From: Branchiostoma floridae
Taxonomy: Eukaryota; Chordata; Leptocardii; Amphioxiformes; Branchiostomatidae
Assembly (NCBI RefSeq): GCF_000003815.2
Contig: NC_049984.1
Span: forward strand, 5,410,491-5,474,490
Length of the DNA stretch: 64,000 nucleotides
Direction: 5' to 3'
Within the stretch, counting starts at the first letter, position 1. Each line of letters opens with the position of its first letter. The position numbers and the translations under genes are program-made. Below the pieces are notes generated by a model. It did not search any database and was not told where the DNA came from. It saw nothing but the letters and a program-made list of their open reading frames with translations. Positions 1 to 64,000 of this stretch are shown here, piece by piece.

Positions 1-93
1 GTAGGCAGCAGTCGGCTAGTCTTCACAACACTACAGTTTAAACAACAGTTCCATAGTTTGAAACTCCAACATTTTTGTGATTTTTCTGTACAG

Positions 94-284
94 GGTCCAG
101 AGCATCGACGACCCCTACAGAAGATGTGAGCTACAGGGTGATCTCTCCAGGTGAAGTCAGGTTCCCCGGAGTGTGCTGTGTGGGGATTGGAATCCAGGCA
201 CTGCTGCCCCTCCATAACCCCACCAGCCGCTGGCTACAGTGTGCGCTACAAGTGCTGTCAATCAACGCAAATGGAGAACACCAG
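94..284 (+). CDS. CEP192: CEP192 exon a (first in window)
   Basis: Residues 1-63, entered in phase 2 after a TTTTTCTGTACAG acceptor and left in phase 0 at CAG|GTAAAA. The segment LHNPTSRWLQ resembles the conserved NPT-x-RWLQ beta-strand of an ASH-type domain. The 3' half and donor of this exon are duplicated just downstream. Confidence 0.85.
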
Positions 285-3200
285 GTAAAACCCATCGCAC
301 AAAGCTGACCATGGTAGGGTTGGGTACACGGTCTCACTAAATGCTGTAAACAATCAAAAACTACCTCTCCATAACCCCACCAGCCGCTGGCTACAGTGTG
401 CGCTACAAGTGCTGTCAGTCAACGCAAACGGAGAACACCAGGTAAAACCCATCTCACAAAGTCTTCCATGGTAGGAGTGGTTACAAAACTTTTTTTTCTT
501 GTTGGACTGGTCCTGGAAAAAAATCAGTGGACCGGATTTTGGACTGATTAGAAAATGAACAGATTATACTGGCAGGCGTTCGTGCATTTTGGGGCTTACT
601 GGTCCAAGAAAATAACAAGAGCAAAGTATGTAAAGGAGAGTTGATAGTCATTTTATCAAGTTTCTGCAGTGAAAGTTGGTCTAAGTTTACACTTTACAGA
701 TGCATTTAGTGTTGTTTGCATCATATTGTTATTTGTTTGCATGAGGATAGGCTTAAGGATAGCAGTGATAGTACTTGTGAATGGTACAAATAGTCTTTTT
801 TTACTATCATTAGATGATGCCAGCAGCTGACAACATCTTCCATCTGAAGCAGAAGACCATCATTGGCCCTCATACAACAGAGGAGATTAAGGTGAGATCT
901 TTGACGCAGCTCAGGAGATACATTTAACAACAGCAGGCTCAAAAATTGGATGCACAACATTCAGTAAAGTAGAATGACAGCAAAACCCTATTCAGTGTTG
1001 GACAAGTCCACTAGTCCGATTGTCCATTGCAAGTGAAAGTGCTGATCAGGCAAGTGCATGTCCAACCCCACTTGCCTGATCAGGCAAGTAAGATTTTTTC
1101 ACGTGTGAGATTTTGAAATATTTGTTACTCTTTACAGTGATGGCATGAAGCATTGGTCAACACAGAGACATTGAGTCAATGATAAAAGAATTCCATTGCT
1201 GGAGGTGGAAATACGTAGAAAAATGTAATTTAGATTTTGGACACAAGTGAAACGATAGTTCGGGCAAGTAGATTTTTTATGTACTTGCCCAGTAGGACAA
1301 GTGAATTTTAGAAAACTTGTCTGGAACCCTGCTATTACAAACCTTGCTGCCTCTTGTCACTGCTTGAAATTGTGACATTCTACATCTAACTTCAAATTCT
1401 AGCTTGGTTATACAACAAAGGGTGTATAATTTTTTCTGACACTTGACTTTTCTGAATGTCAAGAATATGCTCTATATAAAGTACTGGTGTCCATTTTAAT
1501 GGGAAGATGTGTTGTTGTTCTTAGTTGTACAGCAGTATCTGTATAATCATGTTGTTTTTTTGGTTACACAGTTAGTATCTGTATACTGTTAATGCATTTA
1601 AATTTGTGGGGATTTAATTTTGTGGAAGCCGGAAAAGGGACTTTTCGCGGTGGTTTTAAGTTCGCGGTAGCACCACGCACTGTAGTCGCTTACTGCCATG
1701 GAAAAACGTTCGCGATGGTTTTAAATTCGTGGTGAAGTGGCCACTGCGAAAACCGCGAACATAAAACCACAGCGTACATTTCTGTATTTACAGTCCTTTT
1801 GTTTTATTTCCTGTGTATGTTGTTTGCAGGTGCTGTTCACCCCCCACCACCCTGGTGTGTATGTGGCCCAGGTACAGGTCAGCTCCTGCCTGGTGTTGGC
1901 CAACTCTGAGGATGCAGCCGTCATAGACCACATGCCGTCCATCGTCAACGTACAGGCCATAGCTGAGAAACCTTTCATACAGGTGGGGCTTTACTTGGTT
2001 TCTGGATGTGTGAGTAGTCTCACATCCTTTCCAGGACCATGGTTAAGAAGTAAGTCGTGTGTAGGATCATTTGCGGATGGGAGTTATTTAGCAAGGTTGC
2101 CTAATAGTCTTGAAAAGTCAGAACACAGAAACACAGAAAAATAGAGCCAATAATAAAGGAATTCCATTGCTGGAAGTGAAAATTCATAGTGAAAGATGTT
2201 ACTTAAATTTCTGGCAAGTGATAAGTTAATTTGGGCAAGTAAATTTTTCACGTACTTGCCTGATAGGTGAATTTTAGAAAACTTGTTTAACCCTGGCTTT
2301 ACCTAATGAAACCTTTAGGCCATGTTCTTTAACTGGCTTGGATGCTGCCTAAAATGTTTTAGTGATGGGGGTTTTACCAATGGCACCACAGGGAGATTGC
2401 CAGTCATAAACCTGGGTTGTTGTATCTATTTTAGGTGACTACCGGCGAGTCAGATGCTCTGAACTTTGGTGACCTGCCAGGCAGCAGCACGGTTTGTCTG
2501 CCGATCAAGTTGACCAATCACACCAGAGCAAGCGTACCTGTGCGCCTCATCCTCTCGTCCGTAAGTACACGTAACTGTCCATGTTTGTTTCTGTTGATGT
2601 TATCTCTTGATGTATCTTGATGTGTATATGATAGAGAAACCAATGCCTACAGCCCTTTGGCCATACCTAAGGAAACTACTGTTGTATGAGGATCGCTTGA
2701 GTTAGTGTCAATTGGCAGCCTATCCAGACCCTTGTAGTTCAGCGCCCTATTGCGAAGAGAGAGTAGCTAGCCATGGCAATAACAAACAACTTATATTGGG
2801 TGAATGAGTTATATCTAAGGTCTTGAAATGCATCTACACCACTTTCAATACACTGGCATACTATATCCATGAGTAAATACTTTGCTACGATTCTTGCTGT
2901 GAACGATGTATGGAATATTTCAATGGAAAATTGCATTGACTGAAATTTTGAATGCCTGTAGTATTGTGCTTGTATATTTATAAGTTTGCAACAAATTCAG
3001 CTGTTGAAATGTAAAACGAAATTCTTAATGTGCAAACACAATGAAGAATAAGATGATAAGAGTTTCATTTTGACCAGGATGCATTCTGTACCACATTTAA
3101 TTTGTGATTTTTTATCTTCTGCAGACTTCTGCTATGTGGCACTGCTTCTCCTTCAAGGACAACAGGAGAGAGAGTGGATCATCTACAAGTGTCTATCACT

Positions 3201-6200
3201 GCACACTGCAGGGCAAGTCAGACCAACAGGTAGGGCTTTTCTAACTCAGAGATTTTGTGCTCAAGATTTTTCTGATTTTACAGGCAACACAAGGTAGTAG
3301 TAAGTAGATGTGAAGTTAGGCGTGCTGAATTAGTCAAATTAGTTGTATTTGATTTAGTGTGATTAAGCACTGAAATCTGACAACAAAAAATGCAAAATGA
3401 CACCGATAAATTCAAACAATACTTTGCCAGTAGTTTTTTTTTCTGACATTACAGAATTGAGTAGGTGCCTCTTAAAGACTTCTGAGGTATCTAACATCTA
3501 CTCTGTTCACTCCTCATCCTCAGTTACCTGATCCAGCCATTGTGATGGTCCAGTTCAGGGCACCGGAGAAGCAACTCAACACCTCAGGTATGGAGACTTT
3601 AACTGTTCATCAACAAAGACTTTCTCCTACACAGTGCCTTTGGGAAGGGTCTGCTAAACTGGGCTGAGGTTTCTACTTATATGGGTGTGGCTTGTTACCA
3701 GTTGTCACCCAATCGTAGGATGGCGTTCCCTAACATGTGAATGGTTGGATACTATCTAATGTTTACGAAACTTATTTTTTGCTTATTATCTGTATGTCAA
3801 ACCATCGTTGTCCTAATTGATCAACATTTCATGTCCTGATTTTATCTGTAATGTTCAATGTAAAAGTTACAATAAGCAACATGATAGATTTTGGAAACAG
3901 ACGTTTCAGACAGCATCTACTGTCTTTCATCATTGACTACCTGTACTCTCTACATCTCTTTGAAGCCCTTCTTTTCCAAAGGAATGTAACAGAAGGCTAA
4001 CGTCACATTTCCGGCCTGTTTGTGAAAACGAAAAATAGAAATGTACACGTAAAAATATACACAAATAATGCCCATGACTCTTCTCTTTACGTCTTGTGTA
4101 CTTTGTTGTCTTTTATATCATACTTTTCGTTCCCAAAAGCTCCCTGGCCAAGTCCCGGTTTGGAAATGTGATGTGTGATGTAGGCCTTGGACCCTTGGTC
4201 ACATGTCCATGTTTATGTTGCAGGTTCCTTGGGACCACCAGAGGAGTACACAGGCCGGGTAGACATTGAGATGGACACTCCAGGCACCACCAGTGTCATA
4301 GCCAGTGTACCGATGAAGGCTAGAGTAGGGGTAGCCAGAATACACACACCTAGGACACTACAGGTATGTTTGTGTGCATCCCTCAGTTTCTCTCCATCTG
4401 TGAATTAATGTAGTCTTGAGTTAACGTTAGGTCTCAGGTTTTTCGTTCAAGCCGAAGTGAAATCTTTTTACAAAGGCAATTAAGCCAGAATTTTCATTAA
4501 TCTGGTAAAAAGTAGTTAGTGTCTTGCTGCTTTATTATAGACTTGTTTGATTTTTTTGTGACAACTAAAAATGTGGATGAAAATAATTTTAAAGCTGAAA
4601 ATTGGCATTTTTAAACATATTTTTTAAACATGGCTACATGGAAAATACAGGTTTTCCTAAGGTGCCAGAGAAGAAAATAGAATGAAAAAAATGTTGTTTT
4701 CAATAGTGTCGATATGTTGATATTTTTACAGTTTTTTGTAGGTTTTTGAACTTCCCATGTTTTTGTGTCCTATTGGCAGGCTCTTGTTCTGACGACCAGT
4801 ATAGGCACCTCCATCAGTCGCAGCGTGCCCCTGAAGAACGCGGGAAACATCCCCGTCACGGTCGACCTGACCGTTACCAAGGAACAGGACGTCTTCACCC
4901 TGCTACCCAGCACCCTGACCCTTCACCCTGGGCAACAGTCAGAGGTCATTTACTTATTAATTATATTCACATTCAAGGAAAGAAAATATACAGATTGGCA
5001 CTTATACAGCTTTATACAGGTGGTTGGTTGCCCACTCCTGCGGTATCTAAGATCGTTGTTGCTTAATGACCATTGAATAGTTATCGTAAGTACTATGCTT
5101 GTTGGGGGGGGGGGCATGGTTTGATAGTGGTAATATAACACAAGTTCGTTCATTTTTCGATGATTTCTCAATGATGATAATGTTTGACTTAGTAGCTGTT
5201 TTGATTGTCTGTGGTAGCTTGTTGTAGCCCCAGCACCAGACTGAACTTAGACCCTCCACATTCCAGGTGACAGTGAAGTTTGCGCCCAAGCACGCGCCCC
5301 ACACCGTGAGCAGCCTGATGACGATGTGTGTGAGGCCGGGAGGGCCTCAGTACGAGGTTCTGCTGAGGGGGGAGTGTGTGATGATGGAGAAGAAGCCGCA
5401 GGGGGTCCCAGCTGCAGCTGACGCTCCGCCTGTCCTGTCGAACAAACAGTTCCTGTCCTGGGGTGGAGTGCCCATGGGGAGAGCGCTGTAAGTTGGTCAC
5501 CAAAAATCTGCAAGATTCATTAACAGATTAAGGATGAGGGCAGGAATGTGACATAGTATCTACACAGAATTTTTCAGAAAGCGAACAAAGTTGTTTTTAA
5601 AATTTGTGCAAATTTGAAAAGAAAAACCAGGATAAAAGATTATTTGTAATAATCTAATAAAATGGTAGCTAGTTCTGTTTGATAGTTTTACTGATTGATT
5701 TGCTAAAATACTTGACTACAAAAAGTATATGTGTGGTCTATTCGATTTTTATAGTCATCTGTGACCCTCAGGATCACACAATTTTTCATTATGATTGCTC
5801 TAGGAGTATTCTACTGGTTTTGAACAATGTTTCTTTTTGTTTGTTGGCAGACAGCAGAAGCTAGTGTTGAGAAACAGCTCACAAACCCAGACTCTCAAAC
5901 TGGACCTGACCATCAGAGATGATGGCAATGGTTGTTTTCAGGTAAGCACCCTGTGCCAGCTGACTATAATTTTTTTAAATCGTCGTTCTGCTTAAATGGA
6001 GATAGAATAGGATGGATTTCAGGCTAGTATTAGGATAATTTCATGTTTGTTTGTTTGTTTGTTTGTTTGAACCTTTATTTATTCATGAAAGCTCAAATCG
6101 GCCTGCAGGCCGCTTTTCATTGAGGTCATGAGGGAAGAGGCAAGGGTCAGACAAAGTATATAACAGAGATGGCTACTCCCAACGCAGTGCTGACCTTGGT

Positions 6201-9200
6201 TAGGCAGCGGACATTTATATCATACCCCGGCCTTATTTACTTTCGATGTCGGTGCTCTAACGGGTCAGTATTTTACAGTATGGCCTTGGGCTCTATATTT
6301 GATTAAAAGGATTGGAACTCACTTAATATGTGCGCTGCTGTCGAAGATTCAAAGAGCTGTTCAACTGTTTGCCTGGTTGTGTTGGAAATTACATCTTTGA
6401 TTCAGAATGACTTTTACAAAGTTTATCACAGATGAACACTCAAGTCATGAATGTCAGAATGCCCATACTTTGTGAGCATGCAAAGATCATGTGCAGAACA
6501 AGACCAGGCCCTAACAGTCTAATCATTTCCCCCAGCTTCAGAGTTCGTTCATGGAGCATGAGCAGCTGTCCAGCTCCAGACAGATCATCCTGAAACCTCT
6601 AGAAGACTTCCCCGTTCACCTCATCTTCGCTCCCACCAGAGTCGCCACCATGCAGGCCAAACTGGTCATCAAACCTCCCAAGGGGAACACCAAGTTTACT
6701 GTAAGATTTCGATTGTTTTATTCGTTATTAGTTTGAAAATACAAAAAGATGTAAAGGTGAAAACCTAAGTTTCTTCTGTATTGAATATTTTTAAAACTAC
6801 TAGTACTGATGTTTGATAAATTGATTGACTTGTTGCCTTAAACTGTTTGTGCCACCAAAGACACCAAAATGATGTATATAATATATATACAACATTTCCT
6901 GATTACATAGCCATAGTAAGTATTATTCAATGGACATGATTGTTATACTTTGATTGAATGTGAATGGACATGAGGTGGGAGAGAGTAAGTAATCAGGAAA
7001 TTTTGTATTTTGATGGTACAAGCACAGTCACTTTAATGGCTAGTGTATTGTGAACTTTTGGCTGTTTAATATCAAACAAAATACCCCTGTGACCTGTCGT
7101 GTGACCAAAAATATCTGACATGACTTGATACTATGAGTTTCTACGTCTTTAACCATGAAAGTTGTTCCCCCAGATCCCCCTGTCTGGCTACGGCGGCACC
7201 TGTAACCTGACTGTGGAGGGCCTGAGGGCAGTGTCTGATATGTACATAGCAAACTTAGGGGAGGTGAGAAACAACTGCTTCAATGTTAGAAATTAAAGTC
7301 TGTTTTAAACGTTAAAGGCTACACTACTTATATTTGAGGAAAATTTGAAATGTTCTTAATATGAGTGTAAATCGGTTTTAATTCAGTGGCAACACATTAA
7401 TAAAGTTATCTCGTATCTAGTCAATTTTGTGTCCAAGACCTGACTTTGGTTTTCAATCACTTAACTATTGAGCCTGATAGACAGTTTATCAACCATTACA
7501 CTATTGAATCTGATCAATAATTCATTATTCGTTTAAAACATCTCACCTTAAATATGTCAGTCTTATAGAACACTTGAACCTAATTGACTGTTTAGCAATT
7601 AAGCCTTAGTACATAATAGCACTTCCAATGCAATCATTTATACAGAACTTCAATAGTGATAAGTAACTCTTCCAAGACAACTAGGCATGACAATAAATTC
7701 TTCTTTACCATACTAGCAATTTCATGCCTGAGTTGGTATTTTTTTACAGATATTCTTCTTTGTTTAAACCTTGTTCTTGTTGTTCAGGTGTCAGTTGGGA
7801 AGAAAAGTACAATCGACATCCCAGTACGTAACACTGGATCCAGGGCAGCCTTTGTGAAAGCCATGTGCTTTGGTGGTAAGTAGAGTATTTACATGTATTT
7901 ATGACAAGTGTCATCAGTTTTATTAACTTTTCAGTAATGATAAAGGAACTGCCTCAGTTTGTTTGTTTGTTTGAACCTTTATTTATTCATGAGGATCAAA
8001 TCGGCCAGCAGGCTGCTTTTCATTGAGGGAGGTACATGTAAGGGTCAGATGAAATATAATGGAGATATAGATTACATTGAGTACTAATAAATCTATCAAC
8101 CTATATCACTGCACATACATGGTACAAACATATAGTAGGGCAAGAAGCTCAGTGTTCATAGTCTGTGTCCGTTCGTTTCGATCATTACTTTTACTTCAAG
8201 AGTCTCTTAAAGCTGGTCAGATTCGGAGCTGAATTCAGTGCTGACATGTAACAGATAGAACATTAGCTATGATTACAAATTTGCTTTGAATTTTTTTTTT
8301 TGACTCTGTGTTATCTCTTTAGACCTGTCAGCTAGAACCCAGCTTCCAGCTAACAGAGTGAGGGTCGAACCAAGCGAGTTTGTTCTGAGGGAGAGAACCA
8401 CAAAGGTACAGTCTGAAACTTGTGATTTTTTTTAACGCCATTGACTGCAAAGTTGGACCAGTCAGTGTTGTGTATGTAGCTGATGTGCAGCATCATGGAT
8501 TGAGTTATTAAGGGGCCAGAAAAGGAGTAATTGAAAGAGTCTGTTATCAGATTAAGTGTAATGGGTGGCTCTCCTCAAAGTTCAAATGCGGCACTCCTGG
8601 CTTGATGGCCCATCCGAAAAAATATACATATCCAAAGCTATAGGTACTCATTTTTACCTGAGTTGAGTGAGGAAATTGGTGCAAATGCCTTTCCCAAGGG
8701 TAAAAACATTGGGGCCAGCTAGGGATTCGAACCCAGAACCTTTAGTGTCTGAACAATCCTAACCACAAGACCACGTTGCCCCCTTTTCTGTACCAGGTGA
8801 TCTCCGTGGTGTTCCACATCTCTGAGAAGGAAGAAGCGATATGTGCCGAGAGAGCGGACACCATCGGCACCCTGGGGCTCTTCTACGGGGACGAAATAAG
8901 CAGGAAACAGCTCAGAAGGTACATTTAGAAATTAGTTAACAGCTTGTACAATGCATCATATACAGAGACTATTTGGTGTTACTGTGAATGCATTTTAATA
9001 AGTTCCCGGGGATTTAATTTCGCGTTAGCGTTTAAGTGGAGTGTCTGCGGTGGTTTTAAGTTGCGGTAGTACCATACACTGTAGTCACATACTGTAACGG
9101 AAAAATGTTGGCTGTGGTTTTAAGTTCGCAGTAAGACTGCCTCGCGAAAACCGCAAGCATAAATCCACCGCGAACATTTCTGCATTTACAGTAATCAACA

Positions 9201-12200
9201 CATGTAGTTTCGTCAACACATGTAGTTTCAAAGACTCTGGTTGTGCCACACACCTTAATATTCTTCCTGACACACACATTTCCTTGGTGTCAGTTGCATA
9301 GTAACTGCAACTTGTTGATGGTGACCTACAGCCAATGGCTCAAACTATATTCCCGGAATTTGGTTATGATTTGTAATGACAACTCAACCGGTGCAATGGC
9401 CGTGTGGGTAGAATGTTTGCCTTGCATTTCTGTATCTGTATCTATATAGCCGGTATAACCGCCCTTCGGCGTAACACACCAGCTTCGGTAGGTGTTAGGT
9501 CGTGAGTTCGATCCCCGGCCGAGTCATACCAAAGACTTTAAAAATGGCACATTCTGCTTTCTCTGCTTACCACTCAGCACCAATAAGGAAGAGTATGGGA
9601 GTTAAATACACACCACTACCAGCGGACTTGCCCCCTGCTGTAGGGGCTTGCACAAATGTGTGGCCCAAGGGCTAAAGAAATGGAAATGAGCATCTGTTAC
9701 AGATGTATGGGTAACTTTAACTTAACTCTTTTTTTCTCTATTTTAAACAGAGCTCTTCGCAAAGGGTCCTCAGAAAGAGGATTACTGGCGGATACCAACC
9801 CACTGAAGGGAGTCAACTTTGACATGCAGTACCTGGGGGAGGAACATGCGCAGGAAGGTAGGTTTTAATGTTTTGCCAAGTTATCATCTATATTGATCAA
9901 GGAAAACTGTTTTTCTGGTGGTACTCTAAGCCTGTAACATTTTTGTGAATCACTGAATTACTTCATATGGATAAACAGCATTACTTGAGAAGGCTTGGAT
10001 GTGTTTGAATTGATATTTGGTATGTGGGTAGATCTTGATGAGACCTGGAAACGATTTGATTTTGGGCCCCCTAGCAGCATGTTACTGTACTGCAGTGGAA
10101 CTTCACGAAATCCGACTCCGTGCTGTCTGACTTCTGCTTTTGATATCTGGTCAGTGGCAGCATCACAATCAAAGCTCTTTCCATTTAGACTCTGAAGAAC
10201 TCTGGCTTTGGTGCTTATTGGTGCAAAGTATGTTGACAAAAGTCAAATTACTGGGAGGGAAATATCCTGCATTTTCTCAAAAATGTTGCCTTTCTAGTTC
10301 TGTTCTGTTTATGATGGCATAGTTTGTGTGTTTGTGTGTCTAGCTGTGAACAAGATAACTCAAGAATGGCTGGATGGATTGGTTTAATACTTGGTGTGTT
10401 GGTAGTGTGTGATGAAAGCTGGAAATGATGAGATTTTGGGACCCCTAGCGGCTTCCCTTGGTACTGCAGCAGAACTTTGTGTTTTGTTATCTCGTGTTCT
10501 GAACAAGCTACTGTCACAATGTTTAGGCGTTATATAGCTCTTGTGCTTTGGAAGAAGTGACATAAGTATGGGCTGTTGTTCGAACTATTCCACTCAGGTA
10601 CAGTTCTGTCGGTGAAAGGGAGTGTGGTTTTGTGTGTGGGAGCCTTGCAAAGTAGATTGATGTTCCTGGGAATAACTTAAGGTAGACGACCGCTCGTTAT
10701 TGCCTTTGTCCAGACGTAGCAAGATCCATTATAGAGCTGCGCAGAGATCAATGCAAAATCCTGACCATTCACCATTCCCTTTGCAGCCTGGCCACCAACA
10801 ATCCATCAAACACAATCCTCCTGATTCATGGCTAACTGAAAATATTGGATTTCTGGCCACAGATTGGCCTGGAGACAACTTTCGGTCGGGCTGTTTATCT
10901 GCCATCAGTAGGGCTGGAAATACAGTCAAAACATGGGTAGAGAAGAAAGTAAAGCCTTGTGGAGGCAGAATGAGCTTTGAAATTTTGCAATTTTCCTTTG
11001 TAGAAATACATGTAATGATGATGTACATGTATAGAAAGGGCTTACTTTGTTGGTCCCTCTAAAATTGTGACTCTTTGTGGCAGCTCAAAACACAAGGGGG
11101 AGTTCACATTTGAAAAAACGATAGTTATGTACATTCACAGTCAAATCTGCCCTGGAATGTTTTCAGTCTTCCTCTTGCGAGGTGGTATGGAGCAAGTAAA
11201 GTTTGATCACCGGAGCTGTTTGTTCTTCATAACAGAAACAAGTTCTTGTCCCTCTAGAGTCTAGATTTGTTTCTGTTTCTACGAGTTTCTTTAGTATCAG
11301 GGGTCGAAAGCAGGAGATTTCTGGCTGGTTCTCTGCTCCATGACCCGTGAGACTTGGCCAACAAATTTTCACTACTGTGGTGATGTCTGTATTCCTACAG
11401 TTTAAGGTTACGAAAAGAATTTCATCAGGTTAGTAGAATATTGGATATAGGAGAATTTTTGCTTTTTACACAACCAGCAGGTACTTACATTGCTTATGTC
11501 TTGATGTCTCTCAAACACCTTCATCAGAGCTTCTAACTGGAGTTCTGCTTCTCACTGCTATATGTAACCGATGTAGATGGCGCTTTTGCGGTGAGAAAAC
11601 AAGTTTAAGGTTAGGTACATCAGTACCCTTTCCCAAAAGTGAATTTCAAGCCCAGATCAGCAAGGGAGCCGGTCCCATTAAATCTCTCTCCTGTCAATAG
11701 ACCTTAGAATATGTTTTTTAAGGGGGAGGGAGGTTGGGGGCAGAAATGGAGACATTCAACAGACAATCCTTAATCTTGATGTCAGATTTGAGTTAAGTTT
11801 TATGCATTTTACTACCAATAAAAGGTATAGGGCAGTGATAACCGTTAGTCCATGGGTTATTGTTATACTGCTTCTGTCTCCATTTAAGATGTCTTATAGA
11901 GATGTCTGCCAGGTATTGGTGACATTCCAAACTTCAAAACAAAACTGGAGGCGGGTATGTCGTAATCATCATGGTGTTGGACATCACTCATCAGTCTTGG
12001 TAGCCTATGTTTTTAGATGTCGGCATCTGTTGAGGAAAATGATTTTGGAAATTGGTTTGTTGGAAGAGTATCTCTTTTATAGAATGTTTTTGTGAAGAGC
12101 TACTTACACTGTACAGCAGATGCCCCAAGCTATGAAGCAAGTCCACACCATAGTTTTCCACTACTGCACTCAAAAGTAGTGTGTATTCCAAATTCTGAGA

Positions 12201-15200
12201 AATGGACTATAGCATCTTAGTTCCTTGCAGTTCCTGAAGCTATTAGAGCATATTGTAAAGACTGAAATGCTTCTGTTTTCATAGTGAATGCTCCATTATG
12301 TAAATATGAGTTTTCAATGTCTTTTCTACTACAGAATTGTTCACACTGCAAATTTTAAAAATAGAAAACATCCTTTCCCCTTCTACTGTGTCCCTGTAGA
12401 AATAAATGAAATGGTAGGCCTACATAGTCAAAAACAACTGTCGGTGTAAAATACAGTGTCACTAAGTAACGTTTGTGTGTTAAACAAGTGACCAACTAGA
12501 GTCCATTCCAAGACACCATGAGGGTTTTTAGGCGATATTTATAATTAATCTGAATTATTTTGAATAAAAGAATATCTGAGCCACAATAATTAAATTATTT
12601 TCAAAAAATTGACTAAGAAAATACTCATTTATTTGAATTTCTTTGAATATTTTAGAAACATTTTGAAAGCAACTGTACAAAAATATCTTTATTTAGAATA
12701 ATTGTGAAACCTCTCTGTGATTATTTCACATTTACAAATATTTACAAAAAATGGTAAACCTGGCCAAATGGTGAAATTAGTTTATTGCCCCCATAAAAGT
12801 AAGCCCTATTGTTGCATCTGTATATTTTTAGATTTTACTGCTGGGCACTGGTGGATCCTTTGTGGTGGGCCATTGTTGCATGGCACCCAACCATACTTTG
12901 CAAGGATGTGTGAATTGCTATCTTCCCAGCCCACCGAACCATTTACAAAAAATGATAGAAAATGGTAAATAATGGTAGAATGCTGTTATTATTATTTAGA
13001 AACCATTAGAAGTATCCAATCCCACACCATGAATATTTCTAAAGTTTTACAGGACCAGGGAAATATTTCTAAAGTTGAAACAGTGTTAAAAATATTTCTG
13101 AAGTATCAAATGTCCGAGACATATAATTACAAAACTTTAAAATCAATTCTAAACAATGGCAACAAACATCCGCATGGTGTCTTGGAATGGACTCTACTAC
13201 TACTACTCATTTTGAAGTACTTTTAGTTCCAACGTACCAAAGTTTGTGGACATCCTGACCTAACCTTGATCCCAGCTTACCCCAAAATAACCTTTTTCAC
13301 GTGGCCGCATCACACCCCACTGAGCAAGCCAAACTGGGAACGCTTAACTCCACCGTAATTCGTCTGCATACAAAAAGTAAGAGGATAACACACATAAAAG
13401 CACATCAGATGTGAAAGTGGCTTAGCGGATCTGTGTTGAATGGCTCCCATATCACTTATTATCAAGGGTGGCTGACCTACCATGGGTTCATCCAAAGGGC
13501 AAGCCGCGCATTGACACACTTTCTAATAGTCTCTGGTACGTTAGCAACTAATTCTGTGACTGCGACACTTTTCCAAGCAATGTTTCTTCATTACTGGTCG
13601 TGCATAACTGTGTGTTTTCGCAAACTAAAGACCGATTATGTTGGAGCATTTGGAGGTGTTGTCAGCCGTTGCTGGTGTTGAAATTTATGTCTATTGCAAT
13701 GTGTTAAGCTCCCATTCTCCATAGAAAGGGAATGCAAGGACTCAAGTGTAATTTACTGAATCTTCTGTCATTGCTTTTAATGTTGCACATTCAATTTGGC
13801 TCCAAGGTGAGGGTTCATAGAGAGGGCAGTGGCTACTGGAAATCATACACAAATGTAATAATTCATTGCCAGAATAGAAAGGGTGTATGTCAGTATAGTA
13901 ACCGTTTAGTGCCGTTAAGACTGATAATATCAGTCTACTGATATCCCCTCAGGTATTGAACTAATGTTAATTTTGAAATAGTTGTGGAGGTTTTGATTAT
14001 GTTTGCTTGTTTTTGCAATGACCTGTTAACCCTATTATTGTGTAGTAACCATCTACAGTAGTGCCATTAAGACTAATGATATCAGAGATGATCAGTCTAG
14101 TGATATCGGCTCAGGTTCTGGACTGCTGTTAATTTTGACATATTTTGACATGCATTTATCAGCTATTGATGAAGATTGGTTCTCTTGAAGAATGTTGGGG
14201 CGATTTTCTTGACATAATATGGATCGATGGTAGAGATTATTGTGAAATATTACTATATGTTAGCTAGCTGAGACCAATTGCCCTTAAGTTACCACTTCTG
14301 TAGTGTTTGTCATACCTACACTTGGTAGTGATTGATGAATTAAAATAGGAAAATGACTTGAATCGCCATGTTTTGAAGTAGATAACTCTGGATTTTCCAT
14401 ACTTTGGCGTACACGTATATTTGATCTACTGCATATTTGTTTCAATAAATTGTCTTAAGTTTTAAATGGATTGCACCATTCAATGGTTGGTTTGACAAGT
14501 AGTCAATCTGTAACTTACGTTGTTACCTAAGTCATTGGACTGCCTGAAGTTGACTACTTGTTTAGTTGATTTGTGATCATCTTAAATCATTCTTCTTTTA
14601 CAAAATTATCAATCACATCACGAGAACTTTATTTATCTGGAGCGAAAGTGGCATTCCCTGCAGAATGTGATACCTTTAACTGTTGTCTATGTCCTTCTCT
14701 CTCCAACAAGATTTCTCTAGTGTCAATGACGAAAGACAACGGATGGTTGTCTGAAATGTCTGACCGTTTCAAAAATCATATCCAGTTGCTTGAGTAATTG
14801 CTTTTTGGCATACTGTAATTGCAGAAATGTTCGCGGTGGATTAATGTTCGTGGTTTTCGCGGTGACCACTTCACCGCGAACTTAAAACCACCGCGAACAT
14901 TTTTTTATAACGGTATTAGACTGCAGTCTATGGTGTTACCGCGAAATTGAAACCACCGCGAAAAGTCCTTTTTCCCTCTGCCGCGAAATTAAATCCCAGC
15001 GAACTTAAATGCATTTACAGTATCTTATTACCTGGATGTCTAAACTTCATTGACGTGTCTATTTCTATGTTTCTGTCTGCAGTGTATGATCTTCCTGAGC
15101 GACCCAACGACATCAGGCTGTTCTACTCGTGCATGTCTCGGGTGATGGTCTCCCTTGTTGGCAGACCCCCCTCCTCTAACACTGAAGAACGGAGACGAAC

Positions 15201-18200
15201 ATCGTCTGTGGACAGCTCTGTTGTTGAACGCATGGCAGTGCAGAGAAGACCCCCAGAACCACAGCAAAAACTGACAAAGTAAGACCCTTTGACTGTTGTC
15301 ACACACTTAGGATCTTCCCTCAACTTTGCTCACAACCTTTCCCTGAAGGTGGTATCTCACTGCGCTTGGGGCACCGGTGTGGCACTGCAGGGTTCGAAAG
15401 ATTACTGAATGAATTTCAGAGATAAAGAACAAATTTTCTTATGTTTTTGTGTATTTTGTTGTTTTCTAAGTCATACTTTTACGTACTACGCAATATCTTT
15501 GATTATAAAAAAATTGGCAAAAATAACACAACAGTGTCACAGTAATTGAACCCTGCAGTGCCTCACCGGTGCCCCAAGGAAGTGAGTTACCACCTTAACC
15601 AAGGTTGGCGCTGGGTTCAGAGTAGCCTGGAATCCATCGTAATCTATCTGCTTTTCACTCTACTGATCATATCTAAAAAGAATTTGACTTTCCTCCCTTT
15701 GATTTTTCAAAATCTATAGTCGCCTGATGCAGACAACTTTTGGAAACTCGTAGGCAACCTTGCCAACCAACTCCCAAATAAGAAAAAAATAACCAACTCC
15801 CTACCTCTGATAATCTTAGTCATGACTAACGCCCACACTGGTCAGGAGAAGGTCGGGAGGCCATTGTCCACTATGTGCATGTGACAAGCTTTAATTTGTG
15901 AAGATAAGCTGGCACATGTAGCTTTCACCCTTTGATTCTCTTGAAAAAAATTGAGTCAATCACATTACATTATATCTTAGTTACCAGAGCTAATGTCATT
16001 TACTCTGGCCATAAAGCCAATCTCTGATGGGTATTAACATCAATTCAGACATTACTGTGGTTAAATGGGTTGGACCTTGAGCCAGACGTCCCTAACTCAA
16101 TATGGAATATATGTCTGCAACCTGTCATTTGCAGACTAAAACTGACCTTGCAAAATTAAAAAAAAATGCAATTTTGCACGATGTTCACTATTTAGTGATT
16201 TTTTTCTTGATGACAGCATTGAAAATATGTTTGGAATACTTCGTGATGCTTTTTCCTAGGACCAAATGGAAGGTAAAATTAGAAAATTAGGAAACATACA
16301 ATTTAGCAAGCAAAATGGTCAAGGACTGTTATTATATGCTATTCACTAGTATTCAGTCAGTTTGTGTCTTGCAACTGCGTTTGGACCAAAATAATCACTG
16401 TCTTGATGTTGTGTCCATGAACCACATTGGAGGTAAAATTTGAAAATTAGGAATCATACAATTTAGCAAAATAAAGATTTAAAAAAATCAAACACTGTTA
16501 TTTATTACTGCTTAACCATTTTTTGTTTTCCTAATATCGTTGCAAGTATGTTTGGACCAAAATAATCACTGTCTTGATGTTTTGTCCTTGGACCAAATTA
16601 GAGGTAAAATTTGAGGGCTAGGAAACATGTAATTTTGCAAACAACAAATCAAAGACTCATTATTTACTATTTAGTCCATTTTTGTCTTGCTGATAGTGTT
16701 GCAAATATGTTTGGACCAGAATAATCCCTGTCATAATGTAGTGTCCTTGGAGTCGATTGGACCAAATGGACGGTAAAATGTGATATTTAGAAAACATCAA
16801 TTTAGGAACAAAAAAATCCAAGACTGTGATTATTTACTGTGTAGTCAATTTATGTCGTACCTTTGGCGTTACAAAGACATTTGGCCCAAGTAATCACTAT
16901 CATGATCTTGTGTCCTTGGAACCAATTGGACCAAATTAGAGGTAAAATTCAGGTAACAGCAATTTTTCAGGTGATGGAATAAAGGTATTTCGTGTTATGA
17001 TTACTGTGATCTTGTGTCCTTGCAAGCAATTGTGCCAAATTGCAGGGAAGAATTCTGCCAAGCTGAAAACCTGTTGGTGACAGGTAAGAAATGCTTTGTA
17101 CCTTCAAAACTGAAATAAAAACGTCGATTGATTTTTGTCCTTTTTTTTTCAGTTCTCCACCAGTTAAGGGGACGCCCATCTCAAAGGCGTTTGTAACTGA
17201 CAAACCTAAGAAAGATGAAGCAGAGCAAGCAGAGCTTTCCTCCAAGTCGTGGAGCGTTCAGCCAGAACAGCTGATGCTGTTGGCCCCTGGCACTGGTCAG
17301 TATTTTGCTGACTCCAAATACCATACAGTCAGACATGTACAAGTCACCACTAGTACAAAAGGACCATCTGGCCAATGTGACCACTGTTTGGTGGTCCCTT
17401 AGATAGTTTAGATAGTGCCATTGACACAAGCATTAAGAATCCTGTCTACATACATGTTGTCCAGATTTTATCAGTCTCCTGAGTGGTCCATATGGGTAGT
17501 TCTGACTTGACCGACCAGAATCCCCAAAATAGCAACTAAATATGCAGCTTAACAATGAAATTGATAGCCAATGTTATTTGGAATTTCAATTAGAGAAGTA
17601 GATTTTGAGTGTCTCCACCATTTTTCTGATACTTAAGCTGTAGTAATGCTTAAATGTTTTTCTTTAGGGGGAGACTTGGATGCAGCACAAGTCCAGGTCC
17701 TCAACCACACAGATAGAGTCATGAGGTCTGTACGCCATTTTATGATTCTCAGAGCCAAGAATGAAATCGTCTATCTAGTTGTTACTTTTGTATCTAGCAC
17801 CTCCTCTTCACTGTAGGCTGTGACCAAAGAGTAACTATAGATTTAAAGGATTGCTCAATGAATTTGAAGAACAATTTTTGTCATCATTTTGTCAATCATA
17901 TTCTAATCGTAAGATCAAGAGTTATGCAAATGCAACTTTGGTCAACCTAGAAGTTGGGGGGGGGGGGGGGGTAAATAATGCTGTTGAATGTGACAATGTG
18001 TAATTCTTTCATGTGTAACTGTTAACTTTTCTCTTGCAGTTTTGAGTTGTCCTGGCCTGGCCATTGTTTGACAGTCACACCGCAGCATGGTAAAGTAGAT
18101 GCAAGGTAACTGAGCATCTGTTTCTTCATTTTATTTGTTTGCATTGTCTGAAGTACTGAAAACGTGTCCATTTTTGTGGTGCCATCATTCCTGAGTGTGT

Positions 18201-21200
18201 TGTTTCAACTGTATTTTGTTGCTGTGGATCATTTTGGTGTTCATAGGACCTGGTATTTCCTTGGTACTGAAAGCTTGGCTGTTCTGTGTTGGTACTGTCT
18301 GAGGTGCTAAAAACGTGTTCTTCTGTGTGTGGTACATCTCTGTGGTGTTTCACTTATATTTTGTTACACTAAGTTGTTTTTTTTTTTTGTGGTTTTTTGT
18401 TGGTACTGAAACATTATTAGTTCTATGTTGGTACTGTCTGAGGTGCTGAAAATTGTTCTTGTGTCTGTGGTACATCTTTAGGTGGTGTTTTGACTGTAGT
18501 TTGTTGCTCTCAATGTTTTTGGTGTTTTTAGATATTTTGTTGGTACTGAAACATTTAGTAGTTCTGTGTTGGTACTGTCTCAGGTGCTGAAAATTGTTCT
18601 TGTGCCTGTGGTACATCTATAGGTCGTGTTTTGACTGTAGTTTGTTGCTCTCAATGTTTTTGTTTTTAGATATATTGTTGGTACTGAAACATTAGTAGTT
18701 CTGTGTTGGTACTGTCAGAGGTGCTGAAAATTGTTCTTGTGTCTGTGGTACATCTTTAGGTAGTGTTTTGACTGTATTATTGTGTTTATAAGTATGTTCT
18801 TGGTACTGAAACTTTGGTTATTCTGTGTCAGTACTGTCTAAGGTGCTGAAAATTGTGGTGCTTTATGTCTGAAGTTTAAACTGTATTTTGTGGAGTTAAA
18901 GTGGTACTTTTGTCCATATCACATCAACTTTGTTGTTTGGACTGTTGCACTGAAACACCTGTTGATTGATAGTAATAAAAAGTACTGCACTGACAATCTG
19001 TTATTTTCTGTCTCTTTTCCCAGTGGTGAAATATAGCTTGAAAACATGTCACAGATGATCCATCTGTGATGAAAATGCACCCATGACATTTGGCACAAGC
19101 TTTTTAAAAACTTAAGTATCCTTAGTGGTTTTATATTTGGCATTGAGAGGTCACAACAGCGCCATCACATCTGTGTGCCAATTAGAAAACTGGAAATACG
19201 GAAAACAATGACAGGGGTCTCCTATATCCCCTACCTCACCTTGGAATAAAATCTCTTTGAGTGTGAATGAATTTCCAATATTGCTTTGTAACTCCTCCAG
19301 GAGCCATCAGGTGATTCTGGTCAGTCCCAACCCAGCCACACGGATTTCCCGACCCTATTTTTTTCTCTTATTGAGCTGAAGCAGCACTGCTGCCGATTGA
19401 AATAACTGAAAGCATTGCGAATGTTTCTTTTATCCCCTACCTCACCTCTGAATAAAATCTCTTTGAACATGAATAAATTTCCAATATTGCTCTGTAACTC
19501 CTCCAGGAGCCATCAGGTGATCCTGGTCAGTCCCAACCCAGCCACACAAGGCAAGCCAGACATCTTCCCCTGGAGGGGCAACCTCTTCATACACTGTGAC
19601 AATGGGCAGAAGGTAAGTCCTNNNNNNNNNNNNNNNNNNNNNNNNNNNNNNNNNNNNNNNNNNNNNNNNNNNNNNNNNNNNNNNNNNNNNNNNNNNNNNN
19701 NNNNNNNNNNNNNNNNNNNNNTTCCACTTCCTGTATGTAAAGTTCTCATGCTTGTTATATATTGCAGTACAGACTGCCCATGAAGACCACACGGGACCTA
19801 TTAGATCTGTGCTCTGTGGACATGCAAGACACATTCTAAGGGACTGCCAAAAAGTGGTCACATTGGTCAGATGATTCTTTTTGTAGAGATTGGTCTGAGA
19901 GCTGTACACTATGGTGGACTGATGTAATATAGGTAAGAATTTAGCCTTGGGCTGTTTCTAGCGTACCATAGTAAACTTGTGCATTTTATCCCGTTTTTTT
20001 TATCAAAGTATACACTCTTTGGACCAAAATTGAGAAGATGTTGCAAGTTGTTGCCAAAGTTGCCATACTTCAACAAGACATCTTTGTTTTAGGCTGTCAA
20101 AATACAGATTCGCGAGGACCTAGCACTGGAGAAATCTACCTACACGTCAGCTCAGTTGCAGCCCCTGGTTAATCAGGACGCCACACCTAACGTTACTCCA
20201 GCTGCTGGACTGCACAAGGACAAATCTTCTCCAACTGCTGAGGTGTCTGTCGCAAGCAAGGTGCTGAAGTTTCCACCAACAAGAAAGGGGGAAACTGCAG
20301 GTATAGAAAACTTCTAGAAATGTGGAACATTTGTATGTTAAAGAATCCAGCACACTTCTCAGTATTTGATTGTTCAGGGTTTGAAATACACATACGTAAC
20401 TTGCAATTTGCACGTAATTTAAGAGATCTGCACGTAAAAATATTTTGAACTTGCAATTTTGCATGTTGAAAATACCTGGCCTATAGTAAAAGTACCGAGG
20501 AATTAGACACCCTTCTCTTAGACGGAACGACAGTTGGACGTGTTTATCTTGCTTTTCCTTCCTTGTAACTTTCTCCAGTAGCTTTACTAGATGTAACGAA
20601 AATTCTTCAAGCTAGCAATACTCGGCGCAATCTAGGTTTTGTTTGTCTGACTGGGATTGTCACTGGTTGTCAGTAGGTGTTATAAATAATCAAATTTGGC
20701 TTTGTTGCAAGCTTTCATGCTGATTATGTGAATATCTTAAAAATTATCTTTCCAAAATTTTAAGTGACAAAATGAGCAATATTCTTATTTGTCATGAGCC
20801 GCAAATTTCCGCCAAAGGACAGAATGATGGATGCTGGCCAGAACATTGCGGTATAGAATAGTTGTATTTCCCATGTACATTTTCAAATTGCACGTAAAAT
20901 TTTTGTCAACCTGCAATTTTGCATGTAGCAGAAAAATGTATTTCGATCCCTGTTGTTGTATTGCTGTAGGGGTCCCTGGCATGAGTTGGCAGCAGTGCAC
21001 TAGTCTTCAAGCCATGTTTCTAGGTGGATCTGTCCATTTATTCAAAAAGAAAAAAAAAGTAGGGGGTGACCGGGTATGTTTGGCTATGAAAGCCAGCCAT
21101 AGCAAAACCATGTTATACTGTCACTTACAAAAAAGTGTTACGCTTTGTCTCATTTGATGGAAAAAAAAACTCCATGGAATTGCATACAAGGCATTAGATA

Positions 21201-24200
21201 GCCTCTCTTATAAACTAGTAAGATTTTAAAAGAAAATTCTGCAGAAAAATTTTACACCAGAAAAAAGGTTTATATCTGTCTGATGTATTGCAGTGTTGGT
21301 TTTCTGTTTGGTGTTCCATTTATTTATTTTTTGTATACAGAAAGTTGTCTGGACTTCAGAAATGCTTCTGAGAAGGAGATGAAATGGGAGCTGACATCAT
21401 TTGCGCCTGCTTATGTAAAGGTAAGTGATTCTCCACTGGTATAGAGATAGGTAGGTTTTGCATTGGAGAAGGAAAACGCTGTAATACTCAGCGAGTCTCT
21501 GAATGCTGATAAAAGAGTTGGTGTTAGGAAGGGCATCCAGCCGTAAGACCTTGCTTCAAACTCAAGACTTGCATGTGATGTCTGGGGACACATCTACGTG
21601 CACGTCAAATCCTTGCCTAACTGGAAACTACAGATGACAAATTGCATTGTGATTGAGTGCGTAAGCGTAATAGTTTTAAAATTATTTTTCTACCATGGAG
21701 GGGGGCTTTTCTTATCTTATTTAACTGCATTTTGCTCTCTTAAACATACTTTCTCACAGGCCCAACCAGGTAGCATTGTATATGAAGAATGAAATTGTTC
21801 ACAAATGACAGTCTTAAACAGGCATTTTGCAAGCTTGGCTTCATAGGAGACACGCACATGTCACAACTTCTTGTATTACTTTTCTATAAATCGCCGTTTC
21901 TTAGCTTGTTTTAAAATCATAGCTTCTGGTTGCTATTATTTAAATGTCTGTTGTGATTATCTAATCCCAGGGTGTGGATGACACGAACGACATCTTCCGT
22001 GCCACGTACACGGTGTTCAGATTCGCCCGCATTAGCGGAACCCTTGGCGCAACAGAAAGAATACAGGTGGGCCTATCAGTGTTTTTTTTTCAGTGATTTT
22101 TTGGGAGGAAGGGAGGAAAAGAATACAACATGGGGTATTCCGTTTCACCTGAGGTACCAGCCTGACTGCGGGTTGGATCGCCTAAATAATACGACAGAAG
22201 TTTAGAAAATTTGGTGTCCTCAAACAAAAAATTGTAACAACAATTCCATTGTTAGTATCCGGTGTGCGAATTTTCAATGAAATGACTTTGATGTATCTTG
22301 ATGGAAGCCTGTGTGATACAACTTAGAAGCTCATGTCTCAGTCATGAGTACTTCTTTCAAACATTATCACGGCCCAGGTATGACATGAGTTATAATGCAT
22401 TAGAAGATTCTTGTTAACCTGTGTGTGTATTTTTTACAGATACCTGTGACCTTTATTCCAAGGGAGATTGGCAGCTACTCACAGTTTTGGGATCTTCAGG
22501 TACTACCTTCCTTCAAAATGATGACATTAACATGGAAATAAGTAAACATGAATGTTCAGTGGCCTGTTCTTAGCCTTGTCCTATCAGGAACTGACAATAA
22601 CAATTGTGAAGTGGAAACAATCATTTATTGTAGATTATTATTTCAAAGATCAAAGCTTCATTGAGTTGCATTTCCCTTTTTGATTAGTACTTCAGTTGCT
22701 TGTTGCAACTTTTACTTTGAAGCAAGTAGGATAAGATGTTTTGTAAAGTTGTAGGATAAGATGTTTTGTAAAGTTTAGTAGCTTTTAAGACTTCACAGTA
22801 AACTGTTCAAAGCTTATAATTGACAGCTAATCAATTGTTTTTAATCTTTAGCAAGTAGCATTCGTTATCTTTCAAAAAACTGTGTTGAAAAGGCTTTTTA
22901 GTAATCGCTGCAGGCACGATTCCTTCTGGTTTGGTATTCGAGATGTGTCCATTGTTGCCTAAGGTGTGTGGACTAAAGTGTTATCTGTATTTTCTTCTGT
23001 TTTTCAGACTGAGCTCAGAGGATTGTCTGGAGGCCCTGCACATACCACCAGGATCCAGCTGATAGCCCAGGTAACTTTTCAGGGAGGTCAGATTATACCC
23101 TAGTTTATTCTGGCCAGGAGAACATTCAGTCTGCTACACCAGGTCTGCCTCAGGACTTTATCTGTAATGCAAAACCTCATTTGATTTTTTCAGAGTTATC
23201 ATTTTCTCCTTATTATGCAGTGAGAGCTTTGTCAAAAGAAAAAACTGTTATTTTCTGGAAAAATTGGTTTTTAAGCAACCCAAAAACTTTACTATTACAC
23301 TAACTGTACGATGACCAAAGTTTGTTCCTTCAAGAGGATTAAAGTGAACATAAAATATTGAACCATCTGGTAGGTGCATATGTAAGAATCTTAGAAGATT
23401 ATATTTGTATGACTCAGTTATACAAAATTTACAAATGTATTGCATTGTTCTACATTGTCTCGTTATGAATGTAAATCTGTACCACCCATAATTTCTTCTC
23501 TGCATCTCAACAAACATACTTATACCAGTCCTACCTTCCAACAGGGGAAAGAATGCATGGACACAACAGATGATAGTCTTCCCAGGAACCAGCAGAGATC
23601 CAGGAAGATATCGGGAAACAATCTGTCTACCACCACTGCAAGGTATACTATTAGTATTGCTTTGATCTTGTTTCAACTTTCTCGCAATAGACAGGCTGCC
23701 TGGACACATGATGTTAAGACTTAACCTGACTGCTGCACACCAGTGTCAGGTAGCCCTGCAGCAGTATTACCAAATACTGGATACTACTACTGCAATAAAC
23801 TTCTACTACTACTGCTGCTACTATTCACTAGACTCTATGAGCATAAGTGTTGAAAAAATTTTTGATAGTATATTGAGAAGCAGTCAAGTTTTGAGATAAG
23901 TTGCAATCTTGCTTAGAGTCTTTTTAGCTACGATACACCATGAGATGGACTTAAGTTTAACTTTAAGCTTTACAGCCAGTAGGTGGAATAGAAAATACTT
24001 AAGATGTTCCTTGTACTGTTTTATCAAGATTCTTGTAGTAAATGACACAAATTTAAATACTTTCACAATTCACAGGAAACAACATATGCTAAACCTGATT
24101 TGAAGAAGATGATAACAATCATATAGAAGCTACATGTATACTACATCATCCTAATGTCTTAAAACTTCAGTAATTACTATTTTCAGACACATACACATGC

Positions 24201-27200
24201 CAGACTGCCTGGAAATTGAGTCAGACACAGTGTCTGGAGGCAGTATTGTTCTAGCGGGTAGCTTCCGAGGAGCTTGATAAATCGTCTCATCTCGCTTTGT
24301 CTGATTCGCTGCAGGGTAATTAGATTTGTGCTGCCTACAAGTATCAGAAGTCCTGCCCAAAAGGCACTGTTATCTGGATTGTTCACTCACCCATATTGGC
24401 ACCTACTTAAGGTTCATGATAAGGATGGAATTGCAACTGACAAAATCAAAAGTCTGGCTGCATGTACTGGGCCACTGTAGATGTACTGTAGTACACTCAC
24501 ATTAAGTCCTTTGCACACCATACAAAGGGGGGGTGGGGGTGCCCATCTCCCTTTATATAGGGCTCTTGAGCCACACAGTTACGTATTAAATGATATATAT
24601 ATGTATATATCATATAATACGTAAATACTGTGTGGCTCTATATATATACTAAGTACTACAGCAAGGGGCTAGACCACTTGTAGTGGAGTGTTTTCAACTG
24701 ATAGTGAAGCGACAGCGTGCTTGGCTCAGTACTGAGAGATCTCGAGTTCGAATCTTGCTGTGTCAACGTTCTTGTGCCCTTGAGAAAGGAACTTTACACA
24801 GCTCTCCTCACTTTACTCAGTAGAAGAAGTCTTCTCTATGTGCTGAATGCTAGCTTAGTGCAATAGACGGGGCTGAGTCACAAGGGTCTGAAATGGCAGC
24901 CTGTATACAGCGCCTAATGATCTCAATATGTGCGGTGGGTTCTTTAACTTGCGTAGGGTGCGGCTTTTCCCGAACACATGTAATGTCCTATCCAAGGGAC
25001 GGCCCTCACTGAAGCTAGGTACTCATTTTCACCTCAGTGAAGTGGGAAAGTTATTTTAAGTGCCTTTTCCAAGGTCACAAAATTGGTGACATGGTTGATA
25101 CATTGATTGATTGATTGATTGACTGATTGATTGATCGATATCTTATTCCTAGGTTATGTGACTGTAGTACCCAAGTATTGTATGGTGTCTGTTTCTATAT
25201 GTGTCCAGGGAGTCCTGAAAAACAGGCTGAAGCCTGAGCGATGTTACTCTGGTAAAACAAATAAAATGAAATGAAATGATTGAAAATTATGATGTCTTCC
25301 TCTGACAGGAATGGAGGTTCTGACAGTGCTAAGAGTAGCCTGGTGGTTCCGTGTGACAGGTATGTGTTCCCTGTCACCGTGGTGGACCAGTCAAGCACGG
25401 AGAAAGTGCTCATCAAGAACGACAGTGCAACCCCAGTCTCTGTAAGTGTCCTTAAGGTTTCCTCACTGGCTAGATTGGCATTTTGACTTTCCATTGTGTT
25501 ATCATTAATGAATCAAGAAAGAACTCTCCTTGCACTGAATATTGATTGCGTGGCATGAAAGAATACTAAATGTGATTTTTTTTTACAATATGGATTATGT
25601 CATCAAGTTTTATTGCCCCTAATATTATTTTTCAATAGTTAAATTCATCACTCGGGAACATACCAATACAATGAAACTTGCTTACTTTGCAAAGCAGTTG
25701 GAAGAATACAAAATTTACTTTCAATTGTTTTTTGTCTACAGGTAAAGTTTGTGAGCCCCCGGTCTCCATTCAAGGTCAATCATCACAAGTACACACTGAA
25801 GTAGGTACCCATTTGCATCTATGTGTTTGTACGTTCATTTGGACAATAGTATTGCCTAGTAACATATATAGTGCAGCAAGTTTCCATGCTGTTTTTTTGT
25901 AGCGCTGGCAGTTTATGTTTTTGATGGGATGTGTTGCTGGCCCTTCCCCATTATGTGCTTAATTGAGGCACTTCCTCAAACATTGAAAATCCATTTTTCT
26001 TACTGTGCAAAATGCCTTAAGTTTATGTTTTTTTATATAAAAGTAGACAATACAGGATGACCTGTACTAGTGTCAATCTCTGCATAAGGACCACCTGGCC
26101 AATATGACCTTTTTTTGCTGGTCCCTTAGATTGTTTTTCCCATTGATACAAGCTTGTCTTTAGTGCCTTTGGGCAAAATGGTTTTGAGCTGGATAATGTA
26201 TTAAGTTAACATATCTCTCCCTTTGTATCTCTCTTATATCAAATTGATATTATAACTACTAGTGTTACCTTGGATACCACTTGGTAATGCAAACTCTCTA
26301 TATGTTAATCCTTATTCAGCAAAATGTCTGGTCTCATCCAGGTCATATCATCCCTCGGCTGTCTCCAGCTGTAAACTTTTTCTGTCTGACACATTAATTG
26401 GGAGCCCATGTTGTTTACTCTCTCTCTGTTAAATGTGGCATCCATTTTCATCAATATCATGTCATGAAGTTCAGTCTTTTGGGGTTTGGCTGATGAGGTA
26501 AATTTTTTGCTCGTCCAACAAGCAAATTTCCGTCCCGGGATGGAGGCACTGACCCTGCAGACAGCCTTGTATCATGTCCAGATAACTTGACTGGTAGGAC
26601 ATTAAAGATGAAAGAATATTGAATTGTACAGTTTTGCTGTTCAGCCAAATGCACCACATTTGCTCAGTTTCAAGTACTGTTACCAGTAGTGCTATACAGT
26701 TGATGAAGCCTTCTAGAAAGCTATAATAGTTTCAGATATAGTTACCAAATATATTACTACTCAAACATGCAGCTCTGATAGGTTTGACATACAAACGTCC
26801 TCATAAATCCAACATGATTCTCCATTCTGTCATACCCTCTATAAAACCTTTGGTTAAGACAATAAGAGATAGACAGTTGTGTTGTTTAGCCAAATGCTCC
26901 ACATTTGCACAGTTACAAGTACATTAGTGCAGTACAGTCATACTTGATAAAGCTATCTAGAAAGCTATAATAGTTTCAGATATAGTTACCATATAAATTA
27001 CTTAGACATGCAGTTGCGATAGGTTTGACATACAAACGTCCTTATAAATCCTGTCCAATTCTCCATTCCAGCATACCCTCTAAAACCTTTGGTTAGTAGA
27101 TAGACAGTTCCTATGGATGCTATTACGTTGTGTCTGAGAATTGTTGATAGGAGTTACCCGCACACAACCTCCGCTGTCTGGAGCAGATAACGTGGCAAAG

Positions 27201-30200
27201 CACACAGTCCCCGGCCACCTCTGAGTCAGTCCCGAAAAGGGGATTCGATTCCCATCTCTCCGTAAAATAAGCCATCGTCGGGAGTAACTCTTATCGTTTT
27301 ATGGTAGCCCACCGAGAGCCTGTCTGGGCTATCGGGTTTGATACGTGTGGGAGCCAGACACATTTATGTGTCTAGACAGCGCACCCTTAGATGAACAAGC
27401 CTCCCCCAGCAGACCAATTATGCGGTGGACAGAGATACAAGGTCTGGTGAATCCCCTCACAGCCGCAGTGATAATGTGGCAAATGTTACGTCACGAGTTA
27501 ACAGTTTGTTAGGCTTTTGTGCAGTTTCTAAAGAAAATATATTGTTTCTTCAGTTCTTGAAGGACTGCATTTGTATCAGAAAAAGAACTACATGCCACTA
27601 GAAAATAAACCTGCACAATGAAATAAAAGTGATAATATGGCAAATGTTACATAAGTTATCAGCTTGTTAGATCTTGTGCAGTTTCTAAAGAAAATATATT
27701 GTTCCTAAAGTTCTTGAAGGCCTGCCAGAGAAAGAACAGCTGCTCTAAGGAAGTAAACCTGGAAAATGAAATTATTGCAATTCTTACTGAAGCCACACTG
27801 ATAACGTGGCAAATGTTACATCACGAGTTATCAGTTTGTTAGGCTTTTGTGCAGTTTCTAAAGAAAATATATTGTTTCTAAAGTTCTTGAAGGCCTGCCA
27901 GAGAAAGAAGTCTGCATGCTGCTAGAAATAAACCTGAAAAATGAAATAGCAGTGATAATGTGGCGAATGTTACATAAGTTATCAGCTTGTTAGATCTTGT
28001 GCAGTTTCTAAAGAAAATATATTGTTCCTAAAGTTCTTGAAGGCCTGCCAGAGAAAGAACAGCTGCTCTAAGGAAGTAAAGCTGGAAAATGAAATTATTG
28101 CAATTCTTACTGAAGCCACAGCCACGGTGATTATGTGGCAAATGTTACATCACGAGTTATCAGTTTGTTAGGCCTTTGTGCAGTTTCGAAAGAAAGTACA
28201 TTGTTTCTAATTTAAAAGTTCTTGAAGGCCTGCCAGAGAAAGAACTGCTGCTATAAAATAAACCTGCATGAAATAGCATTTCTTGGAAGCCACATCCACA
28301 GTGATAAGGTGGTGAATGTTACGAGTTTAATTCATCAGTTTTGTTATAGGCTTTGCATGTATGCAACTCCCACTCGATGTAGAGTGCATTTAGGCAGTTT
28401 ATAGAGAAAATGCATAGATCGTATATTACTCCTTCACTTTTTGAAATTCAGAATTGTGAATAAAAGTAGTGCTGAAAGCTTACGTACTTGAAATTGAATA
28501 TTCCGATCATGTTTTGTGAGTTTGCCGCTTTTGGAGGACAGATGACATGGGTTTTCCTGTTTTCTGTAACTCTGCCAACTCGTAACGTGGCATCTGATGT
28601 ATGTGTACATGCTTTCAATGGGCTTCCAGCTGTGATAATAAAAAGGGTGGACTAGTCCATTATGTCTTTTTGCAAGGGGCAGACATTTTTATTGATAATT
28701 ATTAATGATCCAGCAAAGCCAGTCTGCCAAATAGCAACTACCTTTTTGAATTTAGCATAAGGTTTTGACCTTTGACGGTACCACTCGACCCCCATGAAAG
28801 CCCCCATATTGGTCTACAACAGGAAAAGAGTTAAAGATTTGTGTTCCTGCATTTTGAAAATGTGATTTAGAATCCAAACATACAATGTCTTGCAATTTTT
28901 GAAACGCTGGCAGTGGTCTATTTTCATACAAATTTGTGAATATGCATTTGTATTGTATTACTACTGTACTGCAGATTTGTTGCAACCACAAACTTGAAAC
29001 ACAACAAAAAACCTTGTGGAACTTTTTCCTCCTAGTCCTAAGAGACTTAATTTTGCACTTAGTCTCTTTGAAAATCAATGACTTTCCAGTCAGTAAGCTT
29101 TCCATCCTTTCTAACTGTTGGCATGTCCGCCAATCTTTTTTAACTGGGTATTGCACGTACATGTATGTCTGGCAAAGATGCCCTAACAACCTGTACTGCA
29201 TACTGATTAATATGTCTGTCTGGAAGGATAAGATAGTACCATAGCCTTTAACTTTAGGCCGCAGGGGCAGTGGCCTGTTATCCACTGTGTCTATATAGGG
29301 CATGTTATTGGGAGACACAGCCCACCCTCTCCTTCCATAGACTTTTATTTGTTTATTTGAATTCATAGGAGAGTGACCACAACACCAGCACACACAAAGC
29401 AACAACATATAAGCAACAACGTCAATGCATAAAATACAGGTCATATAAAATACATATCATAAACATATATACATGGAAGACATAATCTGGGTAGCACTAA
29501 TTATAAAACTTTTGCTTCCCCAACTTAAGTCAGGTACCCATTGTTACTCTGAGGTGGAGTGAGGAAAGTCGTGTAAAGTGCCTTTCCCAAGGGTACAAGA
29601 TCAGTAGCATAACAGGATTTGAACCCAGGATCTCTGGGTACTGGACCAAGCACCCTGCAATGTAATGCCTGTAATAGTAGGGGGGGGGGGGGGTAGTGCT
29701 AACTGACCATATCCAAACGCCTGTCAGGCTTTTGGGTCAGTCAGTTACGCTGCAAGTGTTGTGATCTTGAGGACCCGGGTTCGATCCCCGGGTCGGTCAG
29801 GGTATTTGTATATATTGTTTCTTTCTGTTCTACTCGCCCCGTCTTGTTGTTTCATGCCACAGGAACCCACCAATCTGGAAGACCTGGAAGAAAACTACAT
29901 TTTGTATTGTCAACTTCATCTGTATACAATGCAGGGCTCATTTTAGGTACTAGTAATAGGTGCGCTGGTCCCCAAACCTAGAAATTTTAGTGCACAGGAA
30001 AAAAAGTTTGATGCACATAGACAGAATAAAGTAGTGTCAGTAAAACCTGATCATGGGTGCAATTAGCTTACTGCCTCTTTTCAGAGTTTGAATCTGAAAT
30101 TCTGTAGCTTAAACTTCAAAATTTTTAAAGAAGTAAATATATAAAGCATCTGTTATCAATTTTTCTGACACAAACATGTAGATGTCCGGAGTATACTTTA

Positions 30201-33200
30201 TACTTTGTAGATGTCAAGTGTATACTCTGTCACTACCAAAAATGCTTTTTCTTGTTTATCTTGTTTTGCTTCCTCACAGAAAATTTTTCTTCCAGGAAGA
30301 AAATTATTCTGTCCCCAAGAAATCTTAGAAAAATGTGCTTGTCCATGGGGCAAGCAAATTTTTGCTTGTCAAGTTTTTGAGAAAATTTGAGATTTGTTTT
30401 CTTGTATTTCTTAAAATGCCTCTTCTTGTTTATCTTGTTTTGCTTCCTCACAGAAAATTCATCTTCCAGGAAGAAAAAAATTCTTGTATTTCTTAAGAGT
30501 TGAATCTGGTAAGAAAAAAACAAGAATTTGTAGAATTTTTTTCTTGCATCATAAGAAAATTTAAGAAAATTTTGCTTATATGTCTAAAAAAAAATTTGTG
30601 GTTTCTCGTTTTGCTTGAATTTTATTCTCAATTTTATTCCTGCAAGAATATTTTTCTTCATATAAGAATTGTCCATGGGGTAAGCAAAATAAGAAAAAAT
30701 CATTTTTGGTAGTGATACGTACATGTACATTGTACGTTTGAGGTACTGCATTTAAAGTACTACTTTACAGTTAGTACCTTAAATGTACATAACTTTAGAC
30801 AAATATCTAGGTGCATGCACAGTCAAGGATCACAATTAGGACTGCACAGAAGTGCAGAATATATGCAGCCAGTATTTCGAGCCCTGCTGCAATGCAGTCA
30901 TGGCTCGAAATAGCACCTGCATATGCAGGTTAGTGTAGGCAAAATTGGAGCTGTGCAGGTATTTCTGGTGTCTACCTGCACCTAACCTGCACTGGTCTAT
31001 GTACTGGGTTTTATACATAAATGTCCTATGATGTAGGTCTTTATAGATTGTTATTAGCTGCACTGACTGTTACTGCCTATAAAGTATAAAAGAAAAAAAT
31101 AGCGATGAACAATTTTAGTATGATCCATATTTCCTAAATTCAGAGTGGTGCAGATAAAATTTGTCTGGTGCAGGTAATTTTCAATGTTACCTGCACCAGT
31201 GCAGGTATGCAAAAAAAAGTATTTGGAGCCCTGGCAGTGTAGACCCAGACAGACACAATTCAGATCAATATAACCCGTGAAACGGGCAGTAATCGGGTGA
31301 CGAATGATTCGGTCTGGTCCACAAAATACTGTAAGTCTTCAAATATTCGCACCAGTTTTATTTTCAATGTGCCACTAGAACTACGCCACCAAGTTACGAC
31401 ACTTCAAATTTCTGTGTTTTTTGTTGTTGTCCTGCAGTATTTTCTTCATCTGAGGACTTGCAACCCAGTGAAAACCTACTTTTCACTCCTAACTGCAAAA
31501 TTTGGTCCCTGCAAAAATTCATGATTTTACAGTCTTCAGCTAAAGCACTCTTAAGGGCTGAAATGGCTGCACGTGAGTCTGGTTGTTGTCCTGGTTTTTG
31601 GACGTGTGCATATTGATTGGTTGATAATTGAGAACGTTATATGATTAAAGCCGACATGTTGAATGTATTCACAAAGGCCTTCTAGGGCTGAAACGTCGGG
31701 GCATGACATTGGTCATTGTCTTTGGATGCATGCTTATTGATAAATTTATAATTGATATAGATTTATTGGACGCAGAAAGGATGTCAAATACTTCAAATAG
31801 CTTATAAGTAGAAAGAGATTTAGAATAGCTGTTAATTTGCCTTAAGAGTCTTTCGGTCCTCTTGTGTACCATGATTGATTTTGCTTTGCTTGCAATTATC
31901 TTTTAGGCAATTTTAGTCATTGTTATATGGCATCCTGTACCAGGTCTCGAAATTCATTTTTGGGATTAGGTGCACTGGTGCACCCAGCTTAAAAAACTGG
32001 GTGCACCAAAAAATTTTTGGGTGCACCACTTAAATTTAAGTACAGTAATAACCGAATAGCAAAACTTAGTTACAAGCTATCAAATTCAGAGCCCTGTGTA
32101 CAGATTGTATAGATGGGATGCACAGACACGGATCTATAACCGTTAAGGTCTGGGCGGAAGCATCTACCAGAAGGGGCCTCCGAGACGACGCGCGCGGAAT
32201 AGCTTATTCAGCCGTGGTGGCCATGACCTAGATTTGGGAGGTTACTAGCGGACATGTCATGTTCAAGTCTGCTGCCCAGGATTGAGTGATTGCCCAGTGC
32301 TGATACCATTTATTTAAGTGGGGGAGTGCGCGTGCCAGCGGAATGCTGATGCAAGAAGGATGCATACTATCAGCTTAATGTCTGATCTGGAAAAGTACAA
32401 AGTTTTTAACTGTGAATTTATATGTGTTTGCAGTGGGAGGGGAGAGAAGGCCTTTTCTGTATCTGAAGTTCAGGGTTGAAACCAGGGTAGTAAAACTTGG
32501 CAACATGGAATGCTGATGCAATGAGGATGCATAGACTCTATCAGCTTAATGTCTGATCTGGAAAAGTACAAAGTTTTTAACTATGAATTTATATGTTTTT
32601 GCAGTGGGAGGGGAGAGAAGGCCTTTTCTGTATCTGAAGTTCAGGGTTGAAACCAGGGTAGTAAAACTTGGCAATGTTGAATGCTGATGCAATGAGGATG
32701 CATAGACTCTATCAGCTTAATGTCTGATCTGGAAAAGTACAAAGTTTTTAACTATGAATTTATATGTTTTTGCAGTGGGAGGGGAGAGAAGGCCTTTTCT
32801 GTATCTGAAGTTCAGGGTTGAAACCAGGGTAGTAAAACTTGGCAATGTTGAATGCTGATGCAATGAGGATGCATAGACTCTATCAGCTATTAGTGTCAGA
32901 TCTGGAAAAGTACAAACTGTGGATTTATATGTTTTTGTAGTGGGAGGGGATAGAAGGCTTTTAGCTGCATCATTCTGAAGTTCAGGGCTGTCAACAGGAC
33001 CTATCCCTGGATGGAAATTTTTCTTGTTGGGATGGAAAACATTTTCCCCTGTATTTTATGATATGAAGTTGATGGGAATGTCTTTTGATTAATAAACTCA
33101 TTCATGACAGTTTGAAATTTTCAAATTTTGACAATATATTTAGTTGTCTTCCATTATCATTGGTATCCTTGTGGTCAATAGTACAAGTTGGACTGTAAGT

Positions 33201-36200
33201 TTTCATTCATTACCGTGGTTTCCAGGAAGCAAACTGGTATTTGTGATGTAAAATTACACAAATTTTCTAGCTTGAGTATTACTCCTTGACTCATCAATAT
33301 CGCAAAAAGATATCAAATACTTTGGAAATTGGAATCGCTTAAAGTTAAAGATGCAATTTTTTCTTAACCCACTAGGAGTCTCTGTGATAGTTCACATAAC
33401 CAGCTTTGTAATGACACCATGTTTAAGTTAGTTTTTATCAAACTGTCAAAGAGTGCCAACTCAAGTTGTACTTGACCTTGTCTGTACCCCAATCTATTTA
33501 AGATTCTAATGAACAAAATAGAGAACTATCCTGATATTTCTAAATCATATTTTAGAAGATTCTGAGTTATGCCTGTGTGAAGTTATGTGGAATACAGTCA
33601 AATGTATCAGTACAAGTGGCCACCTCTACATAACGACCACCTGGCCATTGATATAGTCTAACCTGAACCATGTTGTACTGACCACTTCTACATAAGCACC
33701 ACCTGGTCAATATGACTTTTTGGTGGTCGAGTAGATATTTTTTTCCCCATTGACACAATCATTTAGAATCCAGTCTAGAGTGACCACCTGTCCACACAGA
33801 CCAGGTTTTTTATTGGTAACCTGAGTGGTCTTTTTAGGCCATGTTGACTGTATTATGGCTACAACTAAGTTCAAGTTGATATTCAAGAGGCTTGCGCCTA
33901 CAGACGGTCCGTAATGTATTGGTCTCGCTTTCCCGCTTTGATCCGGCCGGGGAAAATTGTCTGTCTGCAGCCAGTCCCCGAGTGCGTTAAGGGAAGGATT
34001 TGATGAATTATTTAGCCCCATCCTTCCCTTTCATTCCAGAGATGACAGTGAGTCCCAAAGGCCTAGGAAAAGAAATGTTGTGTTTCCGCCAGTTACCTTA
34101 CTGACCCTAGCAAAAAAACTTGCTGACTCTAGCCTTTTTGGGTTGGTACTGGCAAGGGACATAACATTTTTGGTATGAATTAAAAGACAGATGTAAGAAT
34201 GTGTAGAAAACATGTATTGTACCTAACTTTGTTCAGTTTATCAGCTCATACGAGAGGGATGAATGGACGAAATTAGAATCAAGTGGCTGTTTAAAGAGGC
34301 AGTGTCTGAAATAGTAACTTTTATACAGCATGCCTGGGCCAAAAGAAGAAGACAACTATGCTCGTGATCCTTATTTAATTATTTGTGTCCACATATATTT
34401 TATCTGCAGCGGCTCTTCTGTTTCCCTTACTTCACAGCATATTTCTGTATTGTGAAATATTTCTTGCGACATATTTCTGTTTTGTTTAACAATTATGGAC
34501 TCTATTTATCTGTAAATATGATTTGATGTCTGTCCTGTTACTTTCTGATTTAATATTTATTGTTTTGTTTCATTTATTTACTTATTCATTAATTCTAAAA
34601 AGGAGAATCCCTACCTTGGACCCCAATTCTATCAGAACTATATAGTCGGATACACAGCACTAATTTTTCTGGGCCTCTTAACAAGTGGAAAATGTTGGCG
34701 TCCGGGGTTGAGTTTTTTCCTGGCGCTTCACAGCTGGGCTCCTCATAAGTCCCAGCCTGTTTTCACAAGATAAGGGGAGGAGAACCTGCAGCAGCACAGT
34801 TTCAGGAAGGGCTGACAAAGGCTAACCCTGTAGTTGCCAAAACCAATAAAAGTAGAAATGTGACTGCTGTTTTGTAGTGACACCTAGGCCACCTTGTTAC
34901 CAGCAGGAGCGCTGAAGAAAAAAAAAGTAATTACATCAGCACTCTGTACATTATTCTTTGTGTGAGATGTCATTATAGACTGAGTTGAACCAGAAAGAAG
35001 TGTATTAACCATAGTTCACTTGCTAGATGTACTTCTTGACAATGAGAAGAAGAGTTAGACTCTGTGAAATATTTGGAGTTTGACGTAATTGTCTTGTTTA
35101 ATTGTAGTTCTTTAATTATGGAAATAAAGTTTTGATAAACATTGGAGAAAAAAGTAATTACATCATCCTGTACATTATTCTTTTATTGAACATTGTTGTT
35201 ATAGACTGAGTTGAACCAGAAAGAAAAGTCAACCATATTATATTTCAATTTCTGAGTGTACTTCTTAACAGCAAGAACAAGAGCTTGACCCCTTGAAATA
35301 TGATTCTGTTGGTTTATTGTTTGTCATGTGCAATTGTAGTTCATTAATAATGCAAATAAGGTTTTGATAGACAGACATTGCGTGTTACCATGTACCATTG
35401 ATCGCTTTTTGACAGTCCTTAACCTGGACTATCATTTCTGATTAACGACTAGTTCGCCCACCTCTGACCTGGACTTCCTACCACTATGGCAAGTCTGACC
35501 TTTGTGGGCATGTTCCCACTCACTTGCTGTCACTCAAATAAAGGTGGGCATACTAGTACACCAACCCAGACTGACACACATGCCAAAAACATAGACTCTG
35601 TAGGTGATCTCAATTCAAGTAGCCAAGGAATTGGAGTTGTGCAGAGTCTCAGCTACAACATGTACCCTGAGTGACATCCTTATCAGTTTGCTGAAGCTTC
35701 CCTTCTTTACCCTCACCAACTGATCTGAAGACGATGAAATTGGTTATGGGAGAGTATGGGAGTTGAATACACCACTATACCACTATAGTACCAGTGGACT
35801 AGCCCCCTGCTGTAGTGATTGCACAAAGTTGTGTGGATTAAGGGCAATTGAAACAGAGATGGGCACTGCCCTATGCACCATCTAGTGCAGAAGGACTTCA
35901 ACTTGAGAGTATGAGAGCCCTAGCAAACTTCAAGTAACTAGGATATCACAAGTTTCTGGCCCTCTGTATCTCAATGCCCAGTATTAGCGGGGGCGACATC
36001 TTATGTAACACATCTTATGTCCAAGACCATTATCCTGCAGGTGTGAAATATAAGGTCCTTCTTGGCCGATTATTGTGTTGTGCTGCAGTTTGGCTTCACT
36101 AAGGTGCCATGCAGTGTCAGAAGGTCTTGTCTTATTTATGGCTTGTGACATTCGAGTCCCATGTACTTGGTTTGATCTTCAAAAGATGCTGGCAGTAGCC

Positions 36201-37282
36201 ACAGCGACAGAAATTGGCAACTGGTCTTGGCTGGGCTCTGATAAACATTGGTGTCCCACTCCGGGTCATTCTGATGTACATGAATTTTTTTTTTTTACAA
36301 AAAAAACAGAAAGAAATGTGGGTGTAGAATGTCAGCAAAGAGCTATGGCCATCACTAAGGGTGGGTACCGGTACAGAAAATTCAGGTCCAGGTCCGGTTC
36401 AGGTCCAGAGGATCAGGTCCAGGTCCGGACCTGAACCTGGACCTGATTCAGTCTGACTCATACCAATGGTCCATTTCACTACAAAGGAATCTGTTTGGTG
36501 GAGTATTAGACTCACACTGGCATTTTAAAATCCTACAACGCTAACTACACCTGTGCAATTGACTGTAAAACTTAGTAGAATTGACCATAAACTCTACTCT
36601 ACTTCACTATTATTATTTTCTTCCACTTGCAAGCGCCCAAACGTGTGAATGCCTGATCAAGTAATCTGATAATTTCCTAATAGGTCCAACATCCGGTCCA
36701 CCTAATTTTTTCAGGTCCGTTTTTTCTGGACCGGTCCAATGAGAAAAACTGGTTTTGTACCAGTATGCTGTACCGGTACCCAGCCCTAGCCGTCGCGCTT
36801 TGATACACCCGATCCCTTGATCTCGGACCTTGAACTTATTTTAGCTTTTAGAATGTCAGCAAAACCTACTTGCAAACCTTCCATCCTCTCTTTAGAGCTT
36901 GAATCTGAAATTCTGTGCCAAGTTAAAAATTTTGAGCGAGTTAAACAACGAAGCATATGCTAGTACTATGTATTAGTATGTTAATCCTACACACGTATTT
37001 GGGTGCACAAACGACAAATATGCATCCAATGTCTCCAGCCATGAAACACATGTTAACAAATAAAACCACAATTTACGATGCTTTCCAGACATGTAGCCGT
37101 AAATACGTGTTTAATGCCTGTGATTGATACCTCTAACCTTGACTTACAGGGGCAAGTATTACGTCCAGCTGCCGGTCCACTTCAAGCCAACCCAGCCCGG
37201 GAAGTACGAGTCCCTGTTGGTCATCCAGAGCGAACTGAAGGGGAGCTTCGCTGTCCAGCTGGTTGGAGAGGCCACAAGGTGA
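94..37282 (+). CDS. CEP192: CEP192 (SPD-2 family centrosomal protein), C-terminal 1,161 codons in 30 exons
   Basis: CEP192 is the centrosomal scaffold that recruits pericentriolar material and the PLK4 and Aurora A/PLK1 kinases for centriole duplication and spindle assembly. Thirty exons bounded by AG/GT join in matching phases into one open frame ending at TGA 37280-37282. The translation follows the recalled human C-terminal half in order: FAPTR, SGYGGT, NTGSRAAFVKA, GDEISR, VYDLPxRPND, HCLTVTPQHG, QIREDL, DIFRATY, QFWD and HFKP. This region is a string of beta-sandwich ASH/PapD-like domains used for centrosome targeting. The N-terminal kinase-binding half is not in the window, so the entry is partial at its 5' end. 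The largest introns are 16 (5.2 kb) and 29 (11.3 kb). No frameshift or internal stop was seen. Residue numbers in the exon entries count from the first full codon here. Identity is very secure; exact exon ends are inferred from splice consensus, phase and homology. Confidence 0.95.
210..477. repeat. Tandem partial duplication of CEP192 exon a 3' half and donor
   Basis: Bases 210-319 recur at 367-477 (offset 157) with only a few changes. The copy contains the last 25 codons of the exon and its GTAAAA donor but no acceptor. One exon difference would change Ile to Val. Confidence 0.9.
814..891 (+). CDS. CEP192: CEP192 exon b
   Basis: Residues 64-89, phase 0 to 0. It contains the hydrophobic/basic stretch FHLKQKTIIGPHTTEEIK, typical of the middle strands of an ASH domain. 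Acceptor TATCATTAG, donor AAG|GTGAGA. Confidence 0.85.
985..1335. mobile_element. Palindromic repeat with CTTGCC/GGCAAG segments
   Basis: AGTGTTGGACAAGTCCACTAG ... ACTTGCCTGATCAGGCAAGT ... GTACTTGCCCAGTAGGACAAG and GAAAACTTGTCTGGAACCCTG form a compact inverted-repeat element. A shorter relative occupies 2205-2295 with the same TTTTAGAAAACTTGT end. Confidence 0.6.
1580..1793. mobile_element. MITE family A copy 1
   Basis: A roughly 210 bp palindromic element with ends near CTGTAAATGCA and TGCATTTACAG and internal TTCGCGGTGGTTTTAAG/AAAACCGCGAAC segments. The right end abuts CEP192 exon c, about 37 bases from its acceptor. Confidence 0.85.
1830..1982 (+). CDS. CEP192: CEP192 exon c
   Basis: Residues 90-140, phase 0 to 0. 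It begins VLFTPHHPGVYVAQVQV, the 'F-x-P-x-x-x-G-x-Y/F' signature that closes an ASH domain. Acceptor TGTTTGCAG, donor CAG|GTGGGG. Confidence 0.9.
2435..2560 (+). CDS. CEP192: CEP192 exon d
   Basis: Residues 141-182, phase 0 to 0. It opens the next domain with LNFGDLPGSS followed by LPIKLTNHT, the start of an ASH beta-sandwich. Donor TCC|GTAAGT. Confidence 0.9.
3125..3229 (+). CDS. CEP192: CEP192 exon e
   Basis: Residues 183-217, phase 0 to 0, beginning TSAMWHCFSFKD. The frame is fixed by neighbouring exon phases. Acceptor ATCTTCTGCAG, donor CAG|GTAGGG. Confidence 0.85.
3524..3587 (+). CDS. CEP192: CEP192 exon f
   Basis: Residues 218-238 plus one base, phase 0 to 1. It encodes LPDPAIVMVQFRAPEKQ. 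Acceptor CATCCTCAG, donor CAG|GTATGG. Confidence 0.85.
4224..4363 (+). CDS. CEP192: CEP192 exon g
   Basis: Residues 239-285, phase 1 to 0. It carries YTGRVDIEMDTPG and ARVGVARIHTPRTLQ, which match the human pattern GRVDVEVDSP ... ARAGIARIHAPRDLQ closely. Confidence 0.93.
4780..4944 (+). CDS. CEP192: CEP192 exon h
   Basis: Residues 286-340, phase 0 to 0. It includes VPLKNAGNIPV and LTLHPGQQSE (human LPLKNAGNIEV, LLLKPGEEHE). The donor GAG|GTCATT is weak, and an open frame continues into the intron, but the next exon resumes exactly where the human protein does. Confidence 0.9.
5267..5487 (+). CDS. CEP192: CEP192 exon i
   Basis: Residues 341-413 plus two bases, phase 0 to 2. Landmarks are VTVKFAPK, GPQYEVLLRGE and VLSNKQFLSWGGVPMGRA, matching human GPQYEVVLKGE and ILSNKQFLAWGGVPLGRT. 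Donor GCT|GTAAGT. Confidence 0.95.
5851..5941 (+). CDS. CEP192: CEP192 exon j
   Basis: Residues 414-444, phase 2 to 0. LQQKLVLRNSS and the end DDGNGCFQ match human LQKLALRNNS and DQDCFQ. Acceptor TTGTTGGCAG, donor CAG|GTAAGC. Confidence 0.93.
6045..6200. repeat. Dispersed repeat G copy 1
   Basis: (GTTT)n then GAACCTTTATTTATTCATGAAAG and AAATCGGCCTGCAGGCCGCTTTTCATTGAGG. It recurs at 7.96 kb. Confidence 0.75.
6536..6700 (+). CDS. CEP192: CEP192 exon k
   Basis: Residues 445-499, phase 0 to 0. It contains VHLIFAPTRVATMQAKLVIK (human ISVLFAPTRLSCMLARLEIK), the closing strands of an ASH domain. Acceptor TTTCCCCCAG, donor ACT|GTAAGA. Confidence 0.95.
7174..7263 (+). CDS. CEP192: CEP192 exon l
   Basis: Residues 500-529, phase 0 to 0. 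IPLSGYGGTCNLTVEGL is nearly identical to the human SGYGGT linker that joins two ASH domains. Confidence 0.95.
7788..7875 (+). CDS. CEP192: CEP192 exon m
   Basis: Residues 530-558 plus one base, phase 0 to 1. The core IPVRNTGSRAAFVKAMCF matches human NTGSRAAFVKAVGF, one of the best conserved blocks in the family. Confidence 0.96.
7958..8110. repeat. Dispersed repeat G copy 2
   Basis: Same (GTTT)n/GAACCTTTATTTATTCATGAGG and AAATCGGCCAGCAGGCTGCTTTTCATTGAGG block as the 6.05 kb copy, in another CEP192 intron. Confidence 0.75.
8323..8405 (+). CDS. CEP192: CEP192 exon n
   Basis: Residues 559-586, phase 1 to 0. VRVEPSEFVLRERTTK matches human LRIFPDKFVLKERTQE. Acceptor ATCTCTTTAG, donor AAG|GTACAG. 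Confidence 0.93.
8567..8786 (-). mobile_element. tRNA-derived SINE-like element, minus strand
   Basis: The reverse strand starts GGGGCAACGTGGTCTTGTGGTTAG (A-box region) and has GGGTTCGAATCCC (B-box) about 35 bases on. The body is complementary to AGGTACTCATTTTTACCTGAG and TGCCTTTCCCAAGGG. It ends close before CEP192 exon o. Confidence 0.65.
8797..8918 (+). CDS. CEP192: CEP192 exon o
   Basis: Residues 587-626 plus two bases, phase 0 to 2. LGLFYGDEISRKQLRR matches human VYLFGGDEISRQQYRR. Confidence 0.94.
8983..9193. mobile_element. MITE family A copy 2
   Basis: Same ends (ACTGTGAATGCAT ... CTGCATTTACAGTA) and the same CGCGGTGGTTTTAAG core as the other family A copies, here in CEP192 intron 15. 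Confidence 0.85.
9393..9700 (+). mobile_element. tRNA-derived SINE-like element, copy 1
   Basis: An A-box-like TGGCCGTGTGGGTAG is followed about 110 bases later by a B-box GAGTTCGATCC, then a body GAGTATGGGAGTTAAATACACACC ... CCCCCTGCTGTAGGGGCTTGCAC. The spacing between the boxes is larger than in a tRNA, so this is not a functional tRNA gene. Confidence 0.65.
9751..9857 (+). CDS. CEP192: CEP192 exon p
   Basis: Residues 627-662 plus one base, phase 2 to 1. It starts RALRKGSSERG after the conserved RR and carries GVNFDMQYLGEE (human QNINFVEAFQDE). It is followed by the 5.2 kb intron 16. Confidence 0.9.
10000..10500. repeat. Two copies of a dispersed repeat in intron 16
   Basis: GATATTTGGTATGTGGGTAG ... 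GATTTGATTTTGGGCCCCCTAGCAGC ... TACTGCAGTGGAACTT (about 10005-10112) recurs as ATACTTGGTGTGTTGGTAG ... GAGATTTTGGGACCCCTAGCGGC ... TACTGCAGCAGAACTT (about 10387-10478). Confidence 0.75.
13888..14150. repeat. Two-copy tandem duplication in intron 16
   Basis: TAGTAACC...GTGCCGTTAAGACTGATAATATCAG...TCAGTCTACTGATATC...GTTAATTTTGA recurs about 155 bases later with an inserted GATATCAGAGAT. Confidence 0.7.
14814..15022. mobile_element. MITE family A copy 3 (reverse orientation)
   Basis: It begins TACTGTAATTGCAGAAATGTTCG and ends AATGCATTTACAGTA, the reverse of copies 1, 2 and 4. TA is present on both sides. It lies 60 bases before CEP192 exon q. Confidence 0.87.
15083..15278 (+). CDS. CEP192: CEP192 exon q
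   Basis: Residues 663-727 plus two bases, phase 1 to 2. VYDLPERPNDIRLFYSCMSRV matches human VYDLPQRPNDVQLFYGSMCKI. A polar Ser/Arg/Pro-rich linker (SSNTEERRRTSSVDSS) follows, as in the variable linker of vertebrate CEP192. Confidence 0.95.
16195..17050. repeat. Tandem array, about 160 bp unit, 5-6 degenerate copies
   Basis: The phrase TTTGGACCAAAATAATCACTGTCTTGATGTT...GTCC...GGAGGTAAAATTTGA...TTAGGAAACAT...CAATTTAGCA recurs near 16225, 16390, 16550, 16710, 16880 and 17005. It fills most of CEP192 intron 17. Confidence 0.8.
17153..17295 (+). CDS. CEP192: CEP192 exon r
   Basis: Residues 728-775 plus one base, phase 2 to 1. The first half is a lysine/glutamate-rich linker and the second half is WSVQPEQLMLLAPGTG (human WTVLPEHLILVAPSPC). 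Donor CTG|GTCAGT is non-consensus at +3. Confidence 0.92.
17324..17515. mobile_element. MITE family B (TACAGTCAAACCT ends) copy 1
   Basis: TACAGTCAGACATGTACAAG, then GGCCAATGTGACCAC and TTTGGTGGTCCCTTAGA, ending near TCTGACTTGAC. The end sequence resembles Tc1/pogo-class terminal repeats. It starts 28 bases after CEP192 exon r. Confidence 0.7.
17668..17725 (+). CDS. CEP192: CEP192 exon s
   Basis: Residues 776-794 plus two bases, phase 1 to 2. VQVLNHTDRVMR matches human FQIVNNSVRLLR. The donor GAG|GTCTGT is weak. Confidence 0.88.
18040..18105 (+). CDS. CEP192: CEP192 exon t
   Basis: Residues 795-816 plus two bases, phase 2 to 2. FELSWPGHCLTVTPQHGKV matches human FELCWPAHCLTVTPQHG almost exactly. 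Confidence 0.96.
18139..18900. repeat. Tandem array, about 140 bp unit, about 6 copies
   Basis: GTTGGTACTGTCTGAGGTGCTGAAAATTG...TGTGGTACATC...GTGTTTTGACTGTA...TTGGTACTGAAAC recurs through CEP192 intron 20. Confidence 0.85.
19228..19548. repeat. Tandem partial duplication of CEP192 exon u acceptor and 5' end
   Basis: About 115 bases at 19228-19341 recur at 19433-19548. Both contain the CTCCTCCAG acceptor and the codons for SHQVILVSPNPA. The upstream copy then diverges (GGATTTCCCGACC) and has no donor. Confidence 0.9.
19507..19612 (+). CDS. CEP192: CEP192 exon u
   Basis: Residues 817-852, phase 2 to 0. VILVSPNPATQ and FPWRGNLFIHCDNGQK match human ILVSPNSSL and FPWSGLIYIHCDDGQK. An N gap begins 10 bases after the exon end. 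A broken copy of the exon's 5' end lies 206 bases upstream. Confidence 0.94.
19622..19721. other. Assembly gap (100 N)
   Basis: A run of 100 N inside the intron just after CEP192 exon u. The coding frame is unaffected. Confidence 1.
20093..20300 (+). CDS. CEP192: CEP192 exon v
   Basis: Residues 853-921 plus one base, phase 0 to 1. It begins AVKIQIREDLALE (human VKVQIREDLTQVE). A variable polar linker follows, and it ends VLKFPPTRKGETA (human ITFPTTEPGETS). Confidence 0.94.
20378..20953. mobile_element. MITE family D (CAGGGTTTGAAAT ends)
   Basis: CAGGGTTTGAAATACACATACG ... ATGTATTTCGATCCCTG, about 575 bp, with TTGCAATTTGCACGTAA and its inverted form inside each end. The CAGGG-type ends suggest the hAT superfamily. 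Confidence 0.72.
21341..21420 (+). CDS. CEP192: CEP192 exon w
   Basis: Residues 922-948, phase 1 to 0. ESCLDFRNASEKEMKWELTS then FAPAYVK match human ESCLELENHGTTDVKWHLSS and LAPPYVK. Confidence 0.95.
21971..22066 (+). CDS. CEP192: CEP192 exon x
   Basis: Residues 949-980, phase 0 to 0. GVDDTNDIFRATYTVFRFA matches human GVDESGDVFRATYAAFRCS. Confidence 0.95.
22440..22499 (+). CDS. CEP192: CEP192 exon y
   Basis: Residues 981-1000, phase 0 to 0. IPVTFIPREIGSYSQFWDL matches human VSITFLPRGRGDYAQFWDV. Confidence 0.95.
23008..23070 (+). CDS. CEP192: CEP192 exon z
   Basis: Residues 1001-1021, phase 0 to 0. It ends HTTRIQLIAQ, the last strand of the domain (human KHTLRFQLSGQ). Confidence 0.9.
23545..23642 (+). 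CDS. CEP192: CEP192 exon aa (variable linker)
   Basis: Residues 1022-1053 plus two bases, phase 0 to 2. The polar linker starts GKECMDTTDDSLPRNQQRSR and corresponds to the poorly conserved linker before the last human domain. Support is splice phase and position rather than residue identity. Confidence 0.82.
24568..24638. repeat. 71-base AT-rich hairpin
   Basis: GAGCCACACAGTTACGTATTA pairs with TAATACGTAAATACTGTGTGGCTC with a 3-base offset, around an alternating AT centre. It could be a minimal MITE. Confidence 0.7.
24660..25100 (+). mobile_element. tRNA-headed SINE-like element
   Basis: An A-box-like GCTTGGCTCAGTACTGAG and B-box GAGTTCGAATC at about 24715-24755 are followed by a 330 bp body ending in AGGTACTCATTTTCACCTCAGTGAAG and GTGCCTTTTCCAAGGTCAC. 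These end blocks recur at 8.6 and 29.5 kb. Confidence 0.6.
25103..25138. repeat. (TTGA)n microsatellite
   Basis: About eight copies of TTGA with one or two substitutions, following a SINE-like element, perhaps its 3' tail. Confidence 0.85.
25309..25441 (+). CDS. CEP192: CEP192 exon ab
   Basis: Residues 1054-1098, phase 2 to 0. The segment from YVFPVTVVDQSS to VLIKNDSATPVS matches human YRFRPTSVGES to VNLRNNSFITHS and opens the C-terminal ASH domain. Confidence 0.92.
25742..25800 (+). CDS. CEP192: CEP192 exon ac
   Basis: Residues 1099-1117 plus two bases, phase 0 to 2. VKFVSPRSPFKVNHHKYTL matches human LKFLSPREPFYVKHSKYSL. It is followed by an 11.3 kb intron. Confidence 0.95.
26047..26165. 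mobile_element. MITE family B fragment
   Basis: It contains CTGCATAAGGACCACCTGGCCAATATGACC and TGGTCCCTTAGATTG, the 5' half of family B, without a recognisable right end. Confidence 0.6.
26630..27110. repeat. Two-copy tandem duplication, about 245 bp
   Basis: GTTCAGCCAAATGCACCACATTTGC ... GATAGGTTTGACATACAAACGTCC ... AAACCTTTGGTTA is repeated with small indels in CEP192 intron 29. Confidence 0.85.
27465..28340. repeat. Tandem array, about 165 bp unit, 6 copies with alternating types
   Basis: GTGATAATGTGGCAAATGTTAC begins units at about 27469, 27628, 27798, 27951, 28128 and 28300. Units alternate between ATCACGAGTTATCAGTTTGTTAGG and ATAAGTTATCAGCTTGTTAGATC, a dimeric higher-order pattern. 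Confidence 0.85.
29520..29670 (-). mobile_element. SINE-like element, minus strand, partial
   Basis: It contains GTCAGGTACCCATTGTTACTC, GTGCCTTTCCCAAGGGTACAAG and GGATTTGAACCCAGGATCTC, the same order as the 8.6 kb element. Confidence 0.6.
29715..29802 (+). mobile_element. tRNA-like head with strong T-arm
   Basis: CCCGGGTTCGATCCCCGGG forms a perfect T-arm with a B-box, but no matching acceptor stem, D-arm or anticodon arm could be paired. It is read as a tRNA-derived repeat, not a tRNA gene. Confidence 0.5.
30229..30716. mobile_element. MITE family E (TCACTACCAAAAATG ends)
   Basis: GTCACTACCAAAAATGCTTTTT on the left is complemented by AAAAAATCATTTTTGGTAGTGATAC on the right, 488 bp apart. The inside contains a direct duplication of TTCTTGTTTATCTTGTTTTG and several CAAGAAAA-rich arms. 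Confidence 0.75.
30840..31236. mobile_element. MITE family D-like, possibly two adjacent elements
   Basis: TGGCTCGAAATAGCACCTGCA at 30900 pairs with TGCAGG ... TATTTGGAGCCCTGGC ending near 31233. A second right end, AGTATTTCGAGCCCTG, lies just upstream (30869). CTGCACCAGTGCAGG and similar hairpins lie inside. Confidence 0.65.
31938..32100. mobile_element. MITE family D fragment
   Basis: CCAGGTCTCGAAATTCA followed by GGTGCACTGGTGCACCCAG and its inverted copy CTGGGTGCACC. The element end is at about 32092 (CAGAGCCCTG). Confidence 0.6.
32341..32960. repeat. Tandem array, about 170 bp unit, 4 copies
   Basis: Units start GAATGCTGATGCA at 32341, 32508, about 32680 and 32850. The middle copies differ by only a few bases, so the expansion is recent. 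The last copy is degenerate. Confidence 0.92.
33593..33852. mobile_element. MITE family B copy 2
   Basis: TACAGTCAAATGT ... GGCCACCTCTACATAACGACC ... CATGTTGACTGTA. It shares the CCACCTGGCCA and TGGTGGTC blocks with the other copies. A local duplication of the first part makes it longer. Confidence 0.72.
34920..35375. repeat. Two-copy tandem duplication, about 230 bp
   Basis: AAAGTAATTACATCA...CTGTACATTATTCTTT...AGACTGAGTTGAACCAGAAAG...CAATTGTAGTTC is repeated. Confidence 0.8.
35745..35885 (+). mobile_element. SINE-like element, 3' body only
   Basis: GAGAGTATGGGAGTTGAATACACC ... GACTAGCCCCCTGCTGTAG and GCACAAAGTTGTGTGG match the body of the 9.4 kb element. The tRNA-like head is missing. Confidence 0.65.
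36356..36788. mobile_element. MITE family F copy 1
   Basis: TAAGGGTGGGTACCGGTACAG ... GTACCGGTACCCAGCCCTA, 433 bp, with dense AGGTCCAGGTCC/GGACCTGGACCT inverted segments. Confidence 0.78.
37150..37282 (+). CDS. CEP192: CEP192 terminal exon with TGA stop
   Basis: Residues 1118-1161, entered in phase 2. YYVQLPVHFKPTQPGKYESL and AVQLVGEATR match human HYINMPVQFKPKSAGKFEAL and AIRLIGEALGKN, so the stop lies within a few residues of the human end. The last bases, ACAAG|GTGACC, are also a good donor, so the exon could alternatively splice onward. The same bases begin a minisatellite. Confidence 0.93.
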
Positions 37283-38335
37283 CCACACAGCAACAGCCTC
37301 AACAGAGTCTTCCAGTGTTAGTATGTAACCCCTAGCCTTACATCATTGTATCAACCAGAGGCCACAAGGTGACCGCACAACAACAGCCTCAACAGAGTAT
37401 TCCAGTGTTAGCCCCATAGCCTTACACCGTTACATCAACTGGTAGGATAGGCCACAAGGTGACCGCACAGCCTCAACAGAGTCTTCCAGTGTTAGTACCT
37501 AACCCCTAGCCTTACATCATTGTATCAACCAGTGGCCACAAGGTGACCGCACAGCCTCAACCGAGTCTTCCAGTGTTAGTACCTAACCCCTAGCCTTACA
37601 TCATTGTATCAACCAGTGGCCACAAGGTGACCGCACAGCAACAGGCTCAACAGAGTCTTCCAGTTTAGTACCTAACCCCTAGCCTTACGTCATTGTATCA
37701 ATCAGTGGCCACAAGGTGAACAGACAGTAACAGCCTCAACAGAGTCTTCCAGTGTTAGTACCTAACCCCATATAGCCTTACATGTACATCATTGTAGAGT
37801 GCATTGTATCAACCAGTGGCCACAAGGTGACCGCACAGCAACAGCCTCAACAGTCTTCTAGTGTTAGTACGTAACCCCTAGCCTTACATCATTACATCAG
37901 TTGGTAGGAGAGGCCACAAGGTGATCACAGCAACAAGCACAGCTTCTGACAAATTCCTCCAGTGTTAGTACCATAGCCAAAAGTGGTTAATTTTGCCTTA
38001 CATGAACTAGTAGGAGAAATTTGAACTTTATTTAAGTACCACTAGTACTACTTCGCTGGCAACAGCCTGAATTGTGTTGGCGAGTACACATTACAGCAGA
38101 GTATTAGACAACAAGGTGACCGCACAGCAACAAGCACAGCTCCTGACAAATTCCTCCATTGTTAGTATCTAACCCTATAGCCTTACATCAGCCGGTGGGA
38201 GAAACCACAAGGTGACTGCTAAACAACAGGCACAGCTCCCTAAGATTCCTCCAATGTTTAAGTACACAAACCCATAACCTTCCATCACTACATGAACTGT
38301 TGAGAGAGGCCACAGGGTTGACCACACAATTGCTT
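37268..38335. repeat. Minisatellite of about 90 bp units starting at the CEP192 stop codon
   Basis: The phrase GCCACAAGGTGACCGCACAG followed by CAACAGAGTCTTCCAGTGTTAG and CCCTAGCCTTACATCA recurs roughly 10-11 times, increasingly degenerate to the right. The first unit contains the last codons and stop of CEP192. Confidence 0.9.
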
Positions 38336-39048
38336 CTACTTCCAGTAGTAATCAATCAAACAAACAGATATTTGTAAATTTTGTGACTGTATTGTTACGT
38401 ATATTGTCCTGACGTGACAGATTCCACCAGTAGCATTAATCTTCTCTTCTCCCTGCTACCTACATGTACAATGTAGCCCCACAAAACTGAAACGAAAATT
38501 CCTACTTTTGCAGTTTGTAGGTATATTGAAGAAAGAGAATAACTTGTGAATTATAAGTGTGATATTGTTATGTGTATTATCCTGATATTAATGAAAATGT
38601 TGCTGCTTCTAGATAAGAAAAAGAAGACTTAGGAGTGCTCTGACATTGTTATATATAAAAATGTTGCAAACTACTAGTAAGTAAAAAAGAAAAATATTCA
38701 GAGCTCTTGCACCAGTGAATGTACAGTACTTTGTTTATATATATAAGACAGCACCTTGCAGTGCAAGACTTGTGAATGCAAATAGATTATGGCAATGCGT
38801 TTGAAGGTTAGGCCTAGTAACAGTATTTTTTTTTACAAACGAAGCAATAATGAAGCAATAAAGACATGGAGATTATGTCTGCACATTTTGATTGAAATCC
38901 ACCACAGTAACTATGACAATACACATTCTTTTCTTGTAAAGATGCATAATCAATTCAACTCGGGGCTGATTTCCTTCCACATGTATTTTGTCAGTCTGGA
39001 GAAATCCTCCATCATGCACAGAGTGACACAGACAAGAACAATTACAGC

Positions 39049-39168
39049 ATGGATCCCAAAACGTCCTCCCCTCTTGGCCAAAGTGGTACGTCCCTCGTGG
39101 GGTCGTCTCAGGCCAAGATCAAGTCCCCCTCAGCTGCCAGGAAAAGTGTCTTGCCATCTGGTCGTTAA
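39049..39168 (+). CDS. Candidate alternative terminal exon, 39-residue Ser/Pro/Lys-rich tail
   Basis: An open frame MDPKTSSPLGQSG ... KSVLPSGR ends in TAA. It is GC-rich at third positions, unlike the AT-rich surroundings. A CAG acceptor at 39047 joins it in frame (phase 2) to the CEP192 donor at 37278, adding a serine and this tail. The tract before that acceptor is purine-rich. A better acceptor at 38994 opens the same frame 18 codons earlier but needs phase 0. It could therefore be an alternative CEP192 C-terminus, part of another gene, or chance. It has no counterpart in the recalled human protein. Confidence 0.4.
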   Translation: MDPKTSSPLGQSGTSLVGSSQAKIKSPSAARKSVLPSGR

Positions 39169-39499
39169 GAAAAGGAATGGCTATAAGGAGAATAATTGAC
39201 TGTCTTTGGGCGGGAGAGATAAAGGTTCAGACAGCTTTTCTGTAACCTTCTTGCTGAGAAGGTTCACTTTAAACACGGACCCTCTGTCTGACTGGCTTCT
39301 TAAGTCTTGTCCTTAAACTTGGTTCAAGGGTATGTCGGACGCTGATGGTTGAAGGATGATACGTTATCTACACAGTGTCGTTTTGAGACTATCTATAGCT
39401 TCTTCAGTACTGTTAGCAGCTGAACACCACATGTGTGATGCCTTACTTTTGATGCAGAGCTGGCTCACAGCGGTACATCAATGTCAAGGTGAGGGAAAG

Positions 39500-40275
39500 T
39501 GGCTGTAGCTCACCACCCTGTACTCCTGCATCAAGAGGGCTGTTTCAGTAATACAAGACACAAACTTTAAGGATAATATACTACTGCACAGTACCGGTAA
39601 CTGCAAAACGAGAAATGTTTACTGCAGTGTTACGTTGACTTCTCCTTTTTTGCCGTGACTCTTTCACTGCATACTTAAAGTAAATGCAAACACTAAATCT
39701 TTATCTCTCCATAGTACCTTGAAAGTAAATCCCTGCAAACATTTCCTGTTGTACAGTTTGTTAGTAGAGATAACAAAGCTTTGGAAAACTACAGTGAAAT
39801 GTATGTGATGACTTGTACAACTGTACATAATATAAGATATAATACATGTGGGATATATCTGGTTACTTTAGCCCTAGGCTGACATAATATGCAGGTGTAG
39901 ATTAATTTTAAGATGACAGAGAACTTCTATTCTGTGGCTGTACCCTACCCTCTACGGTTGTATCAAGAGGGCTGTTCCAGCAATAGTCCAATCACTGTAA
40001 ATTGGGAATGTTCACTGCGGTGTTACGTTCTCATTTTCTACAGTGACTTCTTCACTGCTTACGTACAATGTAAAACAAATGCAAACATTCAATAATTTTC
40101 GTATCTGGAAATTAAATCTCTGCGAACATTTCCTCATGAACAGTATGTTGAGAAAGCTTTTTAAAACTGCCCTACACAGCAGTGAAATGCACGTATGAAC
40201 TTGTATTGCTTATATAGGATATGCTGGATATATCTAATATTACTTTAGCCTGAGGCTGATATAATATGCAGGTGC
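39500..40275. repeat. Two-copy tandem duplication, about 375-420 bp
   Basis: ATCAAGAGGGCTGTT...ATGTTTACTGCAGTGTTACGTT...AAACATTTCCTG...TACTTTAGCCCTAGGCTGACATAATATGCAGGTG recurs as ATCAAGAGGGCTGTT...TACTTTAGCCTGAGGCTGATATAATATGCAGGTG. Confidence 0.8.
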
Positions 40276-41149
40276 CAGAGCCTTGTTTCATACCTAGTAC
40301 AAACATATGCTGTGGCACACACTTCTGTAAATTAGTTCCAGCCAGGGTGTAACAAGGTCACGGTCAAGTGGAACACCATGTGCCTCCTAATCCCCTGTAA
40401 CTGTCAGTGCCCATTATTTATACATTTAGTGCGTCATCTGGAGTAAAGTCTTAACAACGAAGCACGCTGACGTGTGTCCCGGCTCAAAGCTATGTCTATG
40501 GGAGGATGCCAAAGGCACTTAACTTTGCGGGACTGGTAATATTTGGTCAATAACCGGAGAGGTAGACATTCTTCTATGGCACAAATTGGTGTGATATTTC
40601 TTTCATTCAAAGGTGTCAAAGGAAAATTGACGTGCCTTCATTACGATTCAGCGATGCGATTTGAGATGTTGACCGGGTGATTGGCGTGTCTTGGACTTTC
40701 GCCTTGACGTTGCCTGATTTGGGACCGAGACAGCTTGTCAATAGGCGGGAGAATTGTCGATTGTTCAAGCCAGACTCTGACTGGCCTGGCGTTTTTCAGA
40801 AGTTGTCAGCCCCTGTCACAATGTAACGTCTGTGGCATGTAGGTATGTTCCAAATCTGTAGTGGTCAACCGCAGTGCAACTGAATGTCCCTCAGTTTCAA
40901 ACTCTAGCTTTGACACCTTGGTACAGAAAAAATGCCAGCAAAAACATTGCTACCTTAATTGCAAAGTGAAAGTTCCTTGCAAACTGGATTCAGAGAAAGA
41001 GCGCCTCACCAAATAGTATTACCAATAAAACTTGCTTCCAGCTCAAAATGGTTCACCTTAACTTATCCTGGCATACAATGTAGCAGCCGAGCTAATATAA
41101 TAGAAATAAAACAATCCCTATGGTCCACCCCATTTGAAATATGACATAA

Positions 41150-41760
41150 AAGTAAAACATTTAATGCAGAATCAAAAGGCTAGCTAAACACAAATTTCAG
41201 TAAAGCTCATCTGCTCCCTCATTGGTTGACTGTCAACTTTGTACATACCTTCAATATAATACTAGTAGTAATAAACAATTATTTCTATTTTCTGCCCCAT
41301 TTGAAACATATAAAACATTTATTGCAAAATGAAAAGGTAAAGCTCAACTGCTCTCTTATTGGTTAACAGTTACTGTAAATGCATTTAAGTTTGCAGGGAT
41401 TGAATTTCACGGTGGCGGGAAAAAGGACTTTTTGCTGTGTTTTTAAGGTCGCGGTAGCGCTATGTACTGTCACTGTAGTATCTTACTGGCATGGAAAAAT
41501 ATTTTAAATTTGCGGTAAAACGGCCACCGCAAAAAACGCGAACATTAAACCACCGCAAAAGTTTCTGCATTTACAGTACTTTGATTGACAGTCAACTAAT
41601 ATTATATAGAGCCCCATTTTAAACATATAAAACATTTTAATGCAAAATGAAAAGCTAAAACTCAAATTTGAGTAAAGCTCAATATATGCTCTCTTATTGG
41701 TTGACTGTCAACTTTGATTGACAGTCAACTACATTGTATAGAGCCCCATGTAGACCTTCA
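41150..41760. repeat. Short tandem repeats interrupted by MITE copy 4
   Basis: Three degenerate units share AAAACATTTAATGCAAAATGAAAAGCTAAAG...CTCTCTTATTGGTTGACTGTCAACTTTG. The middle one is split by the family A MITE. Confidence 0.78.
41370..41579. mobile_element. MITE family A copy 4
   Basis: CTGTAAATGCATTTAAG ... TTTCTGCATTTACAG flanked by TA on each side. It interrupts a local tandem repeat whose uninterrupted unit is present nearby. Confidence 0.88.
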
Positions 41761-41964
41761 GCTCTGACAACCCTTCTCAACCACCATCTGGAATCTTTGA
41801 GCTGTCCCGCAGCCAGCCACAGAGGGCAAACCAGGCTTCCCTAGCGTGCGCAATTTGTGGTGGCATATCCTTGATCCCACAGATTACACGGAATGGCAAA
41901 TATCCACTTCAATTTGTCCCCGGAATATTTGTGGTCTCCCCACACAATGTGACAGATGGCCTCC

Positions 41965-42180
41965 CTTTAGTGAATTTTTGTGGTTGACTTCAAAAGTCAC
42001 TTTAGAAAAATGTTTTGGCACATGTGTTTGATACTTGGATGTTTGTGGTAGTCCTTGCTTCATGATATGATTTGGGAAATTTTTGTGGTCGACTTCAAAA
42101 GTCACTTAGGAAAAATGTTTTGGCACATGTGTTTGATACTTGGATATTTGTCACAGGTATTCCTTTCTTCATGATCATAT
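41965..42180. repeat. Two-copy tandem duplication, about 110 bp
   Basis: TTTTTGTGGTTGACTTCAAAAGTCACTTTAGAAAAATGTTTTGGCAC then TGTTTGATACTTGGAT is repeated with few changes. Confidence 0.88.
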
Positions 42181-42534
42181 CCAAAATCATATCCAGTTGA
42201 ATTAGTAACTTTTATTTAGCGTATCTGAATGTCTAACCTTCATTGACGTAAGATTACTGGATAAATAATTGTGAAACCATAACCAGTTCTCAAAATATAT
42301 AGCTTTCTTCTTTTGTGTGTGTGATGTGTCAGCCACTTACATTGTCCAATATTGGATATGTCATGGAATTTAACCCCAGAGTTTACATGATTTGCAAACC
42401 AGACATGTTGAAATCCCAAATGTAACAGTTGGATTAGCTCACGCCTCTAGAATCAATAAGGTTTGTACAATACACCTCTGGCTTTGGCACAACTTCCGAC
42501 CCAAGTACTTGGTTAACCGTGCAGTAGTCAAAGA

Positions 42535-43020
42535 AAGTAGATAAAACGAATCCTAATTTTTCTTCATCAAGAGGTAGACAAAATGATGACTTGTAACATC
42601 ACTACTGTAACTAAAATTCTCTCAGCCTCAGCTCTGAAATCCAGCTAAGCAAAATGCCAACTGTACCAGGCAGAGTTTAATAGTCAAAGAAATTAGATAG
42701 AATTAATTCTGATTTTTCTTCAACAAGAAGTAGACAAAATGACGACTTGTAACATCACTACTGTAAAATTCTGTCAGACTCAGCTCTAAAAACGAGCTCA
42801 GCTAAATGCCAAGCTGTACTCGGTTACAGTGATAGTACAATAGTAAAAAAAATCAGATAAAAACAAATTCTAATTTTTGCTCATCAAGATGTAGACAAAA
42901 TGACGACTTGTATGATATTATATAACATCACTACTGTAAAAAAAACCATCAACCTCAGCTCTAGAAACCCAGCTCAGCAAAATGCCAAGTGTACCAGGCA
43001 GACTTTAATTAGGAAACAAA
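42535..43020. repeat. Tandem array, about 160 bp unit, 3 copies
   Basis: GTAGACAAAATGACGACTTGTAACATCACTACTGTAA occurs at about 42572, 42732 and 42892, each followed by CTCAGCTCT...AGCTCAGC...AATGCCAA. Confidence 0.88.
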
Positions 43021-43044
43021 TCATGTCCTGTCTAGCCAGCCTAT

Positions 43045-46000
43045 TTGGCAGTTGATAAGTGCAAGTATGTGCGGCATGCGGCGTCGTTAGTACACTTAGA
43101 CCGTGAAAGATGTGGTTTACGTGTGTGTGTCCTCCAAGTACGTATCAGGAGCGTTTAGTTTAGACTGTAGAGTGAGCTATCATCCAGTCCCATCTCGTGT
43201 GTGTGCACGCAAGGCTTCTTGAAATGGAAGCAGCCTGTCGAAAGCCTTCATCTTTTTAAGAACCTTTGCCTTAAGGATTTGTAAATTAAAGTGGCTCACA
43301 CAGAATCATGCATCACGTAAAAGCGATGTTCAGAAAGTTGCAACTGTTAGAAACCACGACTGAATTGATGGTATCAGTCGTGTCTGCAACATGCTCATGT
43401 GCAATGTCATATTGATGGCGTCTGGACGAAGAAACTGGGACATTTCCCCAATAAACGTGTAACACACAAGGTAGTGTAAGGCTCTGCAACATTACAGTAA
43501 ATGTTCCAGATGGAAGACCGAAAAAGCTTTCAACGTGTTACCTTTGTACTTTAAGTACACTTCAACATAATCTTGTTATGAAATCTTAATGCAATTATTC
43601 CTTTCAAGAGTTTACCCTCTTGTGGCAGTTGTTGTAGCATCAAGTAATGTAGTACTGTACATGTACAGTGTGTCAAATTGATACATACAGGGACCTCTTT
43701 TCCTTCTTAAGGAAAAGGCAATCTGTCTTAAAAGATGTATTTAATTTCCTGATAGCAAACCTACACAATGATCATACATGAAGTTTGGAGACTATTAAAA
43801 ACCAGATTGTATCAGAGTATAGACTCCACAGCTATTGCAACGTTTCATTTGCACTAGAGACAGTTGATAAGTGGTAACTCTCATAGTTCTGCCGGTGTTA
43901 TCAAGTAATCTCCAAGCAGATCCACGGTGGCGTAATATAGTATCAAACCCACCGTAGCTCCCGTTTGACTCCCTTTGGTCGGCTGTACTCCTTGGCCAGG
44001 TTTCATACTATCTTATGGCACCGTAGGATCTGCTTGGAGATTAGTTATCAAGGCCTTTGGGAGAATATTCTGGAACACCCGAATGTCCGAAATTACATTA
44101 GGGGATGCTGATGATTTTTTAGTGTGTGTGTGTAAAATTGCAGGTGGAATTATGAGAGTTAACTTAACAGAAGTAGACTATATCCTGTAAATATATATAC
44201 GAGAGAGAGAGAAAGAGGTACAGAACTTAAGTGAAAAATTGCATATTCTGAGGACAAGGATCGCATGTATCACTGGATATGCAGGTCTCTCAGACCACCT
44301 TAAGATGTGTATAGATAAGATGTAAATTTATCAGCTACTGTAGAAAGATGTCTGAAAATGACCCCCAGAGTCAAAACTTTCATCCAGTCTCTAGTTAGTA
44401 GTGTCTATGGTGCAGCAGCTGTTGTCATGCCAGGAATTACATCATTACACCTGGAATGATTAGTTTATTAACTCTGCAGGTGTTAAGCATTGATACTCTA
44501 TCTTGCTGCTTTTGAATGTTGATATGATAATGAAAATAAGAAGGAAAATATCAAAAGTGACTAAAAAAACTGAATATTTGACAAAAAAGATTATTTACAT
44601 CAGATGATATTCAGTTCTGTCAGAGCATCTAATCCATCAAAAGTAAAATATCACAAATTCGTTTATGCAGATTAGTCATCCAGGAATTCAGTAGAAGAAG
44701 TTGAAGAAATCTTTCTAACATTGGATCAATCTCTCTACATTGTAGTTTCCAGTAGAAATATTGATTCAACTTCTAAAATATCAGAAGCAATAGGGAATTG
44801 CGTCGTTCAGCCCCAGAAAATGTTGGTCCGTTGCGTCCAGGCGTGGCGCAGCACTTGTCATGCCGGGGATAACTCGAGCCCTTTCTGTCTGCTGAACACT
44901 AACCAGGTTAATCTGACGATGTAACCGAGAGGAGCTGGCAGCAGCTGACTACAGCCCAGCCGCTCTGTCGCGACTTGGGGACAGCCCAAGGAATGTGACA
45001 CCAGCACAGCAGGTCAGCCTGGCTTGTCGCTCTGTTTTCATAACATGTAAATGGCAGGCATCTGTCTGTGGTAGACTGCAGCAGTCGGGCTGGGAGTGGA
45101 GTAAAGCAGTGTGTATGGTAGTCATCACTAAATGTACAGTTCCACAACATTGACACATGCAGTCTGGGCAATGAGTACAATCCTCGTAGTACTACATAAA
45201 CTTCCAATCCTGGTACATAAATTTCTGAATATAAAAAAAAAAAACTTTTTGCAAGCACCAATTTCTGTTAACTTGATGCCTTATTGCACAGTATTGGATA
45301 ATGATAATAGTTGTGAAAACCTATTTAGTATGTCCACACTGGAAATAAATGTTTCTTGATAGTGGCGTAGTTGGACATACTTAAACTGTAGAAGGCAAAG
45401 CTGTTATGTGATAACATTAACTTCAAATAAGAAATACAACATTATTATAGTTTTAATGTCTAGTCAGTACTTTGTTGAGGTCCATGACATATTGTTGTTG
45501 CTAGTTGGATGATATATATGATATAGCTAATATGATAAGATGTACCAGTGTCTGATGTGTTTAGTGCTATATCTTAAATTGCTTTGAAACAAAATAAAGG
45601 TTTGTATTTTTACAAATATTTCGTATTTTTTCACAGCACAGTATTAGAATAGAAGGTGGAGCACATCCTTCTCCTTCCACCACATTTTACCTCCACAAAG
45701 TTACCCTTTTCAGTTTGGAGAGCCTTTCCCAAGGGCACACTTTCCAGACAGAAATCTTGACTTCTCAATCTTGTTACGGCCAGTCTAGCCACTCTCCCAT
45801 TCAAGAGGAATATCTGTTCAGCCCTTTATCTTCTCCAGACGTCCCTGTAGGACCTCTCTTCAACAGCTCCAGGGAGCAACTGTGTAGAGGTTATTGACCT
45901 CTCCATCCCTGCTCAGTTCTTCGCATACTAAATACACACACACACAACTATATTCTTTGTCTCCAAGTTAACAGACCTCTTTACACACTGAAGAATATGT

Positions 46001-48208
46001 CGAAATTGGCCAAATTTTCATCTGTGAAAATTTTGACCAGTGGGTTGCAAATGGTAACTCTATTTTCTATTAATTAGGCTGTTCAGGACGCACAACCAGG
46101 GCTGCCCAACTCTTGCCATTACAAATGTCCAGCCCTGCTGACGGGCAAAGACAATACAAATGGAACTCTAGGGCCAGCTAACTCCTCTGGAAAATCATTT
46201 ACTAATAGCCTATTTATTAGGTTGGTTGGCCAATTTCCACTTTTATCCAGCAACCCACAGTATCTGGTAGAGCAAGGAGGTCAAAAAAGACTTTTTTAAA
46301 CCTCCTTGGGTAGAGACACCCCCATTCTTAAATCATCAGCAAGCAAGAAGAACTCAAAACACAATAAGTCAGATTTCATGACATTTATTACCTTACAATA
46401 CATAAAGACAGGTGGTCATGGCATTGTATAAGTCAGCAACTGGTGAGGCAACAAACGTTACTGGTGCCTACAAGCTAGTGTGCTTATACTATGTACTGAA
46501 TCTCACCTTTAGAGCATCACAACTTTTACATACTGGATGAACAATGCACCTACCACTATATAAGGACCCGTTCAACAAAGAGGTGGATTTGGTAGATCGT
46601 ACCAGGATCAATCCTGTGCAAGGGTGAGTCCCGATTTGAGAATTCTGGTATTACCAGGCAAATCACCCAGGCACAGGCTTCCATCCGGCAAATCTACCTC
46701 TTTGTCAATAGGATTAATCCCCCCTCAAAGCCAGATTTGGACCATTCATGTATACCAGAATTAAAAAATCAGGATCGATGCCGTGGTAAATCCCGATTTG
46801 CAAATCCTAGAATGATGAAGGTCTAATTGTACCAAATCAGTATCCCTACTTTTCGTCTCTTTATCCTCGGAGTCCTTGGTTTAAATTACATGTATTTTGT
46901 TGTAGTAGTAGTAATTACTATAGATGATGAACAACATTCTCACTACACTTGTCCAACAATGGTATTTTTACACCAAGTTTGGAGCTACAATGGCTTCCCC
47001 TCCTCCATGCACAAGATACAAACACCTACAAATGCACATGTCCAAGGCACTGTGAGGCAGACAAAGGTTCAGCTCCCAATCAAGGTTGACAAGCAGCATG
47101 TTTGGAGAACGATTTCACCGACAGACAAAACAAGTACACGGAGTAGACACAGGACCCACAACTTACAATGGTGTCAAGGTCACTTGGCGAAATCTCAGTA
47201 GGATGTGGCAACTGGATTTTTAGAAGGCATCAACAACAAATTAGCATTGATTTAGCAATTTTTCGACTGCATGATGCAAACTACAATAAGCTATTTCAAG
47301 GTTTCAAGTGCACATGCACTGTGGGATCCATTGTGGGAAATATGTCCAAAAGGCCCTGGCAATACGTGAAGAATGGCCAGTGGCACATGGAACACTTCAA
47401 ACTTTAAAAAATATAACTGAACACATTAACCATCATGTGCTATACTTACGTATGCTGAAGTGAACCAAAAAACAACACAAAATAGACTACTTTTGAATTT
47501 AAGATCATTATTCATTAAGAAGTCTTCTGTGGCTTGTAAAAACAGCAGTTGTTTCTCCCCTAAATTGTGTACTATTATATATATTATTACAATGGTGGTC
47601 AAAAATAGTTTTTATACATGATGTGCAATACGATTCAACACTCTCTTCTTCAAAAAAGCTAAATATGATCATAGATATACAAAATAGAATTCAAAGCTGA
47701 GATAAACAGCCGGTAGCAGCAAAGATGTGAATCTTGGAAAGTTCTTCAACGTATTGGAAGTGTGGCTTCATAGGACGGCATTGCTGGAGGTCATACAATG
47801 GACTTCACAATATCTTGATGCATTTGTATTATATGCACCTCATTATAATATAAAACTTAAACTGTGATGGACTCAGAAAAATATACATATTGTCTACATC
47901 ATCACCAAGCAATTATGCAGCAAGGAGAAAATACCTAAGGTATCTTAGAGTACATGTAACTTGTGTTGTCAGTCTACACTAAATTGTCAAGCATGCATTT
48001 GACCGTTTAGTTATACACAGGTTTATCATTATCCTCAACTAGTTTCCTCTGCCAAAATAACGTCTTTCTCAAAGGAACAAGTTTTTGCATATTAATGTGC
48101 TAAGATCATTCTCTTTTCAGCTTTCACTGTATTTGACGTCTCTCCCGATGATGTCCTTTCTGTTTGTGGCTCATAGTCCTGAAGAATCTCATTGGAAACG
48201 GGCAGTCC
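43045..48208. other. Convergent intergenic region
   Basis: Downstream of both genes. Besides the MITE at 43.9 kb, it contains an inverted repeat around 46573-46712 (CAAAGAGGTGGATTTG/CAAATCTACCTCTTTG) and a small hairpin near 46275-46310. GC-richer unique blocks lie at 43050-43450 and 44790-45150. The open frames at 46827-47407 match nothing recognised. Confidence 0.6.
43906..44043. mobile_element. MITE family C (CTCCAAGCAGA ends) copy 1
   Basis: TAATCTCCAAGCAGATCCACGG ... CCGTAGGATCTGCTTGGAGATTA, 138 bp, with inverted arms that also include ATAGTATCAAAC/GTTTCATACTAT. Confidence 0.85.
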
Positions 48209-48463
48209 TTAGTCCACCCCTTCGTCGGGCCACTTGAGCTGGCGGATGAGCCCTCCCTTTCCCCGCGCGTAGCCGCCGTACCTCTCCAGGTTGTACAGTT
48301 TGTCGCCCGACCGCCAGCCGATGTAGCCGGCCGAAGACCGGGGCAGCGGCGGCGACTTGTCTACCTTGATGTATTTCTCGATGGGAGTGATAGGGGGCAG
48401 GCGTAACGTCTCCGGCATCTCCAGTTTTGGGCGGTCCAGAGGGCGAATCTCGTCCTTCACGAG
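48209..48463 (-). CDS. CIMIP1: CIMIP1 exon 3 (terminal)
   Basis: It starts LVKDEIRPLD after a TGTTTTCAG acceptor and runs 84 codons to the stop. It holds ITPIEKYIKVDKSPPLP, GYIGWRS and the C-terminal QLKWPDEGVD. This is the only one of nine exon-3-like acceptors in the area that continues into the conserved C-terminal half. Confidence 0.95.
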   Translation of the reverse strand, partial: LVKDEIRPLDRPKLEMPETLRLPPITPIEKYIKVDKSPPLPRSSAGYIGWRSGDKLYNLERYGGYARGKGGLIRQLKWPDEGVD

Positions 48464-51400
48464 CTGAAAACACAAAAGGTTTACATTAAACAAAAACACC
48501 ACTGCAATTCTCGATGGGAGTGATAGGGGGCAGGCGTAACGTCTCTGGCATCTCCAGCTTTGGGTGATCCAGAGGGCGAATCTCGTCCTTCACGAGCTGA
48601 AAACACAAAAGTATACATTAAACAAAAACGCCACTGCAACTCTCGATGGGAGTGATAAGGGGCAGGCGTAATATTAATGTCTCTGGCATCTCCAGCTTTG
48701 GGCGATCCAGAGGGCGAATCTCGTCCTTCACGAGCTGAAAACACAAAAGGTATACGTTAAACAAAAACGCCACTGCAATTCTCAATGTGAGTGATAGGGG
48801 GCAGGCGTAATGTTTCCGGCATCTCAAGCTTCGGGCGGTCCAAAGGGAAAATTTCGTCCTTCACGAGCTGGAAAACACAAAAGGTATACTTTAAACAAAA
48901 ACACCACTGCAATTCTTGATGGGAGTGATAGGGGACAGGCGTAACGTCTCTGGCATCTGAAGCTTTGTTGGTCCAGAGGGCGAATCTCGTCCTTCACGAG
49001 CTGAAAAACACAAAATGTATGCATTAAACAAAAATGCCACTGCAATTCTCAATGTGAGTGATAGGGGGCAGGCGTAACGTTTCCGGCATCTCCAGTTTCG
49101 GATGCTCCCGAGGGCGAATCTCGTCCTTCACGAGCTGGAAAACACAAAAGGTATACGTTAAACAAAAACACCACTGCAATTCTCAATGGGAGTGATAGGT
49201 GGCAGGCGTAACGTCTCTGGCATCTCCAGCCTCGGGCGGTCCAGAGGGCGAATCTCGTCCTTCACGAGCTGAAAACACAAAAGTATACATTAAACAAAAA
49301 CACCACTGTAATTCTCGATGGGAGTGATAGGGGGCAGGCGTAACGTCTCCGGCATCTCCAGTTTTGGGCGGTCCAGAGGGCGAATCTCGTCCTTCACGAG
49401 CTGGAAACACAAAAGGTTTACATTAAACAAAAATGCCACTGCAATTCTCAATGGGAGTGATAGGGGGCAGGCGTAACATCTCTGGCATCTCCAGCTTGGG
49501 ATGGTCTTGAGGGCGAATCTCGACCTGTAAAAACCCTATCATCCGACTTTTATTAAAATCTTTGACAGTGGAGCACTCTAAGCATGTTTCAATCCTTCTT
49601 TTTGCTCAAGGTAACAAATCCTTCCCTTTGAAAAAAAGATAGTATAAAATCCTGCCAGAAGTCCAAAAACTTAAGTATTTCCATCCGAGTATAAGAGCAA
49701 AATATGACAATATGTTGACAACAAAGAAAGCTGGAAACAAATGCACCAATAGATAGCTACATTTGTATAATGTAAAACCTGAGTCAATGTAAACAAATCA
49801 ATTGATGCTAGCTGATGAAATATACTTAACAAATTGTCTACTATTTATTTTTTTATTTGTTGCTTTGAAATTAAGTGCAGTTCAGATGCAATCCACAGAA
49901 TCCAGATGTATCGGCCTGACCCTAATTCCTCATCAGAATAACTAGATGCACCTAAAAGTCATCCGAGAAAGTGTCTCCTCATTACCGCCAATGTCAAGAA
50001 GGATAGATACGATCAGAATACTAATTAGAGTATAATATCCCCCTGCTGCGTTGACTGAGGGCATTAGGAACCATGCTGTTTGTTATGCACAATGTGTCTC
50101 CACAGTTCCCAGAGTTGGCTTGTTTCCTAAACCTGCTGCCTTTCCTGGGAATTGGTAGCTGCGTAACGTCGTCGGCAGGCATTCTTTAGTCGTAGGAGTC
50201 AAGAAACTATTCTGGCACGCTGCATCGTACAGTTTTGTCACATACACGGGTACAATCTTTTAATAGATAAGTCAGACGATTGGATTACTAGGTATATCTT
50301 GTTTTTTCCTTGACAAGAGCGAGAAGATGACTTGGATGAAGATATAACTTTGACACATCAAATTTTACATTTTTGTCACATCCACAGGCACAATCTTTTA
50401 ATAGATAAGTCAGACAATTAAATTGGTACGTCTGGTTTTATCCTCGACAAGAGCGAAAGGATGACTTGGGTAAATTAATGTCAGCAGCAGGCGTACTTCA
50501 AATTCGCAGGTGAAGAAACAACTTTGACACTTTAAATCGTACATTTCTGTCACATACATGTACATAGGTACAATCTTATAATAGATAAGTCAGACGATTA
50601 AATTGGTGCGTCTGGTTTTATTCCTTGATGGGAGTGTGAGTCTGTGAGATGGAGAAAATAGATATCAGCGGAAGGTGAACTCAATTTGCAAGTTACCGGT
50701 ATAGTTAGTACGCCTCCAAAATCTTACATTTATGTCACATACAGTACCTAGGCACAATCTCTAGGCACAAACCTTCAATAGATTAGTCACTGATGATTGA
50801 ATTACTTCCTTTCCTTTCGCTCAAGACGGGAGTTAGAGGGTGACTTGCAGAAGGTAGATACCTGTGGTTAACCGTTTATAGGGTGTGCTTAATTTGCAAG
50901 TGAAGATACAATTTTGGCATGCTAAATGTTTAATTTCTGTCACAATCCTTTGACTCATATAAGGCAGACAATAAGTTATAACTATAGATAACTTGTGTTT
51001 CTTTTAGTCAAGGAACAAAAGGGTTATTGAATTGAAGATGTCTGTGCTAGGTGTGCTTTATTTGGAAGTGATATAAGTTTGGTACACTACATAATGTTAC
51101 ATATCACACACAATCCTTCAATAGATAACTCACACTATTGAGTCAAATCAAACATATTGTTTTTCTACATATGAGAATGGGCGGTTGACTTGAAGTTGAT
51201 AAACACCAGTGTTATGTAGTAGTATACTAGTATAGGAGTCAGACATTTCTTCATTTTGTAAGTGAGAATAAAACTTTGTAAATTGTAGCGACCCAATCTT
51301 ACATTTCTGTCACATACACAAGAAGTCTCGTAATCCACAGGACAGACAATTGAATGGCATATTTTCCTACCCGAGGACCGGGCGGGCGGTTTGCAGGCCC

Positions 51401-54400
51401 CTTGACACATTTGTGAGTCTGAACGTGAGCTCGGTAACAAGGGCCCTAATTTTTCGCATGGAAAGGCTCCTTACAGAGCACAGATTAGATCAATTTGAGA
51501 TGCAGCATTGAATTGATTGGTAGAACATCTTTGATTGTTGTAACAATTTTAACAAAATTGTAGTGGTTCCCCTAGCCCTTTATTCGATACCGCTGTAGAC
51601 CTTAATACAACATAATTGACCAGGTGTAGAAAAATCTTGAAAGTCAAACTACAAGACAAGAGTTCTTGTTAATATCACACCCACATTAGATACTAGTACT
51701 AGCTACGTGTTTGTATCCAAGGAGACACTCATCTTTTTTCTCATCTTAACTGCAAATGAAGTCGAAAGTGGTACTTTTAACTAATCATACTCAGAGATAT
51801 GGAAGATACTCAGATGGGCGTAGCCACCTACTGATGATTACAGGAACTGCAGGTTACCAGTTTGCATATGATTAACTACCCCCCTGAGAACAATATATTA
51901 TTAGACAATTATGCAAACTATTTGAATATTCAAATGTCATGATTTCATATAAACTTAAATCATCAATAAGTCAAATCATCCAGTTTATTGAGTCCAATAG
52001 TTTGTTTGTGCCCTTATTTAGACTTAAGTCCATTTATTACATTGCGTATTGAGTGCAATACGATTAGATACATCAGAAATATTGTTGGTTCATCTGCCCA
52101 TACTGCAACTTTTTCACAATTCTATTGTCAAATATCATGGGCTTTACAGACACACAGAATATGATATACTTCTGTAAGAGTAATAGTATTGTTTTAGAAC
52201 AGCCTGCTAAGATGATATAACTGTGGAGGTTCAACTTGAATCAGTGAAACAGCGGCCAAAGAATAAAGTGCTGCTGTTTGGCTTGTTGAAAACGTTGACA
52301 TACTTTTTCTAGTATACTTTTTCAATTGCCATAAAATTTATAACTAAGATTGATGTTTTTTACATTTATTTTTCACAATTATGTTCATTAGACAACACCA
52401 AGACAACACCAAGGTGTGTGTTTTGGATCCTTCCTAGGACTGTAGCTACAACTAACGTTACTTGCTCAATTTTAGGCTCTTTCACCATTTATCCTTGCAA
52501 TAAACTTAAATTAAGTATGCACCCCAACTTTGGCAACAACTTGTAGCCTTTTTTCAATTTTGACAAATTTAAAAGGTGCGTAATTTATTCAAGAAAATAC
52601 GGTACTGGTTACTCAGGAGTTCCACAACTGCCTGTACGCTAGTGTGGTTTTCACAACTCTACAGAGAAGATACATGTATGTATATGTATTATGACAAACA
52701 CATGTATTGGTACACATGGACTACTTCACAAAGATAACTATGTGTTGACAGGAGAGTTGTACAAGCATATCTGGTTATTCAGGAGTTCATCAACCACTGT
52801 CCGTACTGTAGTGTGGTTTTCACAACTCTACAGAGAAGATACATGCCATTGAATATACTACAGATATACATGTATATGATATGAGAAACACAAGGACTAC
52901 TTCACAAAGATATATGTTGACAGGAGAGTTGATACAGATATGTACTGGTTAATCAAGACTTCAGGAGTACAGTACAGTACAGTCATGGTTTTTACAACTC
53001 TACAGAGAAGGCTCCCCGGCCCACCGGCAAGGACTGACACCATCTCCCCTCACACAGCCGTCTGGTCCATCCTAACCACAACTATTTCTGGCACCGCAGC
53101 TATTTTGGAAACACAGACATAACAGATCCATGTTTGGGGACTTGTGTAGAAGATGGAGGCTAATTGAATCGATGCAGTGAAAAGACGGAAACAAATGTGA
53201 TTATGTCTTTCCCAACCATTTCACCCGCGTCGAGTTTGTTAACGAGAACAAGGCGCACCGCACTTAACTGGCCGGACAAAAGAAAGGTGGGGAAACGATG
53301 TTATGGAAATAGTAAGAAGGTGAGGGACGACATTTTCTGAGAGACCTTTATGGAACTTCCAGGAGGGAAAAAAGAAAGGACCCACGCAGAGCTGCGCCAA
53401 TTTGAGAGCAGACATGCCCCACCTGGTGCGAGTATTGACCGAGCCGCTACAGAAAGTCAGGAGCGTCTGCTGATACAATAAATCTGTTGGCCTGTAATCC
53501 CCGCAGACAAAACAAAACTTGCAGTTTTGGGGACTGGAATGTGTAACAATACACAACAGGACACAGGAGTCAAGGCAAGCGTGCCGCCCGACAATGGGAC
53601 ATCTCCGAGACAGGGCTAGAAATGTACTTTGGTCGATAGGTACGTGCACTCGTGCGCCTACTCTTAAAAGGACTCAGGTGCACAGAAAGAAAACTTTGGG
53701 TGTACAAATACAACATAAAAGAAAATAGAATGTTGGCAAACCCAAATTACAACATTACTGCCTCTCTTCAGAGTTTGAATCTGAAACTTGCTAACTTCAC
53801 AATTGAAGCAAATACTACAATTTGTTTTATCAACTTTTCTTATACTCAAATGTTGTATGCTCCTGCACAAAAGTACTTTTACATTACTCTCCAAGCAGAG
53901 GTTGGTGAGAAAAATCATGACCTTTTCCTTATATGCCATATCTTTTACGACCAGCCTTCCCATAAAAATACAGCACATAAGGAAAAGGTCACGATTTCCC
54001 ACCAACCTCTGCTTGGAGAGTATGGTGAACCCACCGTGAAAAATTGCATCCAGTTCTGGGTGAACAATGGTTAATATGCACAAATATTTCCAGGCCAGAG
54101 AGGTAACACAGTAAAGATTCAGCAGTGAACGTGATACAGCCTGGACTTGAACCGTAGTAACCTCCAAAAGACACTGCCCCATCCCTAAGAAGGGTTAGAT
54201 GACAGACAGACTGAGAGAGGACACAGTCCGTGTTTACTTGTTCGCTGTGGACTAAATCCCTGCCACTGCCGGGCTTTCAACGTCCTCATAATACTCTGTG
54301 TGGATGTCAATCACCTGCTGGGTGACCACACAGTTGAGCCCCATCTTTGTGGTAGATAGTCGGAACTAGGGGTGGGTAGTGGTACAGAAAATTCAAGTAC

Positions 54401-57400
54401 ATGTGTGGTTCAGGTCCAGAGGATCAGGTCCCAGTCCAGACCTGAACCTGGACCTAATTGTTCGAGAAAAATTGTAAATGGGCGATACTCAAAACAATAT
54501 TCCATTTCGAAACTCCCACTGGTGCTTTAAGATCCTATCTTCACGTAAATAATGCTAAGTTAATGCTAATGCTGGGTAGACGCTTTTGGGATGTACATAT
54601 GAGCTAATGTAACAGTTTTTGGATCACAATAATGTGCTTAATGTTCGAGGCTACTGTAATGTAAATGTGACGTATGACTGCTTTACTTTGTATCATATGG
54701 GCCGTATATCATCAGCATGATGTAAATATTCAGGTCCTTTTGTACTGATTAAAAAAAAAAAAAAAAAGTTTGACTGTGGAAACTTGATAAAAATTACTTT
54801 TAACTCTACTCTACTTTGCTCTTGTTATTTTTTTGACTGGCAAGCCCTAAAAGTAAAACGTGTGACGTCGCCTTACGATATAATCATTTTCTAGTCAGTC
54901 CAAGATCCGGTCTACTGATTTTTTTCAGATCCGTTTTTTTTTACCGGCCTATTAAACACAAAGAAAAAATGGTTTTGTATAGGTAGGTACACACCCCTAA
55001 TTAAAAACAGTGTCCCTCAACTCATAACTGTGTATCTGATATTCAAATTTGCTCTACCAAGCATTCAACATGTATGTACAGCCAAACCTTTACAAGTGAC
55101 CACCTCTGCCTATGGCCAACTGGCCAATGTGACCACATTTTGGTGGTCCCAAACATAATTTTTCCCACTGACCCAAGTACATGTATTAAGAACCATGTCT
55201 ATAGACTAGTGACCACCTGCTCAAATTTTATCAGTCACCTGACTGGTCTTCTTGGGCAGGTTAGACTGTATACGGCTACAACAGCTGTTTCATTTTACAA
55301 TTCCATCTTTGGAACGATTATCCGAGTTTAAGCCATTGCTATAACACAGTATCATGGTGTTCTTAATCTGATTGGTCGACTGGACAGGTCCATACTAGTA
55401 GCATTGTGGGAAGGCAGGCTTTAAGTGTCTGTGTCAAGCAGAACAATTAAATCGTGTAAATAAAGGCACTAAATTTGATTCTGAAATTCATTGAATACCA
55501 TATCATCTATGTTTTACATCACTTCGTTTGGACAATTCATTTGCTAACTAAAACTAAAAGTTTTAGCACAACAGCATTTCTTGAATGATTATTGAGAAAG
55601 AACAGATGTGGTTTTTAATAGAATAGGACTTTGACCATAAAGATATCCTGCACCAAAGACCTTGGCATTGCTGTTGGCTGTAATTTCTGAACTTCCAAAA
55701 TCAACATTTAGTCAGAGCTTTTGTGGATTAACAGGTTATCATATATATAGCCCTGGAGCTCTTTAACTGTATCAAGCAGCTGCGTTTTGTATCAGCTCTG
55801 TATATACCACGAAGCATGTCATATATATGGAGGCCAAACTCGAACTTTATAATTAGACAAGAGGCTCTCGGCGTTGAGCATACCAAGGGCAATGTTTACA
55901 ACATCTGGTAGTAAGGGCATTGTAAATCGCTTCATTACAGTGTGTTCTGTTTCACTTCAACTTTCAAGTTCAATTGAAAAAAAAAAGTGAATGCATTCTC
56001 ATCAGATCTTTATAATGTTGCATAGTTCCAGTTTGTTCGTTTATTTTCAAACGCCTGGGTGGCCTATTCAGTTTAGACAAACTGATTTTCAATAGGTCCC
56101 AGTATTTACATACAAGGAAATAAAAGCATATTACATAGAAAATAGATAGACATACACTTCGGAACATATTATAAAAACAAATGAAACATGACAGACGGAA
56201 GACAAATCAAAATCAAAACGTCACCATCTTCTTGTGGTATCCAAAGATCCTTTCCATTCGCAAGGATACCAGGCCCCAGCCCGATCTGATCTCAAATCCG
56301 GCTGGGGTCTGGTATCCAGGCTACTTTTCCATAGGCACCAGGTTCCCAGATGACCGCCTCCCTGCAGCCTATTGAAACCGTGACCAACATGAATTTGGTG
56401 CAAAGGACTGCCTCAGTTGGGAGAGGGTTAAGTAAAGAGAGTAGGACTTCATGTATAAAAGCCACAAAAGAATGGACCAAAGATATAACCTCAATGAATA
56501 GTCAAATCCTCCAGATGATGTGACTGGCTGGCTGTCCAAACTATTCCTGGCCAACAGAGGAGGGCTGTCCAAACATGATTGTACAAAATGGGGGTATTTG
56601 AAAATTAGAAAAAAAGTCTAGATGTAATAGAACATGATAAAAAGAAGAAAATTTACTGAATTAAATTATTTACAAATAATTTTGATGTATAAATAACTTT
56701 TGATGGTTAAAAATGGCATTAAAAGATCAGCAAGTCAATGTTTAAATCAGCAAGTCAATGTTTAATTTCTGTATGACCCCTGCTTGTACTTGTGGTACTG
56801 CCCGCTTCTACTTTTCACTTTCTGGGGTCTGGTTTTCATTACGATAGGGGGTCAGATGTCAACAGGCCTGAGCTGTACCATACATGTGTTGTTACCTCTG
56901 ACAGAAACTGGAAGCTAAGGTCTGTGGCAGTTTGTTGGAGAGAACATAGAACTCCAAGAGATGTGCAACAATTTCTATGGTTTAACATCTGGTAGGTTTT
57001 GATTGATTCCTAGAAAAAGTAACTTAGTTTTGGGACAGATAGGAAATCGGAATAACCTGGAATTACTGGAATGATTACCGTGGCCGATATCAACAATGTG
57101 CAACACACTTACTTTTCTGCTCAAGACACTTACTTTTCTGCTCAAGACACTTACTTTTCTGCTCAAGACACTTACTTTTCTGCTCAACACACTTACTTTT
57201 CTGCTCAACACACTTACTTTTTTCTGCTGGAGACACTTACTCTTCTGCGCTGCACTTACTCTTCTGCGCTGCACTTACTTACTTTTCTGCGCGAGCCACT
57301 TACTCTTCTGCGCTGCACTTACTTACTTTACCTGTGGTGCGCACCCTTCCCTTTATCAATGGATGGTCCCTGAATCAGGCCAAAGGTAAAAAAGACCGCA

Positions 57401-60400
57401 TAAAATGTAGGAGGATTGACCGCATGTCAATCCTAAATTATCCTCCTTCGGATGACCTATGAAATGACTACCTTGGCGCGTTTTTTGGATTCAACTTAAT
57501 TTTTTTGTGTCTTTAGTATAGCATTTTGACAATGCAGATCGATAACGACAAGTCTCGATTTGATCATCACAACAACGCGTTTTGTTGCCATCACAACGTA
57601 TTGTCAGAAAACAAATTCTGCAGCACGTGTCTCTGTCGCGCAGCTTTAAACTTTTATTTACCAGGGTTTACCTAAACCAGGCAGAGGCTTTTAACTCCTC
57701 TGTAGATAGGAGTAAGAAGGCAGGTAGGCCTTGGTAGCTCCTCTGTCCAGAATTCGGCGCCTGTTTAGTAATAAATAGCCAAGTTGCCGCACGTAATGTT
57801 TGGTGGGAGCACTGAATTTTACTACCCGGATCCGGACTAACTTTGGACGAAGTGGACAGATCAAGACAATGTTAGTAAATATTAGCAAATCAGATGTGTG
57901 GAAGTGGGTAAGTTGTGTGTTGTCAAGAAAAATGACAGATCCTACCTGTGCCACCCCACCCCCCCCTCCTGGGCTAATTATGCATGTTTGGGGTGAAACT
58001 CAGTGTGTTTACTTTGCAACAGAAACTTTTATTTTAATACTTTGAGACTTTGAGACAAACCACACAACAACACAGTGGAAAGTCACCCTTAACCATGATG
58101 TGTGAAGTTGGCCCAAATGTAGCACTATGACTTCATTCTGATTAAACACTCTGCAGCTTTTGGTTAGAAANNNNNNNNNNNNNNNNNNNNNNNNNNNNNN
58201 NNNNNNNNNNNNNNNNNNNNNNNNNNNNNNNNNNNNNNNNNNNNNNNNNNNNNNNNNNNNNNNNNNNNNNCAGGAGGTTGAAAGAATGGAAAACCTACTA
58301 TTTTTACCAGATTTATACCAAAAGCTACAGATTGTTTAATCATAATGAAGTCATAATGCTACATTTGGGCCAACTTCACACATCATGGTTAAGGGTGACT
58401 TTCCACTGTGTTGTTGTGTTGTTTGTCTCAAAGTCTCAAGGTAAACACACTGAGTTTCACCCCAAACATGCATAATTAGCCCAGGAGGGGGGGGGGGTGG
58501 CACGGGTAGGATCTGTCATTTTTCTTGACAACACACAACTTATCCCACTTCCACACATCTGATTTGCTAATATTTACTAACATTGTCTTGATCTGTCCAC
58601 TTCGTCCAAAGTTAGTCCGGATCCGGGTAGTGAAATTCAGTGCTCCCACCAAAACATTACGTGCGGCAACTTGGCTATTTATTACTAAACAGACGCCAAA
58701 TTCTGGACAGAGGAGCTACCAAGGCCTACCTGCCTTCTTACTCCTATCTACAGAGGAGTTAAGAGCCTCTGCCTGGTTTAGGTAAACCCTGGTAAATAAA
58801 AGTTTAAAGCTGCGCGACAGAAACACGTGCTGCAGACCAGAATTTGTTTTCTGACAATACGTTGTGATGGCAACAAAACGCGATGTTGTGATGATCAAAT
58901 CGAGACTTGTCGTTATCGATCTGCATTGTCAAAATGCTATACTAAAGACACAAAAAATTAAGTTGAATCCAAAAAACGCGCCAAGGTAGAGGTCATTTCA
59001 TTGGGTCATCCGAAGGAGGATAATTTAGGATTGACATGCGGTCAATCCTACATTTTATGCGGTCTTTTTGACCTTTGGCCTGATTCAGGGACCATCCATT
59101 GATAAAGGGAGGGGTGCGCACCACAGGAAAAGTAAGTAAGTGCAGCGCAGAAGAGTAAGTGGCTCGCGCAGAAAAGTAAGTAAGTGCAGCGCAGAAGAGT
59201 AAGTGGCTCGCGCAGAAAAGTAAGTGTCTCCAGCAGAAAAAAGTAAGTGTGTTGAGCAGAAAAGTAAGTGTGTTGAGCAGAAAAGTAAGTGTCTTGAGCA
59301 GAAAAGTAAGTGTCTTGAGCAGAAAAGTAAGTGTCTTGAGCAGAAAAGTAAGTGTGTTGCACATTGTTGATATCGGCCACGGTAAATGATGATAATGATG
59401 ATGGAAGACTCACTGTTACTAAGTTTTAGGACATAGAAGAATCCTAAAACAGTAAGCTAAGAATCACCCTGCCTGGCAAGTCATCCTGGGAGGAGCAAGA
59501 GGCAAACACCTGGTCTGGTCACTTGGGCAGGTAGGCATGAGCTCCAAGCAGATGTTGGGGTGAAAAATTGTAATGTTTTCTGACTGGCTGGGGAGGGAAG
59601 GCTGACAAACAGCTAATCTCCAAGGAGCTTTTATCAGCCTGATAAAAGCTCCTTGTAATCTCCAAGCAGATTTTTCGGTGGAAAAAAAATTTTTTTGAGG
59701 GGGGGGGGAGACAGTATCCAAGGGTCAATAGTCCGAGAACCAGGAGCTTGCATCATTTTGCCTTTGAGTTTGAACTTCTGCTTGGAGAGTGTGAGACAAG
59801 AAATTAGAACCACATTTGTCTAGGGTAAAATACTGTCAGAAAACAAAGCTGATATACAAAGAAATTTATCTATTTGTTTAGTGAAAATGTCACAATTTTC
59901 CATCCCAACATCTGCTTTGAGATTACTAGAATGTATGTTGCCAAGGTTGAAGTGTATTGATCAAAATTTCCCAGCAAATCCCTGCTGGGAGATTATATTC
60001 ATTATACCAAGGATGATACAAAGGTGAAGCCATACTCTGTATGAATATTGTATGCCAGGGCTAATTAGAACAACCTTGCTAATACACACCCCTTGCATGC
60101 CTTGTCTGACATCCAATACATATGCAAATTTACCAGACACTGTAGTCACTGTAAGGTGGTAAAACCTGCTTATGATAATCACATAATTGTTATTCAAAGC
60201 TGTCTGAGAGGTGGATAATGTGGTTAATCTACAGGATTACTAGAATGGCTTCTATTCCCTAATGTAGTATACTTTGTTAATCTCCAAGCAGATCCTATGG
60301 TGGCATATAAAGATAGTATCAAAAGCTGGCAAAGGTAGCCGACTTTGGTACACAATGAACACTCCGAGGCCAGCTACATAATACATTCCTTTGCCAGCTT

Positions 60401-62050
60401 TTGATACTATCTTTGATATGCCACAATAGGATCTGCCTGGAGATTATACTTTGTATCCCAGATCCCAGTGGAATCTTACAATTTGTTAGGGACTCCATGT
60501 GAAAAGCTGAATGTTCCAACACACCAAGGACACCCTCCAAGCAGAGGTTAGGCCTTGCTTGTTTTGGACATCTCTTTAACTTTCTGTTGGCCTTTCTATT
60601 TTGTCAGTTTTTCCAAGATAAAAACCTCCTTAGTTTTTCCATGTATTTGCCCACTTATGAGTGAATGTAAAAAGTACTGATGAAATGGAAAGACAAAAAG
60701 GCATCAAAAGATGCCCCAAACAAACCTAACATCTGTTTGAAGAGTAGAGATCCCATGAGGAACCCCACTTCTTCCTATGGGAATTGTGATGATCAATCAA
60801 CCATTCATTGGAAAAAACACACCAACCTTGTGGCAACTTAACTTTGCTTGTCACAACCAAGCTTTTAAATCTTATGAAATCTCAGAAAGTGTTTGGGCTG
60901 ATTGCAATTGTAAAGGGCCTGAATTAATGCTACCAATACACACAATTCCTCTTGCTTCTAAATCCAATACACATGCAGTTGTGCCAACACATTCAACAAA
61001 TTGAACAATAACAACTCTGCAATACATCTAACGGAAGAAAATACTTTGACATCTATAATCTATGTAGAATGATTCTGATGAGTGTTATCTTCCAAATGAT
61101 GTAGCGTTAGTTTAGTCAAGCAAGACATCACAACAACAACAACAAACATTCAATGTAAACAATCCCGTTGTGGTTGGTTGCTAGCGACTGACTTTGTATG
61201 CAACCACCAAAAGAAAGTATTTGCCAAGGCATCACAGCAACAATACCTACAGAAATGGATTGTCATAGTCATTTCATCTTTACTTTATATTATTTGTAAT
61301 CCTCCATGATTTCTATAGTATAACTAGCCATCCCTTTGTGAACAACAGAAAGCAAATAAACCCATTCATAGTATTTGCTTAATGCATTGATTTGTATGTT
61401 AACATTTGTTCTATGATAAGCTTGTTCTGGCATATTTTGAGTCGCATAAGAAAATACACTTTTATCAATTGCCGTATTATTATTCGTATGTCGAAGACGT
61501 AAACCAAATGCAGCTGGTTGTTGCTAGGCAACAGCTTGGGGTCACTTCTGCCCCCCTCCCCACAACCTTTGATAAACTCGGATGTCAAAAACAAACGAAC
61601 AAACTTACATCTTTATAATCCGTAGCCATGAAGCCCCAGTCCATGGGCCATTTCTTGTACGCCCTGTGCTCTTGGGCTATGCGTGCTTTCCTGGTGTAAA
61701 ACAAGAAATAAAACAGTGAGTGGCCATGTTTACATTATGTATTGTGTCAAAATTGATACATACACACCCGTAAGCCTCTGAATTAAAATACTCTGATTTC
61801 TCACTGCAATTTGTACTGGAAGCGAATTTTAGATGCCCCGAAGTAGCGACGTTGCCAGGATTCTAATGTGGATGAATATTGGCAGACATTGGGGCCGTTT
61901 CAGTCGACCTTTGCAGGGGACATGTGGGGCTAGCGCTGGGTCCGCGCCAGAAACTACCTACCATATCTGATCGAGCGCCCAAATATTGCAGGCGGCTGCC
62001 CTGTTGCTCGGCGCCCCGCCACCCTTCACCGCTGCCGCCGCCGTGGCCAT
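48209..62050 (-). CDS. CIMIP1: CIMIP1 (C20orf85 homologue), ciliary microtubule inner protein, 141 aa, three exons
   Basis: CIMIP1 (C20orf85, LLC1) is a small protein of motile cilia, reported inside axonemal doublet microtubules. Three exons on the minus strand (62050-61962, 61690-61609, 48463-48209) join in matching phases into 141 codons, close to the human 137. Matching blocks are DQIWKARIAQEHRAYKKWP, MDWGFMATDYKD, PKLEMPETLRLPPITPIEKY, SSAGYIGWRS and KWPDEGVD. The recalled human equivalents are DEIWKYRLKAE, NWGFLTTPFEE, PKIELPERFRIRPVTPVEKY, QGFIGWRS and CWPKQGVH. The gene is convergent with CEP192. RFX-type X-box motifs flank its first exons, as expected for a ciliary gene. Intron 2 is about 13 kb and ends in a tandem array of partial exon-3 copies. 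Identity is secure. Confidence 0.94.
48377..49525 (-). repeat. Tandem array of partial CIMIP1 exon-3 copies (about 133 bp unit, 9 units)
   Basis: Each unit holds about 47 bases of intron end, the TTTTCAG acceptor and the first 29 codons of exon 3. Acceptor-adjacent exon bases are at 48463 (the functional exon), 48596, 48734, 48867, 49000, 49134, 49268, 49400 and 49524. In the extra units the exon part runs directly into intron sequence after ITPIE, giving a short tail CSGVFV and a stop. The outermost unit has diverged (VEIRPQDHPKLEMPE). Confidence 0.93.
50235..51365. repeat. Degenerate tandem array, about 175 bp unit, about 7 copies
   Basis: CTGTCACATACA...GGTACAATCTTTTAATAGATAAGTCAGACGATT...TTCCTTGACAAGAGCGAGA...ATGACTTGG recurs with spacing of 140-200 bases inside CIMIP1 intron 2. 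Confidence 0.78.
52605..53010. repeat. Tandem array, about 175 bp unit, 3 copies
   Basis: GGTTATTCAGGAGTTC...GTAGTGTGGTTTTCACAACTCTACAGAGAAG...TGTTGACAGGAGAGTTG recurs three times. Confidence 0.83.
53885..54022. mobile_element. MITE family C copy 2
   Basis: TACTCTCCAAGCAGAGGTTGG ... CCAACCTCTGCTTGGAGAGTA, 138 bp, near-perfect arms including GACCTTTTCCTTAT and its complement. Confidence 0.87.
54366..55000. mobile_element. MITE family F copy 2
   Basis: CTAGGGGTGGGTAGTGGTACAGAAAATTCA ... TAGGTACACACCCCTAA, about 635 bp. It shares CAGGTCCAGAGGATCAGGTCC with copy 1 but carries extra sequence in the middle. Confidence 0.72.
55077..55270. mobile_element. MITE family B copy 3
   Basis: TACAGCCAAACCTTTACAAG ... 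TTGGGCAGGTTAGACTGTA, 194 bp, with TA at both ends. The terminal inverted repeat is about 14 bases. Confidence 0.78.
56264..56317. repeat. Hairpin repeat
   Basis: GGATACCAGGCCCCAGCC is complemented by GGCTGGGGTCTGGTATCC (17 of 18) across an 18-base spacer. A further GGTATCC just upstream (56237) suggests a nested element. Confidence 0.7.
57103..57330. repeat. 21-bp tandem repeats in the left arm of the inverted repeat
   Basis: About six copies of ACTTACTTTTCTGCTCAAGAC are followed by degenerate CTTACTCTTCTGCGCTGCA units. The array keeps a frame open (TYFSAQD repeated) but shows no sign of being a gene. The right arm carries the complement at 59125-59350 with a different unit count. Confidence 0.85.
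58171..58270. other. Assembly gap (100 N)
   Basis: A run of 100 N at the centre of the inverted repeat. The round number suggests a gap of unknown size. Confidence 1.
59535..60000. mobile_element. Nested or broken MITE family C copies
   Basis: CTCCAAGCAGATGTTGGGGTG (59540), a perfect 32-base palindrome AAGGAGCTTTTATCAGCC/GGCTGATAAAAGCTCCTT (about 59618-59656), CTCCAAGCAGATTTTTCGGTGG (59661) and CTGCTTGGAGAG (59779) mark several overlapping copies. Their individual ends cannot be resolved by eye. Confidence 0.65.
60278..60446. mobile_element. MITE family C copy 3
   Basis: TAATCTCCAAGCAGATCCTATGG ... CCACAATAGGATCTGCCTGGAGATTA, 169 bp. The arms extend inward through GATAGTATCAAAAGCTGGCAAAGG and its complement. 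Confidence 0.87.
61520..61532. promoter_or_regulatory. RFX X-box-like site in CIMIP1 intron 2
   Basis: GTTGCTAGGCAAC (reverse GTTGCCTAGCAAC) fits the RFX pattern GTNRCC-N(0-3)-RGYAAC with a one-base spacer. It lies 77 bases downstream of CIMIP1 exon 2. A related GTTGCTAGCGAC is at 61177-61188 and a forkhead-type GTAAACA at 61155-61161. Confidence 0.5.
61609..61690 (-). CDS. CIMIP1: CIMIP1 exon 2
   Basis: Acceptor TTTTACACCAG, phase 2 to 0, donor GAT|GTAAGT. It encodes KARIAQEHRAYKKWP and MDWGFMATDYKD, holding the family's W-P-x-x-W-G-F block. Confidence 0.94.
61962..62050 (-). CDS. CIMIP1: CIMIP1 exon 1
   Basis: ATG at 62050 gives an Ala/Gly-rich start MATAAAAVKGGGAPSNRAA and then CNIWALDQI, leaving in phase 2 at ATATG|GTAGGT. 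DQIW aligns with human DEIW. A competing frame through the same bases has no homology. Confidence 0.88.
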
Positions 62051-62171
62051 CCTTTCTCACGTCCGCTGACGGTTGTGAGGAGCCCCGAACCCTTCCCTGT
62101 GAGAATCGCGGTGTAAATATCTCGCCCTGGGATTTCTCAGGCGGCTAAAGTTTGCGGAGTGTCGGGCGGCC

Positions 62172-62185
62172 GCCGCTATGGCAAC
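62172..62185 (-). promoter_or_regulatory. RFX X-box-like site upstream of CIMIP1
   Basis: The minus strand reads GTTGCCATAGCGGC about 122 bases upstream of the CIMIP1 ATG. The first half GTTGCCAT is a perfect X-box half; the second half is degenerate. X-boxes bound by RFX factors are the standard control element of ciliary genes. Confidence 0.55.
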
Positions 62186-62704
62186 CGGACGCGACCTGTA
62201 ATTCAATCCGACCGGTCGTCAATCAACCCTCGGGTCGTCCCACAAACAAAAAACCTCAATATCTGACCAAAAATTTCAAACTCACACAGCCCAGTGAACC
62301 GCCATTTGAGAGAATTATTCCAGGTAAAGGGACCTGTGTGTGCAGAATTTTAAATTTCGGCAGGGGTTTTTAGGTGTTAACTGGTTAAAATTCAGGTTCG
62401 GTGATGTTCGGGTTCTCTCGCTCTTTGCACGAACTTCCGGGGCCGCGAGGCGGTTTTTGGAAAAAACGGTCACGTTATTATTCGCGAATTATCGTTTCCT
62501 TGCGGACAGAATTCGGTCCGTCCTGTCAAAATTTGTGCAGAAATAGGAATTGATTTTTTATCTCAGTAAAATGGTGGAGAAACAGGACAGATTTTTTATG
62601 GGAATAGGAAAATTAGGCGAGTCCAGTGTCGCGACGCACCCCCTGATGAGAGCCTCCATTGGCGCACGAACCATTATTTTGAAATTCATCATGCGCAGTC
62701 CCGA

Positions 62705-62716
62705 CCAACATGGCGG
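62705..62716 (+). promoter_or_regulatory. YY1-like motif
   Basis: CCAACATGGCGG matches the YY1 core (AANATGGCGG). It lies 120 bases before the leader-peptide ATG, a typical 5'-UTR/promoter position for YY1 sites. Confidence 0.45.
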
Positions 62717-62835
62717 GCCAAGTGTCATAAATTTTTATTCTTTTGCAATTTTGTGCACACAAGAAGACGCCGTGGCCCAGCCTGGAGTGTTCCTATGCTA
62801 GATTTGGGCGTGTTTCGGCGGTTTTTCGGCGGAAG

Positions 62836-63004
62836 ATGCCCGTGCTGCTAATGCTGTTAGGTGAGGATGTGTAGCAATGTGGTGGGGTTGGCACTTCCGG
62901 TTGAGCTCTCATTTGGTTTCCGGTTGCTCGGACCATGCACTTACACCACCTTTTTCTCTTCTTTTCTCCAGTTTTCCTGCTGCAAGATGTCCTGCTAGCC
63001 GAAG
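62836..63004 (+). CDS. Putative first exons of a secreted/membrane protein gene (partial)
   Basis: ATG 62836 begins MPVLLMLL, with a donor at 62860 (TTAG|GTGAGG). After a TTTTCTCCAG acceptor, 62972-63004 continues VFLLQDVLLAE and ends at GAAG|GTAAGC in phase 1. Together they form a short hydrophobic leader with a plausible cleavage region, the layout of a signal peptide split over two exons. No later exon is recognised before the window end. The GC-rich promoter location favours a real gene, but only about 19 residues support it, so chance is possible. Confidence 0.42.
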
Positions 63005-64000
63005 GTAAGCACATCTCCTCTAGTCTGACCGAATTGCACCCCCAGAACGGCCCTCACGGCGTGCGTTCTCCATAGGGAGCCGCCGTTCGAGTTTATTGTG
63101 GTTATATACAGGTCGTTGGAGCTAATTTGACACTTGCATTAATTAATTTATGATTAATAATATATAAATAAGTTGATTTGGAGTCCGAACGCACGGCGTA
63201 CGGTCCTCTAATTTTGAGAATTTTTCGGGGAATTTTTCACGTTGGCACAGCGCCCGTTTGGACCTGACCCCTTGGGTCACATACACAATACATACAGACG
63301 GGGCTGTCATGAAATGGTGGGCCGACCCTACATATAGGTCAGAGTTCTGCCCTGTTTTCCCCTCCTTCTCCAACCCCTACATTTTTGACATGTCTGTATT
63401 TTGTTCAGAAGTAACGTTTGGGTTTGCTCGCCGCCGTGCTGCGTCATTTCTGGGCGATATTCTGCGGTTAGATTGCGCTGGAGGCTCGCCTGTCTAGACG
63501 CCCATTATTGCCGCGCCTGGAAACTAGACACCGTGCACTCGGGGCTCCAGACAGTGCGGTTTTCCTCAAGCATTCACTCCAAAAAACCCTCCGCAGCCCA
63601 ACATCGTCAGCTCACAGCTTGCAGAGGGAGAATTTTAGCAGTCCTGCGGTTTTACACTCGTATATGGAGTGGGCTGCGGACGTGTGAAAGAGAGGGAAGC
63701 TTATTTTCTAGGTCAGTGGATTTTTCCTTGAGTGGATATGTGGCTGACTAGGCAGAAGGGGATGGGCTTGAGGGTCTGTGGCAGGCTGACAGCACTGCCT
63801 CTCCCCAACATCACTCTCTCCCTGGCACGCATAAGTGTAGCTGCGAGGCATTGTCAGATATTGTCAAGGGTGTATACAGCAGAACCCACAGTTCCTAGGC
63901 TTTTCCACCAGGTGTTACTTGTTTTTCTTGGCAGGGGAGTGAAGTGTGGAGGCAGGGAGGGTAGGTGTGTACAGGAGCAAAAGACAGGCGTGAGGAGGGG
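63005..64000. other. Right edge, no recognisable exon
   Basis: GC-richer sequence downstream of the putative leader exons. No third exon with homology was found, so the gene, if real, continues beyond the window with a long first intron. Confidence 0.6.

Follow-up and report, generated by a model that had tools for sequence, protein, structure and literature searches.

How is one 3′ splice site chosen when complete and near-identical copies of it stand in series ahead of it? The question is raised by a 64-kb window, the whole stretch of Branchiostoma floridae DNA analysed here (64,000 nucleotides), where a tandem array repeats the start of a terminal coding exon together with the end of the intron before it. 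The gene lies on the minus strand and reads as three coding exons with GT/AG splice sites, which encode a 141-aa protein:

61962–62050, minus strand: CIMIP1 exon 1, coding part, from the ATG to ..CAGATATG before the donor gtaggt (frame and splice sites read; PF14945 match)
61609–61690, minus strand: CIMIP1 exon 2, ending ..ATAAAGAT before the donor gtaagt; intron phase 0
48209–48463, minus strand: CIMIP1 exon 3, coding part, the real and 3′-most copy (unit 9), with the stop codon TAA at 48211–48209

The protein matched the Pfam family PF14945 (LLC1) over residues 20–140 of 141 (E = 3.4e-35; 121.7 bits against a curated cut-off of 27.3; profile positions 6–119 of 119). A PDB sequence search matched C20orf85/CIMIP1 chains, three distinct sequences in all, the best being 8otz_P, a C20orf85 homologue (E = 1.1e-31). 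Because of the PF14945 match and the matches to chains of solved structures, we assign the gene as CIMIP1/C20orf85, the name it had been given in a preliminary description of this DNA. In motile cilia, CIMIP1 is one of the microtubule inner proteins, according to the accessible text of PMC10973386.

The array that precedes exon 3 is made up as follows:

48375–49526, minus strand: mirage-type tandem array, 133-bp unit, 8.6 copies (TRF score 1754)
49401–49524, minus strand: partial unit 1, without the repeated acceptor and the first three codons; an unrelated in-frame AG lies in front
49269–49400, minus strand: decoy unit 2, with an exonic part of 89 nt that matches the real exon throughout (0/89 differences)
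49135–49268, minus strand: decoy unit 3, from unit and frame reading
49001–49134, minus strand: decoy unit 4, from unit and frame reading
48868–49000, minus strand: decoy unit 5, with a 1-nt deletion and frameshift
48735–48867, minus strand: decoy unit 6, from unit and frame reading
48597–48734, minus strand: decoy unit 7, with 6 extra nt, in frame
48464–48596, minus strand: decoy unit 8, an exonic copy followed by the tail in which the real exon has its acceptor

A full unit holds about 44 nt of the 3′ end of the intron (a TTTAAT/C-like branch-point motif, a U-rich tract and CAG) followed by 89 nt of exon (indels aside), which reach GAGAA within codon 30. Past the repeated part the real exon continues as GAGAAATACATCAAGG, while the decoys pass straight into the intron-derived sequence with which the following unit begins. 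Copies showed 88% matches (TRF). The exon starts of the seven true decoys are at 49400, 49268, 49134, 49000, 48867, 48734 and 48596, and that of the real exon is at 48463. The preliminary description had put the distance from exon 2 (61690–61609) to the first decoy at about 12 kb, in agreement with the 12.1 kb found here. It had also counted nine copies of a unit made of the acceptor and 29 codons: the exonic part does occur nine times, but the repeated acceptor is present in eight copies and absent from 49524. Its statement that the 3′-most copy alone (exon start 48463) goes on into the conserved C-terminal half was borne out.

The tandem array is real. That a single unit was wrongly repeated during assembly is extremely improbable: even though gaps exist in the assembly, as 100-N runs at 19622 and 58171, and a comparable array in the globin gene BflGb6 looks aberrantly assembled in an earlier, then-current genome draft (accessible text of PMC3087553), this array contains no N, and its units differ at up to 16 of 80 exonic positions. 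Because most units bear private changes or indels, the worry about an assembly artefact is largely removed; the exact copy number is less certain. When the last unit was used as a query against one assembly (513,431,437 bases in 431 contigs), at least nine matches were found, every one inside the array. Older remnants of the unit were sought by local alignment to the 876 nt upstream of the array and none was found (score 22, equalled in 83 of 500 shuffles).

The decoys retain their splice signals. With a human acceptor matrix, the seven decoys scored 8.2–8.9, the real acceptor 8.6 and the acceptor of exon 2 7.9. For the AG in front of unit 1 the score was 5.4, a value attained by 48 of the 714 AGs of intron 2. 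A YTNAY branch-point match starts 25–27 nt upstream of the real acceptor and of six of the seven decoy acceptors. Thus, the duplicated acceptor is present in seven of the eight decoy units, at scores close to that of the real site, and nothing in the core acceptor signal sets the last site apart. Where eight near-identical acceptors had been reported, seven are complete and score like the real site; the eighth, at 49524, is an unrelated AG.

The proteins predicted if units 1 to 8 were spliced are 90, 93, 93, 93, 115, 93, 95 and 93 aa long (full length, 141 aa). Seven of the eight decoy frames run into (C/Y)SG(V/I)FV and close at an in-frame TAA that belongs to the putative branch-point motif of the unit that follows. 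The common ending CSG(V/I)FV-stop ascribed earlier to the extra units therefore stands, in this slightly wider form, for all but unit 5, whose 1-nt deletion gives a different tail and the 115-aa product. We also considered that the copies might be internal tandem exons joined to one another, and rejected this, as the unit has no good donor by eye (an AAT/GTATAC-like sequence only, after the stop).

We compared the units over codons 4–29 with the majority sequence as reference. There were 29 distinct changes, 18 private to one unit and 11 shared. Private changes fell on codon positions 1, 2 and 3 in the ratio 6/7/5, with 5 silent, and shared ones in the ratio 0/2/9, with 9 silent; the silent share expected of random changes is 26–31%. 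Across all units the contrast between shared and private changes gave p = 0.0078 (Fisher). Removing unit 5 gave 8/2 versus 6/9 (silent/other, shared versus private; p = 0.099), and removing both units 1 and 5 gave 7/2 versus 5/6 (p = 0.197). As significance is lost once unit 5 is left out, the contrast is suggestive only: changes private to one copy look neutral, and shared ones are mostly silent. CpG hypermutability was considered as the source of the silent shared changes and is insufficient by itself, since only 4 of 14 CpG transitions in these codons would be silent. Variable sites among the copies number 27 of 80 in the exonic part versus 11 of 44 intronic columns, so that the exonic part is no more conserved.

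These data bear on the possibility that splicing to the decoys is frequent enough to matter and makes short CIMIP1 isoforms, mostly of 90–95 aa. Their acceptors equal the real one in score, seven of eight are in frame with an early stop, and the gene as read has no downstream intron; all decoys would share the terminal poly(A) site, which would place their stops in the last exon, out of reach of exon-junction-dependent decay. However, the private changes look unconstrained, unit 5 is frameshifted, and the short products would lose the EKYIKV..IGWRSG stretch, which is shared with mammals. Published amphioxus mirages, in addition, do not seem to interfere with regular splicing, according to the authors of PMC3087553, and are said in the accessible text of PMC3087553 and PMC3902484 not to yield aberrant mRNAs. 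We therefore consider such isoforms improbable, and a selected family of them, one of two alternatives offered in the preliminary description, is unsupported by private changes that show no protein-level constraint and by the frameshift in unit 5. The other alternative, a preference for the last site, is better supported, though only by analogy with the published mirages.

Our preferred reading, which we hold to be very probable, is that of a splicing-silent mirage minisatellite that exchanges sequence with the functional exon, the silence being what we infer for splicing. A stretch of the terminal coding exon and its intron, beginning some 44 nt before the 3′ splice site and ending at codon 29, would have been duplicated in tandem, carrying with it a putative branch point, the pyrimidine tract, the AG and the exon start. 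The array would then have expanded and been shuffled through unequal exchange or conversion. The transcript would be spliced mainly to the last acceptor, because this one alone directly borders the terminal exon with its poly(A) site, as terminal exon definition would require, and the decoys would remain silent within the intron. From every acceptor but the last, at least one more copy of the 3′ splice site would be met before the poly(A) signal. The other copies would be disfavoured because each then meets another 3′ splice site and no good donor. Since the decoys have no good donor (by eye), splicing to any one of them would leave every later copy in the mRNA, as far as the normal poly(A) site. 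In terminal exon definition, as set out in the accessible text of PMC3737548, the acceptor pairs with the poly(A) signal through contacts involving U2AF65, CFIm, poly(A) polymerase and SF3b-CPSF.

Two points count against this account of acceptor choice. The model needs a putative poly(A) site, and there is no AATAAA within 1.8 kb downstream of the stop codon (the first is at 46389); near the stop the candidates are all variant hexamers (AATACA at 48133 and at 47830, among others), and an AATAAA lies at 49554, just upstream of the array. Kinetic, first-come splicing, moreover, would favour the upstream decoys. A different role for the array would be that of a regulatory brake, in which splicing of the last intron, and hence CIMIP1 output, is slowed or gated by numerous U2AF-binding sites. 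Seven near-identical complete 3′ splice sites in series before the real one would suit such a role, but similar arrays in unrelated genes (below) would point to a general repeat process, and the RNA fold of one unit plus its flanking tail was no stabler than shuffles (z −0.46); we judge a brake very improbable. The same absence of a fold signal led us to reject RNA structure as a means of hiding the decoys.

How the functional exon relates to the array is suggested by comparing individual units. Unit 2 is seven units away from the real exon and identical to it over the 89 exonic nucleotides, whereas the adjoining unit 8 differs at 4 of 89. In the genome search, over a 144-nt neighbourhood, unit 2 was 97% like the real copy and the adjacent unit 94%. 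We read the difference between units 2 and 8 as a sign of exchange between the functional exon and the array, with the decoys drifting independently; the evidence of turnover by exchange between units comes from one pair, unit 2 and the real exon. In the preferred reading the real exon would join this exchange, and its first 29 codons would be subject in part to concerted evolution with the array. We tentatively suggest, at somewhat less than even chances, a stronger form in which the functional exon is itself an array member with variation passing both ways. The 29 codons of this conserved protein would then be overwritten time and again by sequence from a minisatellite that is otherwise free of selection, and would be copied back into it, with selection acting as a filter only at the functional position.

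Other repeats were observed in the window. A foldback-like element lies in intron 2 of CIMIP1 (57075–59385); its inverted arms are about 1.1 kb long, and a 100-N gap falls close to the middle of the element. The arms are mostly 93–100% complementary in their longest segments and contain repeats of about 21 bp. On the CIMIP1 transcript strand, one arm carries 11 GTAAGT in a row of repeats; apart from these and the real donor, the 13-kb intron has no GTAAGT. On the plus strand, 37150–37940 holds the last-domain exon of a CEP192 homologue (Cep192_D8, E = 8.9e-14; the name rests on Pfam), and a PDB search with this exon gave no significant match (best E = 0.56). Its end, GEATR followed by TGA at 37280–37282, is overlapped by a tandem array (37267–37783) with a unit of about 84 bp, which repeats the coding end and the stop codon, or a 5′ splice site if the GT is a donor. 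Further long-period arrays (141–323 bp) lie at 18254–18776, 26628–27095, 27461–28266, 32340–32962 and 42525–43009; of nine ORFs tried in and around these arrays, none matched a Pfam family above its curated cut-off. Rfam gave no match at the gathering threshold within the window.

Further arrays over exon starts were found in the B. floridae assembly, where globin and ADH genes were picked since mirages are known there, and kinesins were picked with no such prior:

globin (locus L017, one of nine globin matches): 158-bp array, 4.2 copies, over an exon start
ADH (locus L019, among 23 ADH_N matches, Pfam): 59-bp array, 6.9 copies, over an exon start
ADH family (locus L036, array also in L024, among the same 23 Pfam matches), G000:C2 about 5232190–5232745: 143-bp 3′ splice-site array, 3.8 copies
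kinesin (locus L067), G000:C2 about 31967600–31968130: 151-bp units repeating the start of the P-loop exon (GQTGAGKT)

All four, like that of CIMIP1, involve the 3′ splice site and have the real copy last. The globin and ADH arrays resemble published mirages. The gene at L036/L024 looks sorbitol-dehydrogenase-like by eye. The kinesin locus has three acceptors, two decoys and the real one, which scored 11.6–11.9. It was the one locus with an array over an exon start among 30 fetched of 134 kinesin matches; arrays at other kinesin loci (L050, L061 and L068) made no contact with the matched exons. The accessible text of the mirage papers (PMC3087553, PMC3902484) does not mention the kinesin array. 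To judge by this case and the second ADH-family case, mirages would not be a rarity in this genome.

Mirages are natural experiments, in that complete and near-identical 3′ splice sites are set in series before the real one. CIMIP1 offers a clean test of acceptor choice, with seven equal decoys, a terminal coding exon and readable frames. If the last site is used almost always, then terminal-exon definition decides the choice, and not the strength or order of the sites.

Amphioxus mirages were described as minisatellite-like duplications of intron/exon boundaries in Adh3, the globins BflGb6 and BflGb9, and troponin C (accessible text of PMC3087553 and PMC3902484; the latter for Adh and TnC), and they include 5′ splice sites. 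The preliminary description did not link the array to this named phenomenon. The CIMIP1 array is not mentioned in the literature found, which included work on amphioxus and on CIMIP1/C20orf85 and was largely short of full texts, and a mirage at CIMIP1 is new as far as that search reaches. In BflGb6, as in CIMIP1, the 3′ end of an intron and the 5′ part of an exon are repeated in many units with splice signals; the BflGb6 units are of 150–160 bp with 81–100% identity, and RT-PCR suggests that splicing is undisturbed (PMC3087553, accessible text). BflGb6 differs in having 6 or 3 units, depending on haplotype, at globin exon 2, whereas CIMIP1 has nine copies at the terminal coding exon of a cilia gene. 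The Adh3 mirage (Canestro et al. 2002, NAR, as cited in the accessible text of PMC3087553 and PMC3902484) also has tandem repeats across an intron/exon boundary and is length-unstable, but its units are short (10–72 bp), and somatic instability is reported for Adh3. Lancelet PGBD5 has imperfect repeats of 60 and 108 bp that lie at splice sites or extend across them, and these involve both 5′ and 3′ sites, in contrast to the 3′ site only in CIMIP1 (PMC3902484, accessible text). Intron gain by tandem duplication over AG/GT (PMC3087553, accessible text) likewise carries splice signals to new places; the CIMIP1 unit, unlike these, has no good donor by eye, so that no new intron would readily form. 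The CIMIP1 array, which spans an exon/intron boundary as mirages do, is another amphioxus mirage and not a new kind of system.
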